A stretch of 64,000 nucleotides of DNA from positions 255,051 through 319,050 of the forward strand of contig NZ_KB904634.1 in NCBI RefSeq assembly GCF_000380165.1, given 5' to 3'. This document shows, one piece after another, positions 1 to 64,000 of this stretch; the first letter of the stretch is position 1; the number at the start of each line of letters is the position of its first letter. The notes below the pieces were generated by a model, which had not been told where the DNA came from, did not search any database, and was given only the letters and a program-made list of their open reading frames with translations. Both the position numbers and the translations under genes were made by a program. The DNA comes from Wenjunlia vitaminophila DSM 41686 (GTDB lineage Bacteria; Actinomycetota; Actinomycetes; Streptomycetales; Streptomycetaceae).

Positions 1-505
1 CGACCAGCACCAGCAGACCCAGTGGGAGTGAGACCCGCAGCAGCGCCACCGCGCTGACGACGAGTCCGGTCAGCGCGGCGAGCGCCGCCGACACGGCCAT
101 GGTGACCCGGCCGACCCGCTGGGCGTCGGACGTGGCCACGTTGGTGAGTTCCCCGGGGAGCCGACCGGTCCCGGCGCCGCCCCTGGGGTGCAGCACCCGG
201 GCGGTCAGCTCCATCCGGACGGCGTGTCCGGCCAGTTCCGCGGACCGCTCGCCGAACCTGATGCCGTATCGGAAACAGAGCGACAGGGCGGTGTGGACCC
301 CCGCGAGGACCAGGCACCACCGCAGCAGTTCCCCGCCGTCGCCGGGACCGACGGCCCGGTCGATGATGACGCCGACCAGCACCGGGACCAGGGCCTCTCC
401 GGCCTGGTGGCCGGCGGCCAGCACCGACCCCGCGGCCACGAGGCGCCACTGGCCCCTGATGGCACGGCCCAGCACGCCGGGGCCGTCCCGCCCTCGCGTT
501 CGCAC
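1..505 (-). CDS. ABC exporter, N-terminal membrane domain (partial, runs off left edge)
   Basis: About 168 codons of the N-terminus of a fused permease/ATPase ABC exporter are present; the nucleotide-binding half lies beyond the window. The GTG start at 505 follows a GGGAGGGA ribosome site by about six bases. Residues 22-48 (LVAAGSVLAAGHQAGEALVP and on) and about 60-80 are hydrophobic spans typical of an ABC type-1 transmembrane region, followed by a charged loop with the ERSAEL/RMEL pattern seen before TM3. No track ORF covers this frame, but the translation is continuous to base 1. An iron box lies 78-96 bases upstream, so an iron-repressed role, such as siderophore export or uptake of a ferric siderophore, is inferred. 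The substrate cannot be read from the sequence. Confidence 0.75.
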   Translation of the reverse strand, partial: MRTRGRDGPGVLGRAIRGQWRLVAAGSVLAAGHQAGEALVPVLVGVIIDRAVGPGDGGELLRWCLVLAGVHTALSLCFRYGIRFGERSAELAGHAVRMELTARVLHPRGGAGTGRLPGELTNVATSDAQRVGRVTMAVSAALAALTGLVVSAVALLRVSLPLGLLVLV

Positions 506-582
506 CCGCTTCCCTCCCGTCCCGCGCACCCCTGGCAGCGGCGGCCCCGACCGGGCGGCTCCGGCCCCAGAACCAAGGGAAC

Positions 583-601
583 TTAGGTAAGGCTAGTCTA
601 A
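583..601. promoter_or_regulatory. Iron box (DmdR/IdeR-type operator)
   Basis: The 19-base site TTAGGTAAGGCTAGTCTAA closely matches the actinobacterial iron-repressor consensus TTAGGTTAGGCTAACCTAA, differing at three positions. It lies upstream of the ABC transporter reading leftward from 505. The aldehyde dehydrogenase on the other side ends at 695, so the box can only serve the ABC gene. Confidence 0.85.
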
Positions 602-694
602 CTTCGAGAGGGTGTGCAGACGGTGCCCTCCGGGCAACGGCGGGCGCGGAGCGGGGCGCGGCGGCCCCGGCGTGGGAGCGTCACCGGTCGCAGA

Positions 695-2185
695 TCAGAA
701 CGGGTACACCGGGGACTGGGCCCTGCGGGTGATCCACTGCCACTCGGTGTACGCCTCCGGGTCGGCCGGCCCCCCGAAGACGTCACCGCTGCCGGAGGCG
801 CCCATGCCTCCGATCGGCGCCTGCACGTCGTAGTTGACGGTCTGGTCGTTGACGTGGACGACACCGCTGCGCAACCGGTCGGCGATCGCCGCGGCGCGTG
901 ACTCGGAGCCACTGAGCACCGCGGCGGCGAGCCCGTACTCACCGTGGTTGGCGATGGCGACCGCCTCGTCGTCGCTGTCCACCGCGATGATCGGCGCGAC
1001 CGGCCCGAAGATCTCCTCGGTGAAGACCGGCATGTCGGTGGTGACCCCGGTGAGCACGGTGGGCTGGTACATCGGCCCGTCGTGGCTGCCCCCGGTGAGC
1101 AGGGTGGCCCCCGCGGCCACGCTCTCGGTGACCAACCGGTGCACCCGGGCCACCTGGTTCTCGTTGACCAGGGGCCCCAGGTGGACGTCGGCGCGCGCCG
1201 GGTCGCCGACCCGCAGGGCCCGCGCCCGGCGGGTGAGCTTCTCGGCGTAGGCCTCGACCACCCCGCGGTGCACGACGTGCCGGCCGACGGTCATGCAGAG
1301 CTGCCCCTGGTAGTTGAAGGTCCCCCAGGCTCCGGCGGACGAGGCCAGCTCCAGGTCGGCGTCCTCCAGCACGACCAGCGGGTTGTTACCGCCCAACTCG
1401 AGCACGCACTTCTTCAGCAGCGGCGCGCAGTCCGCGGCCACCTGGCGGCCGACGGCGGTGGAACCGGTGAACGAGATCATGTCCACGTTGCGGTCGATGA
1501 CCAGCGCCCGACCCGCCTCGGCCTCCCCGGGCAGCACCTGGAGCAGCCCGGGCGGCAGCCCCGCCTCGGCGAACAGCCGGGCCAGCGCGACACCACCGGT
1601 CACCGGGGTCTGGGGGTTGGGCTTGAGGACCACGGCGTTGCCGAGGGCCAGCGCCGGTCCCAACATCCGCAGGGCGAGCGTCAACGGGAAGTTCCACGGG
1701 GTGATGACGCCGACCACTCCCCTGGGCACTCGGCGGGCGAGGCTCGTCACCCCGGGAGGCGAGGGCAACGTCCCGCCCGCCGAGCGCGTCGTGAGGGCCG
1801 CGGCCTGGAGGAGGTTCTCACGGCTCTTGAGGAGTTCGAACTCGGCCTTGTGGCGCACCCCGCCGGTCTCCCGGATCAGCCAGTCGGCAAGCTCCTCGTG
1901 GTGGGTGGCCAGCACGTCCGCGGCGCGTAAGAACACCTCCCTGCGGCGCTCGGCCGCGGTCGCCGCCCACTCCGGCTGGGCCGCCGCCGCCGAAGCCGTG
2001 GCTCGGGCGACATCCGCGGCGTCGGCGAGGCCGGCCACCGCCAGCGTCGCGCCGGTCGCCTTCTCCAACACGTCGACGGCGCCGCCGGAGGCCGGCGTCC
2101 AGGCCCCGTCGATGTACACGGCGCCCTGCCATGGTTGGGCGTTGAGGAAGCGGAACCTGGTGTCACTGTGCGCGGTCAAGGTCAT
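695..2185 (-). CDS. Aldehyde dehydrogenase, benzaldehyde/vanillin dehydrogenase-like
   Basis: NAD(P)-dependent aldehyde dehydrogenase of 496 residues, the usual family length, oxidising an aldehyde (an aromatic one by context) to the acid. The visible family landmarks are PWNFP with Asn165, LKPN with Lys188, FTGS at 239-242, ELGG with Glu263, and the catalytic Cys297 in GQLCMTVGR. The frame is open for 167 codons further upstream, but ATG 2185 is chosen because GGAGAG precedes it and family homology begins there. It is divergent from the cupin operon across a 468-bp gap and probably feeds a hydroxybenzoate-type acid into it. Codon 86 is TTA (1928-1930), rare in such genomes. Assignment to the family is firm; the substrate is inferred. 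Confidence 0.9.
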   Translation of the reverse strand: MTLTAHSDTRFRFLNAQPWQGAVYIDGAWTPASGGAVDVLEKATGATLAVAGLADAADVARATASAAAAQPEWAATAAERRREVFLRAADVLATHHEELADWLIRETGGVRHKAEFELLKSRENLLQAAALTTRSAGGTLPSPPGVTSLARRVPRGVVGVITPWNFPLTLALRMLGPALALGNAVVLKPNPQTPVTGGVALARLFAEAGLPPGLLQVLPGEAEAGRALVIDRNVDMISFTGSTAVGRQVAADCAPLLKKCVLELGGNNPLVVLEDADLELASSAGAWGTFNYQGQLCMTVGRHVVHRGVVEAYAEKLTRRARALRVGDPARADVHLGPLVNENQVARVHRLVTESVAAGATLLTGGSHDGPMYQPTVLTGVTTDMPVFTEEIFGPVAPIIAVDSDDEAVAIANHGEYGLAAAVLSGSESRAAAIADRLRSGVVHVNDQTVNYDVQAPIGGMGASGSGDVFGGPADPEAYTEWQWITRRAQSPVYPF

Positions 2186-2653
2186 CGATCTCTCCAACGG
2201 TCGTCGTTCCGCGGTGTCGTCGTTCCCCCGTCGCGCGCCTGTCCTCGTGCTCCCGTCCCGGTGTTTCCGTCGTGCCGTGTCCTTCTGAGCGCCGGTACGC
2301 GCCGGTACCTCCGTTCTGCCCACCGGCCACGGGCTGCGAGCCGCGGGCCGCGCCGACCCGGCGGCCTCGCGTGCCGTGGGTGACGTTCCCTCCGCGGTGG
2401 TGCCCGGGAGGTCCCGGCCCCCGTCGATGTCGTCGGGCCGGGGAACCAACGCCCCGGCCAGCAGCATTACCCAGCGGTCCGCCACGACACCAGAGGTTTG
2501 CGCACAAGCCGCCCGGTTCTCGGACAGCCTTGCCCAGCTACTGGAATCCCAGTCAAATCCGGCTGGACCAACGCCCGTAAGGGCATTGACAGGGACAGAA
2601 CGTATCAGCAATAACGTACGTAAGGACTTACCTATTGAGAAAGGTAAAGCCCC
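2186..2653. other. Divergent promoter region, aldehyde dehydrogenase / cupin operon
   Basis: There is no credible gene in these 468 bases. The right end, about 2580-2650, is noticeably AT-richer than its surroundings and carries a TTGACA (2586-2591), a possible -35 element for the rightward operon, with no convincing -10 at standard spacing. The leftward start at 2185 has GGAGAG just upstream. Confidence 0.5.
2617..2647. promoter_or_regulatory. Overlapping palindromes before the cupin gene (candidate PadR operator)
   Basis: GTAAG-GA-CTTAC (2620-2631) is a perfect inverted repeat that extends to TAcGTAAG/CTTACcTA with one mismatch. Overlapping it, TTACCT (2629-2634) pairs with AGGTAA (2642-2647), and the latter lies in the AAAGG ribosome site of the gene starting at 2654. 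A repressor bound here would cover promoter and start region. The PadR-family gene at 5232 is the natural candidate; this link is inferred. Confidence 0.5.
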
Positions 2654-3439
2654 ATGGACGCCAGTCGCACCCCGAACGCCAACCAAGCCGGGTTAGCCGC
2701 ACCGTCCCGCCGCGGGGCCGCGGTCACCGCCGAGGAGTACCGCGCACTCCTCCCGCACGTGCCCTCACAGCGGGAGAGCAACGACGTCGCCTCGGTCCTC
2801 ACCTCCGACGAGTACTTCAAGGTCGTGCGCAAGCCGGACATCCGTCCCGGATTCTGGAAGGCAGCCGACGTCCGGGCCGTCCTCGACCGGCTCGCCGAGG
2901 ACCCGCTGCGGGAGGCGGAGCGCCGGTTCTGCACCGCGGTGAACACCGACACCGGCGACCTCAACGGCGCCACGCCCTACGTGTTCATCGGCTGGCAGCT
3001 CATCCACCCCGGTGAGGAGGTGCCGCCCCACCGGCACAACTCCATCGCCATCTACCTGATCCTCGAGGGCACCGGGAGCACGGTGGTGCAGGAGGCCGGT
3101 GGCGAGTGGACCAGGTTCCACTGGGAGAAGGGCGACACCCTGGTCTGCCCGGCGTGGGCGTACCACGCGCACTACGCCGAGGGCGACGAGGACACCGTGA
3201 TGTACGTCATCCAGGACATGCCCGCGCACGCCACGGGCCGGACCCTGTTCTGGGAGGAGCCGATGGGGCAGGAGCACATCCGGCACCTCGTCCACGGCAC
3301 GAGCCGCTCGTGGAGCGTCACCCGGCAGATGCCGGACGAGGCCTCGGGACCGGGCGCGCCGGCCGGTGACGCCCCGTCGGCGAACGGCTCGTCGCCGTCC
3401 GGGTCCTCAGGCGGAACGGCACCGGGGGGGCAGGGATGA
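2654..3439 (+). CDS. Cupin-family ring-cleavage dioxygenase, gentisate 1,2-dioxygenase-like
   Basis: A single-cupin protein of 261 residues resembling gentisate/salicylate-type extradiol dioxygenases, which open hydroxybenzoate rings using Fe(II). Cupin motif 1 is PPHRHNSIAIYLILEGTG (His126, His128, Glu138); motif 2 is GDTLVCPAWAYHAHYA with His171 and His173. Gentisate dioxygenases are usually near 350 residues with two cupins, so this is a short relative. ATG 2654 follows AAAGG by nine bases. Codon 14 is TTA (2693-2695). The stop overlaps the next start as ATGA. Followed by dienelactone-hydrolase and FAH genes, it is best read as the first ring-cleavage step of a gentisate- or substituted-salicylate-type pathway. 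The C-terminal 40 residues are low-complexity Gly/Ser/Pro. Confidence 0.75.
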   Translation: MDASRTPNANQAGLAAPSRRGAAVTAEEYRALLPHVPSQRESNDVASVLTSDEYFKVVRKPDIRPGFWKAADVRAVLDRLAEDPLREAERRFCTAVNTDTGDLNGATPYVFIGWQLIHPGEEVPPHRHNSIAIYLILEGTGSTVVQEAGGEWTRFHWEKGDTLVCPAWAYHAHYAEGDEDTVMYVIQDMPAHATGRTLFWEEPMGQEHIRHLVHGTSRSWSVTRQMPDEASGPGAPAGDAPSANGSSPSGSSGGTAPGGQG

Positions 3440-4206
3440 CGACACCGGAGCGGGTGGCCTTCGGCAGTGGGGCCGCGGGCCCCGGGGGCTACCAGCACTC
3501 GCTCCCCGGCGGCGGCCCCGGTGGGTACTTCCACCCGGCGCCCGGGCCGGGACCACACCCCGCGGTGGTGGTCGTCCCCGCCATCTCCGGGGTCAACGAC
3601 TACGTGCAGCGCCAGGCGGCGCGGCTGGCCGAGGCCGGCTACTCCGCCCTGCTGCTCGACTACTACGCCCGCCAGCAGGGGCAGGCGCCGGACCTGAGCT
3701 CACCTGAGAAGGTCATGGAGGCGGTGTGGGCGCTGCCCGACCCCCAGGTCCTGGACGACCTGTCGGCGGCGGTGGCCTGGTTGGGCGCCCGCCCCGAGGT
3801 CGAGGCGTCCCGCGTCGGCGTGGTGGGCTTCTGCATCGGCGGCAGCTACGCCCTGCTGGGCGCCGCCCACGTCCCGGGGCTCGCCTGCGCGGTCACGTTC
3901 TACGGCATGCTCCGCTACGCGCAGCTCAGCCCGAACAAGCCGGAGTCGCCGCTGGACGCGGTGAGCAAGGCGCAGTGCCCGGTGCTCGGCCACTTCGGCG
4001 ACGCGGACGCGATCGTCCCGCTCGCGGACGCCAGGGAACTGGCGGACCGCCTGCGCGGCAAGCCGGCGGAGATCTACACCTACCCCGGGGCCGGGCACGC
4101 CTTCCACGAGGACTTCCGGCCCCAGGTGTACCGACCGGCCGCCGCCGCGGCGGCCTGGGAGCGCACCTGCCAGTACCTGGACTACTACCTGCGTGTCGCC
4201 CCCTGA
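3436..4206 (+). CDS. Dienelactone hydrolase family protein
   Basis: Alpha/beta hydrolase of 256 residues from the dienelactone hydrolase family, which opens lactone intermediates of aromatic degradation. The nucleophile is Cys133 in GVVGFCIGGSYAL, diagnostic for this family (Cys in place of Ser). The acid lies in HFGDADAIVPL (Asp189 or Asp191) and the histidine is His221 in YPGAGHAFHEDF. It starts at an ATG overlapping the cupin stop by four bases, so it is translationally coupled. A lactone hydrolase directly after a gentisate-like dioxygenase suggests the ring-cleavage product lactonises, as described for 5-substituted salicylates, before hydrolysis to maleylpyruvate. That reading is inferred. 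Confidence 0.85.
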   Translation: MTTPERVAFGSGAAGPGGYQHSLPGGGPGGYFHPAPGPGPHPAVVVVPAISGVNDYVQRQAARLAEAGYSALLLDYYARQQGQAPDLSSPEKVMEAVWALPDPQVLDDLSAAVAWLGARPEVEASRVGVVGFCIGGSYALLGAAHVPGLACAVTFYGMLRYAQLSPNKPESPLDAVSKAQCPVLGHFGDADAIVPLADARELADRLRGKPAEIYTYPGAGHAFHEDFRPQVYRPAAAAAAWERTCQYLDYYLRVAP

Positions 4207-4247
4207 CGCACCGCCGCCGTGTGGCCCGACGCGAGGAGGAGGAGACG

Positions 4248-5141
4248 ATGCGGCTCGCCATCATCAACGACTGGAGGTTGGGCGTCGTCGATCCCGTCGC
4301 GGGAACGGTCGTTGACGTCCACGACGCCCTGCCGTGGCGGCACGACCCCGACCCGTTCGGTGCGGGCTGGTGGTTGCGGCTGTGCCGGGAGCTGCCGCAC
4401 CTGCGGAACGCGATCGGCCGCGCCGCCGCCGCGGGTCCGCCGGTGCCGCTGGACGAGGTGGCGCTGCGCCCCCCGGTGCTCAATCCGGGCAAGGTCATCG
4501 CCTGCGCCTGCAACTACGCCGGTCACGTCACGGAGATGCGGGACCGGGTGATGCCGGAGCGGACGGCCGGGGCCGGGCGCTGGCTGCTGGACTTCGACGT
4601 CTTCCTCAAGGCGCCGAGCTCGGTCTGCGGTCCGCGGGACACCGTGGTGCTGCCGGCGACGACCCCGGGGGGCGAGGAGGCGCCGGTGCACCACGAGGCC
4701 GAACTGACCGTGGTCATCGGCACCGGGGGGCGGGACATCCCACCGGAGCGGGCGATGTCCCACGTCCTCGGGTACCTTATTGGTCTGGACATGACCGTCC
4801 GGGCGAGCGGTGACCGCTCGCGGCGCAAGAGCCACGACACCTTCACCCCGCTCGGTCCGTGGCTGACCACGGCCGACGAGGTCCCCGACCCGCACGACAT
4901 CGAGATCGAGTTGCGGGTGGGGAGCGAGGTCCGGCAGAAGGTGAACACCGCCGCGCTGCTGACCCGGGTGGACCGGATCGTAAACTACGCCTCGACCTGC
5001 ATGCGGCTGGAACCCGGTGATGTGATCATGACCGGTGCTCCACCGGGGGTCGGCCCGGTCGAGGACGGAGACGTCCTGGACGTCTCCATGACCGGTCTGG
5101 GCCGGATGCACGTGCCGGTCCGAGCAGCGACCCACCCGTGA
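4248..5141 (+). CDS. Fumarylacetoacetate hydrolase family protein, probable acylpyruvate hydrolase
   Basis: A FAH-fold hydrolase of 297 residues that would cleave a carbon-carbon bond in an acylpyruvate, for example fumarylpyruvate or maleylpyruvate to pyruvate plus a diacid. Divalent-metal ligands are seen in HHEAELTVVIG (Glu150, Glu152) and GLDMTVRASGDRSRRKSHD (Asp181, catalytic-type Lys194). The C-terminal TGAPPGVGPVEDGDVL loop is typical. ATG 4248 is chosen over the longer open frame because of a GAGGAGGAG run ending six bases upstream and homology starting at once. It lies 41 bp after the dienelactone hydrolase. It completes a cupin, lactonase, hydrolase series from aromatic ring to central metabolites; a dedicated isomerase gene is not seen. 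Confidence 0.85.
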   Translation: MRLAIINDWRLGVVDPVAGTVVDVHDALPWRHDPDPFGAGWWLRLCRELPHLRNAIGRAAAAGPPVPLDEVALRPPVLNPGKVIACACNYAGHVTEMRDRVMPERTAGAGRWLLDFDVFLKAPSSVCGPRDTVVLPATTPGGEEAPVHHEAELTVVIGTGGRDIPPERAMSHVLGYLIGLDMTVRASGDRSRRKSHDTFTPLGPWLTTADEVPDPHDIEIELRVGSEVRQKVNTAALLTRVDRIVNYASTCMRLEPGDVIMTGAPPGVGPVEDGDVLDVSMTGLGRMHVPVRAATHP

Positions 5142-5231
5142 GAACCGTTCGACCAGCCGCGTCCGGCCGCTCCCCCGGCCGGGCGCGGCGCACGTCCACC
5201 CGACCCGGGGTAGGTAAGGAACGAGGCACCG

Positions 5232-5987
5232 ATGTCCCTGCGCCACGCGCTGCTGGCGATACTCACCGTCGAGCCGATGACCGGCTACGAACTCGTCAAG
5301 TACTTCGACGGCAGCATCGCCTTCTTCTGGAGCGCCCCACACAGTCAGATCTACCCGGAGCTGCGGCGCATGGAGTCCGGGGGGCTCCTCGAGGCCGAGG
5401 TGGTGCCCCGCGGTGAACGGGCGGAGAAGCGGGTGTACTCCATCACCGAGGAGGGACGTGACGAGCTGCGCCGCTGGGCCGAGGAGCTGACCCCCTACCA
5501 CGCCGGCAGGGACCCCCACCGGCTCAAGGCAGCCCTGTTCGAGTGGGCGTCGCTCGCGTCGGCGAGACGACAGCTCCGGGAGCACATCCACCACCACGAG
5601 CGCGCCCTGGCGAAGTGGGAGAAAATGCTCTCCGACATCGACACCCTGCGGGTTCCGCTGCTGTCCCGCCGGCTGTCCCACCGCCCCGCCACCGAGCACC
5701 CCGCGATCGTCGCCGTCAAGCGGTTCGCCTTCTCGGGGGAGGTCGCCAGGGCCCGCACCGAGATCGCCTGGGCCGAGGAGGGACTCGCGCTCCTCGACGA
5801 GTTCGAACGCAACGGACAACAGCTCTACGGTGACCTGCCGACACCACCGCCCGGGGAGCCCACGTCCGCGAGGGACACGGGCCCGGGGGACGCGCTCCCG
5901 GAGCACGCCCCCCGGACGGGGGACGGCACCTCGGCCCGGCGCAACGGCGCCCGGGTGCCCGAGGCCGTCCGGGACACGCGGGGCTGA
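5232..5987 (+). CDS. PadR-family transcriptional regulator
   Basis: A PadR regulator of 251 residues. The N-terminal winged helix (residues 1-85, with LLAILTVEPMTGYELVKYF and SQIYPELRRMESGGL) is followed by a helical dimerisation region (about 95-195, including HHHERALAKWEKML) and a disordered Pro/Gly/Arg tail from about 198. PadR proteins typically repress phenolic-acid catabolic genes and are released by the phenolic substrate. It lies 90 bp after the FAH gene on the same strand, probably in the same transcript or under its own promoter. ATG 5232 has GAGG six bases upstream. The palindromes at 2617-2647 are its likely target. Confidence 0.9.
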   Translation: MSLRHALLAILTVEPMTGYELVKYFDGSIAFFWSAPHSQIYPELRRMESGGLLEAEVVPRGERAEKRVYSITEEGRDELRRWAEELTPYHAGRDPHRLKAALFEWASLASARRQLREHIHHHERALAKWEKMLSDIDTLRVPLLSRRLSHRPATEHPAIVAVKRFAFSGEVARARTEIAWAEEGLALLDEFERNGQQLYGDLPTPPPGEPTSARDTGPGDALPEHAPRTGDGTSARRNGARVPEAVRDTRG

Positions 5988-6136
5988 CCGGTCCGGGCGA
6001 CCGCCACCGGTGCGCGGACACCACCGCGGCCACGACCGACCGGGGGTACCCGACCGTGGCGCGGTGTACCGCCGCCCTGGCGGGTACTCGACGGAGTGCT
6101 CGGCGGGCCGAGCCGCCGCGAGTCGAGGAGTGTTCC

Positions 6137-6994
6137 ATGGCGCGACCCATCACGGCGGGCGTGGACGGATCGCCGGAGAGCCTGGCCGCCGCGGACTGGG
6201 CGGCACGGGAGGCCCGGCGCCGGGGACTCCCCCTGCGCCTGGTCTACGCCCAGACCTGGCGGGCGGAGGAGGTCCCGGCGGAGTACGAACGGGCACGCCG
6301 GCATCCGCTGGAGGACACGGCGGACGAGATGCGCACGCTCCACCCCGACCTGCCGATCACCACGGAGCGGCTCACCGACCAGCCGGAGGCCGTGCTGCCC
6401 AGGGAGGCCGAGGACGCGGAGATGCTGGTCCTGGGGTCCCGGGGCCTGGGCAGGTTCACCGGGTTCCTGGTGGGCTCGGTCGGGATGCAGGTGCTGGCGC
6501 GGGCGAGGGCCCCGGTGGTGATGGTGCGCACCGGTGAGCGCGTCGCGGCCGAGCAGACCCGGGGCGAGGTCGTGGTGGGCGCGCAGGACCTGGACGAGTC
6601 GGGGGAGCCGGTGCTCGGCTGGGCGTTCGCGGCCGCCGACCTCCGCGGGGCGACGCTGCGCGCGGTGCGGACCTGGGCCGTGCCGCCGATCTTCGGCTAC
6701 GACCCGGCGGCGCTGCGGATCACCGAGCAGTCCGACGCGTTGGACGCCCGGGAGAGGGAGCTGTTGTCCCAGGGGCTGCGGCCGTGGCGGGAGCGGTACC
6801 CGCGGGTGGCGGTGATCGAGCAGACGGAGTTGGGGGACCCCGCCGAGACCCTGGTCCGGGCCGCCTCCCGGGCGGACCTGCTGGTCGTGGGTCGCCGGAT
6901 GCGCCGCTCCCCCCTGGGTATCCGGGTCGGACCGGTGACGCACGGGGTGCTCCACCACGCGCCCTGTCCGGTGGCGGTGATCCCCCACGAGTGA
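6137..6994 (+). CDS. Universal stress protein, two UspA domains
   Basis: A tandem UspA protein of 285 residues. Domain 1 (residues 1-140) has the ATP-binding signature GSRGLGRFTGFLVGSVG (G-2x-G-9x-G-S pattern). Domain 2 (about 150-285) ends in HAPCPVAVIPHE, but its glycine loop (GRRMRRSPLGIRVGPVTHG) is degenerate. Such proteins bind ATP and are induced in dormancy, hypoxia and other stresses. ATG 6137 is chosen over the upstream extension because GAGGAG lies six bases before it and MARPITAGVDGSPES is the usual N-terminus. It is monocistronic, with a hairpin 165 bp downstream. A second tandem Usp is encoded at 12909-13790. Confidence 0.9.
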   Translation: MARPITAGVDGSPESLAAADWAAREARRRGLPLRLVYAQTWRAEEVPAEYERARRHPLEDTADEMRTLHPDLPITTERLTDQPEAVLPREAEDAEMLVLGSRGLGRFTGFLVGSVGMQVLARARAPVVMVRTGERVAAEQTRGEVVVGAQDLDESGEPVLGWAFAAADLRGATLRAVRTWAVPPIFGYDPAALRITEQSDALDARERELLSQGLRPWRERYPRVAVIEQTELGDPAETLVRAASRADLLVVGRRMRRSPLGIRVGPVTHGVLHHAPCPVAVIPHE

Positions 6995-7451
6995 GCGGTC
7001 GACCTGGGACGGACCTGGAGTCCGGTTGGAGGGGTGAGCGGCGGACCAGTCTGGTTTGACCGGACCCCAAGCCGTTCGTGTCACCCTGCGGACGCCCGCG
7101 GGTCACGCACCCCGGCACTCCAATCCCCGGAGAAGGAACGAGGCAACGCCGGCTTCCTCCCCGCCCCGAGGCGGGGTTCCAGCGGTCGCCCGCTGGGTTC
7201 GTCGGCGACCGCCCCGTTCGGGAGGGCTCCCGTTGAGGTCTCACACCGTCTCCATCCCAGCGCTGAAACGATTCTGGGCGCTGTCGTCGCCGTACGTGAC
7301 CGCGCCTGACCCGTTTCCGCATGGTTGGTGATCGGAGCCGGCGATCGGGGCGATCGGTGGTCGCCCGTTCACATCCAGAACCCCGTCATGACCGCTCTTG
7401 GGCCCGCTTCCCCCCGGCGCCGCGCGAGGCGGTCCGGTGCCAAGGAGCCAC
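6995..7451. other. Intergenic region between Usp and ECF sigma genes
   Basis: These 457 bases hold no credible gene. A hairpin at 7159-7176 is listed separately. Around 7328-7370 the tetranucleotide-rich GATCGG motif recurs several times before the sigma gene. No promoter match is strong enough to call. Confidence 0.5.
7159..7176 (+). terminator. Hairpin, 7-bp GC stem
   Basis: CCCCGCC-CCGA-GGCGGGG folds into a perfect stem with a 4-base loop, followed by TT. It lies 165 bp after the Usp stop and may end that transcript; it lacks a long U tract. Confidence 0.4.
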
Positions 7452-7997
7452 ATGCTCGGCGACGAAGAAGCGCTGCTCACGGCCACCTCGGAACCCGCCA
7501 CCCACTCCGTCCAGGCGGCCCGCTGGGACCTGTTGCTGACCCACCGGGACCGGCTGCACCGCCTCGCCCGGTCCCGGCTGCCCACCCCGCAGGACGCCGA
7601 GGACTGCGTCCAGGAAGCCCTGGTGCGCGCCGCCGCCCACCGCGGCCTGGACGAGAAGCGCGTCGGCCCCTTCCTCACCTCGGTCACCCTGCGGCTCTGC
7701 GTGGACCACTACCGCAGGTGCGAACAACAGCGGCGGCTGCTGCTGCGGATGCACCTGGTGGAGACGGCGGTGGGCCCCGAGGAGTCGGTGTGCGCCGCCT
7801 CCGAGGGCGCCTGGGTGCTGGACCAGGTCCAGCGGCTGGCCGGTCGCGAACTCCAAGTGATCATGGCTCGGGTGGACGGTGCGAGCACCCGGGAGGCGGC
7901 CCGCCGGCTGGGCATCACCACCAAGGCCGCGGAGGGCGCCTTCACCCGGGCCAGGGCGCGGTTACGACGCTGGTACGACGGTTCTTTGGTGGTCTGA
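7452..7997 (+). CDS. ECF-type RNA polymerase sigma factor
   Basis: A 181-residue group IV sigma factor. Region 2 is seen at LLTHRDRLHRLARSRLPTPQ and DAEDCVQEALVRAAAH, with RLCVDHYRRCEQQRR in the 2.4 area. Region 4 is VLDQVQRLAGRELQVIM followed by the helix-turn-helix STREAARRLGITTKAAEGAF. ATG 7452 is preceded by AAGGAG at five bases and is preferred to the ATG at 7398. No anti-sigma gene is adjacent: the next gene is convergent. Codon 171 is TTA (7962-7964), so full-length synthesis could depend on the rare leucyl-tRNA BldA if the host is Streptomyces-like. Confidence 0.85.
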   Translation: MLGDEEALLTATSEPATHSVQAARWDLLLTHRDRLHRLARSRLPTPQDAEDCVQEALVRAAAHRGLDEKRVGPFLTSVTLRLCVDHYRRCEQQRRLLLRMHLVETAVGPEESVCAASEGAWVLDQVQRLAGRELQVIMARVDGASTREAARRLGITTKAAEGAFTRARARLRRWYDGSLVV

Positions 7998-8006
7998 GCG
8001 GGGCGA

Positions 8007-8050
8007 GGGTACGGGGACGACGCCCCCGGGCCACCGTCGTCCCCGTACCC
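8007..8050. terminator. Bidirectional terminator hairpin, 16-bp perfect stem
   Basis: GGGTACGGGGACGACG (8007-8022) pairs perfectly with CGTCGTCCCCGTACCC (8035-8050) around a 12-base loop. It fills the 61-bp gap between the converging sigma-factor and MmgE/PrpD genes and would stop transcripts from both. Confidence 0.85.
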
Positions 8051-8058
8051 CGCCCGCC

Positions 8059-9540
8059 TCAGGCCAACGCCGCGGACAGCACCTCCGCCACCTCGGTGGG
8101 CGTCGCCTTCTCCAGCACCGCCACGGCGTCGGCCACCTCGCTGCTCCCCCCGGTGCCCAGGAACTTCTCCCGCACCAGCCGGCTCATGGCCGGGCCGTCG
8201 CACGAGCCCACGGCTCCGACCGGCATGTGCAACTCCCGGGTGACCTCCCAGCCGTCGGTGAGCCGCACGGACACCCTCGCCCCGGTCACCTTGCGGGCGG
8301 TGGAGAAGTCCGCGCTGGGCGGATCGGGGTCCCCGACCAGGTCCACCAGCCACTGCCCGTCCCCCCGCCACCGGGCACCGAAGGCCCGCAGCCAGTCGCG
8401 CCCGCGTGGGCCGGCCTGGCGCAGCGCCTCACCGAAGGGCACCTCGCAGCGGAAGGTGTCCCGGGTCATCCGCTCGTCGAGATTGACCACCATCCGGTCG
8501 GCGAGGGCCCACCGCTCCTGGTCGGAGACCCCCTCCGGGGCGAAGTCCCGCCAGGTGAGCTGGCCGGTGAGCAGCGCGGTGGCCAGGGTGTAGCCGAGGG
8601 AGAAGACCAGGGCGCTCACCGGTGAGTCGGCTCCCTGGCGGTAGGCCCCGGCCTGCCGGTTGACCAGCACCGTGTACAGCGACGTGTCCACCACGAGCTC
8701 CGCCACGTCCCGGGCGCGCACCGATCCGATCTCCCGGTGGATCTCCAACCCGCAGTCGATGGCGGCGTCCATCCCCGGTCCCCCCGGGTGGACCTTGAAG
8801 GAGGTGGTCCTGGTGTGCCAGCGGGTGCCGAGCCCCGCGGCGACGGCGTCCGGCAGCGGGGTGGTGGCGAACCGGGACAGGAACCCCTCCCGGTGTTCGA
8901 TGATGTCCGGGCTGCCCCGGAACCCGGCAGCCGCCGCCGCACAGGCGTCGAGGCCGACCTGTACCGGGGTGGAGGCGCTGAACACCTTGGCGTCGCCGCC
9001 GAGGAAGCCCACCGGGACGGTGCGCGGCGGCAGCCCGAAGCCGAGGCCGAGGGCGTCCACCCACTGCCGGACCGGGGCGCGTTCCCCCCACAGCCGGCCG
9101 ATGACCGCGCCGGTGACGTGGGTGTGGGTGGCGCTCTGGCCGCGGAAGGGGCCCAGGGTGGTGGAGGCGGTCACCCGGGCGGCGCACTCGTTCGCCGCCA
9201 CCACCGCGGTGAGCAGCCCGGCACCGTCGAGCCCCTGGGACCGGGCGTAGGCGACCGGCACGGTCACCGTGGAGTTGGACAGGTGCCCGGCGTACGCGGT
9301 GTCGTCGAAGTGCAGCCAGGAGCCGAGTCCGGCCAGGACGTAGGCCGACCCTCGCGGGTCCCGCTGGAGGGGCTCCCCGAACGCCTTGATCACTTTGCGG
9401 CCCAGCGGGTGCTCCGCCCCCGCCCGGATCGCGGCGAACTGCGACAGGATCTGGTTCTTGGCGGTTTCCAGGACATCATCCGGTATGTCGTCCGGGCGCA
9501 GGGCGCTTGCCCATGCGGCCAGTTCCTCGGTGAGCGTCAT
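8059..9540 (-). CDS. MmgE/PrpD family protein
   Basis: A 493-residue member of the MmgE/PrpD family, which includes 2-methylcitrate dehydratase and cis-aconitate decarboxylase. The conserved N-terminal helical half (LAAWASALRPDDIPDDVLETA, GAEHPLGRKVIKAFG), the HFDDTAYAGHLSNSTV segment and the C-terminal alpha/beta domain are visible. ATG 9540 is preceded by GAGGAG, and the open frame upstream lacks family similarity. No prpB or prpC gene lies nearby, so a methylcitrate-cycle role is not supported. It stands alone, ending at the strong hairpin at 8007-8050. The substrate is unknown, but a carboxylic acid with a leaving hydroxyl or carboxyl group is expected. Confidence 0.85.
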   Translation of the reverse strand: MTLTEELAAWASALRPDDIPDDVLETAKNQILSQFAAIRAGAEHPLGRKVIKAFGEPLQRDPRGSAYVLAGLGSWLHFDDTAYAGHLSNSTVTVPVAYARSQGLDGAGLLTAVVAANECAARVTASTTLGPFRGQSATHTHVTGAVIGRLWGERAPVRQWVDALGLGFGLPPRTVPVGFLGGDAKVFSASTPVQVGLDACAAAAAGFRGSPDIIEHREGFLSRFATTPLPDAVAAGLGTRWHTRTTSFKVHPGGPGMDAAIDCGLEIHREIGSVRARDVAELVVDTSLYTVLVNRQAGAYRQGADSPVSALVFSLGYTLATALLTGQLTWRDFAPEGVSDQERWALADRMVVNLDERMTRDTFRCEVPFGEALRQAGPRGRDWLRAFGARWRGDGQWLVDLVGDPDPPSADFSTARKVTGARVSVRLTDGWEVTRELHMPVGAVGSCDGPAMSRLVREKFLGTGGSSEVADAVAVLEKATPTEVAEVLSAALA

Positions 9541-9798
9541 CGGATCCTCTCCTCGCGCCACACACCCGCAGTGAGCACCGCGGCACGGCTCTTCGACATG
9601 GTTACGCCCCCGGGCGCGGCGCCCCCCGGGGACGTTGGGGCGTGTGCCGCCCCGCACGGACTCCGGTCCCGCTGGGGCTCCTCCGCCGTCGCCGGTCACC
9701 GCCGTGGTTCGGGGGTTACCGACGGGTCGGCCGTAAGCGGGTCAGGTCCTCGGCTGCGTCCGGAGCCGTCCCGCTGTTCGAGCCCTACGGAGATGCCC

Positions 9799-10779
9799 AT
9801 GGCCCAGCCGCCCAGCGACTCCCCGACCTGCCTGCTGGCCGTCAACCCGTCAGCGGGCTCGGTCACGCCGGAGTTGGTGCGCCAGGTGACCGCCCGGTGC
9901 AGGGAGCACGGCGCACGCGTCCGTCCCTGGGCCACCACCAGCGCCGGCACCGTGTCCCGGGACCTGCTCGCCACGCTCCTCCAGGCGCCCGACCCCTGGC
10001 CCGACCTGGTGATCGCGGTGGGTGGCGACGGGACCGTCCGGGACGTCGCCGAGGCCCTGGTGCGGCTCGACGCGCTCCCGGCACGGGACCGCCCGTCCCC
10101 CTCGCTGGTGGTGGTGCCGGCCGGGACGGGCAACTCCTGCCACCGGGGCCTGTGGGCGGACCGTCCCTGGCCCGGGACGCTCAACGAGGTGCTGTCCGGC
10201 CGGGCCGTGGTGCGTCACATCGACCTGGCCCGACTCGCCGGCCACGACCGGGTGGTGCTCATCGGCGCCTCCTGCGGGCTGATCGCCGACGTCACCGCTC
10301 TCGCCGCGGACCTGCGGCACATCCCGGGGCGGGAGCGCTATGTGGCCGCCCTGGCCAAGGTCCCGGCCGGCGGTTACGTCGCCCGTCCGGGACGGGTGCT
10401 GGTGGACGGACGGCCGGTGTTCGCCGGGCCGGTCCTGATGGCGGTGGTCGGCGGGGTGCGGCACCGCGCCGGCACCTTCCCGGTGCTCCCCGAGTCGGTG
10501 CTGGACGACGGGCTGCTCGACGTCTGTGTGGTGGACGGCGGCCTCGACCCGGCGGAACGCGAGGAACTGGCCGCCCGCATCCGGATCGGTACCCACCTCG
10601 GCCGCCCCGGGGTGGTCCACGCCAGGGGCCGGGTGGTCACCATGGAGCGCACCGACGGCGCACCCCTGGCCTTCGAGCACGACGGCGAGGTGTGGGCCCA
10701 CCGCTGCTCCTCGGTGACCCTGGAGACGCTGCCAAGGACCCTGCGGGTGCTGGTGCCCCCAGAACCGGTGGCCGGCTGA
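9799..10779 (+). CDS. Diacylglycerol kinase-like lipid kinase
   Basis: A 326-residue protein of the DagK/YegS lipid-kinase superfamily that transfers phosphate from ATP to a lipid hydroxyl. The nucleotide-binding motif GGDGTVRDV (residues 75-83) and the PAGTGNSC loop (107-114) are intact; a beta-rich C-terminal domain follows. Two in-frame ATGs lie at 9793 and 9799. The second is preferred because CGGAG ends six bases before it, while it touches the first. It is 66 bp before the methyltransferase gene, so the two may be cotranscribed. The lipid acceptor cannot be inferred. Confidence 0.85.
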   Translation: MAQPPSDSPTCLLAVNPSAGSVTPELVRQVTARCREHGARVRPWATTSAGTVSRDLLATLLQAPDPWPDLVIAVGGDGTVRDVAEALVRLDALPARDRPSPSLVVVPAGTGNSCHRGLWADRPWPGTLNEVLSGRAVVRHIDLARLAGHDRVVLIGASCGLIADVTALAADLRHIPGRERYVAALAKVPAGGYVARPGRVLVDGRPVFAGPVLMAVVGGVRHRAGTFPVLPESVLDDGLLDVCVVDGGLDPAEREELAARIRIGTHLGRPGVVHARGRVVTMERTDGAPLAFEHDGEVWAHRCSSVTLETLPRTLRVLVPPEPVAG

Positions 10780-10845
10780 GGGCGTCCCCGCGGAACCGCA
10801 CACCAGTGGATCACACGTAGGACCAGGCAACGGAAGGGAACACTC

Positions 10846-11736
10846 GTGTCCACATCCTCCCCGTCCACCCGGATGAGCGCGGGACTCGCCAGTGACACCG
10901 CCCACCTCACCGCCCGGGCACGCGCCGCGGACGCCGTAGTGGAGCCGGCGCGTCGCCTGCTCGACGACCAGTTCGCCCACCTGTTCGTCACCGAGCCGCC
11001 GCCCCCGGCGACACCGCGGGAGGCGATCACCAGGTTGACCGCCCTGGACACGGCGCACGGTGGTTTCCTCGCCGAGATCCTGCTGCGCCAGCGGTACTTC
11101 GAGGAGGTGCTGACCCGCGCGGCGGGTACGGGGGTGAACCAGGTGGTGTTGCTCGGCGCCGGCTACGACAGCACCGCGCTGCGCCGCCGCGACCTGACGG
11201 GGGTGCGCTTCTTCGAGGTGGACCACCCGTCCACGCAACGGGCCAAGGTGGCGGTGCTCGAGCGGGCCGGAACGGCCACGGCCCCGGTGACCTACGTGCC
11301 CGTGGACTTCGAGGCCGGGCACCCGCTGGACCAGGTGTTGGCCGCGGCGGGGTTCGACACCTCGCGGAGCTGCGTGGTCGGCTGGCTGGGCGTGTCGTTC
11401 TTCCTGCGGCCGGAGTCGTTCCGGCGCGCCCTCGCCGACCTCGCCAGGACCTGCGCACCGGGCAGCACGGTGGTCTACGACTACATGGACGCGTCGGTGG
11501 TCGACGGCACCAGTCCGTACCCCGGTGCGTTGGCCATGGCCCGGCAGGTGGGTGAGCGGGGCGAGCCCTACCGCAACGGACTGACCGCCGAGACGGCGTC
11601 CCGGGCGGCGGAGCAGGCGGGGTTCACCCTGCTGGAGCACCTTCGGGTCCCCGACCTGGTGCGGCGGTACGGGGGACAGGACCCGTACTGTCGGGATGAC
11701 GACTTCATGGGGGTGGTCGCCGTCGAACGCGCGTGA
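10846..11736 (+). CDS. SAM-dependent methyltransferase, TIGR00027 family
   Basis: A 296-residue class I methyltransferase of the actinobacterial TIGR00027 / leucine-carboxyl-methyltransferase-like family. The SAM loop is VVLLGAGYDSTALRR (about 100-114). The following acidic motif FFEVDHPSTQ (122-131), which holds the ribose-binding Glu124, and the WLGVSFFL segment are hallmarks of the family. GTG 10846 follows GGAAGGGA by six bases. These proteins are expanded in mycobacteria and streptomycetes and their substrates are mostly unknown; O-methylation of a carboxyl or hydroxyl group is likely. It follows the lipid kinase on the same strand. Confidence 0.85.
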   Translation: MSTSSPSTRMSAGLASDTAHLTARARAADAVVEPARRLLDDQFAHLFVTEPPPPATPREAITRLTALDTAHGGFLAEILLRQRYFEEVLTRAAGTGVNQVVLLGAGYDSTALRRRDLTGVRFFEVDHPSTQRAKVAVLERAGTATAPVTYVPVDFEAGHPLDQVLAAAGFDTSRSCVVGWLGVSFFLRPESFRRALADLARTCAPGSTVVYDYMDASVVDGTSPYPGALAMARQVGERGEPYRNGLTAETASRAAEQAGFTLLEHLRVPDLVRRYGGQDPYCRDDDFMGVVAVERA

Positions 11737-11835
11737 TTGACCCGGGAGGGTGTCCCGGCGGTGGGTCAGCCGCGCCCGTGGGGGCCGTTGGCCCGGGGAC
11801 ATCACCCTGCGCGGCGCGGGGCCGTTGACCTTGCC

Positions 11836-11856
11836 ACATACCTACGGTCAGTATGT
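11836..11856. promoter_or_regulatory. Palindrome upstream of the SGNH hydrolase
   Basis: ACATAC (11836-11841) and GTATGT (11851-11856) form a perfect 6-bp inverted repeat with a 9-base spacer, just after a TTGACC (11825-11830). The site sits 75 bp before the SGNH start and has the form of an operator. No adjacent regulator gene points to its ligand. Confidence 0.4.
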
Positions 11857-11930
11857 CGAGGTCAGGCATCCCGGCCCCGAGCCGCTCCGGGTACCTGGCG
11901 CCCGGTGAGGAACAAGGAGGAACGCCCGCG

Positions 11931-12650
11931 ATGACCACACCTGCTGACGGCGCGACGCAACCCGACAGCGAGTCGGCGGACCCGCACGTACTCCCCCCGC
12001 ACCAGGTGGACCACCTGTTGGACGGGGCCCCGTGGCGCAGGCTCGCCATCATCGGTGACAGTCTCGCCGAGGGGCTGGGCGACCCGTCCCCCGGTTACGC
12101 CGACGCGTCCTGGGCGGACCGGCTCGCCTCCGCCCTGCGCCGGGTGCGGCCCGACCTCGCCTACCTCAACCTGGGCAGACGGCACCTGCGTGCCGCCCAG
12201 GTGCGCGACCAGCAGCTCCACGAGGCCCTGGAGTTCCGTCCCGACCTGGTGTCCGTGGTGTGCGGGGGCAACGACATGATGATGCCCGACTACGACCCGG
12301 TGGTGGTCGAGGCCGAACTCGACGCCCTGGTCGCCCCGTTCCGCGAGATGGGCGCCGACGTCTTCCTGTTCACCATCCAGGACATCACGGCGGTCTTCCC
12401 CGAGCAGTTGGGCCGGGGGTCGCTGCGGCAGCGCATCGAGGCTCTGAACGAGCGGGTGCGCATGGTGGCGCAGCGGCGCGGCGCGCTGGTGGTGGACATG
12501 GCGTCGCACCCCACCCGGGCCGACCGGGAGAGCTTCAGCGCGGACATGATCCATGCGTCGAGGCGCGGCCACGCGGTGCTCGCCTCGGCCACCGTCTCCT
12601 GCCTGGCCGGCCACCTGGCCGCCCGGGCCGTGACGCCCCAGGACGCCTAG
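11931..12650 (+). CDS. SGNH/GDSL hydrolase family protein
   Basis: A 239-residue SGNH-fold esterase or lipase. Block I is IIGDSLAEGLG with nucleophile Ser44; block II includes the glycine of LNLGRRHL (about 81); block III is GGNDM with Asn113; block V is DMIHAS with Asp204 and His207. There is no signal peptide, so it acts in the cytoplasm, probably as an esterase or deacylase. ATG 11931 has AAGGAGG ten bases upstream and is chosen over the upstream ATG at 11853. Its TAG stop lies at the exact edge of the MITE-like element that begins at 12651. Confidence 0.85.
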   Translation: MTTPADGATQPDSESADPHVLPPHQVDHLLDGAPWRRLAIIGDSLAEGLGDPSPGYADASWADRLASALRRVRPDLAYLNLGRRHLRAAQVRDQQLHEALEFRPDLVSVVCGGNDMMMPDYDPVVVEAELDALVAPFREMGADVFLFTIQDITAVFPEQLGRGSLRQRIEALNERVRMVAQRRGALVVDMASHPTRADRESFSADMIHASRRGHAVLASATVSCLAGHLAARAVTPQDA

Positions 12651-12823
12651 GGCCTGTCTGATGAGTAGCGTCGTCCGCCCGGAGGGTGGGGGTCGCGGCG
12701 TCTGGTGCGTGCGATCGCAAGGCAGAGGGGCGTCCTCGTACTGGGCGTACATGGACGATCCCGACAACGCAGCGAACGTGCGTGCCAGGCGTCACGACCC
12801 AGGCGGGATTCATCAGACAGGCC
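12651..12823. mobile_element. MITE-like element, copy 1 (173 bp)
   Basis: A non-coding 173-bp element begins with GGCCTGTCTGAT and ends with its perfect inverse ATCAGACAGGCC. A second copy of identical length at 33192-33364 differs at about ten positions. On the left it is flanked by CTAG, the last base of Ala plus the TAG stop of the SGNH gene; on the right by CTCG, a one-base-decayed target duplication. The internal hairpin, perfect in copy 2, has mismatches here. No transposase lies in the window. Terminal repeats and a CTAG target suggest mobilisation by an IS5-like transposase; this attribution is from general knowledge of such ends. Confidence 0.85.
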
Positions 12824-12908
12824 CTCGCTGCCGCCCTGGGACGCTGCCGGGGCCGTCGGCACGGTCCCCGGCAGCGGGTCGCCGCCGCCCGGGGACCCCA
12901 CGCGGCGT

Positions 12909-13790
12909 TCAGCCCGGCCGCACGCCGGGCACCACCGCCACCGGGCAGCGGGCCACGTGCAGCACCTCGCCGCTGACCGACCCCCGCAACAGCCGGCGCA
13001 GTCCCGACCGGCCGTCGGAGCCCACCACGACCAGGGCGTCGCGTCCGGCCGACGCCAGCAGCGCGGGCGCCGGGCGGCGGTGCTCCACCCGCAGCTCCAC
13101 CTGCACCCGGGGGTACCTGGCCCGGCGGGCGGCTGCGGCCTGGCGCAGCGCCCGCCGGCGGGCGTCCGCGTCCGCCGTCCGGTCACCGGACGCTGGTCGG
13201 CCGCGGCGGACCAGGACGGGCGGGCGAGCGGCAGCGTGCACCAGTTCGAGGGGGATGCCGCGCAGTTGGGCCTCGGCGAAGGCGAAGTCCACGGCCGCCT
13301 CGCTGGTGCCGGAGCGCTCGATGCCCACCACGACGCGCTCCGGGGGAGCGAACGGCCGGCCCGCCTCCGGCCGCACGACCACCACGGGGCATCCCGCGTG
13401 CAGGGCGACCTCGAGGCCCACGGAACCCAACGGCAGCCGGGCGAGCCCGCCCCTACTCCGGTGACCCACCACCAGCAGCTCGGCCTCGTGCGAGCGGTCC
13501 ACCAGGATCGTGGCCGGGCGACCGGACGCCGGCACCTCCTCCGCCCGCGCCCGCGGGAACTCCGCACGCGCCAGTCGCGCTGCCGGACCCACCACCTGGG
13601 CTGCCCGCTCCTCGGGGGTGGCGACCTCGTCGGACCCCGGCGGCAGCGGCCAGCCCACCGAGTGGAGCAGACGCAGGGGAACGCCCCGCCGGGTCGCCTC
13701 GTCGGCGGCGAACCGCACCACCGCCTCCCAGCCGGGCTCCTGGTCCACACCCGCCAGTACCGGTCGCCCGCCGTTCGACGCTCGCTCCAT
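12909..13790 (-). CDS. Universal stress protein, two UspA domains
   Basis: A 293-residue tandem Usp. Domain 1 carries GHRSRGGLARLPLGSVGLEV and domain 2 GSDGRSGLRRLLRGSVSGEV; both fit the G-2x-G-9x-G-S ATP-binding pattern, so both domains may bind nucleotide, unlike the Usp at 6137. Both end in the typical CPVVVV / CPVAVV strand. ATG 13790 has GGGAG just upstream and is preferred to the in-frame GTG at 13820. It converges with the SGNH gene, with MITE copy 1 between. The upstream 13885-13890 TATGAT may be its -10 element. Confidence 0.88.
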   Translation of the reverse strand: MERASNGGRPVLAGVDQEPGWEAVVRFAADEATRRGVPLRLLHSVGWPLPPGSDEVATPEERAAQVVGPAARLARAEFPRARAEEVPASGRPATILVDRSHEAELLVVGHRSRGGLARLPLGSVGLEVALHAGCPVVVVRPEAGRPFAPPERVVVGIERSGTSEAAVDFAFAEAQLRGIPLELVHAAARPPVLVRRGRPASGDRTADADARRRALRQAAAARRARYPRVQVELRVEHRRPAPALLASAGRDALVVVGSDGRSGLRRLLRGSVSGEVLHVARCPVAVVPGVRPG

Positions 13791-13884
13791 GGCCACTCCC
13801 GGGGGTCGCCGGCGCACCACCCGGCGTTGCCCGGTTTCCTGTCACCGCCACCTGCACGAGCGCCGTCCACAACCAACAACGAAC

Positions 13885-13890
13885 ATCATA
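13885..13890 (-). promoter_or_regulatory. Possible -10 element for the Usp gene
   Basis: On the minus strand TATGAT matches TATAAT at five of six bases in a locally AT-rich stretch, 95 bp before the Usp start. No good -35 match lies 16-18 bp upstream, so the call is tentative. Confidence 0.35.
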
Positions 13891-13978
13891 AATAGGACAG
13901 AACCCCGCGCGGTGGAGGGCACGCCCGCCGGCCCCGAACGCGGGCCGCGGCCAGGGGCCGCCCGCCCGGCAGCCGCCG

Positions 13979-15172
13979 TCAGCGTTCGAGTACCAGGGCG
14001 ATCCCCTGACCGACCCCGACGCAGAGCGTCGCCACGCCCACCCCGCTGCCGGCGGCGGCGAGCTGGTGCGCCAGGGACCCGGTCAGCCGAGCACCGGAGG
14101 CGCCCAGCGGGTGACCGATGGAGATGGCCCCACCGCGCGGGTTGACCAGCTCGGGGTCGAGCTCGGGCCACTCCGCGAGGCAGCCGAGCACCTGCGCGGC
14201 GAACGCCTCGTTCAGCTCGAACGTCGTCAGGTCGGCGAACCCGACCCCGGCCCTGGCCATGGCTCGCTGGACTGCCTCGACCGGCCCCAGCCCGAAGTAC
14301 TGCGGCTCGATCCCGGTGACCGCGGAGGCGCGGACCCGGGCCAGCGGATCACGCCCACAGGCGCGCAGTCCGGCCTCGTCGCAGAGGAGCAGCGCGGCGG
14401 CGCCGTCGTTCAACGGCGAGGAGTTCCCGGCGGTGACCGTGCCCCCCTCGCGGCGGAACACCGGCTTCAGCTTGGCCAGTGCCTGCGTCGACGTGGTGTC
14501 GCGAATCGTTTCGTCACGGACCAGGTCCACTCCGGGGTACGGCACCACCTCGGCGTCGTAACAGCCGTCGGCCCAGGCACGGGCGGCCTTGCGGTGGCTG
14601 GACAGGGCGAACGCGTCCTGCTCGGCACGGGTGATCTGGTGCTTGTCAGCGATCAGCTCGGCACCCTCGCCCAGCGCGACGGTCCACTCGGCGGGCATCC
14701 GCGGGTTGGTCATCCGCCAGCCCAGCGAGGACGAGTACAACTGCTGGTGGCCCACCGGGAACGCCCGCTCGGGCACGGGCAGCACCAGCGGCGCCCTGCT
14801 CATCGACTCCACGCCCCCGGCGATCACCACGGAGGCGTCACCGACCGCGATGGCCCGGGCGGCCTGGATCACCGCTTCCATGCCGGAACCACAGAGCCGG
14901 TTGACGGTGGTCCCGGGGACCGTGACCGGCAGCTCGGCGAGGAGGACGGCCATCCGGGCCACATCGCGGTTCTCCTCGCCGGCCCCGTTGGCGTTGCCCA
15001 GCACCACGTCGTCGATCCGGGCCAGGTCGAGCCGCGGCGCGCGATCCACCAGGGCCCTGACCACGTGCGCGACCAGGTCGTCGGGGCGCACCCCGGCGAG
15101 GGCGCCACCGTGCTTGCCCACCTGGGTGCGCACGGCGTCGACCACGTAGACGTCGCGGAGGCGTTCGGACAT
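13979..15172 (-). CDS. Thiolase (acetyl-CoA C-acyltransferase, possibly 3-oxoadipyl-CoA type)
   Basis: A 397-residue degradative-type thiolase that exchanges CoA on 3-oxoacyl-CoA, releasing acetyl-CoA. The acyl-accepting Cys94 lies in TVNRLCGSGMEA. The second active-site triad is in NEAFAAQ, GGAISIGHPLGASGA (His354) and LCVGVGQG (Cys384). ATG 15172 follows GGAAGGAT. The insertion between residues about 125 and 160 resembles PcaF/PaaJ 3-oxoadipyl-CoA thiolases, which would suit the aromatic pathway 10 kb away, but the specificity is not proven. A 20-bp palindrome lies 81 bp upstream of the start. Confidence 0.9.
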   Translation of the reverse strand: MSERLRDVYVVDAVRTQVGKHGGALAGVRPDDLVAHVVRALVDRAPRLDLARIDDVVLGNANGAGEENRDVARMAVLLAELPVTVPGTTVNRLCGSGMEAVIQAARAIAVGDASVVIAGGVESMSRAPLVLPVPERAFPVGHQQLYSSSLGWRMTNPRMPAEWTVALGEGAELIADKHQITRAEQDAFALSSHRKAARAWADGCYDAEVVPYPGVDLVRDETIRDTTSTQALAKLKPVFRREGGTVTAGNSSPLNDGAAALLLCDEAGLRACGRDPLARVRASAVTGIEPQYFGLGPVEAVQRAMARAGVGFADLTTFELNEAFAAQVLGCLAEWPELDPELVNPRGGAISIGHPLGASGARLTGSLAHQLAAAGSGVGVATLCVGVGQGIALVLER

Positions 15173-15252
15173 CGGGATCCTTCCGTGTGACAGCGGCCTC
15201 GGCGGACCCGCGGACGCGGGGCCGCGTCGACTCGGCGGACCGTGTGTTCCTG

Positions 15253-15272
15253 TGGTGAACTGACGTTCACCA
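15253..15272. promoter_or_regulatory. 20-bp palindromic operator upstream of thiolase
   Basis: TGGTGAAC-TGAC-GTTCACCA has perfect 8-bp arms and a 4-base spacer, a form usual for TetR-family regulators of acyl-CoA metabolism. It lies 81-100 bp upstream of the thiolase start; no regulator gene is adjacent. Confidence 0.6.
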
Positions 15273-15441
15273 GCACCGGGCAAAGTCTGTTCCTCGGTCA
15301 CCATCAGTGTCAACGGCGACCGACCTGCCAGAACACGGACAGAACACCTATCTCCGACACCCGCCGCGGCAGCAGTACCGAGCGACGGGTGGCCCGCCGA
15401 GCGCGGCCTGGGAACCGGCCGGGCAACCGCGGGAACGAGGA

Positions 15442-16206
15442 CTAACCCGCCCGGAAGGCGTCGAGGCTCTCCGTGATCGCCCTGGTGACCGCGGCCTGCT
15501 GGGCGTTGAGGTAGAAGTGACCGCCCGGGAAGGACCGGAAGGCGAAGGCGCCGACGGTCATCTCCTTCCAGGCCCTGGCCTCGTCCAGGGTGACCCGCGG
15601 ATCGCTCTCCCCGACCAGCACGCTGATCGGGGTGGACAGCGGCTCCCCGGACCGGTGCCGGTAGGTCTCAACCGCCTGGTAGTCGGCGCGCAGGGCGGGC
15701 AGGACCATGCGCAGCAGCTCCTCGTCGTCGAGGACCCCGAGCTCGGTGCCGTTGAGTTCGCGGATCTCGGCGAGGAGCCCGTCGTCGTCCCGCAGGTGCA
15801 CGGTCTCCACGCGGTGCCGGACGGGGGCGCGCCGGCCGGAGACGATCAGGCCCAGCGGAGCACTGCCGCCCCGCCGTTCCAGACGGCGGGTCAGCTCGTA
15901 ACCGAGCACCGCCCCCATGCTGTGCCCGAAGAGCACCAACGGGCGGTCCCGCAACGGCTCCAGGGCGGCGAAGACCTGGTCGGCGAGCGCTTCGATGCTG
16001 GTCAGCGCCGGCTCCCCGTGCCGGTCCTGCCGGCCCGGGTACTGGACGCAGACCACGTCGACCGCGGGCGCCAGCGCCCTGGCGAGCGGCACGAAGTAGG
16101 AGGCGGACCCGCCGGCGTGCGGCAGGCAGACCAGGGGAACGGCGTTCGGCGACGCCTGCTCGTACCTGCGGAGCCAGGCGCTGTGGCCTGGGGCTGCGAC
16201 CGTCAT
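15442..16206 (-). CDS. Type II thioesterase (alpha/beta hydrolase)
   Basis: A 254-residue stand-alone thioesterase of the TEII family, which removes wrong acyl or aminoacyl groups from carrier proteins of NRPS and PKS assembly lines. LPHAGGSASYF forms the oxyanion region, GHSMGAV holds nucleophile Ser96, GESDPRV holds Asp202, and FPGGHFYL holds His230. Length and motif spacing are standard. No NRPS or PKS gene is in the window, so it is orphan here and may act in trans, for example on a siderophore pathway. The nearest hint of siderophore biology is the iron-box ABC gene at the left edge. Confidence 0.88.
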   Translation of the reverse strand: MTVAAPGHSAWLRRYEQASPNAVPLVCLPHAGGSASYFVPLARALAPAVDVVCVQYPGRQDRHGEPALTSIEALADQVFAALEPLRDRPLVLFGHSMGAVLGYELTRRLERRGGSAPLGLIVSGRRAPVRHRVETVHLRDDDGLLAEIRELNGTELGVLDDEELLRMVLPALRADYQAVETYRHRSGEPLSTPISVLVGESDPRVTLDEARAWKEMTVGAFAFRSFPGGHFYLNAQQAAVTRAITESLDAFRAG

Positions 16207-16290
16207 GGTGGTGCGCTACCTCCTGCTGCTCAACGGCCCGGGCGTCAGCTCAGGCGTCGGGTCGTGCATGACCCCGTGCGGCGGGCACGG

Positions 16291-16716
16291 CTAGGACGCG
16301 AGCCACCCGTGGCCCCTGGCCAGCCGGTCGAGTCCCTGACGGACCTGGACGATCTGGGCCCCGGTCAACGTGGGGGCGACCTCGAGCAGCGTCTCGGTCA
16401 GCTCCTGCCGGAACTCCCGGGCGGACAGCACGTCACACATGCCGTCCTCGTCCACACCCTCCGCGGTCGCGGGACCGGTGGCCACCGGGGCGCTCACGCT
16501 CCGGGTCGGCGCCGGCTCCACCAGCCGGACCAGCGACGCCTTGGGCCCCCGCTCGCCCTGACCGACGCGGAACTCGACGAGGGCACCGGGCTTGTACAGG
16601 TGCTTCTCGTCCAGCAGGTCGTTCGCGTGCATGAAGATGTCCTCGTCGCCCTCGTCGGGAACGATGAACCCGTAGCCGCGAACGTCATCGAATCGGACGA
16701 CCCTGCCTTGCGCCAC
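16291..16716 (-). CDS. Cold-shock-domain protein with C-terminal extension
   Basis: A 141-residue protein. Residues 1-65 form a cold-shock domain with RNP1-like GYGFIVPDE and RNP2-like DIFMH, for single-stranded nucleic-acid binding. After a Pro/Ala linker (about 70-90) comes a short helical domain (SAREFRQELTETLLEVAPTL to the end) that recurs in actinobacterial Csp-like proteins. The GTG at 16716 (VAQGRVVRFDDVRGYGF) is chosen because GAGG ends six bases before it; the frame remains open to 16731. A role in RNA folding or translation control under stress is expected from the family. Confidence 0.85.
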   Translation of the reverse strand: MAQGRVVRFDDVRGYGFIVPDEGDEDIFMHANDLLDEKHLYKPGALVEFRVGQGERGPKASLVRLVEPAPTRSVSAPVATGPATAEGVDEDGMCDVLSAREFRQELTETLLEVAPTLTGAQIVQVRQGLDRLARGHGWLAS

Positions 16717-16882
16717 CGCACACCTCACCACAACAGCCAGTTCCGTCAGCAGTCACGCTGGTGCTTGCCGCACGATCATACGTGGTGGTCACCGCGGCCG
16801 AGAAGCGTTCCCCGGGCCCGGGCGGGCGGCCCGCGCCAGCCCCGGGTGAGCCGACGCGGAACGAGCCGAACCGGCCGGCCCC

Positions 16883-17932
16883 TCAGACGTCACCGACCCC
16901 CCGAACGACGGTGTCCGCGCCGAGCTGACCCTCCGAGGAGGAGTCCACCGCGAGCCGTTTCCTGGACAGGCCGATCCAGCCCCGTCTCGCCGCGTACCAA
17001 CCCAACTGCATCCGGGTGGCGACGCCTGCCCGGTCCATCAGGCTCCTCGCCCGGCGCAGCACGGTACGGCGTCCGACGCCCAGGTGCCGGGCGACCGCCT
17101 CGTCAGTGAGCCCGCTCAACAACAACGTGAGCAGCCGCACATCCGCCTTGTCCAGTTCCGCGGGCCGCACCCCCTCGATCCCGGCACCGAGGTCCAGCGG
17201 CACGCTGTCCACCCAGACCCGTTCGAACAACTCGATGAGCGCGTCGAGCAACGGACTCGGTTGGACGATCACGGTCGCCCCGGGCCAGGTGCCGATGCCA
17301 CCCAACGCGGGCAGGATCGCCAGCTCCCGGTCCACGATCATCACCTTCATCGGGATTCGGGCAATCACCCGGGCCTGTTCGCCGGCCTCGATGCACTGGT
17401 CGATCCGCTCCATGGCGCCGGGGTAGTCGATCGCGTGCCGGTCGTAGACCGTCCGGTAGGAGACCCCTGCGGCGAGTTGCTCCACCTGGATCCGGTTGTC
17501 CACGGACGAATAGGGCGGTGTGTCGAAGTGCAGGACCTCCCTGCGCGCACCGCGCTGGATCTGCTCCACCCGCTGCGGCACCGCGGCCTTCGGGGTGTAC
17601 TCAACCGGCAACTGGCCGCGCTGCTCCCGGGTGCTGGCGTGGTACTCGTCGGCGAGCCGCATCATGGCGGCACGGGCCGTCATCAACTCCTGCATCCTGT
17701 GCAGCAGCAGTACCTCCCCCGCGGTGTCGGGAGGCTGGGCGGCGACCCGCCGCCCGTCCGGTTCGTCGCGGCTGACCAGTCCGTGACTCGTGAGCCCGTC
17801 GAGCGCCCGGCCCACCGCCCCGGACGACAGTCCGGTCAACGTCGCGAGCTGCTCCTTCGGGCAGGCACCGCTACGCACCAGCGCGGCGTAGGTCCGCGCC
17901 TCCTCCTCGGTGAGACCCAGGGCCTCCAGCAT
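16883..17932 (-). CDS. TrmB-like/LuxR-type transcriptional regulator
   Basis: A 349-residue regulator. Residues 1-80 form a TrmB-type winged helix (MLEALGLTEEEARTYAALV, GAVGRALDGLTSHGLVSRDE). A central PLD-like ligand region (about 120-255) contains REVLHFDTPPYSS. A C-terminal LuxR helix-turn-helix (about 270-325: LLTLLLSGLTDEAVARHLGV, RRTVLRRARSLMDRAG) completes it. No receiver domain is present. Such two-HTH regulators are common in actinomycetes beside secondary-metabolite and stress loci; their ligands are mostly unknown. ATG 17932 has GGAGGAGAG upstream and is preferred to the ATG at 18013. Confidence 0.85.
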   Translation of the reverse strand: MLEALGLTEEEARTYAALVRSGACPKEQLATLTGLSSGAVGRALDGLTSHGLVSRDEPDGRRVAAQPPDTAGEVLLLHRMQELMTARAAMMRLADEYHASTREQRGQLPVEYTPKAAVPQRVEQIQRGARREVLHFDTPPYSSVDNRIQVEQLAAGVSYRTVYDRHAIDYPGAMERIDQCIEAGEQARVIARIPMKVMIVDRELAILPALGGIGTWPGATVIVQPSPLLDALIELFERVWVDSVPLDLGAGIEGVRPAELDKADVRLLTLLLSGLTDEAVARHLGVGRRTVLRRARSLMDRAGVATRMQLGWYAARRGWIGLSRKRLAVDSSSEGQLGADTVVRGVGDV

Positions 17933-18300
17933 CGCCGCTCTCCTCCCGTCCGTGGCGCACGCCCAGGCCACCACGAGGGGACCACAGCCCCGGACGCCTG
18001 CTGCCCGACGCACCGAACCACGCCCATTTCGCGACCGGTGTCACGTGGTGACTGTATTAGACACATGGTTGGCCCAGGACTGGTCAGGGGCGCGATGTCC
18101 GACGATGGCCCAGGTCACCACCGTCCCCGAACCCAACGGCGCCCACGCGCGACGCCCGACTGGGAAACCCCAGCCGGGCGCCTGTCCACACTGCTCGTGG
18201 TGTGGTCAACTCACCACGGTGTCGCACCCCCTCACGGAGTTCGCCACCGCACGGGCTCGCGGGAAGGCACGACCGCCAGCGGGCCCCGTGGTGCGGGCGA
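17933..18300. other. Promoter region of the TrmB/LuxR gene
   Basis: No gene is seen in these 368 bases. On the minus strand TAATAC (18054-18059) could be a -10 element for the regulator. Adjacent to it GTCAC-GTG-GTGAC (18040-18052) is a perfect inverted repeat, a possible operator, perhaps for autoregulation. No clear -35 is found. Confidence 0.45.
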
Positions 18301-19161
18301 CTACTTCGCGGCCTTCGCCACCGGAGCGCAGGCTCCCTTGACGAAGGCGATGGAGTCCATGGTCCGGGAGTCGGACAGGATCGCGGTGTCCCCCTCCTTC
18401 AGGTGGTAGGTGAACTCCTGGTCGGTGGAACGGTCGCCGTTGCTCTGCCGGCTGGCGCCCTCGTCCGAACCAGCGGTCGTCCTGGTGCCCTTGTCGCCCT
18501 CGCCCTGGCTGGTGCCCTTCTCCGTGGTGCCCTTGTCGCCCTCGCCCTGGCTGGTGCCCTTCTCGGTGGTGCCCTTGTCGCCCTCGCCCTGACTGGTCCC
18601 CTTCTCCGTGGTGCCCTTGTCACCCTCGCCCTGACTGGTCCCCTTCTCCGGGCTGCCGGAGGTGTTCTTGTCCAGTCCCGCCGCGGGGGCGCCCGGGCCT
18701 GTTACCTGGGCCACCTCCGGGCCGATCACCGTGGCCCCGCCGACGAAGCTGCGGTGGAACTCGGTGTGCACCCCCTTCGGGCCTGACGGCGACCTCTCGG
18801 CGACACCGTCCGGCAGCGGCTGGCACAGGTAGCCCTCGGGGGGGTTGTAGACGGTCGAGACCCCGGCGTCGCGCAGCATCCGGGTGAACTCCGCCACCTC
18901 GTCGTCACCGTGCGGCCAGTCGGAGATGTGCACCACCACACCGCCGTTGTCGGTCTTCTCCACCGCGTAGGCCGGGGTGCCGGCGCCACCACCGGGCAGG
19001 GCCACGAAGGCACCAACCGCCGCGGCGGCGGTCACCAGACCGGTGACCGTACGGGTCGGGGTGAACACCCGCCGGCGCTCCGGCTCGGGCCAACCCGCCG
19101 CGGTGACCCTCGCCTCCCGCTTCAGCTCCTCCACCAAACGGTCCTCGAACGACGTGCTCAT
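18301..19161 (-). CDS. Membrane-anchored protein with tandem repeats, sigma-factor partner
   Basis: A 286-residue protein encoded four bases overlapping the end of an ECF sigma gene, the position of anti-sigma or associated factors. Residues 1-36 are cytoplasmic and charged (FEDRLVEELKREARV), 37-57 form one membrane span (TVTGLVTAAAAVGAFVAL), and the rest is extracytoplasmic. Residues 172-227 are four near-identical 14-residue units built on EKGTSQGEGDKGTT, strongly hydrophilic. The C-terminus (FTYHLKEGDTAILSDSRTMD) may fold again. No zinc anti-sigma motif (HxxxCxxC) is present, so an anti-sigma function is inferred from position only. The repeat block invites length variation. Confidence 0.75.
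   Translation of the reverse strand: MSTSFEDRLVEELKREARVTAAGWPEPERRRVFTPTRTVTGLVTAAAAVGAFVALPGGGAGTPAYAVEKTDNGGVVVHISDWPHGDDEVAEFTRMLRDAGVSTVYNPPEGYLCQPLPDGVAERSPSGPKGVHTEFHRSFVGGATVIGPEVAQVTGPGAPAAGLDKNTSGSPEKGTSQGEGDKGTTEKGTSQGEGDKGTTEKGTSQGEGDKGTTEKGTSQGEGDKGTRTTAGSDEGASRQSNGDRSTDQEFTYHLKEGDTAILSDSRTMDSIAFVKGACAPVAKAAK
18481..18648 (-). repeat. Four tandem 42-bp units inside the sigma-partner gene
   Basis: Four in-frame 42-bp direct repeats encode the EKGTSQGEGDKGTT units at residues 172-227. They are nearly identical at DNA level (small third-base differences such as tccgtg/tcggtg), which indicates recent expansion and makes slippage likely. Confidence 0.9.
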
Positions 19162-19751
19162 GCCTTGCCTCCTGAGTATGCGAACTGGTTGCTGGTGTCG
19201 GCCCCGGCGGTGGCGGCGCTCAGGGTCTTGCGGGCGCGGTGCAACCGGACCCGGGCGGTGACCTGGCTGATGCCCAGCGCGGCGGCGGCCTCCCCGACGG
19301 TGAGCTGATCGACGACGATGAGCTCGAGCACGGCCCGCTCCCCCTCCGGCAGCTCCGCCAGCGCGGCGAGCGCCCGGCGGCTCTCGCCCTCCGCGGTGAG
19401 CTTGTCCTCGATCCGGGAGATGTCGTCGGACTCCAGCAGACGGCGACCCGCGACCCGGGTGGTGAGGACGGACTCCCGCACGGCTCGACGGCGTTCCGCC
19501 GACGCGATGTTCCGCGCGATGCCGAACAACCAGGCGATCTCGCTGCCACGTTGCAGCCGCCGGGAGTAGCCGGAGTCGATCACAGCGAGGAAGACCTCGG
19601 CGGTGAGGTCGGCCACGGTGTGTGGGTCATCCACCCGGCGTGCGAGGAACCGGGTGACCGCGTCCACGTGACGCCGGTAGAACTCCTCCAGATGGTCCGG
19701 CTCCCAGGCTGTCGCGGCGGGGCCGCGGTGTCGCCTGGTGGGTATCTTCAC
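19158..19751 (-). CDS. ECF-type RNA polymerase sigma factor
   Basis: A 197-residue group IV sigma factor. Region 2 spans about 20-90 (LEEFYRRHVDAVTRFLARRV, DLTAEVFLAVI, EIAWLFGIARNIASAERRR), and region 4 about 130-185 (LAELPEGERAVLELIVV, QLTVGEAAAALGISQVTARV). The stop overlaps the start of the repeat protein gene as ATGA, so the two are translationally coupled and probably form a sigma/partner pair. ATG 19751 begins a Lys/Arg-rich leader before region 2. Target promoters cannot be inferred. Confidence 0.88.
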   Translation of the reverse strand: MKIPTRRHRGPAATAWEPDHLEEFYRRHVDAVTRFLARRVDDPHTVADLTAEVFLAVIDSGYSRRLQRGSEIAWLFGIARNIASAERRRAVRESVLTTRVAGRRLLESDDISRIEDKLTAEGESRRALAALAELPEGERAVLELIVVDQLTVGEAAAALGISQVTARVRLHRARKTLSAATAGADTSNQFAYSGGKA

Positions 19752-20256
19752 GTGAGGCTCTCCTCTCTGCTGCCGTACACCCCGTACTGGCAGCCGGGCG
19801 GGAGAGCGTTACGAGCCCCTGGTCAGAGGGCATGTGCCGAGGGGTCCAGTCCCCGTGCCCAGCGGCGAAACCGCGACGGCGACAACCGTGACGAGCGCGG
19901 TCGGGTCTCCGAACGGGCGGCCGGAACGAGCACGTTGGGGTCGGCGGCGGTGCCGCCCGCTACCGTGCCCCGCGGCGTCAGTTCGACGACGCGGCGTGCG
20001 GACACCGACAGGTGCCCGGCCGCGGTTCCGGGAGCGTACCGCTCGCCCGGCGCGGCGGGTGGCGAACCGCCGCCGGAATCGCCCCCGCACAGGACACCAG
20101 CGCCAACGGCCGGTCGTTCCCCGGGGCCACCCGGCCAGAGAGCGCCCTCGGACCGCAAGAACAAGATCCAAAACCCCTTCCTTTTTCCACACGCCCCCGG
20201 ATACCTCTGTACCCGGGGCGGCCGATCGGCGGGCGCACGAGAGCGTGGGGGCAACG
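19752..20256. other. Intergenic region, sigma factor / MBL gene (divergent)
   Basis: 505 bases without a credible gene between divergent genes. A short AT-richer run near 20160-20190 precedes CCCCGG/CCGGGG arms around 20195-20220, which could be part of the MBL-gene promoter. Nothing else stands out; the many open frames here follow from GC skew. Confidence 0.4.
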
Positions 20257-21141
20257 GTGGACACAGAACCGAGCAAGGGCGACTGGAGCGTGGACGAACG
20301 CTGCATGAACTGCGATGTCGCCCGGCAACTCGCGCCCGGCCTGATCGGTGAGGTCGGCGGGCGCTCCGTCGTCCTTCGGCAGCCGCGGGACCAGGCCGAG
20401 GTCAGGCAGCTCCACGCCGCCGCGCACGCCTGCCCCAGCCGGTCGATCCGCGCCCCGGGGAGGTTGGACGCGGCACTGGACCCGTTCCCGATGGCCCTGG
20501 ACGACACCGTGCACCTCTGCGGGCACAACTCCACGCACACCGCGGGGGCCAACTCCTACCTGCTGTGCCGTCCGGACGGCACCGTGATGATGGTGGACAC
20601 GCCACGGTGGAGCACCGCGCTGGCCGAGCGTTACCAGGCGCTGGGCCGCGTCACCGACGTCCTGCTCACCCACCGCGACCACGCCGCCCACGGCCGCCGT
20701 TACGCCGACGCCTTCGGCGCCAGGCTGTGGATCCACGAGGGGGACCTCGAGGCCGCACCGGACGCCGACCGCGTCCTGCGCGGCACGGACCCGGCAACGA
20801 TCGCGCCGGGGGTGGTCGCCCTCCCCCTCCCCGGCCACACGCGAGGCAGCGTGCTCTATCTCGCGGACGGGCGGTACTGCTTCAGCGGCGACAGCTTCTA
20901 CTGGTCGCGTGCGACCGGGGACATCGAGGTGGCCGAGAGCGTCACCTGGTACTCCATCGAGGAACTGGCCGCCTCCCTCGCCCGCGCCATCGACCAGCTC
21001 CGCTTCGAATGGCTGTTGCCGGGCCACGGCGACCGGCGGCACCTCCCCGCGGAGGAGATGACCCGACGACTGGAGCGGCTGGCGAACCGTACCCGGGAAC
21101 TCCGCCCGCGGACCGTCGACTTCACGGCGGTCCGCTGGTGA
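20257..21141 (+). CDS. Ferredoxin-like domain fused to metallo-beta-lactamase-fold hydrolase
   Basis: A 294-residue protein. Residues 12-65 resemble a reduced ferredoxin-like domain (CMNCDVARQLAPG with Cys16 and Cys19, AAHACPSRSI with Cys59). Residues 80-270 form an MBL-fold domain with THRDHAAH (His139, Asp141, His142), PLPGHTRGSVLYL, FSGDSFYW and LLPGHGDRRHL, the usual dinuclear metal ligands. A similar fusion occurs in plants and actinobacteria; it is usually treated as a glyoxalase II-like hydrolase with redox input. Two GTG starts are possible (20245 and 20257); the latter follows GGGGG. Only three Cys are seen in the ferredoxin part, so a standard [4Fe-4S] cluster would need another ligand. 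Confidence 0.8.
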   Translation: MDTEPSKGDWSVDERCMNCDVARQLAPGLIGEVGGRSVVLRQPRDQAEVRQLHAAAHACPSRSIRAPGRLDAALDPFPMALDDTVHLCGHNSTHTAGANSYLLCRPDGTVMMVDTPRWSTALAERYQALGRVTDVLLTHRDHAAHGRRYADAFGARLWIHEGDLEAAPDADRVLRGTDPATIAPGVVALPLPGHTRGSVLYLADGRYCFSGDSFYWSRATGDIEVAESVTWYSIEELAASLARAIDQLRFEWLLPGHGDRRHLPAEEMTRRLERLANRTRELRPRTVDFTAVRW

Positions 21142-21181
21142 CGGCCCGGTACGGGAGCTTTGCTCGGTCCGGGTTGTACCG

Positions 21182-21421
21182 GGGCAGCCACTCGATGGCC
21201 ATGCAGGCGATCTCCTCGACACCGTCGCCTACGCCGACCTGTGCACCCAGCACAACGGCGGGCGCTTCCTGCACCACATGCCGAAGGTCGCGTTCAAGAA
21301 CGACGGGGCCGTCATGAAGACGGCCCACCAGATCGCCGCCGACGGCTGGGACGTCGACCTGCCGCTGTGGTCCGACGCCGCGGACTGCGGCCCCTGCCAC
21401 CCCGGCAACGACTCGCACTGA
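21182..21421 (+). pseudogene. 3' remnant of an unrecognised gene (CGPC tail)
   Basis: This frame, read up to TGA at 21419-21421, encodes a protein-like stretch: AYADLCTQHNGGRFLHHMPK, then HQIAADGWDVDLPLWSDAAD and CGPCHPGNDSH. It has no start codon in frame after the MBL stop. ATGs at 21195 and 21201 lie one frame away, so a frameshift or 5' loss is likely. The amino-acid composition is coherent and unlike a shadow frame. Eight bases after the stop comes a very strong hairpin, which supports a genuine gene end. The family is not recognised; the closing CGPC could bind metal. Confidence 0.5.
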
Positions 21422-21428
21422 GCACCGA

Positions 21429-21464
21429 CCGGGTGGGTCTGGCCGACAGGCCGGACCCACCCGG
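21429..21464 (+). terminator. Strong hairpin, 16-bp stem
   Basis: CCGGGTGGGTCTGGCC (21429-21444) pairs with GGCCGGACCCACCCGG (21449-21464) around GACA, with one U-G pair. It lies eight bases after the remnant ORF stop. Confidence 0.8.
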
Positions 21465-21484
21465 GCCCGCCCGGGTGACACGCT

Positions 21485-21952
21485 ATGGCCACCCACCTGT
21501 TCGGCCACCTGGCCCCGCGGCTACGCCTGGTCCACGCCGACGTGGTCGACCACCTGACCGCGGCGCCCGGCAGGTACGACGTGCTGTACAGCCTCTTCGG
21601 CGCGGCTGACTTCACCGACCCGCGGAGCCTGCTTGCCGCCGCGGCCCGCGCCCTCCGTCCAGGGGGACGACTGGTGATCTCCACCCTCGCCCACTACCTC
21701 AGCGGCAGTCCCGCGGAGACAGACGTCACCCACGCGGACATCCCCACGAAGACGCCCACCGGAGAACCCGCCACGATGTGCAGGTGGGTGCTCCAAGAGC
21801 ACGTGTGGACCAAGCTGCTCGCCGAGACCGGGCTCCGGGACGTCACCGTGGACACGCTCCCCGCAGCGGCGAACGGCCCTCGCGCGGCGGACACCCTGCT
21901 GCTGTCCGCCCGCCGGCCCTGGCGGAGGCTGGGCTCATCGCTCCGCCCGTGA
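21485..21952 (+). pseudogene. 5'-truncated class I SAM-dependent methyltransferase
   Basis: 155 codons cover only the second half of a class I methyltransferase: LRLVHADVVDHL (acidic beta-strand 3/4 region), GRYDVLYSLFGAADF, ALRPGGRLVIST and a C-terminal VLQEHVWTKLLAETGLRDV. The N-terminal third with the glycine-rich SAM loop (GxGxG) is absent, and the upstream frame closes at TGA 21476. No ribosome site precedes ATG 21485, and a terminator sits 20 bp before it. It is therefore probably a decayed gene, although a short expressed protein cannot be excluded. Confidence 0.65.
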
Positions 21953-22074
21953 CGCGAAGGCAGCCGGCGAAAGGGCGCAACCGCCGGGGCCGGGAGGCCA
22001 GGATGCCTGGTTCCAGTGTCCGATTCCCAACAGGTCTGCCTGGCTACTCCCTGGCGCGCTGCCGGCCCCGCGAA

Positions 22075-22108
22075 GAAGCCCCCGCCGGCGACTTCCGGAG
22101 GGGGCTTC
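22075..22108. terminator. Terminator hairpin between convergent genes
   Basis: GAAGCCCCC (22075-22083) pairs with GGGGGCTTC (22100-22108). The TTC on one side and GAAGAA on the other give partial U tracts in both directions. It lies just before the stop of the peptidase gene read leftward. Confidence 0.75.
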
Positions 22109-22116
22109 CTGCTTGA

Positions 22117-23505
22117 TCACCTGATGCCGACGGCCGCCAGTGCCATCCGCTGAGCTGCGGTGATCTCCCGTGGCCAGTAGACGTAGGCGATGCCCCCGCT
22201 GCCGCTCCTGACCTGGCCGTCCGCGGCGTAGCGCTTGGTGCGCAGCCAGATGTTCTCGAACTGCCGCCGGTCGTACACCCGGCGGACGGCGTCGTTGTTG
22301 TCCGACGCCGGGTCGTTCGCGATCACGTTGCCGTCCTGGGTGAAGCCGACCAGGCACATCAGGTGCCCGGCGGTGCCGTAACCGGCGCCGTCGAGTTCCT
22401 CGGCCCTGAAGGACTGCGAGGTGATGACGGGCAGTCCGGCCCGGATCAGGGTCTCGGCGTCGGTGAGCGAGCGCAGCCGGGTGATCACCGCCTCCATGTC
22501 GCGGTAGGTGGTGGCGTAGGCCGCGTTGAACGGCCAGTTGCCGCACCCCGCGTACTGCCAGTCGAAGGTGTGCCGTGCGGCGTGGCAGACCTGCGGGTCG
22601 GCGTAGTCCGGGTTGACCCAGGCCAGGTCGGCGGGGGTGGGACGGCGGCCGTGGTACTCGATGACCATCTGCGAGGAGGTGGGACTGCACCAGGCCTCGC
22701 CCCCGTTGTCGTACTCGGGGTACTGCCCCTTGTGGATCTCCTGGGAGTAGCGGGGCACCACGAGCTCCACGCCGGTGGCCGGGCCGGGGGTGGACGCGGG
22801 GACCGTGAAGCGGTCCGGGATGTCCGACGCCATGGCCCCGGCCCGCCAGACCCGGGGAGCGGCGTCGGAGCCGGGCCTGCGGTGCAGGGTGAGGCGGAGC
22901 CGGTAGCTGACCAGGCGCAGTGCACTGGAGGTGTCGTCGATGGAGAAGGTGTCGGTCCAGATGGTGCTCTTGCCGTCGGTCTGGCCGTCCACCGAGGTGC
23001 GCCTGATGTCCCCGTCGCCGGCCGCCCACCGGCCCAGCACGTACCAGGGGGTGCTGCTGCCGTCGGTGTAGGTGCCGTGCATCTCGACCTGGACCCAGGT
23101 TCCCGCGGGGGTGTGCGCGTTCCAGGAGGCGACGAGTTCGCTGGAGCCGAAGCCGATCCGGTGGACCGGGGACGTCCACACGGCGCTCTGCCAGGTGCTG
23201 GTCCTCCCGGTGTGCGGATCGGTGTACTCGGTGGTGCGCGTCGGCTGTCCGATGGTGATCGCGGGGCGTGCGCCGCCGAGCACACGGACGCCCTCGCCGG
23301 CGCCGGAACGCCAGTCGGAGTACGAGGTCCAGGTGTGGTTGTCCACGGGGGCGTCGTCCTTGCCGCGTCGCTCGGCGTCCGTCGGGGCGGGCGCGGTGCC
23401 GGCGGGGGTACCGGCCCGGGAAGCGGCGGACGCCGCTGGGGACGCGGCAGCCGCGGCGGCGGCGACAGCGGCGGCGATGACGGCTCTCCGGGGTGCTTGG
23501 GTCAT
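22117..23505 (-). CDS. Secreted C39-like cysteine peptidase
   Basis: A 462-residue exported protein. Residues 1-30 are a signal peptide (RR followed by a long Ala-rich core and an ASA cleavage region). Residues 55-255 form a beta-rich domain; 255-455 are a peptidase C39-like (papain-fold) domain. Cys273 in EAWCSPTSSQM, His381 in YGTAGHLMCLVGF and Asn397/Asp398 in IANDPAS are the expected catalytic set. ATG 23505 has AGGGGAA upstream; the longer open frame (to 23682) has no signal peptide in the right place. Homologues are common in streptomycetes without known substrates. It probably acts outside the cell on proteins or peptidoglycan-linked peptides. Confidence 0.85.
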   Translation of the reverse strand: MTQAPRRAVIAAAVAAAAAAASPAASAASRAGTPAGTAPAPTDAERRGKDDAPVDNHTWTSYSDWRSGAGEGVRVLGGARPAITIGQPTRTTEYTDPHTGRTSTWQSAVWTSPVHRIGFGSSELVASWNAHTPAGTWVQVEMHGTYTDGSSTPWYVLGRWAAGDGDIRRTSVDGQTDGKSTIWTDTFSIDDTSSALRLVSYRLRLTLHRRPGSDAAPRVWRAGAMASDIPDRFTVPASTPGPATGVELVVPRYSQEIHKGQYPEYDNGGEAWCSPTSSQMVIEYHGRRPTPADLAWVNPDYADPQVCHAARHTFDWQYAGCGNWPFNAAYATTYRDMEAVITRLRSLTDAETLIRAGLPVITSQSFRAEELDGAGYGTAGHLMCLVGFTQDGNVIANDPASDNNDAVRRVYDRRQFENIWLRTKRYAADGQVRSGSGGIAYVYWPREITAAQRMALAAVGIR

Positions 23506-23787
23506 GAAGGGTTCCCCTTGTGGTGACGGCGGACAGGGCTGTGCGGTCGCGTGTTCGCAAGTCACTATCCCCACCGGGACGGGCGTTGTACCAGGGGTGG
23601 GGCCCGGCACGTGTGGGGATGGCCGGTCGGGCCGGGTCGGGACGGGGTTCTTGTGCGTCACCCGGACGGATGTTCCTCGCACATCTGGACACTCACGGGT
23701 GAGTTCCCTTTATCGCGTCGCTTCGGGCCTGTCCCGGGGATACCGTGGCAGAGTCACCCCGGGGGAGGGTGGCGGGCGGGGGGCGCC
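23506..23787. promoter_or_regulatory. Divergent promoter region with palindrome
   Basis: 282 bases separate the peptidase and membrane-protein starts. ACTCAC-GG-GTGAGT (23691-23704) is a perfect inverted repeat and could be an operator for either gene. No -10/-35 pair is convincing. Confidence 0.4.
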
Positions 23788-24813
23788 ATGATGACGACGA
23801 GTCACGCCAACGCGGCGGCGATGCCGTTACGGCCACACACGACCACCGCGCCACCGCGGCGGCGCGGTACCTCGCGCCGGATGGTACGGCGCAGGCTCGG
23901 GCTCTTCCGGGGGAACCGCTATGCCGCCACCCGGGTGATGCTCCTGGTCAAGGAGCACCACCGGCTGGGCAGTGAGCTCGCCCTGCTCGGGGAGCGGGCG
24001 GGGGAGCGCGGCGCCCAGATCCGGGCGTCCCTGGACGTCGCCTGGGACCACCTGACCCATCGGCGCCCCGACCCACTGGTCGGTGCCGCGTACCTGGCGC
24101 TCGCCGACCAGTCGTTGGTGTGGTTGTTGCCACGGCCCCGGCTGGTCTCCCGGGGCACCGTAGTGCTCGCGACGCTGGACGCCTCGCCGGACCCGGCGGC
24201 GCAGGAGGCGGGGCGCAGGCTGCGCAAGTGCCTGGACAACGCGGAGGACGACGACGCGGTGCGGGCCGCGCTGTGCGCCGCCGTGGAGCTGGTGCACACC
24301 GCGGGCGAGTCGCAGACCATCGCCGACGACCTCCAGGTGCGGCGGCTCGAGCACCTGTTCTTCTACGCGGCCGGGATTCTGCTGCTGCTGTGCGCGGCGG
24401 TGCCGTTGGCGGCCCCGGACGCCTTGTTCACCGCGTGGCCGCCCGCACCCGCGGGAGGACGTACCGGCGCCCTGCTGGTGGTCACCGGGGCGGTGGTGGT
24501 GATGGGGGCGGCCGGCGGGGTGCTCAGCGGCCTGCTCCAGACCAGGCACGCCCGCTCCAGTCTGATGACGTACCGGACCAGCACCCTGAACCTGGCGCTC
24601 CGGCCGTTGGTGGGCGCGCTGGTCGCCCTGGTGATCACGGTGTTGGCGGGTTGGCGGGCCCTGCCCGCGGTCGAGGGGGACGACCCGGGCCTGCTGTTGC
24701 TCGCCGCGTTCGCCGCCGGGTTCTCCGAGCGGTTCTTCCTGAAGCTGCTGAAGGTGCCGCGGGGCGGGGTGGACGAGCCGGCCCGCCCGGCACGGCCCCG
24801 GGAGGCGCCGTGA
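23788..24813 (+). CDS. Membrane protein of unknown function
   Basis: 341 residues that I cannot assign to a family. A basic N-terminal arm (residues 20-45) leads to a soluble helical region (about 45-185). Four hydrophobic segments follow: LFFYAAGILLLLCAAVPLAA (about 195-214), GALLVVTGAVVVMGAAGGVL, LRPLVGALVALVITVLAGW, and a weaker LLLLAAFAAGFSERFFLKLL near 315-334. The N-terminal half is probably cytoplasmic. ATG 23788 is followed directly by a second ATG; the G-run before it serves as ribosome site. Codon 14 is TTA (23827-23829). It is divergent from the secreted peptidase and convergent with the LigD-polymerase gene 10 bp away. Confidence 0.65.
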   Translation: MMTTSHANAAAMPLRPHTTTAPPRRRGTSRRMVRRRLGLFRGNRYAATRVMLLVKEHHRLGSELALLGERAGERGAQIRASLDVAWDHLTHRRPDPLVGAAYLALADQSLVWLLPRPRLVSRGTVVLATLDASPDPAAQEAGRRLRKCLDNAEDDDAVRAALCAAVELVHTAGESQTIADDLQVRRLEHLFFYAAGILLLLCAAVPLAAPDALFTAWPPAPAGGRTGALLVVTGAVVVMGAAGGVLSGLLQTRHARSSLMTYRTSTLNLALRPLVGALVALVITVLAGWRALPAVEGDDPGLLLLAAFAAGFSERFFLKLLKVPRGGVDEPARPARPREAP

Positions 24814-24823
24814 CCCGTGGGCC

Positions 24824-25837
24824 TCACTGCCGTGGGCGGCGGGCCCGGCTGGGCTGGACCCGCGCTGGTTCTCCGGCCGCCTTGGGGTGCTCCGGGGGGT
24901 AGGGCAGGTCGCTGAGTCCGTGGTCCCGTTCGTCCCGGGCGGCCAACTCCAGTGCGGCGTCCAGCAGGTAGGCGTGCTGGTCGAGGTCGGCGTGGACGTC
25001 GCCTAGCTCGGAGAAGCGGGTCCTCATGGACGTCAGGTCGAAGTCGTGCGGCCTGGCGTCCCGCAGCTCGTCCCAGCGCAGTGGCGCGGAGACCGGGGCG
25101 TGGGGGAACGGCCGGATCGAGTAGGCACTGGCCACGGTCCGGTCCCGGGCCGTCTGGTTGTAGTCCACGAAGACCTTCTCGCCCCGTTGCTCCTTCCACC
25201 AGGCCGACGTCACCCGGTCGGGCATCCGCCGTTCCAACTCCCGGGCGACGGCGATGGCCGCCCTGCGGACCTGGGTGAAGGTCCACCGTGGCTCGATGGG
25301 AACGAGGACGTGCAGCCCCCGGCCACCGGAGGTCTTGGGCCAGCCGCGCATCCCCAGCTCGTCAAGGAGCTGGCGGAGTTCGGCCGCGGCGCGCACCGCG
25401 TCCAGGTAGTCGGTGCCCGGTTGCGGGTCCAGGTCGATCCGCAGTTCGTCGGGGTGCTCGGTGTCGGTGCGGCGGACCGGCCAGGGATGGAAGGTCAGAC
25501 AGCCCAGGTTCGCGGCCCACACCACGGCCGCGGTCTCGGTGGGGCAGATCTCGTCCGCGTGCCGTCCGCTGGGGAAGGAGATCCGCCCGGTGGGGATCCA
25601 CTCGGGCAGGTTCTTGGGGGCGCGCTTCTGGTAGAAGGACTCCCCTGTTACGCCGTCCGGGTGACGCTCGAGGGTGGTCGGCCGGTCCCGCAGGGCCCGC
25701 ACCGCCCCGTCGCCGACCGCCATGAAGTAGCGGGCGACGTCGAGCTTGGTGTAACCGCGCTCGGGGAAGTAGAGCTTGTCCGGGTTGGACAGCCGCACGG
25801 TCCGCTCCCCCACGGTGAGCTCCAGCGCTGTGGCCAT
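24824..25837 (-). CDS. LigD-type polymerase (primase-fold NHEJ polymerase)
   Basis: A 337-residue stand-alone polymerase domain of the LigD/archaeo-eukaryotic-primase class, used in non-homologous end joining or gap repair to add nucleotides at broken ends. SNPDKLYFPERGYTK near the N-terminus, RIDLDPQPG with metal-binding Asp135 and Asp137, SGGRGLHVLVP and the AYSIRPFPHAPVSAPLRWDE segment are diagnostic. ATG 25837 is the family start, and the upstream frame overlaps the ligase promoter. It is divergent from the ATP-dependent ligase with 97 bp between, so the two probably share a promoter region. Ku and the nuclease domain are not encoded in the window. Confidence 0.9.
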   Translation of the reverse strand: MATALELTVGERTVRLSNPDKLYFPERGYTKLDVARYFMAVGDGAVRALRDRPTTLERHPDGVTGESFYQKRAPKNLPEWIPTGRISFPSGRHADEICPTETAAVVWAANLGCLTFHPWPVRRTDTEHPDELRIDLDPQPGTDYLDAVRAAAELRQLLDELGMRGWPKTSGGRGLHVLVPIEPRWTFTQVRRAAIAVARELERRMPDRVTSAWWKEQRGEKVFVDYNQTARDRTVASAYSIRPFPHAPVSAPLRWDELRDARPHDFDLTSMRTRFSELGDVHADLDQHAYLLDAALELAARDERDHGLSDLPYPPEHPKAAGEPARVQPSRARRPRQ

Positions 25838-25934
25838 GGGGTTCACGCTAGGTCGGATGGGCGTGCTCCGCCTCCCGGTGGCCCGGAGGACGCTCGGCGG
25901 GCGGGGAACCCGGACCGGCCGCACAATCCAGACC

Positions 25935-26993
25935 ATGGAGCTTCCGGTGATGCCCCCCGTCCAGCCGATGCTCGCCAGCCCGGCCCCGAGCATCCCGCCC
26001 GGAATGAGCTACGAGGCCAAGTGGGACGGTTTCCGGGCCATCGTCTTCAAGGACCATGACGAGGTGGAGATCTCCAGCCGCTCCACCAAGCCGCTGGGGC
26101 GCTACTTCCCCGAGGTGGTCGGCGCCTGCCTGGAGCAGTTGCCCCGCAGGTGCGTGGTGGACGCGGAGATCGTCGTGGTCACCGGACGCCGACTGGACTT
26201 CGACGCGCTGCTGGAGCGCATCCATCCGGCGGAGTCCCGGGTGCGGCTGTTGTCCGAGCGGACCCCGGCGCACCTGGTGGTCTTCGACCTGCTGGCGCTG
26301 GGCGACACGTCGCTGCTGGACGCGCCCCTGCGGGTGCGGCGCGCCGCCCTGCTGGAGGCCCTGCACAACGCCAGGCCTCCCGTCCACGTCGCCCCGGCCA
26401 CCCTGGACATCCAGGTGGCCCAGCAGTGGTTCGAGCAGTTCGAGGGCGCGGGACTTGACGGGGTGATCGCCAAGCGGCCGGACCAGGCGTACCGGCCGGG
26501 CGAGCGGGTGATGGTCAAGGTCAAGCACGAGCGGACGGCCGACTGCGTGGTGGCGGGGATGCGCCTGCACAAGAGCGGCCCGGTCGTGGGGTCGCTGCTG
26601 CTCGGCCTGTTCGACGAGGCGGGCCGGATGCGGCACGTGGGGGTCTGCGCCGCGTTCTCGATGGCGCAGCGGCAGAAACTCGCCGACGAGCTGGAGCCCC
26701 TGCGGATGCCCTCCGCGCAGGGGCATCCGTGGGAGGACTGGGCGGACGAGGAGGCACGGGGAGGGGGCCGGATGCCGGGCGCGCCCAGCCGCTGGAGCGC
26801 CGGCAAGGACCTGTCCTGGGTTCCGCTGCGACCCGAGCGGGTCTGTGAGGTCAGCTATGACCACATGCAGGGCGACAGGTTCCGGCACACCGCGCAGTTC
26901 CGCAGGTGGCGGCCGGACCGGGAGCCCCGCGGCTGCACGTACGCCCAGTTGGAGGAGCCGGTCAGCTACGACCTGCGGAAGGTCCTGGGTTGA
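25935..26993 (+). CDS. ligC: ATP-dependent DNA ligase, LigC type
   Basis: A 352-residue ATP-dependent ligase that seals breaks through an enzyme-adenylate. Motif I is EAKWDGFRA with adenylated Lys29. VVDAEIVV (motif III area), HLVVFDLLA, GLDGVIAK (motif IV) and VMVKVKHERTADCVV (motif V) follow, then an OB-fold (about 215-352). The size and C-terminus fit LigC rather than LigB. ATG 25935 begins the canonical MxLPVMPPVxPMLA leader and is preferred to the longer frame. With the divergent polymerase it forms a two-gene end-processing and sealing module. Confidence 0.9.
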   Translation: MELPVMPPVQPMLASPAPSIPPGMSYEAKWDGFRAIVFKDHDEVEISSRSTKPLGRYFPEVVGACLEQLPRRCVVDAEIVVVTGRRLDFDALLERIHPAESRVRLLSERTPAHLVVFDLLALGDTSLLDAPLRVRRAALLEALHNARPPVHVAPATLDIQVAQQWFEQFEGAGLDGVIAKRPDQAYRPGERVMVKVKHERTADCVVAGMRLHKSGPVVGSLLLGLFDEAGRMRHVGVCAAFSMAQRQKLADELEPLRMPSAQGHPWEDWADEEARGGGRMPGAPSRWSAGKDLSWVPLRPERVCEVSYDHMQGDRFRHTAQFRRWRPDREPRGCTYAQLEEPVSYDLRKVLG

Positions 26994-27000
26994 CGGCGGA

Positions 27001-27042
27001 CGCGCCCGGCCAGGGCCGCTGGTGCGGTCCCGGCCGGGCGCG
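27001..27042. terminator. Terminator hairpin between ligase and exporter genes
   Basis: CGCGCCCGGCC (27001-27011) pairs perfectly with GGCCGGGCGCG (27032-27042), an 11-bp stem, 7 bp after the ligase stop. The exporter gene converges on it. Confidence 0.75.
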
Positions 27043-27096
27043 GTGGGGTGACGGGGGAACGGGGGGCTGGCCCCTGGGCGGGGGCGGGCCCGGGGC

Positions 27097-28539
27097 TCAG
27101 CCGGTGCCGGCCGTCTGCTCCTCGGTGAGGGCTCCGGTGGCGGGCCGCGGGGCGCGGAAGGTGATCAGGGCCAGTACGGCTCCGGCGGCGGCGATCCCCG
27201 CGGCGCCGAGGAACGCGGCGGAGAAGCCGTCGGTCAGCGCGGCGACGTCGCCCAGTTCGTCGGCCCCCTGGGCGGCGGCCACGGCGGTCATGGCGGCCAG
27301 CCCGAGGGCGGAACCGATCTGGTAGCTGGTGTTGACGATGCCGGAGGCGAGCCCGCCCTCCTCCGGCCGGGCCGCGGAGATGGCGGTGCCCAGGGAGGGG
27401 ATGAAGGCCAACGACATGCCGGTGGCGGCGACCAGCGAGGCGGGCAACACGTCCACCGCGTACGCGCCGTCCGGACGGACGAAGGACAGCCACAGCATGC
27501 CGGCAGCCAGGGCGACCATTCCGGCAACGATCATCGGCTTGGGGCCGAAACGGTTCATCAGCCTGGGGGCGAGCAGGACCATCATCAGCATCACGGCGCC
27601 GGTCATCGGCAACAGCGCGGCGCCGGAGGCGAACGCCCCGAGGTCCAGGACCTGTTGCAGGTAGAGGTTGAGGAAGAACCACATCGGGATCCACGCGCCG
27701 GCCAGCAGGAGCTGGGCCAGGTTCGCGGCGGCCAGGCTGGGGGTGCGCAGGATGCTCAGTCGCATCAGCGGCTGGCGGCGCCGGACCTGGACGGCCAGGA
27801 ACGCCGCCACCAGGGCGATGCCCAGGGCCAGCACCAGCCAGGTGCTGACCGCGCCCCAGCCGGTCTCCGGAGCGCGGACGACCGCGTAGACGATGGTGGC
27901 GAGACCGGCGGTGACGGTCAGGGCGCCGAGGACGTCAACCGATCCGCGCGTCGCCGGGGCGGCGGGCATCAGACGGGGGACGGCGAGCAGGGTGACCACG
28001 GCGACGGGGATGTTGAGGTAGAACACCCAGGGCCAACTCGTGTACTCGGTGATGACGCCGCCGAGGAAGACCCCGGCCGTGCCGCCCGCGGGCGCGGCGG
28101 CCCCGTAGAGCGCGAACGCCTTGGTGAGCTCCCTGGGGTTCGAACCGAACAGCATCATCAGCAGGGTGAGGGCCGAGGGCGCGATCAGCGCCGAGCCGGC
28201 GCCCTGGACGGCACGGCCGACCAGCTCCACCCACACCTCGCCGGCGAGTCCCGCGGTGAGCGAGCCGACGGCGAGGACCGCCCAGCCCAGACCGAACACC
28301 CGTCTGGCGCCGAACAGGTCGGCCAGCCGCCCGCCGAGCAGCAGCAGGCCGCCGAACGCCACGACGTAGGCGTTGAAGACCCAGGACAGGTTGCCCTGGG
28401 TGAAGCCGAGATCCGCCCGCATCTCGGGGAGGGCCACGCCAATGATCGACGTGTCCATGATGACCATGAACTGAGCCATGGCGATGAACGCCAGCGCCCA
28501 CCAGCGCCGTGGGTCCGGCTGCGGCAGCATCGCGGACAT
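27097..28539 (-). CDS. DHA2-family MFS drug:H+ antiporter (EmrB/QacA type)
   Basis: 480 residues with about 14 membrane spans. DHA2 signatures include LAFIAMAQFMVIMDTSIIGV (TM1 with the MDTSI motif), GRLADLFGARRVF (loop 2/3, motif A) and GGVITEYTSWPWVFYLNIPV (motif C area). The protein exports hydrophobic or cationic compounds in exchange for protons. The upstream GTG at 28548 abuts the GAGG ribosome site, while ATG 28539 lies eight bases after it and is chosen. Two CsoR-like 17-bp palindromes lie 15-61 bp upstream, so expression probably responds to copper, sulfur species or another CsoR/RcnR-family ligand. Confidence 0.9.
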   Translation of the reverse strand: MSAMLPQPDPRRWWALAFIAMAQFMVIMDTSIIGVALPEMRADLGFTQGNLSWVFNAYVVAFGGLLLLGGRLADLFGARRVFGLGWAVLAVGSLTAGLAGEVWVELVGRAVQGAGSALIAPSALTLLMMLFGSNPRELTKAFALYGAAAPAGGTAGVFLGGVITEYTSWPWVFYLNIPVAVVTLLAVPRLMPAAPATRGSVDVLGALTVTAGLATIVYAVVRAPETGWGAVSTWLVLALGIALVAAFLAVQVRRRQPLMRLSILRTPSLAAANLAQLLLAGAWIPMWFFLNLYLQQVLDLGAFASGAALLPMTGAVMLMMVLLAPRLMNRFGPKPMIVAGMVALAAGMLWLSFVRPDGAYAVDVLPASLVAATGMSLAFIPSLGTAISAARPEEGGLASGIVNTSYQIGSALGLAAMTAVAAAQGADELGDVAALTDGFSAAFLGAAGIAAAGAVLALITFRAPRPATGALTEEQTAGTG

Positions 28540-28553
28540 TTCAGTCACCTCAA

Positions 28554-28570
28554 ATACTCCGGGGGGGTAT
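28554..28570. promoter_or_regulatory. CsoR-like operator, proximal
   Basis: ATACTCCGGGGGGGTAT is a 17-base imperfect palindrome with ATAC...GTAT ends, matching the G/C-tract operators of CsoR/RcnR (DUF156) repressors. It is 15 bp from the exporter start and overlaps its leader. Confidence 0.6.
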
Positions 28571-28583
28571 GTCGAGGCCGAAC

Positions 28584-28600
28584 ATACCCCCTGGGGGTAT
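28584..28600. promoter_or_regulatory. CsoR-like operator, distal
   Basis: ATACCCCCTGGGGGTAT is a perfect 17-base palindrome about a single central T. It repeats the proximal site with 30 bp centre-to-centre spacing, about three helical turns, which would place two repressors on the same face. Confidence 0.7.
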
Positions 28601-29015
28601 CAATGTCCAGGCCGGGTCAGGAGGGGGCCAGGAGGCCCGCCCGGCCCCCGGACCGGGCGGTGGGTGGTCAACGGGACCGGGCACGCACGGCGGGCCCCGC
28701 GGCAGCACGGGCGCGGACACGTGCCACGGGGCAGAGGGGTGAGCGGGGTGCCCGGCACCGGGAGACGGCCCCGCCACGGCCCGCGGTCAGGCAGGGCAGG
28801 GAGGGCGGGCACGGGGGCGGGCACGGGGGGCGGCGTGAGCGCGTCCACGTTGGTCGCTACCGCGCGGAGCCGGGCGCGGGCGGGGGAACGCGCGGGAAAC
28901 GCCGCGGCCGGCCCTGCTCCGCTCCGCGGAAGGCGGGCGGGCGCCGGGCCGCGGCGTGGGTGTGACCAGGCGGGGGCCCCGACGGCCGGTGGCGTCGGGG
29001 AACACGGTCAACGAC
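28601..29015. other. Gene-free stretch upstream of the exporter
   Basis: About 415 very GC-rich bases with no gene on either strand. It separates the exporter promoter from the end of the Xaa-Pro peptidase gene. Runs of GGGC/GCCC suggest weak hairpins only. Confidence 0.45.
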
Positions 29016-29053
29016 GCGCCGCCCCGGACCCTCAGGGGAGGGCGGGGCGGCGC
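29016..29053 (-). terminator. Terminator hairpin after Xaa-Pro peptidase
   Basis: GCGCCGCCCC (29016-29025) and GGGGCGGCGC (29044-29053) form a perfect 10-bp stem, 17 bp beyond the peptidase stop in the direction of its transcription. Confidence 0.65.
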
Positions 29054-29069
29054 GGTCGGCGAGGTGGCG

Positions 29070-30194
29070 TCAGGCGGGCAGTACCACCAGGTCGCGGCTG
29101 GTGAGGTTGAGCCGCTCACCGCCGTCCTCGACGCAGACCACGATGTCCTCGATCCGCGCGCCGAAGCGGTCCGGGAGGTAGATCCCCGGCTCGACGGAGA
29201 ACGCCATCCCCGGCTCGAGGGCCAGCGTCGAGCCGGCCACGATGTAGGGCTCCTCGTGGGTCTCCAGGCCGATGCCGTGGCCGGTCCGGTGGATGAAGTG
29301 CTGCCCGTGGCCGGCCTCGGCGATGATGTCCCGGCCCACCGCGTCCAGTTCCTCGGCGGTGACCCCGGGCCGCACCGCCTCGGTCTGCGCGGCCTGGGCC
29401 TGTCGCAGCACCGCGTACAGCTCGCGGAACTCGGCGGGCGGGTCACCCACGCAGTAGGTGCGGGTGCAGTCCGAACAGTAGCCCTCCTCGGTGGTGCCAC
29501 CGATGTCGACGACCACCGGGTCACCGGGCCGGATCACCCGCTCGCCGGGTTCGTGGTGCGGGCTGGCGCTGTTCGGCCCGGCAGCCACGATGACGAAGTC
29601 CACGGTGACGTGGCCGGCCTCCACGATGGCGTCGGCGATGTCGCGGGCGACGTCCCGTTCGGTGCGGCCGGGCAGCAGCCACTCCCCCATCCTGCGGTGC
29701 ACCCGGTCGATGGCGGCGCCGGCCCGGCGCAGCGCCTCGACTTCCGCCGCCGACTTGCGGAGCCGCAGCGTGCACAGCACCGCGGAGGCGAGGGAGAGGT
29801 CCACCCCGGGCAGGGCGGCGCGGAAGGCCAGGACCTTCTCCGCCCACATGTGGTTGTCCACGGCCACGCGCTGTCGGCCGTCGGGGAGCCTGGCTGCGAT
29901 CAGGGCGTACGGGTCGTCGGTCTCCCCGAACCCGGTGATCTCGATGCCCAGGCTGCCGGCCGGGGAGTCCTCCGCCGCCGGCCGCTCCAGGTTGGGGACG
30001 ACCAGGAACGGCTCGTCGTGGGCCGGGACGACCAGGCAGGTCAACCGCTCGAGGGGCATCGCCTGGTAGCCGGTCAGGTAGCGCAGGTCCGATCCCGGCG
30101 AGATCAGCAGGGCGTCGAGGCCCTGCTCCGCCGCGGCCTGTCGTGCCTGGTCCAGCCGCTGGGCGGGGTACAGGTGGTGGAGGTGTTCGCTCAC
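29070..30194 (-). CDS. Xaa-Pro aminopeptidase/dipeptidase (M24B)
   Basis: A 374-residue pita-bread metallopeptidase that cleaves X-Pro bonds. The N-terminal creatinase-like domain spans about 1-150. The catalytic domain holds all five metal ligands: VVVDIGGTTEEGYCSD (two Asp), HRTGHGIGLETHEEP (His), SVEPGIYLP (Glu) and GARIEDIVV (Glu). The frame is open far upstream, but GTG 30194 has a G-rich ribosome site, and VSEHLHHLYPAQRLDQARQA is the expected N-terminus. It is cytoplasmic and acts in peptide turnover. It is divergent from the small P-loop kinase 68 bp away. Confidence 0.88.
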   Translation of the reverse strand: MSEHLHHLYPAQRLDQARQAAAEQGLDALLISPGSDLRYLTGYQAMPLERLTCLVVPAHDEPFLVVPNLERPAAEDSPAGSLGIEITGFGETDDPYALIAARLPDGRQRVAVDNHMWAEKVLAFRAALPGVDLSLASAVLCTLRLRKSAAEVEALRRAGAAIDRVHRRMGEWLLPGRTERDVARDIADAIVEAGHVTVDFVIVAAGPNSASPHHEPGERVIRPGDPVVVDIGGTTEEGYCSDCTRTYCVGDPPAEFRELYAVLRQAQAAQTEAVRPGVTAEELDAVGRDIIAEAGHGQHFIHRTGHGIGLETHEEPYIVAGSTLALEPGMAFSVEPGIYLPDRFGARIEDIVVCVEDGGERLNLTSRDLVVLPA

Positions 30195-30262
30195 GTCCCC
30201 ACGGTAGGTCACCGCCCCTCCCGGGAACACCCGTCCCCCCGGCGGGGTCCTACCCTGGGCCG

Positions 30263-30937
30263 GTGGACGAAACAGGGGGCCGGCTGGCCGAGTACCCGGG
30301 CCGGACGGCGGACCGGGTGGGGAGCGGGGGCTCGGGGCTCGCCGGAACGGCCCGACGGCTGCGAGCGCTGCCCCCGTCGTGCGGTCCGGTGCGACTGGTC
30401 GCCCTGGACGGGCACGCCGGGGCGGGGAAGACCACGTTCGCCGGCCGGTTGGCGCCCCTGCTCGACGACGCGCCGGTGGTGCGCCTGGACGACCTCGCCA
30501 CCCACGAGGAGCTGTTCGACTGGGTGGGGCGGGTGCTCGACCAGGTGGTGCGTCCGCTCGCGGAGGGCGTGCCCGCGCGGTACCGGGCCTACGACTGGGT
30601 GGCCCGTCGGTTCGACGCCCCACGGGTGGTCGAGCCGGCAGCGGTGGTGCTGCTGGAGGGCGTCGGGGCCGGCCGGCGTGCGCTGCGCCCCTGGCTGGCC
30701 AGCACCCTGTGGATGGACCTGGCCCCCGAGGTGGCCCACGCCCGGGGACGGCGACGGGACGGTGCGGCCCTCTCCGCGTTCTGGCGGCGCTGGGAGCAGG
30801 CCGAACGCGCCCACTTCGCCGCGGACCCCTCACGACCCTGGGCGGACGCGCTGGTGCGGGAGGTGCCGGACGGTTATCGGGTGTGGGCCAGGGTCCCGAA
30901 CCCCCGCGCCCACGACCTGGTTGATCACCCTGAGTGA
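30263..30937 (+). CDS. P-loop NTPase, uridine kinase-like
   Basis: A 224-residue protein with a Walker A loop GHAGAGKTTFAG (residues 50-61), VVRLDDL as the following strand, VVLLEGVGAG as the Walker B-like segment, and the LID-type arginine stretch GRRRDGAALSAFWRRWEQAE. These are uridine kinase/AAA-like features seen in small actinobacterial kinases of unknown substrate. GTG 30263 is chosen as the first start after the divergent peptidase start. The ribosome site is poor, so the start is uncertain; the next hydrophobic core begins at residue 42. Confidence 0.75.
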   Translation: MDETGGRLAEYPGRTADRVGSGGSGLAGTARRLRALPPSCGPVRLVALDGHAGAGKTTFAGRLAPLLDDAPVVRLDDLATHEELFDWVGRVLDQVVRPLAEGVPARYRAYDWVARRFDAPRVVEPAAVVLLEGVGAGRRALRPWLASTLWMDLAPEVAHARGRRRDGAALSAFWRRWEQAERAHFAADPSRPWADALVREVPDGYRVWARVPNPRAHDLVDHPE

Positions 30938-31337
30938 TCGCCGCCGGTCGGCGGGGCGGTTCCGGTCGGGCCGTTCCGGGGACGGTCGAGCCCCCTGGGC
31001 CACGGGCTCCCGACGCTCCCCACGTCCCACTGAGCCTTCCCGGCACGAGGCTCCCGGGGCCGCCACTTCGGGCCCCGCAGGGCCCCAGGCACCACCCGGG
31101 ACCGGCAACCAGTCGATCACGCAACGTCACCACAGTTCAGCGGTCGCGGTGGCCGAATCGTCCCGCTCGGAGCCGCGGCGGCCCCACCCGCACGACGGAA
31201 CCGCGCTCGCTCGCCGGTACCATGCCAAAGGACGCGTTTGACAAGGGTTGTTGGCGCGGTCTTCGTTCAACACCCGCCCGGGATACGGTGGTTCCCAACT
31301 CTGGCGGGCCGCGGGGGAAGATCATGTGGGGGACCTG
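30938..31337. other. Intergenic region upstream of EccA-like gene
   Basis: 400 bases without a gene. TTGACA at 31238-31243 is a perfect -35 sequence but has no matching -10 at 16-18 bp; TACGGT (31284-31289) fits the loose actinomycete -10 pattern. The promoter of the EccA-like gene probably lies here. Confidence 0.4.
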
Positions 31338-33191
31338 ATGGACATCAGCGCCAATCGTTCGGGGACCCCCGCCGACCTGGCCTGGTTGCGTGCCGTGGAC
31401 GCCTACACGGTGGGTGCCTACACGGAGGCCGAGGAGGAGTTCCGCAGCGCGGTGCGGCTCGACCCCGGCATGGCCGACGGTTGGCTCGGCCTGCACGCCC
31501 TACGGGCGGACACCCCCACGGCGCTGCTCCAGATGCACCGGCACCGGGACCGATTCGGGGAACAACGCGAACTCCACCGGCGCAAGCTCAGCTCCTGGTA
31601 CTGGCTGGGCTGGTGGGTGCAGCCGATCCTGGAGACCCACCGCGACCTGCTCCTCGCGCACGCCTCGCACTGGCTGGACGGGCGGCACGTGGACGAGCTC
31701 GAGGCCGCGCTCGCCCTGTGCCCGGACGTGGAGACCGACCCCCAGGTGCGTTTCCTGCACGCGTGCCGGGCCTACCTGGTCAAGGACTGGGAGCAGGTCA
31801 TCCGGCACACGGAACCGCTGCTCGACGACCCGGTGCTGGGCATCGAGGCCCGCCTGTTCGCGGGGATGGCCCGGGTGCGGCTCGAGCTCTGCGCACCGGC
31901 GGAACCGCTGCTCGTCACCGCCCTGATGCGGTGCCGCTCCGAGCAGCCGCAGCGCAAGGAGTTGCGCTACTGGTTGGGTCGGGCGTACGAGGGCACCGGC
32001 CGCAGTGCGGCGGCGCTGCCCCTGTACCGGGCGGTTCACCAGGTGGACCCCACCTTCATGGACACCGCGGCCCGACTGGCGGCGATCACCGTCGGCGAGG
32101 GGCTGGACGACTCCGAGGACCTCACCCCGGTCCCGTTGACCGGCCTGAGCCAGATGGGCGATCCCGACGGCGGGCAGCCCGTCGATCCCCGGGCGACCAC
32201 CACGTCCTCGCCGCCCACGCCGGGCGGCGACTCCCCCCGGGAGAAGGCGGTGCTGCCGGTGGCCCCGGTGCCGTCCAACGGCGGGGTGCTGGCCGCCCCC
32301 GATCCCGTGCTGCTCGAACAGGCGCTGGCGGAACTGGAGCGGATGGTCGGCCTGGAACCGGTCAAGCGCCAGGTCCGAGCGCTGTCCGCCCAGCTCCGGA
32401 TGGCCCGGCTGCGGTCCGGGCAGGGACTGCCCGTCCAGCCGCCGAAACGGCACTTCGTCTTCTCCGGCCCGTCCGGCACCGGCAAGACCACGGTCGCCCG
32501 GATACTCGGCCGGGTGTTCTACGCGCTGGGACTGCTGGAGGGCGAGCACCTGGTGGAGGCGCAGCGCGCCGACCTGGTGGGCGAGTTCCTCGGGCAGACC
32601 GCGGTCAAGGCCAACGAGCTGATCGACTCCGCGCTCGGCGGGGTGCTGTTCGTGGATGAGGCGTACAGCCTGGCCAACTCCGGCTACTCCAAGGGCGACG
32701 CCTACGGGGACGAGGCGCTCCAGGTGTTGCTGAAGCGTGCCGAGGACAACCGTGACCGGTTGGTGGTCATCCTCGCCGGGTACCCCGAGGGCATGGACCG
32801 GCTGCTGGCCGCCAATCCCGGGCTGAACTCCCGGTTCACCACCCGGGTGGACTTCCCCAGCTACCGCCCTTCGGAGCTGACCCGGATCGGGGAGGTGCTG
32901 GCCGAGGAGAACGGCGACCTGTGGGACGAGGAGGCGCTGGACGAGCTCCGCAGCATCAGCGGGTACGTGGTGGACCAGTGGTGGATCGACGAACTGGGCA
33001 ACGGGCGGTTCGTCCGCACCCTGTACGAGAAGAGCTGCGCCTACCGCGACCTGCGGCTGTCCACGATGCCCTCGGTGCCCACCCGGGAGGACCTGTCCAC
33101 CCTGCGGCTGCCCGACCTGATGCAGGCGTACGGCGAGGTGCTGGCCGGCCGTGACCTGCACGGACGGGAGCAGGAGCCACCAGGCGACTAG
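31338..33191 (+). CDS. eccA: EccA-like AAA+ ATPase (type VII secretion, CbxX/CfxQ family)
   Basis: A 617-residue protein with the EccA layout. The N-terminal TPR-like helical domain (1-255) includes AYTEAEEEFRSAVRLDPG and RYWLGRAYEGTGRSAAALPL. An acidic/Pro linker (255-320) follows, then a CbxX/CfxQ AAA+ domain (325-600) with Walker A GPSGTGKT (377-384), Walker B GVLFVDEA (435-442) and the sensor/arginine-finger region NPGLNSRFTTRVDFP. ATG 31338 begins the family start. EccA ATPases help load ESX substrates, but no eccB, eccC, eccD or WXG100 gene is nearby. The gene is thus orphan here and could serve another complex. Its TAG stop is the target site of MITE copy 2. Confidence 0.82.
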   Translation: MDISANRSGTPADLAWLRAVDAYTVGAYTEAEEEFRSAVRLDPGMADGWLGLHALRADTPTALLQMHRHRDRFGEQRELHRRKLSSWYWLGWWVQPILETHRDLLLAHASHWLDGRHVDELEAALALCPDVETDPQVRFLHACRAYLVKDWEQVIRHTEPLLDDPVLGIEARLFAGMARVRLELCAPAEPLLVTALMRCRSEQPQRKELRYWLGRAYEGTGRSAAALPLYRAVHQVDPTFMDTAARLAAITVGEGLDDSEDLTPVPLTGLSQMGDPDGGQPVDPRATTTSSPPTPGGDSPREKAVLPVAPVPSNGGVLAAPDPVLLEQALAELERMVGLEPVKRQVRALSAQLRMARLRSGQGLPVQPPKRHFVFSGPSGTGKTTVARILGRVFYALGLLEGEHLVEAQRADLVGEFLGQTAVKANELIDSALGGVLFVDEAYSLANSGYSKGDAYGDEALQVLLKRAEDNRDRLVVILAGYPEGMDRLLAANPGLNSRFTTRVDFPSYRPSELTRIGEVLAEENGDLWDEEALDELRSISGYVVDQWWIDELGNGRFVRTLYEKSCAYRDLRLSTMPSVPTREDLSTLRLPDLMQAYGEVLAGRDLHGREQEPPGD

Positions 33192-33364
33192 GGCCTGTCT
33201 GATAAGTAGCGACCCCCGCCCGGAGGGCGGGGGTCGCGGCGTCTGGTGCGCGCGATCGCAAGGCGGAGGGTCGTCCTCGTACTGGGCGTACATGGATGAT
33301 CCCGACAACGCAGCGAGCGTGCGTGCCAGGCGTCACGACCCAGGCGGGATTCATCAGACAGGCC
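33192..33364. mobile_element. MITE-like element, copy 2 (173 bp)
   Basis: The element has 12-bp perfect terminal inverted repeats (GGCCTGTCTGAT / ATCAGACAGGCC) and is flanked on both sides by CTAG (33188-33191 and 33365-33368), an intact 4-bp target duplication. The left CTAG includes the TAG stop of the EccA-like gene. It aligns to copy 1 over the full 173 bp with about ten mismatches. It holds no open frame of its own that looks real. The intact duplication suggests this is the younger or better-kept insertion. Confidence 0.9.
33209..33237. terminator. 13-bp perfect hairpin within MITE copy 2
   Basis: GCGACCCCCGCCC-GGA-GGGCGGGGGTCGC is a perfect 13-bp stem with a 3-base loop, 18 bases after the EccA-like stop. 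It could terminate that transcript and, being symmetric, also the converging CNNM-gene transcript. No U tract follows. Confidence 0.6.
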
Positions 33365-33484
33365 CTAGCACCCCACCACCGGCTCGGCCGGCCGGTTGGT
33401 GCACCACAGGACGTCCGCTGCCGGGCCGGGCCGGCCCGGCAGCGGGGGCGAACGCTCAGCCGCGTGCTGCTGGGCGACCGGACC

Positions 33485-34555
33485 CTAGGTCCTGCCCCGG
33501 CCCGCCGACTGGGGCGTCTTGCGCGGGGTGGGCCGGTGGGCCGGGTCGTGGACCTCACCCACCAGCATCTCCAGAACGTCCTCCAGGGCCACCACGCCCA
33601 GCACCCGGCCCTCCGCGTCCTCGACCGCCGCCAGGTGGGAGGCCGCCCTGCGCATCGTGGTCAGGGCGTCGTCCAGGGGCAGGTCCGCCCCGAGGACCGC
33701 CATCGCCCGCCACAGCCGCCGGGGCACCGGCAGGTCCGGTTCCTCCAGCTCGAGCACGTCCTTGACGTGCAGGTAGCCGTGGAAGGCGCCGCCGGGGGCG
33801 GTGATCGGGAACCGGGAGAACCCGGTGCGCACGGTCAGGTCCTCGAGTTGGCGCGGCGTCACCGCGGGGTCCACGGTCACCAGCGACTCATACTTCAACA
33901 GCACGTCGGTCACCGGGCGGGTGCCCAGCTCCAGGACGTCCTCGAGCCGCTCCTGCTCCGCCCGTCCCAACAGCCCGGCCTGCCGGGAGTGCTGCACCAG
34001 GTGGGAGAGCTCCTCGCTGGTGAACACCGACTCGACCTCGTCCTTGGGCTCCACCCGGAGCAGCCGCAGCACCGCGTTGGCGCAGGCGTTGAAGAACGCT
34101 ATCAACGGGCGCAGCGCCCGGGTGAAGCCGACGAGGGCGACGCCCAGCCACAGCGCGGTCTTCTCCGGCTTGGCCATGGCGATGTTCTTGGGCACCATCT
34201 CGCCGATGACCAGGTGGAGGAAGACCACCACGGCCAGGGCGATGACGTAGGAGATCGGGTGGATCAGGTGGCCGGGCACGCTCACGGCGTGGAACGGCCC
34301 CTCGAGCAGGTGGGCGACCGTCGGCTCGGCGATGGCACCGAGGGCCAGGGAGCACACGGTGATCCCGAACTGGGCCGCCGCCAGCATCAGCGACAGGTGT
34401 TCGAGGCCGTAGATGACGGTACGGGCACGCCGGTGCTGGAGGGCGAGCGGTTCCATCTGGTCGCGCCGCACCGACACCAGCGCGAACTCGGCGCCGACGA
34501 AGAAGGCGTTGCCGAGCAGCAGCAGCCCGAAGAACAGCAGTTGCAGCGCGGTCAT
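33485..34555 (-). CDS. CNNM/HlyC-CorC membrane protein with CBS pair (downstream gene)
   Basis: A 356-residue protein. A CNNM transmembrane domain spans about 1-170 (LLLLGNAFFVGAEFALVSVR, AAAQFGITVCSLALGAIAEP, VIGEMVPKNIAMAKPEKTAL). An acidic linker with SEELSHLVQHSRQAG follows, then two CBS motifs (about 200-330) ending in LGVVALEDVLEMLVGEVHDP. Such proteins are linked to Mg/Co efflux and were once called hemolysins. The CorC_HlyC C-terminal domain is missing here but present in the paralogue upstream. The start overlaps the stop of that paralogue by four bases, so the two probably act as a heteromeric pair. Confidence 0.88.
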   Translation of the reverse strand: MTALQLLFFGLLLLGNAFFVGAEFALVSVRRDQMEPLALQHRRARTVIYGLEHLSLMLAAAQFGITVCSLALGAIAEPTVAHLLEGPFHAVSVPGHLIHPISYVIALAVVVFLHLVIGEMVPKNIAMAKPEKTALWLGVALVGFTRALRPLIAFFNACANAVLRLLRVEPKDEVESVFTSEELSHLVQHSRQAGLLGRAEQERLEDVLELGTRPVTDVLLKYESLVTVDPAVTPRQLEDLTVRTGFSRFPITAPGGAFHGYLHVKDVLELEEPDLPVPRRLWRAMAVLGADLPLDDALTTMRRAASHLAAVEDAEGRVLGVVALEDVLEMLVGEVHDPAHRPTPRKTPQSAGRGRT

Positions 34556-35904
34556 CGCGGTGCCTCCCCGGGGCGTCCGGACGGCTGCGTCGGCTCGGCC
34601 CGGCCCACCCGCACCAGCCGCACCCGTTCCGCCCTGTGGTGGCCCACGTGGCGCACCCGCAGCCGCCAGCCGGGCAGGGTGACCACGTCGTCGCGTTCGG
34701 GAATCCGTCCCAGCAGGTCGGCGACGAGGCCCGCGACCGTCTCGTAGGGGCCGGGCGGGGCTTCGAGGCCGACCCTTCCCAGCAGGTCCACCCGGCAGCT
34801 CCCGTCCGCGTCCCAGGCGGGGTGCCCGCCCTCGGCGGGGGCGGGGGCCAGTTCGGGCAGCGCCGCGGCGTCGTGCTCGTCGCGCACCTCACCGACCAGT
34901 TCCTCGACGATGTCCTCCAGGGTGACGACGCCGGCGGTCCCGCCGTACTCGTCCACCACCACGGCCATCGGCTGTTCCCTGCGCAGCCGCTCGAGCAGCG
35001 GCTGCACCGGGAGGGTCTCGGGCACCAGCAGCGGGGCCACCGCGATCCGCCCCACGGTCCTGCGGGTCCGTTCCGCGGCCGGCACCGCGAGGGCGTCCTT
35101 GAGGTGGACCACGCCGATCACCTCGTCCAGGCGTTCCCGGTACACCGGGAACCGGGACAGCCCGGTGGCCCGGGTGAGGTTGACGACGTCCGCGGCGGTC
35201 GCGGTGTCCTCCAGGGCGGAGACCCGCACCCGGGGGGTCATCACGGACTGCGCGGTCAGCTCGGTGAGGCTGATGGTCCGCACGAACAGGTCGGCGGTGT
35301 CCTCCTCCAGTGCCCCGGCCCGCGCGGAGTGCCGGACCAGGGACACCAGCTCGGCCGGTGACCTGGCGGACGCCAGTTCCTCGGCGGGCTCCACGCCCAG
35401 CGCCCGCACCAGGCGGTTGGCCGAGCTGTTGAGAAAAGTGATCATCGGCTTGAAGGCCGCGGAGAACGCCTGGTGGGGACCGGCGACGAACCGGGCCACG
35501 TCCAGGGGGCGGGAGATCGCCCAGTTCTTCGGGACCAGCTCCCCGAGGACCATCTGCACCGCGCTGGCCAGCAGCATGCCCACCACCACGGCGGTGCCCG
35601 GCACCGCGGAGCTGGGCACGCCCGTCGCGGTGAGCGGTCCGCCGAGCAGTTCGGCCAGGGCGGGCTGGGCGAGCATGCCGACCACCAGCGAGGTGATGGT
35701 GATGCCGAGCTGGGTGCCGGAGAGCTGGAAGGAGAGCTTGCGCAGCGCCCGCAGCACGTTGCGGGCCCGGCGGTCGCCCTCCGCGGCGGCCCGCTCCACC
35801 GCCGGCCGGTCCACGGCCACCAGACCGAATTCGGTGGCCACGAAGAAGCCGTTGGCCAGGATCAACACGAACGCCGCGGCGAGCAGCAGCAGTGGGACGG
35901 TCAT
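34552..35904 (-). CDS. CNNM/HlyC-CorC membrane protein with CBS pair and CorC_HlyC domain
   Basis: A 450-residue paralogue of the next gene. The CNNM membrane domain (1-195; AFVLILANGFFVATEFGLVAVD, GTQLGITITSLVVGMLAQP, ELVPKNWAISRPLDVARFVA) is followed by SPAELVSLVRHSARAG, a CBS pair (about 205-335, with VVVDEYGGTAGVVTLEDIVE) and a CorC_HlyC domain (about 350-430) used in transporter-associated regulation. ATG 35904 follows AGGAGG by seven bases. Together with the coupled shorter gene it probably forms a divalent-cation efflux or sensing unit. Confidence 0.9.
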   Translation of the reverse strand: MTVPLLLLAAAFVLILANGFFVATEFGLVAVDRPAVERAAAEGDRRARNVLRALRKLSFQLSGTQLGITITSLVVGMLAQPALAELLGGPLTATGVPSSAVPGTAVVVGMLLASAVQMVLGELVPKNWAISRPLDVARFVAGPHQAFSAAFKPMITFLNSSANRLVRALGVEPAEELASARSPAELVSLVRHSARAGALEEDTADLFVRTISLTELTAQSVMTPRVRVSALEDTATAADVVNLTRATGLSRFPVYRERLDEVIGVVHLKDALAVPAAERTRRTVGRIAVAPLLVPETLPVQPLLERLRREQPMAVVVDEYGGTAGVVTLEDIVEELVGEVRDEHDAAALPELAPAPAEGGHPAWDADGSCRVDLLGRVGLEAPPGPYETVAGLVADLLGRIPERDDVVTLPGWRLRVRHVGHHRAERVRLVRVGRAEPTQPSGRPGEAPR

Positions 35905-35958
35905 TCCGCCACCTCCTCGCGCCGCACCAGGGCGGACAAGGTGGCGCAGGTACTACAG

Positions 35959-35976
35959 GACGATGGGTCCATCGTC
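35959..35976. promoter_or_regulatory. Palindrome upstream of the CNNM pair
   Basis: GACGATGG-GT-CCATCGTC has perfect 8-bp arms. It lies 55 bp upstream of the first CNNM start and 133 bp beyond the PH-domain stop, so it could be an operator or a terminator for the his/rib operon arriving from the right. Confidence 0.45.
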
Positions 35977-36108
35977 GGAGAGTGTCACTCCTCGAGTAGA
36001 AGGCGGTCGGACGACGAGAACGACGCGGTGCAGCCCGCGGCCCACGTCGGCGGGGGCGCACAGGGGGCACACCAGTGGTTCAAGAGTAGACAAAGCAGGC
36101 CGGTGATG

Positions 36109-36594
36109 TCAGTCGGTGCCCCGGGGGTCCTCCGCGGCGCTGCCCCGGACCTCGGCCAGCGCACGCAGCGCCCGGGCGTCCCGGATGGCCTGGGCCTTGC
36201 CCGCACCGGTCTGGATGCCCATGGCGGCCAGGGTGGTGCCGTCGGCCAGGTCCAGGTAGACCCAGGGGTCACCGGCGCGGAGGTTCACCCGGATCAGTTC
36301 GGCCCATTCCAGGCGCCGCTTGACCGTGAGGTTGACCACCGTCACGCCCGCCTGGTCCACCATGACCTTCGGTCGGGACAGCACCACCAGCACGCCGAAG
36401 ATCAGCAGACCGGTGCCCACGAAGGTGAGCCGGTCGGCGACGTTCCACGAGCCGCTCCCGGAGCCGCCGGGCAGCAGCACGGCGATCACGGCGAAGACGA
36501 CGAGCAGCGCCGTACCTATGCTCAGCAGCACCACACGGGTGCGCCGGGGCCGGAACGTGATCGGAAGTTCGGGCAGGTCGGCGGTGGCTGACAC
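36109..36594 (-). CDS. PH domain-containing membrane protein
   Basis: 161 residues with two membrane spans (about 22-44 VLLSIGTALLVVFAVIAVLL and 54-73 LTFVGTGLLIFGVLVVLS) and a C-terminal bacterial PH-like domain (about 75-140; VMVDQAGVTVVNLTVKRRLE, DPWVYLDLADGTTLAAMGIQ). The same small protein sits next to hisG in many actinomycetes (related to low-molecular-weight antigen MTB12-type PF10756 proteins). Start is GTG 36594 with AAGG upstream. It is the last gene of the rib-his series, 75 bp after hisG. Its function is unknown. Confidence 0.8.
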   Translation of the reverse strand: MSATADLPELPITFRPRRTRVVLLSIGTALLVVFAVIAVLLPGGSGSGSWNVADRLTFVGTGLLIFGVLVVLSRPKVMVDQAGVTVVNLTVKRRLEWAELIRVNLRAGDPWVYLDLADGTTLAAMGIQTGAGKAQAIRDARALRALAEVRGSAAEDPRGTD

Positions 36595-36669
36595 GGGGGC
36601 GCCTTCTCGTCGTCTTCGGCGGGTCGTCTGCGGCTGGTCCTGGTCACCGGGAGCGGAGCCCGGGAGGCG

Positions 36670-37518
36670 TCACAGCCGGCAGGCGTGGATGTCGGTGACC
36701 AGGATGGCCCGGGCCCCGACCTCCCACAGATCGTCCATGATCTGCTGCGCCTCGGACCGCGGCACCATGGCCCGGACCGCCACCCAGCCCTCGTTGTGCA
36801 GCGGGGACACGGTGGGCGACTCCAGCCCCGGCGTGAGCCCTATGGCCTTGTCCACGTGCTCGGCCCTGATGTCGTAGTCCATCATCACGTAGCTCCGGGC
36901 GACCAGGACCCCCTGGAGGCGCCGCAGGAACTGCGTGACCCGCGGCTCGTCCCGCTCCGCCCCGATCCGGCGGACCACCACGGCCTCGGACTCCAGGATG
37001 GGGTCGCTGATGATCTCCAGGCCGGCGTTGCGCAGGGTGGTGCCCGTCTCCACCACGTCGGCGATCACCTCGGCCACCCCGAGTTGGACGGCGGTCTCCA
37101 CCGCGCCGTCCAGGCGGACCACCGCGGCGTCCACGCCGCGGTCGGCGAGGTGCTTGGCGACCACTCCGGGCAGCGACGTGGCGACGGTCATCCCGCCGAA
37201 CTCGCTGACGTCCTTGGCGGTACCCGGACGGGTGGCGAAGCGGAACTTGGAGCGGCCGAAGCCGAGCTGCATGATCTCCTCGGCCGACGCCCCGGAGTCC
37301 AGCAGCAGGTCCCGCCCCGTGATGCCCAGGTCGAGCCGCCCGGAGCCGACGTAGACGGCGATGTCCCTCGGACGCAGGAAGAAGAACTCCACGTTGTTCT
37401 GCGGATCGACGAGGACCAACTCGCGCGCGTCCTTGCGCTGGAGGTAGCCGGCCTCATGGAGCATCGCCGACGCAGGCTCGGACAGTGAACCCTTGTTGGG
37501 GAGGGCGATGCGGAGCAT
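36670..37518 (-). CDS. hisG: ATP phosphoribosyltransferase, long form
   Basis: 282 residues catalysing the first step of histidine synthesis: ATP plus PRPP to phosphoribosyl-ATP. LRIALPNKGSLSEPASAML at the N-terminus, the ELVLVDPQNNVEFFFLRPRD region and the PRPP loop area VEVIADVVETGTTLRNAGLE-like segment are canonical. The C-terminal about 75 residues (VLVARSYVMMDYDIRAEHVD, PTVSPLHNEGWVAVRAMVPR) form the histidine-binding regulatory domain of the long form. It follows hisE by 97 bp in the flavin operon, the usual actinobacterial arrangement. Confidence 0.95.
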   Translation of the reverse strand: MLRIALPNKGSLSEPASAMLHEAGYLQRKDARELVLVDPQNNVEFFFLRPRDIAVYVGSGRLDLGITGRDLLLDSGASAEEIMQLGFGRSKFRFATRPGTAKDVSEFGGMTVATSLPGVVAKHLADRGVDAAVVRLDGAVETAVQLGVAEVIADVVETGTTLRNAGLEIISDPILESEAVVVRRIGAERDEPRVTQFLRRLQGVLVARSYVMMDYDIRAEHVDKAIGLTPGLESPTVSPLHNEGWVAVRAMVPRSEAQQIMDDLWEVGARAILVTDIHACRL

Positions 37519-37615
37519 GTCAGGTCAGACCCTTCGCGGTGGTGGGGGCGGTGGTGGGGAGGACGGTGGGCCGGGGAGACCACGGCGGGCCGGGGGCGCG
37601 CCGCGGTTCCGTCGG

Positions 37616-37885
37616 CTACAGATGAGCGTAGACGTCGTCGAGGTCAATGCCGCGGGCCACCATCATCACCTGAAGGTGGTACAGCAACTGGGAGATCTCC
37701 TCCGCGGTGCGGTCGGCGCCCTCGTGCTCGGCTGCCATCCACACCTCGGCGGCCTCCTCGACGACCTTCTTGCCGATGGTGTGCACCCCCGCGGCCACCA
37801 GCTCGGCGGTGCGGGAGGAGGCGGGGTCGCCGGTGGCGGCCTTGTGCTTGAGCTCGGTGAACAGCTCGTCGAATGTCTTGCCCAT
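37616..37885 (-). CDS. hisE: Phosphoribosyl-ATP pyrophosphatase
   Basis: 89 residues, full length for HisE, an all-alpha MazG-like enzyme that hydrolyses phosphoribosyl-ATP to phosphoribosyl-AMP (step 2 of histidine synthesis). The metal-binding helices [19 protein letters not shown] and [20 protein letters not shown] with their Glu/Asp clusters are complete. It is 20 bp downstream of ribH and 97 bp upstream of hisG, so it is expressed with flavin genes. Confidence 0.95.
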
Positions 37886-37905
37886 GGTGCCCCCAACTTA
37901 CCGGG

Positions 37906-38409
37906 TCACCCGGAGCTGGCGGTCACCGCCATGGCCGCGGCGGCGGAACGCAGGGCCACCACGGTGGCCACCGCGGCGGTGGCCGCCTCGTGCCCCTTGT
38001 CCTCGACGGACCCGGGCAGCCCCGCCCTGTCCACCGCCTGCTCCTCGGTGTCGCAGGTCAGCACGCCGAAGCCGACCGGCACCCCGGTCTCCACGCTCAC
38101 CTGGGTCAGCCCCGCGGTCACGCCCTGGCAGACGTAGTCGAAGTGGGGCGTGCCACCGCGGATCACCACCCCGAGCGCCACCACCGCGTCATGACCGCGG
38201 TCGGCCAGCACCCGGGCCGCCACCGGCAGCTCGAAGCTGCCGGGCACCCGCACGACGGTGGGCTCGGTGACCCCGAGCCCGGCCAGCGCCCGCAGTGCCC
38301 CGTCGAGCAGCCCGTCCATCACCTTGTCGTGCCACTGCGCGGCGACGACCGCCACCTTCAGGCCCTCGCACGGGGCCACGGAGATCTCTGGTGCGCCCTT
38401 GCCACTCAC
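37906..38409 (-). CDS. ribH: 6,7-dimethyl-8-ribityllumazine synthase
   Basis: 167 residues. The enzyme joins 5-amino-6-ribitylaminouracil with dihydroxybutanone phosphate to give lumazine. [50 protein letters not shown] and [13 protein letters not shown] are the standard binding segments; the active-site His follows GGTPHF. It begins at GTG 38409, 98 bp after ribBA. Confidence 0.95.
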
Positions 38410-38507
38410 GTCTCTTCAGATCCTTAGGGGTAGGAGTAACTGTTCGTGTCGCCCCGACCGGTCCGCCGGGCCACTGCCCCGGCCCGGCGCCCCGGGGCCG
38501 GCCGGCC

Positions 38508-39785
38508 TCAGGCCGGGTCGCCGAGCCAGGGCAGGTCGTGCCCCATCCGGTCCCTCTTGGTCCGCAGGTACCGCAGGTTGTGCTCGCCCGCGGGGGCCGG
38601 CAGCGGTTCGCGGCCGAGCACCAGCAGACCGTGCCTGGTCAGCGCGGACGTCTTGTCGGGGTTGTTGGTCAGCAGGCGCAGCGAGCGCACGCCGAGGTCG
38701 GTCAGGATCGAGGCGCCGGCCCCGTAGTCCCGGGCGTCGGCGGGCAGGCCGAGGTCGAGGTTGGCGTCGAGGGTGTCCCGACCGACCTCCTGGAGTTGGT
38801 AGGCCCGCAGCTTGTGCAGCAGGCCGATGCCGCGTCCCTCGTGTCCGCGCAGGTAGACCACCACGCCGCGGCCCTCGTCGGCGATCCGGGCCAGGGACGC
38901 CTGGAGCTGCGGGCCACAGTCGCAGCGCTGGGAACCGAGGACGTCGCCGGTGAGGCACTCGGAGTGGACGCGCACCAGGACGTCCTCGCCGTCCAGCAGG
39001 CGCCCGTCGGCGAGTTCCCCGGCCACCAGCGCGATGTGTTCCGCGCCGTCGGCCTCGCTGCGGTAACCGAACGCCCGGAAGGTGCCGTGCGCGGTGGGCA
39101 GGGCGGTGTCGGCCTCGCGGCGCACCGCCGGCTCGACGCGGCGGCGGTAGGCGATCAGGTCCTCGATGGAGACGATCGCCAGCCCGTGCCTGCGGGCGAA
39201 CGGGACCAGTTCGGGCAGCCGGGCCATGGTGCCGTCCGCGTTGGCGATCTCGCAGATCACCGCGGCCGGGTGGAGGCCGGCGAGCCGGGCCAGGTCGATG
39301 CCGGCCTCGGTGTGGCCGTCCCGGGCCAGCACCCCGCCCTCCCGGGCGCGCAGCGGGAAGACGTGTCCGGGCCGGACGAAGTCGCCGGGGACGGACTCGG
39401 GGTCCGCCAGGGCCCGGGCGGTGTGGGCCCGGTCGGCGGCGGAGATGCCGGTGGTGGTGCCGTGCTTGGCGTCCACGGAGACGGTGAACGCGGTGCGCAT
39501 GCTCTCGGTGTTGTCCTGGACCATCTGCTCCAGCTTGAGCCGGTCCAGGTCGGTGCCGCGCATCGGCACGCAGATCAGGCCGCGGCACTCGGCCATCATG
39601 AAGGCGATCACCTCGGGGGTGACGAGTTGCGCGGCGACGACCAGGTCGCCCTCGTTCTCCCGGTCCGCGTCGTCCACGACCACGACCGGCCGGCCCGCCG
39701 CGATGTCGGCGACGGCCCGCTCGATCGGGTCGAGGGTGAGGTCCTCCTCGGTCGGCACCTGTCGGGGTGCTGGGGTGACGGTCAC
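38508..39785 (-). CDS. ribBA: Bifunctional dihydroxybutanone phosphate synthase / GTP cyclohydrolase II
   Basis: A 425-residue two-domain enzyme providing both precursors of riboflavin. The N-terminal RibB domain (about 1-215) has [32 protein letters not shown] and [17 protein letters not shown]. The C-terminal RibA domain (about 220-425) has the zinc site [17 protein letters not shown] (three Cys) and [20 protein letters not shown]. The GTG start at 39785 overlaps the stop of ribM as GTGA. The frame is open further upstream only as a shadow of ribM. Confidence 0.95.
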
Positions 39786-40441
39786 GCTGCTGCTCCTTCC
39801 AGGACGGGCCGACCCGGGGACGTGGTGCTGCGGGTGCGCTGCCACCAGGCGCGCAGGCCGAGCAGCACCAGGGCGAAGTAGATGCAGTAGACGAGGCCGG
39901 AGAAGGCCAGGCCGCTGGTGAGGGCGAGGGGGACGCCGACGAGGTCCACCGCGAGCCAGGCGAACCAGAACTCCACCAGGCCGCGGGCCTGGGCCACCAT
40001 CGCGGCGAGCGTGCCCACGAAGATGTACGCGTCCGGCCAGGGGTTCCAGGACAGGGTGGGGAACGCGCTGAACAGCCAGCCCACGGCGAGGGTGCCCGCG
40101 GCGGTGCCGCCGACCAGGGCGATGCGTTCCGGCCAGGTGGCGAACCGGACCGTGATCCGACCCGTCCCGCCGCGGCTGCCGTTCCGCCACCGGGTCCAGC
40201 CCCAGCAGGCCACGCCGACGACCAGGAGCTGTTTGCCCACGCCCCCGCCGAGCTGCGCGGACAGATACGCGGTGATCAGGACGGCACCGGACAGCAGTTG
40301 CGCCGGCCAGGTCCACATCGAACGGCGCCAGCCCAGGGCCAGCGCGGTGAGCCCCAGCAGGTTGCCGATCATGTCGGACCAGATGACGTGTTGGTCGAAG
40401 ACCTCGAACGCGGTCCCGTTGAGCCAGTCCACGCCAGTCAC
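39782..40441 (-). CDS. ribM: PnuC-family vitamin transporter, probable riboflavin transporter
   Basis: 219 residues, about seven membrane spans, PnuC fold ([80 protein letters not shown]). PnuC proteins transport nicotinamide riboside; those inside FMN-riboswitch-controlled rib operons of actinobacteria (RibM/PnuX) carry riboflavin. Its position, overlapping ribE on one side and ribBA on the other by four bases each, supports riboflavin uptake by facilitated diffusion with phosphorylation trapping. Confidence 0.88.
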
Positions 40442-41052
40442 CCGGCCACCCCCGCGGGGTCCGCGTCCTGGTCCAGCAGCCGCTCCACGTACTTGGCGAG
40501 CACGTCCACCTCGAGGTTGACCGGGTCGCCCGGCTGCTTGAAGCCGAGGGTGGTGGCGGCGAGGGTGGTCGGGATCAGGCTGACGGTGAAGTGGTCCCGC
40601 TCCGCGGCGACCACGGTCAGGCTGACCCCGTCCACCGCGATGGAACCCTTGGCGACCACGTAGCGGCTCAGCTCCGCGGGCAGTGCGACGGCGACCACCT
40701 CCCAGCGCTCACCCGGGGTGCGGCGGACGATCTCGCCGACGCCGTCCACGTGGCCCTGCACCAGGTGGCCGCCCAGGCGCCCGCCGAGGGCCATGGGCCG
40801 CTCCAGGTTGACCCGGGAGCCGGGGGCCAGCGCACCCAGGCTGGTGCGCTTGAGGGTCTCGGCCATCACGTCCGCGGTGAACTCACCGTCCTGCGTGTCC
40901 ACCACGGTCAGGCAGACGCCGTTGACCGCGATGGAGTCCCCGTGCCGCGCGTCCTTGGTGACCAGTGGCCCGCGGAACCGGAACCGGGAGGAGTCCCCCA
41001 GTTCCTGCGCCTCGACGACCTCGCCAAGCTCTTCGACGATTCCGGTGAACAC
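40438..41052 (-). CDS. ribE: Riboflavin synthase, alpha chain
   Basis: 204 residues catalysing dismutation of two lumazines to riboflavin. Two lumazine-binding repeats are clear: 1-95 ([25 protein letters not shown]) and 96-195 ([28 protein letters not shown]). Start GTG 41052 gives the invariant MFTGIVE N-terminus. It directly follows the ribD stop and overlaps ribM by four bases. Confidence 0.96.
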
Positions 41053-42171
41053 TCAGCTCTCCTCGAGTACGCCGGGCGCGGGGTGCGTCCGGGGATAAGC
41101 GGTGACGCGCAGGTCCACGCCGAGTCGCGTGACGTCGGCGACATCGAGCCGCAGGGCCTGCGTGATGGTGTGGATTCCGACGCCGTGGACGACGGAGGGG
41201 CCGGCGCCGAGCAGCGCCGGGGCGAGGTAGCCGACGACCTTGTCGACCAGCCCGGCGGCGAGGAACGAACCGGCCAGGGTGGGTCCGCCCTCGAGCAGGA
41301 CGGAACGGACCTGGCGGTCGTGGAGCGCCGCGAGCAGCGCGGTCAGGTCCAACCCGCGCCCGTCCCGGGCGGGGGGCAGCCGCAGCACGTCGAGGCCCGG
41401 GAGGTGCCCGGTGGCGGCGTCCCGGCCCACGCACAGCAGGGTGGGGGCGGCGGCGTCCAGCACCCGGGCGTCGGGTTTGACGGTGGCATGGGTGTCCACC
41501 ACCACGCGGAGCGGCTGGGGGACGTCGGGGCGGGGGGCGTCGCGGTGGGCGAGGTGGGGGTCGTCGGCGCGCAGGGTCCCGGAGCCGACCACCACGGCGT
41601 CGGCCTCGGCACGCAGTCGGTGCACGTCGGCCCTGGCCTGGCTCCCGGTGATCCAGCGGCTGGTGCCGTCGGCGGCCGCGATCCGGCCGTCCAGGGTCGC
41701 CGCGTACTTCCACAGCACGAACGGGCGGCGGCGCAGCACCGAGGTCAGCCACGCCTCGTTGACCGCGGTGGCCTCGTCCGCCAGCAGTCCGCCGGCCACG
41801 TCCACGCCCGCGGCGAACAGGGTGGCGGCGCCGCCGGTGGCGGTGGGGGTGGGGTCGGTGACGGCGTAGACGACCCGGGCGATCCCGGCGCCGATCAGGG
41901 CCTGGGAACAGGGGCCCGTGCGTCCGGTGTGGTCGCACGGCTCGAGGGTGACCACGGCGGTGCCGCCTCGGGCGCGTTCCCCGGCGGCCCGCAGGGCGTG
42001 GACCTCGGCGTGGGGGCCGCCGGCGCGCTGGTGCCACCCCTCGCCGACGACTTCGCCGGCGGCGTCCAGGACCACGCAGCCGACGACGGGGTTGGGGCTG
42101 GTCGCGCCGAGGCCGCGGGCGGCGAGCCCGACGGCACGCCGCATGGCGTCGGCTTCGTCGATCGGGGCCAC
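41053..42171 (-). CDS. ribD: Bifunctional riboflavin deaminase-reductase
   Basis: 372 residues. The N-terminal deaminase domain (1-145) has zinc ligands HAE (His54, Glu56) and LEPCDHTGRTGPCSQ (Cys79, Cys88). The C-terminal NADPH reductase domain (about 150-365) has WKYAATLDGRIAAADGTSRW and VLLEGGPTLAGSFLAAGLVD. The GTG start at 42171 has AGGAGGA five bases upstream; the frame continues upstream only as an open shadow. It is the first gene of the operon, behind the FMN riboswitch. Confidence 0.95.
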   Translation of the reverse strand: MAPIDEADAMRRAVGLAARGLGATSPNPVVGCVVLDAAGEVVGEGWHQRAGGPHAEVHALRAAGERARGGTAVVTLEPCDHTGRTGPCSQALIGAGIARVVYAVTDPTPTATGGAATLFAAGVDVAGGLLADEATAVNEAWLTSVLRRRPFVLWKYAATLDGRIAAADGTSRWITGSQARADVHRLRAEADAVVVGSGTLRADDPHLAHRDAPRPDVPQPLRVVVDTHATVKPDARVLDAAAPTLLCVGRDAATGHLPGLDVLRLPPARDGRGLDLTALLAALHDRQVRSVLLEGGPTLAGSFLAAGLVDKVVGYLAPALLGAGPSVVHGVGIHTITQALRLDVADVTRLGVDLRVTAYPRTHPAPGVLEES

Positions 42172-42357
42172 CGAAGTCCTCCTGCCACCTGTGGGCGCGG
42201 ACTCCGGGGAAGGGAAGGACGCGGACGGCGCACCACCGTACGCACGTCGAGGCAGGGAAGCCGGTCGCGGACACGGGAGACCCCAGCCGCGAGACGGAAA
42301 GCCATGAGGACATGGCCGACCCGGCCGTCGAGGACGGCGTACCGGTGCTCGCCCGCC

Positions 42358-42484
42358 GCGCACTGCCTCCCATCCGGACTTTCACCGTCGGTCCAGGAAT
42401 TTCACCTGGTCAACCGGCCGCTGGCTGCGGCCGGGTCGCGGACTGTAACCGCCGGTTCGGAGTTTCACCGACCCCGGAGTGCGC
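42358..42484 (-). ncRNA. FMN riboswitch (RFN element)
   Basis: Read leftward, the 127 bases start at 42484 with GCGCACTCCGGGGTCGGTGA and close with GGATGGGAGGCAGTGCGC. The closing P1 stem GCGCACT/AGTGCGC, the conserved GGTGAAACTCCGAACCGGCG stretch and the 3' GACGGTGAAAGTCCGGATGG block are all intact. FMN binding would shut off the rib operon. The 186-base leader between it and ribD (42172-42357) must hold the expression platform; no clean U-tract terminator is seen, so translational or GC-hairpin control is likely. A possible -10 (TATCAG on the minus strand) lies at 42493-42498. Confidence 0.95.
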
Positions 42485-42677
42485 GAACGTCACTGATACG
42501 CGTCCAGTGTGCCATGGCGGCTCGGCGGCCGGAGAGCCTGGACGGCTGTGCGCTGGGTCACTCGAGCGGGGTTCCAGCCCGGCCACCGCGCCGCGTCAGT
42601 ACGGACCTTGTCCGAGCCAGTGGTTCTGACCGGTGGACGCCCCTGGCGGCCGCCGGGCGTCGGTGGACTCCGGGGGT

Positions 42678-43859
42678 TCAGTCCGTGGCGAACACGTCGT
42701 CGCGTGCCGCGTCGAGCGCGGTGACCACGGCGCCGCGCAGCACCGGACTGCCCTCGACGGTCCCGGCCAGCACCTCGGTGCGCAGCGGCGACAGCTCGGC
42801 CAGCCGGGAACCCACCCGGCTGGCCAGTTCCTTGCCCCCGGCCCGGCCGACCTCGCCGCCGAGCACCACGCAGCCGGGGTCCAGGACCGAGGCGACGGCG
42901 GCGGCGCCGACGGCGATCCGGCCGGCGAGCTCGTCCAGGAACCCCGTGGCCCCGCCGGTCACGGCTGCGCGCAGCACCTCCTCGGCAGCGGCGGCGTCGT
43001 CCTCCCCGGAGGTCGCGAGCCCGTGTTCCCTGGCGAGCGCGCAGACCGCGGAGCTCGCGGCCAGGGAGTGGAACCCCCCGTCGCACGCGGTGGCCGTGGG
43101 CAGTCCCGCCGTGCCGGGCACCGGCAGGAAGCCGATCTCGCCGGTGCCGCCTGAGGAGCCGCGGCGCAGCCTGCCGTCGAGGATCACCGCCGCGCCGACG
43201 CCGTGTCCCAGCCACACCAGCACGAAGGTGTCCCGGTCACGGGCCGCGCCGGTGCGGAGCTCGGCGACACCCGCGAGGTTGACCTCGTTGTCGAGGAGCA
43301 CCCGCGCCGGCAGGTGCTCCCGGAGCGCGGCGACCAGCAGTCCGTGCCAGTCGGGGAGCCCGCCCGCGCGGGAGAGCTCCCCGGTTGCCGGATCGACCAG
43401 GCCGGGGGCGCCCACCGCGAGGGTGTGCAGGGTGCGTACGCCGGCCCCGCGCAGGGTCTCGTCCAGCGCGGCGACGGCGGACTCCACGAGGTGCGCGGCG
43501 GGCCGGGTGGGATCGACCGGAAGGGTGACCTCGGTGACGTCCCTGCCGGCGAGGTCGGTGACCGCGAAGGCCACGCTGTGGGTGCGCACGTCCACGGCGG
43601 CGATGTGGGCCCGGGAGGCCACGAGCCCGTAGAGCCGCGCGTTGGGGCCGCGGCGGACTGCGCCGCTCTCCCCGACCACCGCGACCAGGCCGCGGTCCGC
43701 GAGTCGTTGGAGCAGGTCGGCCACGGTCGGGCGGGAGAGCCCCATGGCCTGTTTGAGCTGGTTGGCGGTCAGCGGTCCGTGGTCGGCCAGGAGGTCGAGC
43801 GCGAACCTGTCGTTGAGGGCGCGGGCGGTTCGCGGGGACGCCGTGCGCACGGTGTTCAT
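42678..43859 (-). CDS. ROK-family transcriptional repressor
   Basis: 393 residues. An N-terminal winged helix (about 12-75; ALDLLADHGPLTANQLKQAM, SRPTVADLLQRLADRGLV) is followed by a ROK/actin-fold sugar-sensing domain (80-390) with AVGAPGLVDPATGEL, FVLVWLGHGVGAAVILDG and CVVLGGEVGRAGG. The CxCGxxGCxE zinc motif of ROK kinases is replaced by TATACDGGFHSLAAS, typical of regulators that lost catalysis. It is divergent from an MFS transporter, with a perfect palindrome between them, and so probably represses itself and that transporter. Confidence 0.88.
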   Translation of the reverse strand: MNTVRTASPRTARALNDRFALDLLADHGPLTANQLKQAMGLSRPTVADLLQRLADRGLVAVVGESGAVRRGPNARLYGLVASRAHIAAVDVRTHSVAFAVTDLAGRDVTEVTLPVDPTRPAAHLVESAVAALDETLRGAGVRTLHTLAVGAPGLVDPATGELSRAGGLPDWHGLLVAALREHLPARVLLDNEVNLAGVAELRTGAARDRDTFVLVWLGHGVGAAVILDGRLRRGSSGGTGEIGFLPVPGTAGLPTATACDGGFHSLAASSAVCALAREHGLATSGEDDAAAAEEVLRAAVTGGATGFLDELAGRIAVGAAAVASVLDPGCVVLGGEVGRAGGKELASRVGSRLAELSPLRTEVLAGTVEGSPVLRGAVVTALDAARDDVFATD

Positions 43860-43905
43860 GGTGGTGATCCTCGCAGACGGACCAGTTGGCGGCTTTTCCC
43901 GTTTC

Positions 43906-43926
43906 TATCAGGAAGGCTGCCTGATA
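43906..43926. promoter_or_regulatory. Operator between ROK repressor and MFS gene
   Basis: TATCAGG (43906-43912) and CCTGATA (43920-43926) form perfect 7-bp arms around a 7-base spacer in an AT-rich patch. The site ends 10 bp before the MFS start and 47 bp from the repressor start. It is the obvious target of the adjacent ROK repressor. Confidence 0.75.
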
Positions 43927-43936
43927 ATTTACGGCC

Positions 43937-45226
43937 ATGCCACACGCCACCCCCTCCGGTTCGGGCCTCCCCGGCCGGGACACCTCAGTGATCCGCCGCG
44001 CCAGGATCGCCGTCGCCACGGTCTTCACGATCCACGGTTGCGTCAGTGGCACCTTCGCCACCCGCATCCCATGGCTCCGCGACCACCTCGACCTCAGCGC
44101 GGGACAGCTCGGCCTGGCCCTGTCCTTCCCGGCGATCGGCGCCTCCGTCGCCATGCCCCTCGCCGGCTGGATGGTGCACCGCTTCGGCGGTCGGGCCGCG
44201 GTCCGCTGGCTGATCGTCGTCTACTGCGCGGCCCTGGCGCTGCCGGTCCAGACCCCCGCCCTGCCCTGGCTGTGCGCGGCGCTGTTCCTCTACGGGGCGA
44301 CGGCGGGGATGGCGGACGTGGCCATGAACGGCCAGGGCGTGGAGGTGGAACGCAAGTACGGACGGTCCATCATGTCCGGGCTGCACGGCATGTGGAGCGC
44401 CGGAGCGCTGATCGGCTCCGCCGTCGCGGTGGCGGCCACCCACGCCGGGGTCGGCGCCGACCTGCACCTGCCCGTGGTGGGCGGCGTGCTGGTGGCGACG
44501 GGACTCTGGGTCTGCCGGAACCTGCTGGACGTGCGGTCGGAACCGGACCAGGAGGCGCCCCCGAGGTTCGCCCTGCCCCCCAGGTCGGCACTGGCGATCG
44601 GCGCCGTGGGAATGTGCGCGGTCTTCGCCGAGGGCGCCAGCATGGACTGGTCGGGCGTCTACCTCAAGGACGTCACCGGAACGTCCTCCAGCGTCGCCGC
44701 CGCCAGTTTCACGGCGTTCGCCTGCACCATGGCCGCCGCCCGGCTGGCCGGGGACGCGCTGGTGCGGCGGTTCGGACCGGCACGGACGGTGCGGTTCAGC
44801 GGGGTCCTGGCCTCCCTGGGCGGGCTGCTGGTGGTGACCGCGGCCTCCCCGGGCCAGGCCATCGCCGGCTTCGCCCTGCTCGGCGTCGGCATAGCGGTGG
44901 TGGTGCCGCTGGCGTTCGCCGCCGCAGGACAGACCGACGGCGCGCCCAGCCAGGCCATCGCCGGGGTCGCCACCATCACCTACGCCACCTCGCTCGTCGC
45001 GCCCGCGGCCTTCGGGGCCATCGCGGACGCCACCACCCTGCGGCTGTCCTTCGGCCTGGTGACCGTGGGCACCAGCCTGCTGATCGTCTTCGCCGGCGTG
45101 CTGGGCCGGCGCGGGGCGGGCCAACGTCCGACCACCACGGACGGACCGGCGACGGAGCCGGGAGCCGCGCGCCCCGGAGCGGCACCACCGGACCCCACGG
45201 CGCGCGGCCGGGGCCAGACCGGCTGA
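43937..45226 (+). CDS. MFS transporter
   Basis: 429 residues with about 12 membrane spans (RIAVATVFTIHGCVSGTFAT, LALSFPAIGASVAMPLAGWM, WLCAALFLYGATAGMADVAM, FAGVLGRRG as the last). The loop 2/3 sequence GWMVHRFGGRAAVRW resembles the MFS motif A. The C-terminal 45 residues are Pro/Gly-rich and cytoplasmic. Similar proteins lie beside ROK repressors and are annotated as sugar or drug transporters; the substrate is not evident. ATG 43937 follows the palindrome directly; the ribosome site is weak. Confidence 0.85.
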   Translation: MPHATPSGSGLPGRDTSVIRRARIAVATVFTIHGCVSGTFATRIPWLRDHLDLSAGQLGLALSFPAIGASVAMPLAGWMVHRFGGRAAVRWLIVVYCAALALPVQTPALPWLCAALFLYGATAGMADVAMNGQGVEVERKYGRSIMSGLHGMWSAGALIGSAVAVAATHAGVGADLHLPVVGGVLVATGLWVCRNLLDVRSEPDQEAPPRFALPPRSALAIGAVGMCAVFAEGASMDWSGVYLKDVTGTSSSVAAASFTAFACTMAAARLAGDALVRRFGPARTVRFSGVLASLGGLLVVTAASPGQAIAGFALLGVGIAVVVPLAFAAAGQTDGAPSQAIAGVATITYATSLVAPAAFGAIADATTLRLSFGLVTVGTSLLIVFAGVLGRRGAGQRPTTTDGPATEPGAARPGAAPPDPTARGRGQTG

Positions 45227-45299
45227 AGGCCGCACCGGCCCTCGAGGGACTGGGACGGGACGGCGCCGACCACGGGCACCCGCCCCGGGTCGGGCGGCC

Positions 45300-46538
45300 T
45301 CAGAGTTTGCGGACGACGATGCGGCCGCTGTCGCCGCCGGAGGCGACCAGCGTTCCGTCCGAAGAGATCCGGACAGTGTTCGTCCGGCCCGTCCCGCGGT
45401 CTCCCGGGCGGCGGCGGAAGGCGGGGTCACCGCGGCGGGTGGCGGCGTCGACCACGTCGGTGTCCCCCCGCCGGCCGATGGCCAGGGTCGCGCCGTCGGG
45501 CGAGTATGCCCAGTGGTAGCAGGTGGCCCAGCGGTCGGTGCGTACCGGGTCCGGGAAGTGCCAGGCCAGTCTGCCGGTCGCCAGGGAGAACGCGCACGGC
45601 CCCTCGACGAACTCGGGGTTGACGACGAGCAGCGTGTCGGCCGGGTCGAAACCGGCGGTGTGCGGCGTCCGGCCCATCGGGATGCGGGTCCGCACCTGTC
45701 GCTGGTCAATGTCCCAGATCTCGACCTCGGCGACCGCCCGATCGTGCGTGCCCCGATCGCGTGCGTGCCGGGGTTCCTCGGTGAAACACAGCGCCATCAG
45801 CTTCCCGGAGGGCGACAGGGCGCCGGTCCAGCACTGTCGTGACGGTCTCCTGGTGGACGTCGTGAACACCTCGTTCCACTCCGCGTCGAGTATGCGGACG
45901 CGGTCGCCGGCGTCGAAGACCATGAGGCGCTGCCGGGTGGCGTCCCACGCGGGACGCAGGAGGAACGGGTTGTGTGCGGCGTCCTCGTACTGCCGGTACC
46001 GGGCAAGGACATCGGTCTGTCCGCTGGCCGGGTCGAACAGTCGGGTTTCCCCGTTGAGCGCGTAGATGACGCGCTTGCCACCGGCGTCGAAGAGCGCGGC
46101 GTGCAGGAACGTCTGTCCCCGGCCGAGCGGCTCGGGGCGGGCCTCCGGCGGCTCGGCGTGGATCAACTCACGGTGTCCGCTGCCGACATCGATCAGGTGG
46201 ATCTCCGCCCCGTACGCGTCCTTCAGCATCGTTCCGACGACGATGGTGCGGCCGTCCGGAGACATGTCGAAGGCCTCGGCCGAGCACCGGTTGGGGACCT
46301 GGATGTCGAGCACCACGGCACCGCGCGCCGCGCCTGCGGCGTCAGCGACGCACGCGAACCCCTCCCGCAGCTTCTTCTGGCGGATCTCCTCGAACTCCCT
46401 CTGCGCCTGGTACCCGTCCGGGAATTCCGCGACGGTTCTCCGGGGCGACCTCCCCTCGGTCCACGCGGACCGGGTCACCCGGGGGCCGTCGGCAGTGATC
46501 CGGTAGAACTTCACCGTGCCGGCGGAGGAAGACCTCAT
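45300..46538 (-). CDS. WGR-like domain fused to WD40-type beta-propeller
   Basis: 412 residues. Residues about 8-65 (KFYRITADGPRVTRSAWTEG, AEFPDGYQAQREFEEIRQKK) resemble a WGR domain, the short module of PARPs and MolR-like proteins. From about 80 on, repeating beta-blade motifs such as AFDMSPDGRTIVVGTML, GALSPSGKLMALCF, YHWAYSPDGATLAIGRRGD and VRISSDGTLVASGGDSGRIV build a seven-blade-like propeller. ATG 46538 is preferred to 46559 because GGAG lies six bases before it and the first ATG has none. The protein is cytoplasmic and probably a scaffold; its partners are unknown. It converges with the MFS gene. Confidence 0.7.
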   Translation of the reverse strand: MRSSSAGTVKFYRITADGPRVTRSAWTEGRSPRRTVAEFPDGYQAQREFEEIRQKKLREGFACVADAAGAARGAVVLDIQVPNRCSAEAFDMSPDGRTIVVGTMLKDAYGAEIHLIDVGSGHRELIHAEPPEARPEPLGRGQTFLHAALFDAGGKRVIYALNGETRLFDPASGQTDVLARYRQYEDAAHNPFLLRPAWDATRQRLMVFDAGDRVRILDAEWNEVFTTSTRRPSRQCWTGALSPSGKLMALCFTEEPRHARDRGTHDRAVAEVEIWDIDQRQVRTRIPMGRTPHTAGFDPADTLLVVNPEFVEGPCAFSLATGRLAWHFPDPVRTDRWATCYHWAYSPDGATLAIGRRGDTDVVDAATRRGDPAFRRRPGDRGTGRTNTVRISSDGTLVASGGDSGRIVVRKL

Positions 46539-46689
46539 CGTCGTCTCCAGAATGGTCATGGCAGGTGAAGGTATACGCGGCGGCTGACAGTCGGGCGCGC
46601 GGAAAAGGCCCCTGCCCGCTGGTGTCTCCCCACGGTGAGCCCGTCGCCCTCAACAGGGCCCTGCCCCGGGGCGTCGGCGAACTCCGGGA

Positions 46690-47100
46690 TCAGCCCCGGA
46701 ACTGCTCGGGGCAGCTCGCCCCGCCCTCCGGCAGGTGGGTGTCCGCCCACCTGGTCAGCTCGACCATGGCGGGCTTCAGCGCCTTCCCGGCCTGCGTCAG
46801 CCGGTAACTGACCCGCAGCGGAGGTCCGCTGTTCACCTCGCGGGCGACCAGGGACAGCGCGGTGAGCTCGGCCAACCGGTCGGAGAGCATGCGCTCGCTG
46901 ATCCCGGGGATGGCCCGGCGCAGCTCCACGAAGTGGCCCGGCCCGTTCATCAGCGCGGCGATGATCAGGCCGGTCCACCGCTTTCCGAGCACCTCGAAGA
47001 CCCGAGTGATCCCGGACTCGGGCTCCGTACACCCGTCCGTACGCTCCCGGTCTGGGACCGGCTGCGGGGTGTCCGGTTCTGACTGCTGCCGCTTGGCCAT
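46690..47100 (-). CDS. HxlR-family transcriptional regulator
   Basis: 136 residues, a winged-helix regulator. ITRVFEVLGKRWTGLIIAAL, GHFVELRRAIPGISERMLSD, RLAELTALSLV and VSYRLTQAGKALKPAMVEL are the family core. Cys24 lies just before the winged helix, the position of the thiol sensor in YodB/QorR members, so control by quinone or oxidant stress is plausible. It is divergent from an azoreductase gene with a large palindrome between, the standard YodB-azoR arrangement. Confidence 0.88.
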   Translation of the reverse strand: MAKRQQSEPDTPQPVPDRERTDGCTEPESGITRVFEVLGKRWTGLIIAALMNGPGHFVELRRAIPGISERMLSDRLAELTALSLVAREVNSGPPLRVSYRLTQAGKALKPAMVELTRWADTHLPEGGASCPEQFRG

Positions 47101-47139
47101 GACTCAACAGTAGCGGGTATAGTGGGTGCAGAAAAGTAA

Positions 47140-47162
47140 GTAGCTATGCTATATATAGCTAC
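47140..47162. promoter_or_regulatory. HxlR/YodB-type operator
   Basis: GTAGCTAT (47140-47147) and ATAGCTAC (47155-47162) are perfect 8-bp arms separated by GCTATAT, in an AT-rich island of an otherwise GC-rich sequence. The site lies 40 bp from the regulator start and 54 bp from the azoreductase start and probably controls both. Confidence 0.8.
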
Positions 47163-47215
47163 ATACCCAAGCGAATCCGCTTACGCGATCACCCTCTACT
47201 TCCAGGAGCACTCCC

Positions 47216-47866
47216 GTGGCCAAGCTTTTGCACCTCGACTCGTCCCTGAACGGCGACGCCTCGCACTCCCGTGCCGTCACCGCCGCCTTCCGGGCGGCCT
47301 GGGAGAGCGAGCACCCCGGGGGCACCGTCGTGTACCGGGACCTCGCCGCCGAGGCCATCCCCCACCTGGCCGCCGCCGCCTACTACGCCGGCCAGGTGAG
47401 CCCGGCCGAGCACTCCCCCGAGCAGAAGGCCGCGTTCGAGCTGCGCGGCACGCTGATCCAGGAGGCGGAGGAGGCCGACGCCATCCTCATCGGCGCGCCG
47501 ATGTACAACTACACGATCAGCTCGACCCTGAAGGCCTGGCTCGACCACGTCGTCCTGTACGGCCGCACCGTCGGCACCCCGGACCGCACCCTGGCCGGCA
47601 AGCCGACCACGGTCGTCGCCAGCCGCGGCGGCTCGTACGCCCCCGGCACCCCCCGGGAGGGCGTGGACTACGTCCAGCCCTACCTGGAGCACCTGCTGGC
47701 CGGCGAGATGGGGCTGGACGTCCACTTCATCATCCCGGAGCTGACCCTCGCCCCGGTCAACCCGGCGATGGCCGACCTGATCCCGCTCGCCGAGGCGTCG
47801 CGGGCGAAGGCCCTCGAGGAGGCCGAGAGCCGGGGCAAGCAACTGGCCCGCCAGCTCTCCGCGTAA
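47216..47866 (+). CDS. azoR: FMN-dependent NADH:quinone/azo reductase
   Basis: 216 residues of the AzoR flavodoxin-like family, which reduces quinones and azo compounds by two electrons using NADH. LLHLDSSLNGDASHSRAVTA (FMN phosphate loop), APMYNYTISSTLKAWLDHVV and ASRGGSYAPGTPREGVDYVQ are characteristic. GTG 47216 (VAKLLHLDSS) has GGAG upstream at 47202. With the divergent HxlR regulator it forms a quinone-detoxification pair. Confidence 0.93.
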   Translation: MAKLLHLDSSLNGDASHSRAVTAAFRAAWESEHPGGTVVYRDLAAEAIPHLAAAAYYAGQVSPAEHSPEQKAAFELRGTLIQEAEEADAILIGAPMYNYTISSTLKAWLDHVVLYGRTVGTPDRTLAGKPTTVVASRGGSYAPGTPREGVDYVQPYLEHLLAGEMGLDVHFIIPELTLAPVNPAMADLIPLAEASRAKALEEAESRGKQLARQLSA

Positions 47867-47998
47867 CGCCAGCCGGCGGACGCCCGGCTGTCACCCCGCG
47901 CCTTTCCACCACTCGTTCGACAGGGTCGCCCGCAACCGGCGACGTTCCCCCGTGAGGGGGATGCCGGGTGCGGGTGGCCGGCTGCCAGGGTGGCGGCC

Positions 47999-48703
47999 AT
48001 GACGTCACTCGAGCAGGTGCAGGTGCGGTCGGTGGACGCCGTGGTGGCCAGGATGCGGGAGTTGCGGCGGTCGCTGCCCCCTGGGGACGGGGTCGGGTAC
48101 TTCAACGCGGTGTACCTGTCGGTCACCGAGGAGGTGGCCCGGCGGCTCCGCTCGAAGTACTTCACGGACCCGGTGGTCGCGGCGGAACTCGACGTGCGGT
48201 TCGCCCGGCGCTACCTGCACGCGGTCGAAGCCGACCTGCAGGGCTCCCGGATCTCCGCCTGCTGGCGGCCGCTGTTCCAGGTCCGGGGGCACCCGCGGAT
48301 CCACGCCCTGCAGTTCGCCCTCGCCGGGATCAACGCCCACATCGGTCACGACCTGGCGCTGGCCGTCTCCGACACCTGCCGCTCCCGCGGCCTGCCGCCC
48401 GGGGAGCTCGAGGACGACTTCCGGCGCGTCGGCGAGGTGCTCACCGAGCTCGAGGAGCGGGTCCGGGAGGAGCTGATGCCCGGCCCTGACCTGCTGGACG
48501 TGGCCGATCCGCTGACCCACCTCGTCGACTCCTGGAGCCTGGAGCGGGCCAGGGACGCCGCCTGGGCCACGGCCTGCGTGCTGTGGCGCCTGCGGGACCT
48601 GCCCGACTTCGCGGAGGAGTTCACCCAGCGGCTGGACAAGAGCATCGGCCTGGTCAGCAGGTTCCTGCTGACCCCCGTCCGGGGTGGCCAACCGGCCCGG
48701 TAG
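47999..48703 (+). CDS. DUF5995-like protein
   Basis: 234 residues, mostly helical, without membrane spans. The pattern VDAVVARMRELRRSLPPGDG, YFNAVYLSVTEEV, LFQVRGHPRIHALQFALAGI, NAHIGHDLALAVSDTC matches my recollection of the actinobacterial DUF5995 family. Conserved His and Asp (INAHIGHDLA) might bind metal, but no function is known. ATG 47999 follows GGGTGG; a GTG three codons upstream (47990) is also possible. It stands alone, convergent with the phosphotransferase gene. Confidence 0.7.
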   Translation: MTSLEQVQVRSVDAVVARMRELRRSLPPGDGVGYFNAVYLSVTEEVARRLRSKYFTDPVVAAELDVRFARRYLHAVEADLQGSRISACWRPLFQVRGHPRIHALQFALAGINAHIGHDLALAVSDTCRSRGLPPGELEDDFRRVGEVLTELEERVREELMPGPDLLDVADPLTHLVDSWSLERARDAAWATACVLWRLRDLPDFAEEFTQRLDKSIGLVSRFLLTPVRGGQPAR

Positions 48704-48784
48704 CTCGGCCAGGTGTTCTGACCGGGAACGTCCGCCGGGTTCCGTGGACACCACGTGCTCGACGCGTGGGCGTGCTGGTCCGCC

Positions 48785-49645
48785 TCAGCGGTAGCCGGCC
48801 AGACCGTCCGCCAGTTCTCCTTCGTCGCCGTCACGAAGGGCCTGGAGGGCTTGTTGCAGGGCGAAGGTGCCGCGGATCACGGCCACGCGGGTGGTGAGTC
48901 CGTTGTTTGACCGACCGCGCGGGGCGAGCACCCGCTCCAACAGGTCGCGGCCGTAGCTGGCCCCGATGGCCGCGAGGTCCTCGGCCGGGTCGCCAAGGGT
49001 GACGTCGTCCCAGTCGAGCACCCCGGCGAGGTGGGGCAGTCCCTGCTTCCACTCCCACAGCACGTTCTCGGCACCGAGGTCACCGTGCACCACCGCTCGA
49101 GTGAGGTGGGGAAGGCCGCCGAGTGCCGCGAGTTCCCGCTCGGCCCGCAGGCGCCCCCCGTCGGACATGAGCGGGAACAACTCGGCGCGCGTGCTCTGCG
49201 CGAACCGGCGCCACCGATCCCGTGGTGCCCGGGGCAGAACCGCGCGTACCCTCCCGTCGGTGCCGGCACGGGCCAGGCCTGCCAGCAGCGTGGCGAACTG
49301 CGCCGCCACCGTGCCGGCCACCTGGGCATCGTCGACCGCCTCGGCCTCCAGTGGTTCCCCGGGGATGCGGCTCAGTACCAGGAACGGCACGTCGGTGCCA
49401 TGGCCTCCGCCCTGGAGCAGCAGCTCAGGCGTGCGGAAACCGAGGTCGAGCCCGGCGAGCGCACGTAGTGCGACCGCCCGTTCAGGCAGGCGGGCCGCCG
49501 CCGCCCGGGTGCGGGGCAGGCACACGACGCGGTCTGGGCCCATGACCACGGTGTGGAACTGCCCCTGACGTACGGCGAGGTCGTCCGGTCTGCTGTCAGG
49601 CAGCAGGCGGCCCAGCAGAGCGCGGTGTGTTTCCCGGGCGTTCAT
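48785..49645 (-). CDS. Aminoglycoside phosphotransferase-like kinase
   Basis: 286 residues of the APH/choline kinase fold. The catalytic loop VVHGDLGAENVL (HGDxxxxN) and the following metal-binding VLDWDDVTLGDPAEDLA (Asp of DFG type) are intact, as is the PFLVLSRIPGEPLE hinge. Such genes are frequent in actinomycetes and mostly act on unknown small molecules; antibiotic resistance is not implied. ATG 49645 is preferred to the upstream open frame, which reads as a low-complexity Ala/Arg shadow. Confidence 0.8.
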   Translation of the reverse strand: MNARETHRALLGRLLPDSRPDDLAVRQGQFHTVVMGPDRVVCLPRTRAAAARLPERAVALRALAGLDLGFRTPELLLQGGGHGTDVPFLVLSRIPGEPLEAEAVDDAQVAGTVAAQFATLLAGLARAGTDGRVRAVLPRAPRDRWRRFAQSTRAELFPLMSDGGRLRAERELAALGGLPHLTRAVVHGDLGAENVLWEWKQGLPHLAGVLDWDDVTLGDPAEDLAAIGASYGRDLLERVLAPRGRSNNGLTTRVAVIRGTFALQQALQALRDGDEGELADGLAGYR

Positions 49646-49780
49646 GAGGACGGCCTCTGGTTCCTTCCACGGTGCGGAGGCGGTGCGTGACTGCGCTGTC
49701 AGGCCGCGCCGGCGAGCAGGCGTCCGTACCCGCACCGGCTCGGCCACCACACCCCACACGGGGGAGGACGCGTCTCCCAT

Positions 49781-51280
49781 TCAACCGCCCCGACCGCCGA
49801 CCCGGCGAACCTGTTCGGTCACCGCACGAGGTGTGCTCTCCGGCCGCGTGGCCGCGGGACGCGCGGTGACCGCCGGGAGGAACGCGGCGCGGTGGGCGGA
49901 GCGGTAGGCCGCGGCCAGCTCAGCCGGTGGGGACACCCGGTGCCCGGGGAGCAGCACGGCGGCGGGGTCCAGGCCGAGGGCCGCGCCGGCCCAGGCGGCG
50001 GCGCCCAGGCACGCCGCGTCAGGAACCGCGCAGACCCGGGTGGGCCACGGTGCGAGCGCCGCCTTGATCTCGACCCAGGTGCGCTGCCGCACCGAGCCAC
50101 CGAGCAGGGTCACCCCGCGGGTGCCGTTCCCGGTCAGCTCCCCCTGCACCTCGGCCATCCAGTGGGCCTGGTGGGCCGCGCCCTCGAGCAGGGCCCTGGC
50201 GAGGTGGGGCAGCCCGTGTCCGACGTCGAGACCGTGCACCGTCAGCCGCCGGGCCGGGTCCGGGTCGGGGGCGGACCTGCCGGACAGGTAGGGCTGGACG
50301 GTGAGCCCGGTGGGGCCCGCGCCGGCCCGTTCGACGAGTTCGGCGAACCGGCGGTACCGCTGCTCGGCTGGCGCCCCGGCCAGACCGAGCACCTGGTCGC
50401 AGAACCACTCCACCAGCGCCCCCGAACTGGACATGCCAGCGAGCACGCACCAGTGCGTCCCGTCCACGTGCCGGCCGTAGGACATCCCCTGGCGCCCGGC
50501 GGCCGGTGCGTCGGGCGCCGTCTCCCCCACGGTGACCACGGCTTCCGCGGTGCCCATCGAGTCGGCGACCTCCCCGGCGCCGCGCACCCCGGCGGCCCAC
50601 GCGCCCACCAGGTGGTCGTGCCCGGCGACGACCACCGGCACCCCGGTGCGGCGGCAACGGCCGACCGGTTCGCCCGGCCCGCGCACCGCGGGCATCCGGT
50701 CGGCGTCCAGGCCGGCGAGGCCCAGCAGGTCCCGGTGCCAGCGCCCGGCGTGGACGTCCCAGGCCATGGACCGCTGGGCGAACGTCGCGTCGGTGCCCAC
50801 CTGCCCGGTCAGCGCCTGCGCCACCAGGTCGGCCGCGCCCGCCCAGGTGCGCATCCGGTCCAGTGCCGCCGGGTGTTCCTCGCGCATCCACAGCCATTTG
50901 GCGAGCGGCACCTTGGGGCTGGGCAGGACGCCCGTCGCCGCGTGCAGGTCTCCGGCGCCGAGGTCGCGGCGCAGTCGTTCCGCGTGCGCCCTGGGCCGGG
51001 GGTCGGACCAGGACGAGGCGGGGAGCAGCGGTTCCCCGGCGGCGTCCAGCGGGGCGCCGGTCTCCGCCATTCCGGTGATCCCCACCGCGTCTGGCTGGCG
51101 CCCCACGGCCGTGACGCACTCGGCGAGCGCGTCCAGGGCCGCGGCGCACAGCGCCCCGACGTCGTGGGTGGGCCCGTCCGCCGGGGTGCGGCATTGCGCG
51201 TGCGCGAGCACGGTGCCCCCAGGAGTGGCGAGCACCGCCTTGCAGTGGGTGCTGCCGACGTCGAGGCCCGCCAGGATCAC
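49781..51280 (-). CDS. FGGY-family carbohydrate kinase
   Basis: 499 residues, two actin-like lobes. ILAGLDVGSTHCKAVLATPG (phosphate 1), GITGMAETGAPLD (substrate strand), VVVAGHDHLVGAWAAGV and GVTLLGGSVRQRTWVEIKAA (adenosine motif) follow the FGGY order, and QPYLSGRSAPDPDPARRLTV is the inter-lobe segment. The GTG start overlaps the stop of the 699-residue gene as GTGA. It phosphorylates a pentose, hexulose or polyol; similarity to xylulokinase-like members is general only. It is the last gene of the GH38 operon and would trap the released sugar. Confidence 0.85.
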   Translation of the reverse strand: MILAGLDVGSTHCKAVLATPGGTVLAHAQCRTPADGPTHDVGALCAAALDALAECVTAVGRQPDAVGITGMAETGAPLDAAGEPLLPASSWSDPRPRAHAERLRRDLGAGDLHAATGVLPSPKVPLAKWLWMREEHPAALDRMRTWAGAADLVAQALTGQVGTDATFAQRSMAWDVHAGRWHRDLLGLAGLDADRMPAVRGPGEPVGRCRRTGVPVVVAGHDHLVGAWAAGVRGAGEVADSMGTAEAVVTVGETAPDAPAAGRQGMSYGRHVDGTHWCVLAGMSSSGALVEWFCDQVLGLAGAPAEQRYRRFAELVERAGAGPTGLTVQPYLSGRSAPDPDPARRLTVHGLDVGHGLPHLARALLEGAAHQAHWMAEVQGELTGNGTRGVTLLGGSVRQRTWVEIKAALAPWPTRVCAVPDAACLGAAAWAGAALGLDPAAVLLPGHRVSPPAELAAAYRSAHRAAFLPAVTARPAATRPESTPRAVTEQVRRVGGRGG

Positions 51281-53376
51281 GCCGGCCCCCACAGGTCCGG
51301 CAGGTCCAGGGCGGCCTCGCAGGCGTACAGCAGCAGACCGGCGGACCACGCGTGGGAGAGGGTGAGCAACATCCCCTTGGCCTGGAAGCAGGCGGTCTGG
51401 TAGTAGCGTTCGCTGACCATGCCCCGGTAGGCGTCGAAGTCGCCGTCCTCGCGGGCGACGAACTGCCGGAAGCAGTCGAGGTTCTCCCGGGTGGAGCGCA
51501 GGTAGTAGTCGTCCCCGGTGCGGCGGGCGAGGCGGGCCATCTCCGGCAGGCAGACCAGGCCGTAGGCGTGCAGGTGCTGGTTGGACGGCGACGCCTGGTC
51601 CCCGCCGCGGGTGCGGAAGCCGTAGCGGCCCAGCATGGTGCGCGGGGAGAACGCCACGTCGTAGGTGTAGCGGAAGGTCAACATCCAGTCGGCGCTGCGG
51701 CGGGCGAGATCCAGCCACAGCTCCGGGTCGGCCGCGGCCCCCGCGGTGCCGTGGGTCACCCCCGGCGCGGTCGGGTCCGTGGGGTCGTCAGCCTCGAGCA
51801 GTGCCGTGTACGCCATGACAGCGATGTACCCGTCCTCGGAGGTTGGTGCGAGGTCCACGTCCTCGGGCGCGCCGCACAGGAACTCGGCGTGCACGTCGGG
51901 GGCGTAGCCGCGTCCGGCGCGCCGGGCGGCGTGCAACAGCGTGGGGTCGCCGAACTCCCGGGCCGCTTCCACCAGGGCGGGGACCCAGGTGAGCCCGGCG
52001 GCGCCGGCCCTGGAGAGCACCTGTCCCGTCCGGCAGTGGTAGGCCGAGCCGAGGTTGCCCGCGGTGTCCTGGGCGGTGAGGGCCACCGCCAGGTTGCTCC
52101 GGACCGCGTGCTCCCACGTGGGGTGGTCGGTGCCGTGCCGCCGCTCCTCGACCAGGGCGCGCAGCAGGAACAGGGTGGCCTCGGCCAGCGTGCGGGCGTG
52201 CAGCCGGTGCGGATCGGGGGTCCAGCCCACGGTCCACCCGCGGGACGCCGTCCACTGGCCCCAGAAGGTGCCCGCCGGGGTGAGGTTCTCGGCTATGTGG
52301 TCCAGGACCCCGGTGGCCGCCGCACGGTAGTCGGCACGGCCGGTGCGGCGGGCGTGCCGCAGCAACGCGTGGGCGTGGGGGGTCCCGCTGACCCATCCCA
52401 CGTGCATGGCCTGCCGGTCGCCGCGCTCCCCCAGTGCCTCCCGGTCGAACGCCGCGGTCTCCAGCAGCACCGGCGGGTCGGGCCGGTAGTGCCAGCGGTA
52501 CAGCCCCCAGGCGGTGAGGTCCGCCGCCTCGGGAACGTCCACCCAGGCGGCGGGGGCACGGTCCGCGGCGAGGCGCCGGTGCACCGCGCGCAGCACCGCC
52601 GCGTAGGCGTGCGGGTCCGCGTCGAGCAGGTGCACCCGGAAACTGACGGTCCGCCGCTCCTGCGGCTGCCACCGGTGCAACGGGACCTCCGCGGGCAGGG
52701 GGTCGGCCGAGCCGTGGTAGACGACGGGCTCCTCACGGTACGGGAAGTGCAGGCGCAGCGCCGGACGGGACTCCGGCCCCAGGGACAGCCCCACCCCGGA
52801 GAGCCCCAGCGGGCTGTCCTCCCCGGTCTCCAGCGCTGCGCCGCCGTGCCGGTCCCGGGCGAAGACGGCCGGTGTGGCACAGCGGTCGGCGCGGAACGCC
52901 CAGGTGTCGGCGACCATCCCCGCGGGGTCCGAGGTGCCGGGGGCGAACCGGGGGAACCGGCGCTGGCAGTCGGGGAGGCGGTTCTGGCCGTAGAACAGGC
53001 CGGGCACCAACCAGCCGGGGTCAGCGGTGGGGCCGAGGAGCAGTTCCACCCGGAGTCCGGCGCGGGCCGCGGTCGCCGCGGTGCGGGTGACGGTGAGGGT
53101 GACGGTGTGGCTGACGGGCCCCGCACCGGGAGCGGGAGGGGTGGCGCCGGGGTCGTCGGCCGGTCCGTCGGTCGGTGTCGGCGGGGACACCACGGCCTCG
53201 GCCGAGAATCCGGCGGCGGCACCGGTGAGCACCTGTCCGCCCCCGGGGGTCGCTGTCCGCCCGCGCACCGCGACGGGCGCGGCGACGCCCCGCTCGTCAG
53301 TGATCGCGACCAGGTAGGGCAGCTCCACCAGCCCGCCGCGGTGCTCGGTGCGCAGCAGCATCGGGTGTCCCGTCAC
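51277..53376 (-). CDS. Unrecognised 699-residue protein, probable alpha/alpha-barrel glycan enzyme
   Basis: I do not recognise the family. The N-terminal 250 residues are beta-rich (LVELPYLVAITDERGVAAPV, VTLTVTRTAATAARAGLRVE) like a sugar-enzyme beta-sandwich. Residues about 290-690 have repeating helical pairs with aromatic residues (GLYRWHYRPDPPVLLETAAF, GTFWGQWTASRGWTVGWTPD, SERYYQTACFQAKGMLLTLS), typical of an (alpha/alpha)6 barrel of glycoside hydrolases or lyases. Acidic residues such as FWGQW and LGSAYHCRTG surroundings could hold catalytic groups. No signal peptide. It overlaps both neighbours by four bases, so it is made with GH38 and the FGGY kinase. A role in intracellular processing of the same glycan is inferred. 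Confidence 0.6.
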   Translation of the reverse strand: MTGHPMLLRTEHRGGLVELPYLVAITDERGVAAPVAVRGRTATPGGGQVLTGAAAGFSAEAVVSPPTPTDGPADDPGATPPAPGAGPVSHTVTLTVTRTAATAARAGLRVELLLGPTADPGWLVPGLFYGQNRLPDCQRRFPRFAPGTSDPAGMVADTWAFRADRCATPAVFARDRHGGAALETGEDSPLGLSGVGLSLGPESRPALRLHFPYREEPVVYHGSADPLPAEVPLHRWQPQERRTVSFRVHLLDADPHAYAAVLRAVHRRLAADRAPAAWVDVPEAADLTAWGLYRWHYRPDPPVLLETAAFDREALGERGDRQAMHVGWVSGTPHAHALLRHARRTGRADYRAAATGVLDHIAENLTPAGTFWGQWTASRGWTVGWTPDPHRLHARTLAEATLFLLRALVEERRHGTDHPTWEHAVRSNLAVALTAQDTAGNLGSAYHCRTGQVLSRAGAAGLTWVPALVEAAREFGDPTLLHAARRAGRGYAPDVHAEFLCGAPEDVDLAPTSEDGYIAVMAYTALLEADDPTDPTAPGVTHGTAGAAADPELWLDLARRSADWMLTFRYTYDVAFSPRTMLGRYGFRTRGGDQASPSNQHLHAYGLVCLPEMARLARRTGDDYYLRSTRENLDCFRQFVAREDGDFDAYRGMVSERYYQTACFQAKGMLLTLSHAWSAGLLLYACEAALDLPDLWGPA

Positions 53377-55922
53377 CGCGCCGCGGCGGGGAGGTCGTCG
53401 GTGGTGACCTGTGTCCTGGGGAACTCCAACAGGTCCGTCTCCACCACCGGCTCGCCGGGGTCGACCGGTATCCGGAAGGTCCTGATCTGCGCCGGGCCGA
53501 ACTCGGCCCGGATCTCCCGGTCGAGCAGCGGCAGCCGGATGGTGGCCGTCCCGCCCCGTCCCGCGGTCTCCACCGCCCGCACGATCAGCGCGCCGGTGCC
53601 GTCCTCGTCGCCCTTGACCACGCTGACCACCACCGACTCCCCGTCCACCGCCACGAAACCGCGTCGGCCCGGCAGCGGCCCCGGGTGGTAGCTCTCGAGC
53701 AGGGCGAACGGCGGCTGGTTGAGCTGCGCCGCGAGCCGCACCGTGCCCGCGTCCCGCCAGTCACCCGCGTGCGGCAGCAGTCGGTAGCGGAAGGTCTGCC
53801 GCCCCTGGTCCAGGTACTCGTAGACGCCGTCCTCGTCGAGCTCCCGGGGTTCGTGCCAGGCGTAGGCGGGGCTGCGCAGCACGGTCATGCCGATCTCGCC
53901 GCGGACCGCGTCGTGCCCGTACTTGCCGTCGTTGAGCACCGAAAGGCCGGCCCGACGGCCGTCCGGCAGGGCGCCGGAGACGTCCACCCACGCCTGGGCG
54001 GACTCCTCGGTTCCGTCGGCGGGTCGGGTGATCTGCCCGTAGGGGATCTCGAAGCTGGCGGCGTCTGTGTCGAGGGCGGTGGGGAAGCGGAACTTCAGCA
54101 GCCGCAGCTTCTCGTGCCAGTCGACCACGGCGCGCACCTCGAGGTGCCGGGCCCCCGCGGACAGCACCAGTTCCTCGGCGAGGGTGGACCGCTGGTACTC
54201 GCTGTCCACCCGCAGGACCGCGCGCACCGGGCCGCTCTCCACCAGGCGCACCCTGGTGCAGTGGAACGCGCCGATCTCCTTGTCGTAGGCGGAGACCCGG
54301 TGGCCCCAGGTGTCCGAGGGGTCGTCCACCACCACGGCGTGCGGGCGGGGTTCGGCGGGGAGCAGTTCGTTCCCGTGGTCCTTGTCGTACAGCCGCCGCA
54401 GCCAGCCGGTGGCGGGGTCCACCTCGACCAGCAGGTGCTCGTTCTCCAGGGTGGTCGCGGTGGCGCGGACCGGCCCGGGCGCCGGGTCGGCGCTGACGAG
54501 GCGGTCCGCGGTGCGGGTGCCGGGCAGCACCCGGTAGACGCGGTATCCCAGTGGCGGCACCTCGGCGCGGAAGGCGAGCCGCCCGCGGCTGCTGCTCATG
54601 GTGGCGTGGGACCGGGTGGGCTGGACCGGCACCTCGGTGCCCTCGTCGTCGAGCAGCCTTGCGCGGACGCCCCCCGGGTACCCGGTGAACTCGAACTCGA
54701 CGTCCTCCACCAGGGTCCACGGGTGCGGGTTGAACACCACCAGCGGGTACAGGTCGGGTTCGGCCGGGATGTCGATGAGACGACTGACCGACTGGACGGC
54801 GCGGTTGAACACGGTGGCGGCCACGGAGCTGGCGTGGCCGTACTGGTCGCGGCTGTCCTCGTAGGCCGGGGCGATCGAGGTGCCGGCGAGGACGTCGTGG
54901 AACTGGTTGAACAGCACCAGTTTCCACGCCTCGGTCAGCTCGGCGAGCGGGTACGGCACCCCGGCCACCACCTGGGCGACCGAGGCCCACTTCTCGGCGC
55001 GCTGCAACAGGTTCTCGGCGCGGCGGTTCCACTGCTTGACGCCGGAGTGGGCCGAGTAGCAGCCCACGGCGTGGTGTTGGAGTTCACCGGCGTGCACCGG
55101 CGTGCCCGGCCGGTTCCGCACCGCGTCGAAGAACGCCTCGGGGTGGCTGAGCCGCAGCCTCGGGAGCCCACCGAGGTCGTCGAGCCGGCGGATGCTGTCC
55201 AGGTTGGCCCTGGTGGGTCCGCCGCCGTGGTTCCCCACCCCGTACATGATCAGCAGTTCGGGCTCGTCCGGAGGTACCAGCGCCAACGACTTGTCGATGT
55301 GGTGACCGATGTCCTGACCGGGTGAGCCGTACTCGTTGGGTATGCGGTACGCCAGCACCCGGGAGCCGTCCGCGGACTCCCACCAGAAGTACTGGTTGGG
55401 CAGGGCCAGCTCGTGCGGCCCCGGGCGCAGGAAGAGGTAGGAGTCGATGCCGCTGAGACGCAGGAGCTGCGGCAGCGCCGCGTTGTGCCCGAACGGGTCC
55501 ACGTTGCAGCCCACGGTGGCGATGGCGCCGAACCTGTCCAGCAGGTAACGCTGCCCGTACAGCGCCTGCCGGACGAACGCCTCGCCGCCGGGCGTGTTGC
55601 AGTCCGGCTCGACCCACCAGCCGCCGACGATCTTCCAGCGCCCCTCGGCGACCCGCGCGCGGATCGCGGTGAACAACTCGGGGTCGTTCTCCTCCACCCA
55701 CGCCAGGTACAGCACCGAGTCACAGGTGAAGACGAAGTCGGGGTACTCCTCCATGCGGTCGATCGCGGACCGGAAGGTCGCCCGGACCTCCTGGTAGCCC
55801 TCGGGCCACTGCCACAGCCACACCGGGTCGATGTGGGCGTTGCCCACCATGTGCGCGGTGCGCCGGTGGGGGCGCACGGGTGTCCCCGGTGCGGCGGTCG
55901 GGGGGAGCGCGGGATCGTTCAC
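53373..55922 (-). CDS. GH38 alpha-mannosidase
   Basis: 849 residues, full GH38 length. The zinc ligands are His30 and Asp32 in VGNAHIDPVWLWQW; the nucleophile Asp142 lies in GCNVDPFGHNAAL; another zinc His lies in LFNQFHDVLAGTSI. After the alpha/beta barrel come the three-helix bundle (about 290-390) and the beta-sandwich C-terminal domains. It removes alpha-mannosyl residues with retention. GTG 55922 is chosen as the first start after the SIS stop at 55972; its ribosome site is weak and the start uncertain. No signal peptide, so the substrate is imported. It overlaps the next gene by four bases. Confidence 0.92.
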   Translation of the reverse strand: MNDPALPPTAAPGTPVRPHRRTAHMVGNAHIDPVWLWQWPEGYQEVRATFRSAIDRMEEYPDFVFTCDSVLYLAWVEENDPELFTAIRARVAEGRWKIVGGWWVEPDCNTPGGEAFVRQALYGQRYLLDRFGAIATVGCNVDPFGHNAALPQLLRLSGIDSYLFLRPGPHELALPNQYFWWESADGSRVLAYRIPNEYGSPGQDIGHHIDKSLALVPPDEPELLIMYGVGNHGGGPTRANLDSIRRLDDLGGLPRLRLSHPEAFFDAVRNRPGTPVHAGELQHHAVGCYSAHSGVKQWNRRAENLLQRAEKWASVAQVVAGVPYPLAELTEAWKLVLFNQFHDVLAGTSIAPAYEDSRDQYGHASSVAATVFNRAVQSVSRLIDIPAEPDLYPLVVFNPHPWTLVEDVEFEFTGYPGGVRARLLDDEGTEVPVQPTRSHATMSSSRGRLAFRAEVPPLGYRVYRVLPGTRTADRLVSADPAPGPVRATATTLENEHLLVEVDPATGWLRRLYDKDHGNELLPAEPRPHAVVVDDPSDTWGHRVSAYDKEIGAFHCTRVRLVESGPVRAVLRVDSEYQRSTLAEELVLSAGARHLEVRAVVDWHEKLRLLKFRFPTALDTDAASFEIPYGQITRPADGTEESAQAWVDVSGALPDGRRAGLSVLNDGKYGHDAVRGEIGMTVLRSPAYAWHEPRELDEDGVYEYLDQGRQTFRYRLLPHAGDWRDAGTVRLAAQLNQPPFALLESYHPGPLPGRRGFVAVDGESVVVSVVKGDEDGTGALIVRAVETAGRGGTATIRLPLLDREIRAEFGPAQIRTFRIPVDPGEPVVETDLLEFPRTQVTTDDLPAAAR

Positions 55923-55971
55923 GGTGGGGTCCAGGGGCTGGGGGACGGGTGGCGTCCGGGGCGTGGGTGGG

Positions 55972-56688
55972 TCAGGAGGAGGTGGTGCGGGCACGGCTGG
56001 GTCCTGCGTCCGGGGCGGGGTGGGCCCGGGTGACGGCGGGCGGCCCTTCGCAGCGGCCCTCGTGGGGGGTCCGGCCGGGGGGCGGTCCCTGCGCTGGGGC
56101 GGCGTCGGCCGGTGCCTGCTCGGCGGCCCAGGCGTCCACCTGCTCGCTGAGCAGGTGCAGCAGGAGCAGGTGCATCTCCTGGACCCGGGCGGTGGTGCGG
56201 GACGGGACCACCAGCGCCAGGTCGGCGTGGGCCGCGGCGGGGCCGCCGTCCCCGTCACCACCGCCGAACAGCACGGTGAAGGCACCCTGTTCGCGGGCGG
56301 CGCGCAGTCCGCGCACCACGTTCTCGGAACGGCCGGAGGTGGTGAACGCGATGACCATGTCGCCCGGCCCGGCGAACGCCCTCACCTGGCGGGAGAACAG
56401 GTCCTGGAAGGCGTAGTCGTTGCCGATGCAGGTGGCCACGGAGGGGTCCACGGTCAGCGCCAGGGCCGGGAGCGGGCGGCGCTCCCGCAGGTAGCGGCCG
56501 ACCAGTTCGGCGGCGAGGTGCTGGGCGTCGGCCGCGCTGCCACCGTTGCCGAACGTGTAGAGCCGGCCCCCCGACTCGTACACCCCGATCAGGCGCCGGA
56601 CGGCCAGGTCCAGTGCGGGCAGCAGGGGCTCGACCCGACGGGCCAGGTCCAGGTGGTCCGCGAGCTGGGCCCGTGGGTCCTCAGCCAT
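55972..56688 (-). CDS. SIS-domain sugar isomerase, GmhA-like
   Basis: 238 residues. The SIS core (about 30-185) has LYTFGNGGSAADAQHLAAEL (phosphosugar loop), PALALTVDPSVATCIGNDYA and MVIAFTTSGRSENVVRGLRA, typical of D-sedoheptulose-7-phosphate isomerase-like proteins. The last 45 residues are a disordered Pro/Gly/Arg tail. In this operon it would isomerise a phosphorylated sugar made by the kinases rather than build heptose LPS, which actinomycetes lack. It overlaps the ROK kinase stop by eight bases. Confidence 0.85.
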   Translation of the reverse strand: MAEDPRAQLADHLDLARRVEPLLPALDLAVRRLIGVYESGGRLYTFGNGGSAADAQHLAAELVGRYLRERRPLPALALTVDPSVATCIGNDYAFQDLFSRQVRAFAGPGDMVIAFTTSGRSENVVRGLRAAREQGAFTVLFGGGDGDGGPAAAHADLALVVPSRTTARVQEMHLLLLHLLSEQVDAWAAEQAPADAAPAQGPPPGRTPHEGRCEGPPAVTRAHPAPDAGPSRARTTSS

Positions 56689-57769
56689 GCGTGGGGTTCC
56701 CTTCGGACGGTTCGGGGGTGGGGGCCGCCGGGGGTACCGGGGCCGCGGTGGGGTGCGGCCCGACCGGGGCGCGTTCGAAGGCGACGGCCGCCGCGCCCAC
56801 CACCCCGACGTGGTCACCGGTGTGCGCGGCGACGACGCTGGCCGCGGCGGCGGCCGGGCCCATCGCCTGCTCGCGCACCGTGCGTCGCACCGGGGCGAGC
56901 AGCCGCTCGCCGGCCCGCGTGACTCCCCCGCCGAGCACGACGAGTTCGGGTTCGAAGAGGTTCACCAGGGAGGTGACGCCGCAGGCCAACGCGTCGGTGG
57001 TGGCCGCCCACACCTCGCCGGCGACCCCGTCGCCCGCTGCGGCCTCGCGCGCCACGTCCCTGGCGGTGAGCGGGGAGTACCGGGCGAGGGCGGTGGCGCG
57101 GCCGGCGGCCAGCGCCTCGGCCACGGCCTCCTGGGCCCGTTCCGCGATGGAGGTGCCGGAGGCGTACGCCTCCAGGCAACCGCGCCGGCCGCAGCTCCGG
57201 CAGGGCCGGCCGTCTCGTTCGACGGTGACGTGCCCCAGCTCACCACCGTTGCCCGCGGCGCCCCGGTAGACGCGGCCGTCGATGACCACCCCGCCCCCCA
57301 CCCCGGTGGAGATGGTGAGGTAGATCATGTGTCGGGTGCCCCGCCCCGCACCGAAGCGGTGTTCGCCCGCGGCGGCCGCGGTGGCGTCGTTCTCCAGCAC
57401 CGTGGGCAGGCCGTACTCCCGCTCGGCGAGCCTGACCACCGGCACCTCCCACCAGCCCGGCAGGTGGGGCGGACCCAGCAGCACTCCGGCGGAGCAGTCC
57501 AACGGTCCCCCACAACCGATGCCCACCGCACCGATCCGTTCCGGGGCGACACCGGACTCCTCGATCGCCCTGCGGCCGAGGGCGAAGAGACGGTCGAGCA
57601 CGGCGCTCACCCCCTGCCGCACCAGGGTGGGGGTCACCAGGAACGAGTGCACCTGGCCGTTCCGGCCGACGACCCCGGCCGCCAGCTTGGTGCCGCCGAT
57701 GTCGAGCCCCAGGACGGCGTGGCCGCTGCGGTCCGCTCGTTCCGCCGGGACGCGGGTGTTCTCCGCCAC
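56681..57769 (-). CDS. ROK-family sugar kinase
   Basis: 362 residues. VLGLDIGGTKLAAGVV (phosphate loop), VGIGCGGPLDCSAGV, LENDATAAAAGEHRFG (catalytic Asp), MIYLTISTGVGGGVVIDG and the zinc motif CRSCGRRGCLEAYASG show an active ROK kinase, probably glucokinase- or mannokinase-like. There is no DNA-binding domain. GTG 57769 follows GGAAGG. It is the first gene of the operon, 139 bp behind the palindromic operator at 57908-57925, and would phosphorylate the monosaccharide released by GH38 or GH1. Confidence 0.9.
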   Translation of the reverse strand: MAENTRVPAERADRSGHAVLGLDIGGTKLAAGVVGRNGQVHSFLVTPTLVRQGVSAVLDRLFALGRRAIEESGVAPERIGAVGIGCGGPLDCSAGVLLGPPHLPGWWEVPVVRLAEREYGLPTVLENDATAAAAGEHRFGAGRGTRHMIYLTISTGVGGGVVIDGRVYRGAAGNGGELGHVTVERDGRPCRSCGRRGCLEAYASGTSIAERAQEAVAEALAAGRATALARYSPLTARDVAREAAAGDGVAGEVWAATTDALACGVTSLVNLFEPELVVLGGGVTRAGERLLAPVRRTVREQAMGPAAAAASVVAAHTGDHVGVVGAAAVAFERAPVGPHPTAAPVPPAAPTPEPSEGNPTHG

Positions 57770-57907
57770 TGGACCTTCCGGTTCGGTCGTCGCCTCGGGC
57801 CCGCCGCAGGGCGCCACGGCCCCTCACGTGCGGCGGGTTCCGCCACACCGCCCGGCGCCGGCCCCTCGGTGGCCGCCCCCGGACGGGTGTCGTCAACGAT
57901 ATGACAT

Positions 57908-57925
57908 CGTTCCCATGTGGGAACG
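57908..57925. promoter_or_regulatory. Sugar-locus operator, copy 1
   Basis: CGTTCCCATGTGGGAACG is an 18-bp palindrome with one central mismatch (T/G). The surrounding bases CATCGTTCCCA / GTAACCAC are the same at the second site (63878-63895). On the minus strand TTACGT and, 19 bases on, CATATC could be -35 and -10, placing the operator between them. A LacI-type repressor is the likely reader. Confidence 0.75.
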
Positions 57926-58223
57926 TAACCACATACCGGAGGCGCGTCAACACCCCACGGCGATCCCGTCGGTTCCCGGCCGCGAGGGAGCTCCGACGCG
58001 ACGGCCCCGGGAGTCCGCCCGGCCCGACGCGGGAGGACACGAAGCGGTGGCCGCCCACCGGGCGACGGAGTGTCGCGGACCACGCCTCGACCACGACTGC
58101 CACACTGGCCAACGCCATGCGTGGGATGTTTCGGGTATTCCATCCCAAACACGCTTCAACCGCCGTGACGTGCCCCAACCCACATGACCTGGTCCAACGA
58201 AAGAGACAAAGAGGGAGAGCAGG
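57926..58223. other. Intergenic region with inverted repeat before the small secreted protein
   Basis: 298 bases without a gene. TGGGATG (58122-58128) and CATCCCA (58141-58147) form a perfect 7-bp inverted repeat with a 12-base spacer, 77 bp before the start of the small secreted protein gene. It may be a regulatory site or part of its leader. Confidence 0.4.
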
Positions 58224-58577
58224 ATGAAGGCTCTTGCCCACGTGGCCGCGGCGACCGGGGCAACCCTGGTCGTGGGCCTGTTGGCTGCCGCGCCCGCTTC
58301 GGCCGCCCCGACCCGCCCGGCGGCGCGGTGCCCGGCGAATCTCCACGCCTCCACCACGGGCGGCAAGGCGGAGTGGACGGTGCGCTGCTCCAGCGGGCGG
58401 GTCCAGGTCCGCGGGTGGGTGCGGGACACCATGCCCGACGGCAGGTGCGCCCGCATCAAGGCGTTCCTCGGGCACTCCGGCCGACGTGACGCCAAGGCCT
58501 GTTCGTACAACACGACGACGAGGTTCAACTGGTCCGGCCCCGGCACCGAGGCACGGGTGTACCTGTACGTCGCCTAA
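58224..58577 (+). CDS. Small secreted protein with four cysteines
   Basis: 117 residues, unrecognised. Residues 1-28 are a Sec signal peptide (MKALAHVAAATG, hydrophobic core to LLAAAPASA). The mature 89 residues contain Cys36, Cys55, Cys75 and Cys93, enough for two disulfides, and a beta-rich pattern (KAEWTVRCSSGRVQVRGWVR, TRFNWSGPGTEARVYLYVA). ATG 58224 follows GGGAGAGCAGG. It is divergent from the GH38 operon and opposite in direction to the whole sugar locus. It resembles small exported actinomycete proteins of unknown role. Confidence 0.75.
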   Translation: MKALAHVAAATGATLVVGLLAAAPASAAPTRPAARCPANLHASTTGGKAEWTVRCSSGRVQVRGWVRDTMPDGRCARIKAFLGHSGRRDAKACSYNTTTRFNWSGPGTEARVYLYVA

Positions 58578-58585
58578 CGTGCCCG

Positions 58586-59149
58586 TTGCCGTTCGGCACC
58601 GCGGTGCCGGGCCAAGCGCCGGCAGCGGCCCCGCGGGCGGAGGCGACGGTTCGTCGCCCGGCGCTGGCCGGGCGACGGGTCCGGGGCGTCGGCCGGCTAC
58701 CCCCGCACCCAGCGGGCAGGGCGGCGGTCACCGCCGACACCGCCGACCGCAACCTCCAGCAGTCCACGCACCTCACCGTGGACGCCGCCACCCGGGCCGC
58801 CCTCGACTCCGCCGAGAAGGACAACCAGCGGGTCTCCGTGGCCGTCGTCGACCGCAACGGGAACACCCTCGTCACCCTGCGCGGCAACGGGGCGGGCCCG
58901 CAGTCGTACCCGTCCGCGGAGGAGAAGGCATTCACCGCTGTGTCCTGGAACGCACCCACCTCGGAACTGGTCAAGCGCCTGGAGCAGAACCCGACCTCGA
59001 AGGACATCCCCGGCACCCTGTTCCTGGCGGGCGGCGTGCCGGTTTCCGCCAAGGGTGCCCCGGTCGCCGGTATCGGCGTGGCCGGTGCGCCCAGCGGCGA
59101 CCTGGACGAGAAGTACGCCGAGGCGGGTGTCGCCGCCCTGGTCGGATAG
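58586..59149 (+). CDS. HbpS/GlcG-like heme-binding family protein, atypical N-terminus
   Basis: 187 residues from a TTG at 58586; family similarity begins only near residue 50. NLQQSTHLTVDAATRAALDS, QRVSVAVVDRNGNTLVTLRG, YPSAEEKAFTAVSWNAPTSE, IPGTLFLAGGVPVSAKGAPV and GIGVAGAPSGDLDEKYAEAG are textbook HbpS/GlcG segments. HbpS is normally exported, but the first 45 residues here are Arg/Pro/Ala-rich with no hydrophobic core and no better start is seen. It may be a 5'-damaged gene, translated from an internal start or coupled to the gene ending 8 bp upstream. Confidence 0.75.
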   Translation: MPFGTAVPGQAPAAAPRAEATVRRPALAGRRVRGVGRLPPHPAGRAAVTADTADRNLQQSTHLTVDAATRAALDSAEKDNQRVSVAVVDRNGNTLVTLRGNGAGPQSYPSAEEKAFTAVSWNAPTSELVKRLEQNPTSKDIPGTLFLAGGVPVSAKGAPVAGIGVAGAPSGDLDEKYAEAGVAALVG

Positions 59150-59170
59150 GGCGTCCAGCCGCCGGGCACG

Positions 59171-59206
59171 GTGACGCGCCGCCAGCCCCGACCGGGACGG
59201 CGTCAC
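59171..59206. terminator. Hairpin between convergent genes
   Basis: GTGACGC (59171-59177) pairs with GCGTCAC (59200-59206), followed by GCCTTTC on the plus strand. It lies 22 bp after the HbpS-like stop and 63 bp before the end of the FAD-oxidoreductase gene. Confidence 0.5.
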
Positions 59207-59268
59207 GCCTTTCGAAGCACGCCGGGTCCCGTGGGACCGGGGGTCGAGGCGCGTCCCGGCCGCAGGGG

Positions 59269-62200
59269 TCACCCGATGCGGTTCGGCACCGGCCGCATCC
59301 CCACCGGGAAGGGCAGGTCGGCGGCGTGCGGGTCCTGCTCCCAGGGCAGCGGTCGGGCTGTGGCGGGGCCCCCGTCGGCCAGCCGGCGGAGCCAGGCCGC
59401 GGCGTCCTTCCCCAGGTCCACCCCGTACACCGCGACGAGCTGGCGGTGTGCCTGCTCGGCGAGCAGGGCACGGCAGTCGTCCAGGTACTCGACGAGCACC
59501 TCGGTCCCGTGGGCCGAGCCGCACCGAGCCAGGGCCCGCCCCAGCGCCAGCTCCAGCAGGGCCGCACGTTCCTGGAAGTCGTCCGGCTCGATGCCGTGGT
59601 GCCGCCACTGTGCGTGCAGCCCCGGCCGCTCGCGCAGCCGCAGCAGCAGGGGCACCGCCGCCGGGTCACCCAGTCGTTCGGCCCCCGCGCACACCGCGTC
59701 CACCCAGTAGAACGAACCGGCCAGCGGGTCGCGCAGCCCGCGGGGGGAGACGTCCACCAGTTCCGCCACCCGCTCCCAGACCGCGACGGCCCGTGGGTCG
59801 CGGGCCAGCGCCAGGGTGTACAGCAGGTACGCGTCCTGTGGCATCGCCGACTGGTCCGGGGGTAGCTGCGCCTCCCTGATCCGTGCCTCACGCGCGGGGA
59901 GCGCCGGCCCGGACACCGCCAGGTGCAGCCGCTCGAGCAGCACCTCCACGCCCGCGGACGCCCCTCGGCAGACCAGCGCCTGGGCCAGCACCAGGCGACC
60001 GGGGCCGGTCGCCTGGTCGAGCGCGGTCAGCAGCGCGTCGGTCACCCGGGGCCCCGGATCGAGGACCAGGTGCACCAACGGGATCGCGCCCCGGTACGTC
60101 TCCCGGCGGCCCATGTCGGAGTACGCGTGCAGGGGCACCCGACGCACCAGCTCCGCGACCAGCTCGGGCACCGGTGGGGGCACGGGTGCGGGCCGCCGCA
60201 GGGCCCGTGCCGGGAGCAACCCGCGTTCCACCAGGACGCGTTGCAACCGCGGCACGTCCAGGGCCCGTGGCGCCACCCCCTCCAGGGCGCAGCGGGCCGC
60301 GGCGGCGCCGGTCACCGCCCCCAGGTTCTCCAGGTCGGCCTGCATCCGCAGCGCAGCCAGGGCGTCGTGGGTCGCTGAGAGGGCCTTGCCGGTGACCAGG
60401 AGGCCGTCGAGTCCGCGCGGGAGCAGCGCGCGGTAGGGCAGTTCGACCTCGAGGTTGGGTGGGATCAGCCCGAGCTGCGGCCACAGCGCCTCGCCCTTGC
60501 CCTTGACGTCGTGGTTGGAGAAGTGCAGGTTCACCACGTCCGGCCAGTGGCGTTGGGTGAGCTGGTCGGTGAGGGTCACCGTGGCCTCGCCGACCAGGTG
60601 CCGGCTCTCCCGGGCCGCCGGCTGGATGCCGTGGTCGTGCGCCGGCCCGCCCCGGCGGCGGGCGGCGAGGACCGCACGGGTGGAGTCCTCCACGTTGCTG
60701 ACGTCGGCGATGCCGCCGAAGGTGTTGCGGGTCACTCCGGGGTGCTCGAACCGGGCCAACGACGACCACATCACGGTGTGCGTCCCCACCGCGCCGTACT
60801 CGGTGGGAGCCCCGCACCAGGCGGCGAGGTCCGCGTCGCCGGTGGCGTCCACGACCACCTCGGCCACCACCGCCACCGGTCCTTCGGGGCCGGCGAGCAC
60901 GGCGCCGCGCACCCGGTCGCCGGTGCGCAACGCGGCCACGGCGAGCGTCCCCGGCAACACCTCGACGCCCGCCTCGGCCGCGGCCCGGCCCAGCGCCAGG
61001 GCCTTGAGCTCGATGTGCCAGTTCCCCACCCCGCCGGGAAGCCCGTGTTCCCGGTGCAGTCCCCGGGTCCTGCGCTGGAGCTCCGCGGCCTGCCCCTCGC
61101 GACGTCCGAACCAGTAGCTGTGCACCCCGCCGTAGGTGCCGGTCCCGCCGAGCCCGGGGCCGGCGTCCACCACCAGGGTCGTGGCGCCCTCGCGGGCCGC
61201 GCTGATCGCGGCCGGGGCCCCGCTGCTGCCGCCCCCGACGACGAGCACGTCCACCCGGCGCACCACGGGTACCGGCACGGGTGCGACGCGCTCCCGGGGG
61301 TAGTGCCGGCCGCGCTGGGGCGCGCACTGCTCGGCGACCTCGAGCACGGGGCGCGGTGGGGGCACCGGGGCCGGCGACGTGGGCGTGGCAGGGTGCGCGG
61401 GCCGACCGGCGGTGAGCGTCACCGCGAGCTCCCTGCCCCGCCGCTCCCCGAACGCCACCGCGGCCAGCGGTCCGGCGGCCAGCGGGTGCAGGTCCCGGGT
61501 CGGCACCGGGCCGTGGCGCGCGACCGGCGCGCGGTCCGGTGTCGCGGCGGGCGGCGGGGGTACGTTCCGGGCGGCGGCGTCCGGCACCAGTGGCCACATC
61601 CCGGGGCCGGTCGCGCCGCCGTGCCGCACCGCTGGGCCGTGCGGGCGGTGTGCCACGGCTCCCAGCCGGGCACGGTGGAACGCCGGGTGCTCGCGGAAGA
61701 GACGGCCCGCCGCCCCCAGGGCCGCGACGCGGTCCCGGACCGCGAACTCGCCCAGCAGGTGTCCCGGGCCGCGGTGCCCCCGGTGCCAGCGGACCCCGTC
61801 CACGTGTGGTGTCCCCCGCGTGGTGTCCACCTCCGTGAACTCCACCGTCCAGGTCAACGGGCCGGCCGTCGCCGTGCGGGCGTCCAGCACGGCGGCGCAG
61901 CGCACCAGTTGTCGTCCGGACTTGCTGCCGACGACCAGGCCGCGCGGCACCCCGTGGGGGGCGTGCCCGGCCAGCGGGCGCACCCCGTAGAGCAGCTCGA
62001 CGCCGCTGGCCAGCAGCGCGTCCTCCAGAGCGGTCTTGACCTCGGCCGGCACCAGCGGGACCTCGGCAGCGGCGGGAACGCCCGGCGGCACCAGTGCCCG
62101 CAGCGGGCCGCCGTCGTGCCCGGGGGAGACGGTCAGCCAGGGTCGGTTGGTGTCGGTGAGGTCCGTGCCGAGCCCGTAGCCGGCTTCGAGCAGGACCACC

Positions 62201-62400
62201 CGCAGTCCCGCGCCGGCCAGCTCGACCGCCGCGGCGACGGCGGCGACGGGGCCGGCGACCACCGCGACGTCCACGTCCTTCAGCACGGACAGCTCCCGAC
62301 CGGGCAGGGTCACGGTGGGCGACGCGCGCTCCGGGGCACCAGCGGTGGGCGGGGCACCAGCGGTGGGCGGGGCACCGGCGGACCGCCGGGGGCCGGTCAC
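59269..62400 (-). CDS. Large FAD-dependent oxidoreductase with two Rossmann regions and helical C-terminus
   Basis: 1043 residues. Residues 41-180 form a Rossmann-like region whose dinucleotide loop is degenerate (VVAGPVAAVAAAVELA), followed by unusual sequence to 375. Residues 382-745 are a second, intact FAD_oxidored-type domain: VDVLVVGGGSSGAPAAISAA (loop 389-394), GTGTYGGVHSYWFG, VVVDATGDADLAAWCGAP and GLLVTGKALSATHDALAALR. Residues about 750-1043 are helical and repeat-like (VTDALLTALDQATGPGRLVL, VPLLLRLRERPGLHAQW), similar to HEAT. The GTG start overlaps the GH1 stop as GTGA. No signal peptide. It probably oxidises a sugar or glycoside in the same pathway; the reaction is unknown. Residues 9-20 are a coding 18-bp repeat. 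Confidence 0.75.
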   Translation of the reverse strand: MTGPRRSAGAPPTAGAPPTAGAPERASPTVTLPGRELSVLKDVDVAVVAGPVAAVAAAVELAGAGLRVVLLEAGYGLGTDLTDTNRPWLTVSPGHDGGPLRALVPPGVPAAAEVPLVPAEVKTALEDALLASGVELLYGVRPLAGHAPHGVPRGLVVGSKSGRQLVRCAAVLDARTATAGPLTWTVEFTEVDTTRGTPHVDGVRWHRGHRGPGHLLGEFAVRDRVAALGAAGRLFREHPAFHRARLGAVAHRPHGPAVRHGGATGPGMWPLVPDAAARNVPPPPAATPDRAPVARHGPVPTRDLHPLAAGPLAAVAFGERRGRELAVTLTAGRPAHPATPTSPAPVPPPRPVLEVAEQCAPQRGRHYPRERVAPVPVPVVRRVDVLVVGGGSSGAPAAISAAREGATTLVVDAGPGLGGTGTYGGVHSYWFGRREGQAAELQRRTRGLHREHGLPGGVGNWHIELKALALGRAAAEAGVEVLPGTLAVAALRTGDRVRGAVLAGPEGPVAVVAEVVVDATGDADLAAWCGAPTEYGAVGTHTVMWSSLARFEHPGVTRNTFGGIADVSNVEDSTRAVLAARRRGGPAHDHGIQPAARESRHLVGEATVTLTDQLTQRHWPDVVNLHFSNHDVKGKGEALWPQLGLIPPNLEVELPYRALLPRGLDGLLVTGKALSATHDALAALRMQADLENLGAVTGAAAARCALEGVAPRALDVPRLQRVLVERGLLPARALRRPAPVPPPVPELVAELVRRVPLHAYSDMGRRETYRGAIPLVHLVLDPGPRVTDALLTALDQATGPGRLVLAQALVCRGASAGVEVLLERLHLAVSGPALPAREARIREAQLPPDQSAMPQDAYLLYTLALARDPRAVAVWERVAELVDVSPRGLRDPLAGSFYWVDAVCAGAERLGDPAAVPLLLRLRERPGLHAQWRHHGIEPDDFQERAALLELALGRALARCGSAHGTEVLVEYLDDCRALLAEQAHRQLVAVYGVDLGKDAAAWLRRLADGGPATARPLPWEQDPHAADLPFPVGMRPVPNRIG

Positions 62401-63791
62401 GGCAGCTCCGGGACGGCGTTGGCCCTGGCCGCCGCGGCGTACCAGTGCCCGCTGTCCTTGACGGTGCGACGCTGGGTGGCGTGGTCCACGTGCACCAGGC
62501 CCATGCGGGGGCGGTAGCCCATGGCCCACTCGAAGTTGTCCAGCAGGGACCAGTGGAAGTAGCCGCGCACCGGGGCGCCCCGTTCGATGGCGCGGTGCAC
62601 CGCCACCAGGTGGCGGTGGAGGAAGTCGGTGCGGCGTCGGTCGTGCACCGCGCCGTCCGGGCCTGGTTCGTCGTCGTAGGCCGCGCCGTTCTCGGTGACC
62701 AGGAGCGGCACTCCGGGGTGGTCGCGGTGCAGCCGGACCAGCAGGTCGGTGAGCGCCTCGGGGACCACTTCCCAGTTGAGGTCGGTGCGCGCCACCTCGG
62801 GCCGGCCGGGCTGTACCTTCCAGGGGAACGGGCCGTCACCGCGTCCGGCGCTGACGATCCGGCGCGTGTAGTAGTTGACACCGATGAAGTCGCTGCCCGT
62901 GCCGATCACGGCCAGGTCGCCCTCGGCGATGAAGTCGAGCTCCCCCACCGCGTCCTGCCAGTGGGCCCGCATGTCCGCGGGGTACCGGCCGGTCAGCACC
63001 GGATCGAGGAACCAGCGGTTGACGTAGCCGTCCGAGCCGTGGGCCGCCGCCAGGTCGGCCGGTCCCCAGGTGTGCGGTTCGTGGGGGTAGAGGCTGAACG
63101 CCACTCCCGCGCGTCCCCGGCCGGCGAGCTCGCGCACCGCGAGGCCGTGGCCGAGCAGCAGGTGGTGCATCGCCCGCACCGAGCCGGCCACGTCCCGCTC
63201 CCCCGGTGCGTGCAGGCCCAGTTGGTGGCCGAGGACGCCGACGATCCACGGCTCGTTGACGGTGATCCAGTCACGGACCCGGTCGCCGAAGGCGTCGAAG
63301 CACACCGCGGCGTACTCCGCGAAGCGTTCCGCGGTCTCCCTGGCCCGCCAGCCGCCGCGGTCCTGGAGGGCCTGGGGCAGGTCCCAGTGGTAGAGGGTGA
63401 GCAGGGGGGTGATGCCGTGCTCCAGCAGCCGGTCGACGAGCCGGTGGTAGTGGTCGAGGCCCCTGCGGTTGACCGGTCCCGTGCCCTCGGGGAGCAGCCG
63501 CGGCCAGGACACCGAGCAGCGGTAGGCGTTGGTGCCGAGCGCCGCCATCAGCGCCACGTCCTGCTCGACCCGGTGGTAGTGGTCGCAGGCGGTGGCGCCG
63601 GTCTCCCCGCGTTCGACGGCTCCGGGAACCCGGCTGAAGCGGTCCCAGACGGACTCGCCGCGCCCGTCCTCCTGCTCGGCGCCCTCCACCTGGTACGCGG
63701 AGGTGGCCGTCCCCCACCAGAACCCCTCGGGGAACCGCAGGGTGCGGGGGGCGTCCTTGTCCTCGGTGCGTGTGTGGGGGTCGGCGTTCAC
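62397..63791 (-). CDS. GH1 beta-glycosidase
   Basis: 464 residues, standard GH1 length, a retaining beta-glucosidase-type enzyme. FPEGFWWGTATSAYQVEG at the N-terminus, acid/base Glu180 in WITVNEPW, nucleophile Glu367 in LLVTENGAAYDDE and the aglycone-site SLLDNFEWAMGYRPRMGL are all present. GTG 63791 is chosen from the family N-terminus; the ribosome site is weak and the frame runs on upstream across the operator. It is the first gene of a two-gene unit with the FAD oxidoreductase, 87 bp behind the second copy of the palindromic operator. No signal peptide, so it hydrolyses imported oligosaccharides or glycosides. Confidence 0.93.
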   Translation of the reverse strand: MNADPHTRTEDKDAPRTLRFPEGFWWGTATSAYQVEGAEQEDGRGESVWDRFSRVPGAVERGETGATACDHYHRVEQDVALMAALGTNAYRCSVSWPRLLPEGTGPVNRRGLDHYHRLVDRLLEHGITPLLTLYHWDLPQALQDRGGWRARETAERFAEYAAVCFDAFGDRVRDWITVNEPWIVGVLGHQLGLHAPGERDVAGSVRAMHHLLLGHGLAVRELAGRGRAGVAFSLYPHEPHTWGPADLAAAHGSDGYVNRWFLDPVLTGRYPADMRAHWQDAVGELDFIAEGDLAVIGTGSDFIGVNYYTRRIVSAGRGDGPFPWKVQPGRPEVARTDLNWEVVPEALTDLLVRLHRDHPGVPLLVTENGAAYDDEPGPDGAVHDRRRTDFLHRHLVAVHRAIERGAPVRGYFHWSLLDNFEWAMGYRPRMGLVHVDHATQRRTVKDSGHWYAAAARANAVPELP

Positions 63792-63877
63792 GTGGGGACG
63801 GTTCTTCCTGTGGCGTTGGCCGGTTGGGGGCGGATCAGGGGCTATGGCCGGGCACGGTCGTCCGACCATTGTGGCAT

Positions 63878-63895
63878 CGTTCCCACGTGGGAACG
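63878..63895. promoter_or_regulatory. Sugar-locus operator, copy 2
   Basis: CGTTCCCACGTGGGAACG is a perfect 18-bp palindrome that, with flanks CAT and TAACCAC, repeats the site at 57908-57925 except at one central base. It lies upstream of the GH1 gene. On the minus strand TTACGT and CACAAT, 19 bases apart, could be the promoter hexamers. Confidence 0.8.
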
Positions 63896-64000
63896 TAACC
63901 ACGCTCGGGGCCCTCGTCAACGGGACGCGCGTCACGCGGCCCCGCGGGTGCGCGCCCGTCCCGGCAGCCGCACCGGACCTCAGGGGGTGCGGATCGGCTC

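What the first reader, a model, noticed from the sequence alone, without database searches (positions are those of the whole stretch)
57908..63895. Shared palindromic operator ties two sugar operons together
CGTTCCCAyGTGGGAACG with identical flanks (CAT before, TAACCAC after) lies in front of both the ROK-SIS-GH38-unknown-FGGY unit and the GH1-FAD unit. Possible promoter hexamers flank the palindrome in both places, so a single repressor would block both. Its gene and the importer probably lie just right of the window.
Basis: partly seen in the sequence, partly recalled or inferred. Interest (0 to 1): 0.6.

Follow-up and report, generated by a model that had tools for sequence, protein, structure and literature searches.

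The report
LacI sugar regulon with double operators
Two sugar-gene clusters in this bacterium carry the same switch, which looks like a side-by-side pair of binding sites for a LacI-type repressor encoded just beyond the window; it is an ordinary kind of sugar control, unusual only in the fixed spacing of the pair.

Summary
In detail: CGTTCCCAYGTGGGAACG with the stated flanks is at 57908 and 63878. The 6.43-Mb genome holds exactly three GTTCCCA-N(0-12)-TGGGAAC places, within 16 kb: these two, and one before a GH31-like/metallo-hydrolase/LacI operon 9.5 kb right of the window. So a LacI gene does lie to the right, as predicted. The importer does not: none was found up to the contig end, and the genome shows only weak partial matches to the binding protein that relatives keep in this regulon. 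The palindrome is better read as the junction of two abutting LacI-type operators (TGRNWWCGWWNYCA, centres 16 bp apart). The upstream one contains the -10 box (TACGTT), 17 bp from a TTGAC -35. In loci of other genomes picked only by one regulon protein the units recur: 12 of 12 class loci carry them, 11 of 12 as pairs before the importer genes, and isolated single units precede MBL-LacI and ROK genes. A fourth, weaker pair here precedes a GH84 gene. Likely function: a local repressor regulon for a mannose-containing oligosaccharide; binding, inducer and substrate are untested. Known kind; the 16-bp spacing is off the published peaks (13, 22, 32 bp).

The parts
57918..57931 (-). Operator O1 of the ROK promoter (gene strand TGGTTACGTTCCCA); contains the -10-like TACGTT (57922-57927)
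   Evidence: aligned with relatives
57902..57915 (-). Operator O2 of the ROK promoter (gene strand TGGGAACGATGTCA), 2 bp from O1
57945..57950 (-). -35-like TTGACG, 17 bp from TACGTT
   Evidence: 0.002 of shuffles have TTGAC at 16-19 bp
63888..63901 (-). Operator O1 of the GH1 promoter (gene strand TGGTTACGTTCCCA) with -10-like TACGTT (63892-63897)
63872..63885 (-). Operator O2 of the GH1 promoter (gene strand TGGGAACGATGCCA)
63915..63920 (-). -35-like TTGACG, 17 bp from TACGTT
   Evidence: 0.0005 of shuffles
56681..57769 (-). ROK-family sugar kinase; only the ROK domain matched
   Evidence: PF00480 E 1.1e-63; start codon chosen by reading
55972..56688 (-). SIS-domain sugar isomerase, GmhA-like but below every NCBIfam cut-off listed
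53373..55994 (-). GH38 alpha-mannosidase family protein (start codon uncertain)
   Evidence: PF01074 E 5.1e-64
51277..53376 (-). Protein of 699 aa with no Pfam or NCBIfam match at E 0.001 and no PDB sequence match by profile at E 0.1; present in the cluster of relatives
   Evidence: 74% in L114, 60% in G004, 54% in L158, 52% in L161
49781..51280 (-). FGGY carbohydrate kinase
   Evidence: PF00370/PF02782
62397..63791 (-). GH1 beta-glucosidase family
   Evidence: TIGR03356 576.7 bits, cut-off 478.5
59269..62400 (-). FAD-dependent oxidoreductase, start overlaps the GH1 stop; also behind GH1 in G004
   Evidence: PF12831 E 9.9e-60

Best explanation
It is a local LacI-family repressor regulon. The repressor (C1:323405-324568, 4.4 kb right of the window) binds as dimers to two abutting 14-bp operators, each centred on CG, at each of three promoters: ROK-SIS-GH38-unknown-FGGY, GH1-FAD, and GH31-like-MBL-LacI (which would make it autoregulated). 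O1 covers the -10 box and O2 the expected start of transcription, so bound repressor shuts RNA polymerase out; a sugar, probably from a mannose-containing oligosaccharide, would release it. Shown: the sites, their rarity in the genome, the promoter geometry, the LacI gene behind the third site, and recurrence of units plus regulator in other genomes. Inferred: binding, repression, operon extents, start site, inducer, substrate.
For: Three exact copies in the genome, all in one 16-kb stretch and each before a minus-strand gene row, one of which encodes LacI. S. flaveolus (LacI 73%) has three pairs, before GHx-MBL-LacI, GH1-SBP-permease-permease-GH4 and ROK-SIS-GH38..unknown-FGGY. G004, chosen only because it has a GHx homologue, has two pairs, before MBL-GHx-LacI and SBP-permeases-ROK-SIS-GH38..unknown-GH1-FAD-FGGY. 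In 12 class loci chosen the same way, 12 of 12 carry the 14-mer and 11 of 12 a pair (10 at 16 bp, 1 at 18 bp). LacI lies in the cluster in 11 of these 12; in the twelfth (L151) the contig begins 1.7 kb beyond GHx. 17 of 19 strict pairs have TTGAC 17-18 bp from TACGTT in O1. Isolated single units precede MBL (8), ROK (5) and GHx (1) in relatives, which a single inner palindrome does not explain. Block shuffles gave 1 unit and 0 pairs in 2.01 Mb, against 57 units observed in 0.40 Mb (19 pairs + 19 singles). The recognition-helix pattern SxSTASRAL was found in 12 of 16 loci scanned. CG-centred even palindromes are the rule for LacI proteins (1173 of 1303; passages of PMC4052901).
Against: No binding or expression data. 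The inner palindrome is at least as symmetric as the units: 105 of 133 positions paired, against 94 (O1) and 103 (O2); in own sites 1-3 it is 7 of 7. The unit pattern was derived from own and S. flaveolus sites before it was tested on the others. 10 of the 12 class loci are from one family (f19) and are not independent. The own genome has 26 matches to the LacI protein; a paralogue could share the site. L158 has units but no pair, and L069 one unit only. The importer that relatives keep in the regulon was not found here.
Confidence: 0.86

Rival explanations
1. A single repressor dimer recognises the inner palindrome GTTCCCA-NN-TGGGAAC; the outer arms are conserved only because they hold the promoter.
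For: The inner palindrome is perfect (7 of 7) in own sites 1-3 and S. flaveolus site 2, and paired in 105 of 133 positions over 19 pairs, more than either unit.
Against: The gap is 2 bp in 18 pairs and 3 bp in one, 4 bp in L152. Outer TG and CA are kept in 9 of 9 pairs tabulated, though the two G004 pairs among them were found with a pattern that requires this. Inner arms differ (TTCTCA/TGGCAA) in 9 class loci while the units stay intact. Isolated units exist. LacI operators have CG in the centre (PMC4052901 passages), whereas here CG is at the outer edge of the inner palindrome.
Confidence: 0.1
2. The regulator is another protein (another LacI paralogue or the ROK-type repressor at 42678-43859) and the linked LacI controls something else.
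For: 26 matches to the LacI protein in this genome; a ROK protein with a helix-turn-helix is in the window.
Against: The linked LacI lies in the cluster in own, S. flaveolus, Thermoleophilia, G004 and 11 of 12 class loci, and behind the third own copy.
Confidence: 0.08
3. Chance or repeat-derived similarity with no regulatory role.
For: Degenerate matches exist elsewhere in the genome.
Against: 0 pairs in 9.6 Mb and 2.0 Mb of shuffles; recurrence at the corresponding promoters in other genomes with diverged flanks.
Confidence: 0.01

Closest known systems
CebR2 of Streptomyces scabiei (PMC9953190, passages read)
   Same: 14-nt CG-centred consensus TGGGAACGTTCCCA (deduced in silico there), two sites before a sugar importer gene
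   Different: CebR2 is tied to a cello-oligosaccharide cluster; here the genes are GH38/ROK/SIS/FGGY/GH1/GH31-like. This genome has a separate LacI (33-34% identical) beside a CebR-type TGGGAGCGCTCCCA site on contig 25. CebR2's sequence was not compared.
Tandem LacI-family operators (RafR, ScrR, GntR; PMC4052901, passages read)
   Same: Two sites before one operon, thought to be bound by two dimers
   Different: Published spacings peak at 13, 22 and 32 bp; here 16 bp (17 once, 18 in L152)
Cutibacterium acnes N-glycan core loci (PMC6160142, passages read)
   Same: GH38 with sugar importer and regulator; a ROK kinase, and GH4 in the second locus
   Different: No GH5_18 or GH20 among the genes identified here; S. 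flaveolus carries a GH2 between GH38 and the 699-aa protein
Paenarthrobacter ilicis xanthan region (PMC12772297, passages read)
   Same: GH38, LacI, N-acetylglucosamine kinase, FAD-dependent oxidoreductase, ABC importer
   Different: Has PL8, GH3 and GH9, none among the regulon genes identified here

Membership tests
LacI/GalR-family regulator | N-terminal LacI HTH plus periplasmic-binding-protein-like effector domain | tested here: met
   PF00356 E 2.6e-14, PF13377 E 1.4e-30
LacI/GalR-family regulator | Even, palindromic, CG-centred operators | tested here: met
   Units match TGRNWWCGWWNYCA by construction; isolated units in relatives include the perfect TGGGATCGATCCCA
LacI/GalR-family regulator | Binds the operator and is released by a sugar effector | not testable with these tools
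   needs protein
Tandem-operator LacI regulons (RafR/ScrR type) | Spacing on one face of DNA (21-22 bp) | tested here: not met
   centres 16 bp apart in 18 of 19 strict pairs, 17 in one
CebR/CebR2 | Control of a cello-oligosaccharide importer cluster | tested here: inconclusive
   Relatives have GH1 and an importer in the regulon; own genome has a separate CebR-type site and LacI on contig 25; no reference CebR sequence compared
GH38 N-glycan or xanthan degradation loci | Signature partners GH5_18/GH20 or PL8/GH9 | tested here: inconclusive
   not among the regulon genes identified; genome not searched for them

The most novel reading that the evidence does not exclude
A LacI clade in Actinobacteria with a fixed double operator, two dimers 16 bp apart on roughly opposite faces of the DNA, one on the -10 box and one on the start site, as an all-or-none lock; isolated units at the regulator and kinase genes of relatives would give graded control in the same regulon.
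Probability: 0.3. Interest if true: 0.45.

Novelty: new member of a known kind. Interest (0 to 1): 0.33.

Why it matters
It gives a testable repressor, operator and gene list for a glycan pathway that my paper searches did not find described, including a 699-aa protein with no family match and a remote GH31-like protein. It also shows how reading the strongest palindrome by eye can mistake the junction of two operators for one. A genome that keeps the operators but apparently lacks the importer its relatives have is a natural case of a regulon that lost or replaced its uptake step.

Tried and rejected
Structure prediction of the 699-aa protein (2-sequence alignment, mean pLDDT 39.9) and of the GH31-like protein (3 sequences, 49.3) was too poor; no fold search was run. 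Profile search of the PDB: GH31 alpha-galactosidase 8j53 E 2.2e-7 over about 65 positions for the GH31-like protein, nothing at E 0.1 for the 699-aa protein. Paper searches by gene content gave 0 papers or 11 (of which I read passages of two); tandem LacI operators in Streptomyces gave 0. Six operator 14-16-mers occur in one paper of the library, the CebR2 one. The palindrome with N1-N4 was looked for in 297 family genomes: 5 have it, own included; the other four have N3 or N4 centres and were not followed. A weak half-site before LacI (CGTTATCGTTCCCG, in the DNA printed) was not counted. The two-mismatch look-alikes on contigs 23 and 25 were not annotated; no unit was found in the contig-23 stretch or in a different contig-25 stretch.

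Whether the fourth pair (C1:93396-93425, before a GH84 gene) is an equal member was left open: it lacks the TTGAC/TACGTT promoter and another LacI gene lies in that cluster.
Full report
Observation. Exact GTTCCCA-N(0-12)-TGGGAAC occurs at three places in the 6.43-Mb genome and never in the reversed control. All three lie on contig 1 within 16 kb: C1:312958 and C1:318928 (window 57908 and 63878), and C1:328530, 9.5 kb right of the window end. None appeared in 9.6 Mb of dinucleotide shuffles of the window. Degenerate versions do exist in the genome (20 forward, 13 reverse hits at up to 3 mismatches, control 5 and 5).

Genes. Behind the first site on the minus strand are ROK kinase, SIS isomerase, GH38, a 699-aa protein without a Pfam or NCBIfam match, and FGGY kinase; behind the second, GH1 and a 1043-aa FAD-oxidoreductase. 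Of the nine proteins scanned, only GH1 passes an NCBIfam cut-off (beta-glucosidase), so exact substrates are open. Behind the third site are a 630-aa protein remotely like GH31 alpha-galactosidases (no Pfam match), a protein with two metallo-beta-lactamase stretches and a LacI-family regulator at C1:323405-324568.

What the site is. Each palindrome sits inside a longer element: two 14-mers of the form TGRNWWCGWWNYCA, 2 bp apart (3 bp at the third site), with centres 16 (17) bp apart. On the gene strand the first, O1, reads TGGTTACGTTCCCA in the window and contains TACGTT; TTGACG lies 17 bp upstream of it at both window sites and TTGACC 18 bp upstream at the third. In shuffles of the upstream DNA of seven such promoters, TTGAC at 16-19 bp came up in 0.05-0.4% of trials. 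The start of transcription, inferred from the -10, would fall at the gap or the beginning of O2.

Comparison with other genomes. A scan of GTDB contigs with the LacI protein gave 30 loci, two of them with high identity: S. flaveolus (L068, 73%) and a Thermoleophilia MAG (L069, 55%). S. flaveolus has three pairs, before GHx-MBL-LacI, GH1-SBP-permease-permease-GH4, and ROK-SIS-GH38, followed by a GH2, the 699-aa protein's homologue, FGGY and a LacD-type aldolase. With up to 3 mismatches a 21-base core finds the three pairs and one other place in that 10.3-Mb genome. The Thermoleophilia locus has one unit only, with the same promoter geometry.

Two tests then used loci chosen solely by the presence of the GHx protein. 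In the family, 2 of 121 genomes have it, own and G004. G004 has the set in one cluster with two pairs: before MBL-GHx-LacI, and before SBP-permease-permease-ROK-SIS-GH38..699-aa-GH1-FAD-FGGY. In the class, 13 of 197 genomes have it, own included. In stretches from the twelve others, 12 of 12 carry the unit; 11 of 12 carry a pair before the importer genes, 10 at 16 bp and one (L152) at 18 bp; L158 has units but no pair. Ten of the twelve are from one family. Over the sources,848 bases, there are 19 strict pairs and 19 isolated units; block shuffles gave 1 unit and no pair in 2.01 Mb. By position (my reading), 8 isolated units precede MBL, 5 ROK, 1 GHx, 2 the importer genes (L069, and half of the L152 pair), 1 a second SBP-like stretch, and 2 are unassigned, one of them inside the ROK match. 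Four further isolated units turned up in the stretches: before MBL, before ROK, before a second SBP, and one between LacI and GH38. 17 of 19 pairs have TTGAC 17-18 bp from TACGTT; the exceptions are the G004 MBL pair (19 bp to ATCGTT) and the GH84 pair (none).

One operator or two. Symmetry alone does not decide, and leans the other way: over the 19 pairs the inner palindrome pairs 105 of 133 positions, O1 94 and O2 103, and in own sites 1-3 the inner palindrome is perfect. Three facts favour two operators. Units occur alone. The inner arms differ (TTCTCA against TGGCAA) in nine of the class loci while the units persist. And the gap varies from 2 to 3 bp (4 in L152). LacI operators are in general even palindromes centred on CG (1173 of 1303 regulators; passages of PMC4052901), which fits the units and not the inner palindrome.

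Regulator. LacI lies in the cluster in own, S. flaveolus, Thermoleophilia, G004 and 11 of the 12 class loci; in L151 the contig begins 1.7 kb beyond GHx. Of 16 stretches scanned for the helix pattern VAxxAGxSxSTASRAL, 12 match; L151, L153 and L154 as first fetched end before LacI, and L152 has a LacI match by tblastn but not the pattern.

The importer. Relatives carry an ABC importer in the cluster: S. flaveolus, G004 and 11 of 12 class loci by SBP and permease matches, L069 by one permease domain. The window genome does not, as far as searched: tblastn with the S. flaveolus SBP, permeases and GH4 against the window, the flank to the contig end and six other own stretches gave only 32-33% permease matches on contig 25 and a 38% GH4 match at C1:76 kb, and the SBP has weak partial hits genome-wide. 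The permeases were not searched genome-wide.

A fourth pair. C1:93396-93425 holds TGGGAACGATGCCA-GA-TGAGAACGATGCCA, about 100 bp before a GH84 gene (PF07555 E 2.6e-102), in a cluster with an RbsA-type importer by my reading, another LacI gene and the GH4 homologue. It may belong to the regulon, or to that other LacI.

Function. A repressor regulon for breakdown of an oligosaccharide with alpha-mannose is the best guess, from GH38 with two kinases, an isomerase and further glycosidases. GH38 loci for N-glycan cores (PMC6160142) and xanthan (PMC12772297) share part of the gene set, but their signature enzymes are not among the genes identified here (passages). For the operator, the closest print match found is the CebR2 consensus TGGGAACGTTCCCA of S. 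scabiei (PMC9953190 passages).

Verdict. The shared switch is real and its regulator is very probably the LacI to the right. It is a normal kind of regulon, with an off-peak but conserved tandem spacing. All four papers cited were seen as passages only; PMC4052901.

Noticed in passing
48785-49780 (-): Protein close to viomycin phosphotransferase Vph (396.9 bits, cut-off 400), directly behind FGGY; the match begins at residue 46, so the start may be 49645.
   Followed up: no
L113:7397-9425 (C1:91397-93425): GH84-type gene with a double unit in front and no TTGAC/TACGTT promoter match, next to an importer cluster and another LacI gene.
   Followed up: partly
C25:46379 (L117): CebR-type site TGGGAGCGCTCCCA about 110 bp before another LacI gene, with a GH1 (52%) and permeases (32-33%) nearby.
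   Followed up: no
L114:12248-13887: LacD/DeoC-type aldolase (PF01791) and an Asp/Glu-racemase-type protein behind FGGY in S. flaveolus; may belong to the pathway.
   Followed up: no
51277-53376 (-): 699-aa protein with no match in Pfam or NCBIfam, present at 52-74% identity in the clusters of four relatives (L114, G004, L158, L161); a candidate new glycan-active family.
   Followed up: partly
42678-43859 (-): ROK-type repressor with a MarR-like HTH next to an MFS transporter (43937-45226); no unit was found there.
   Followed up: no
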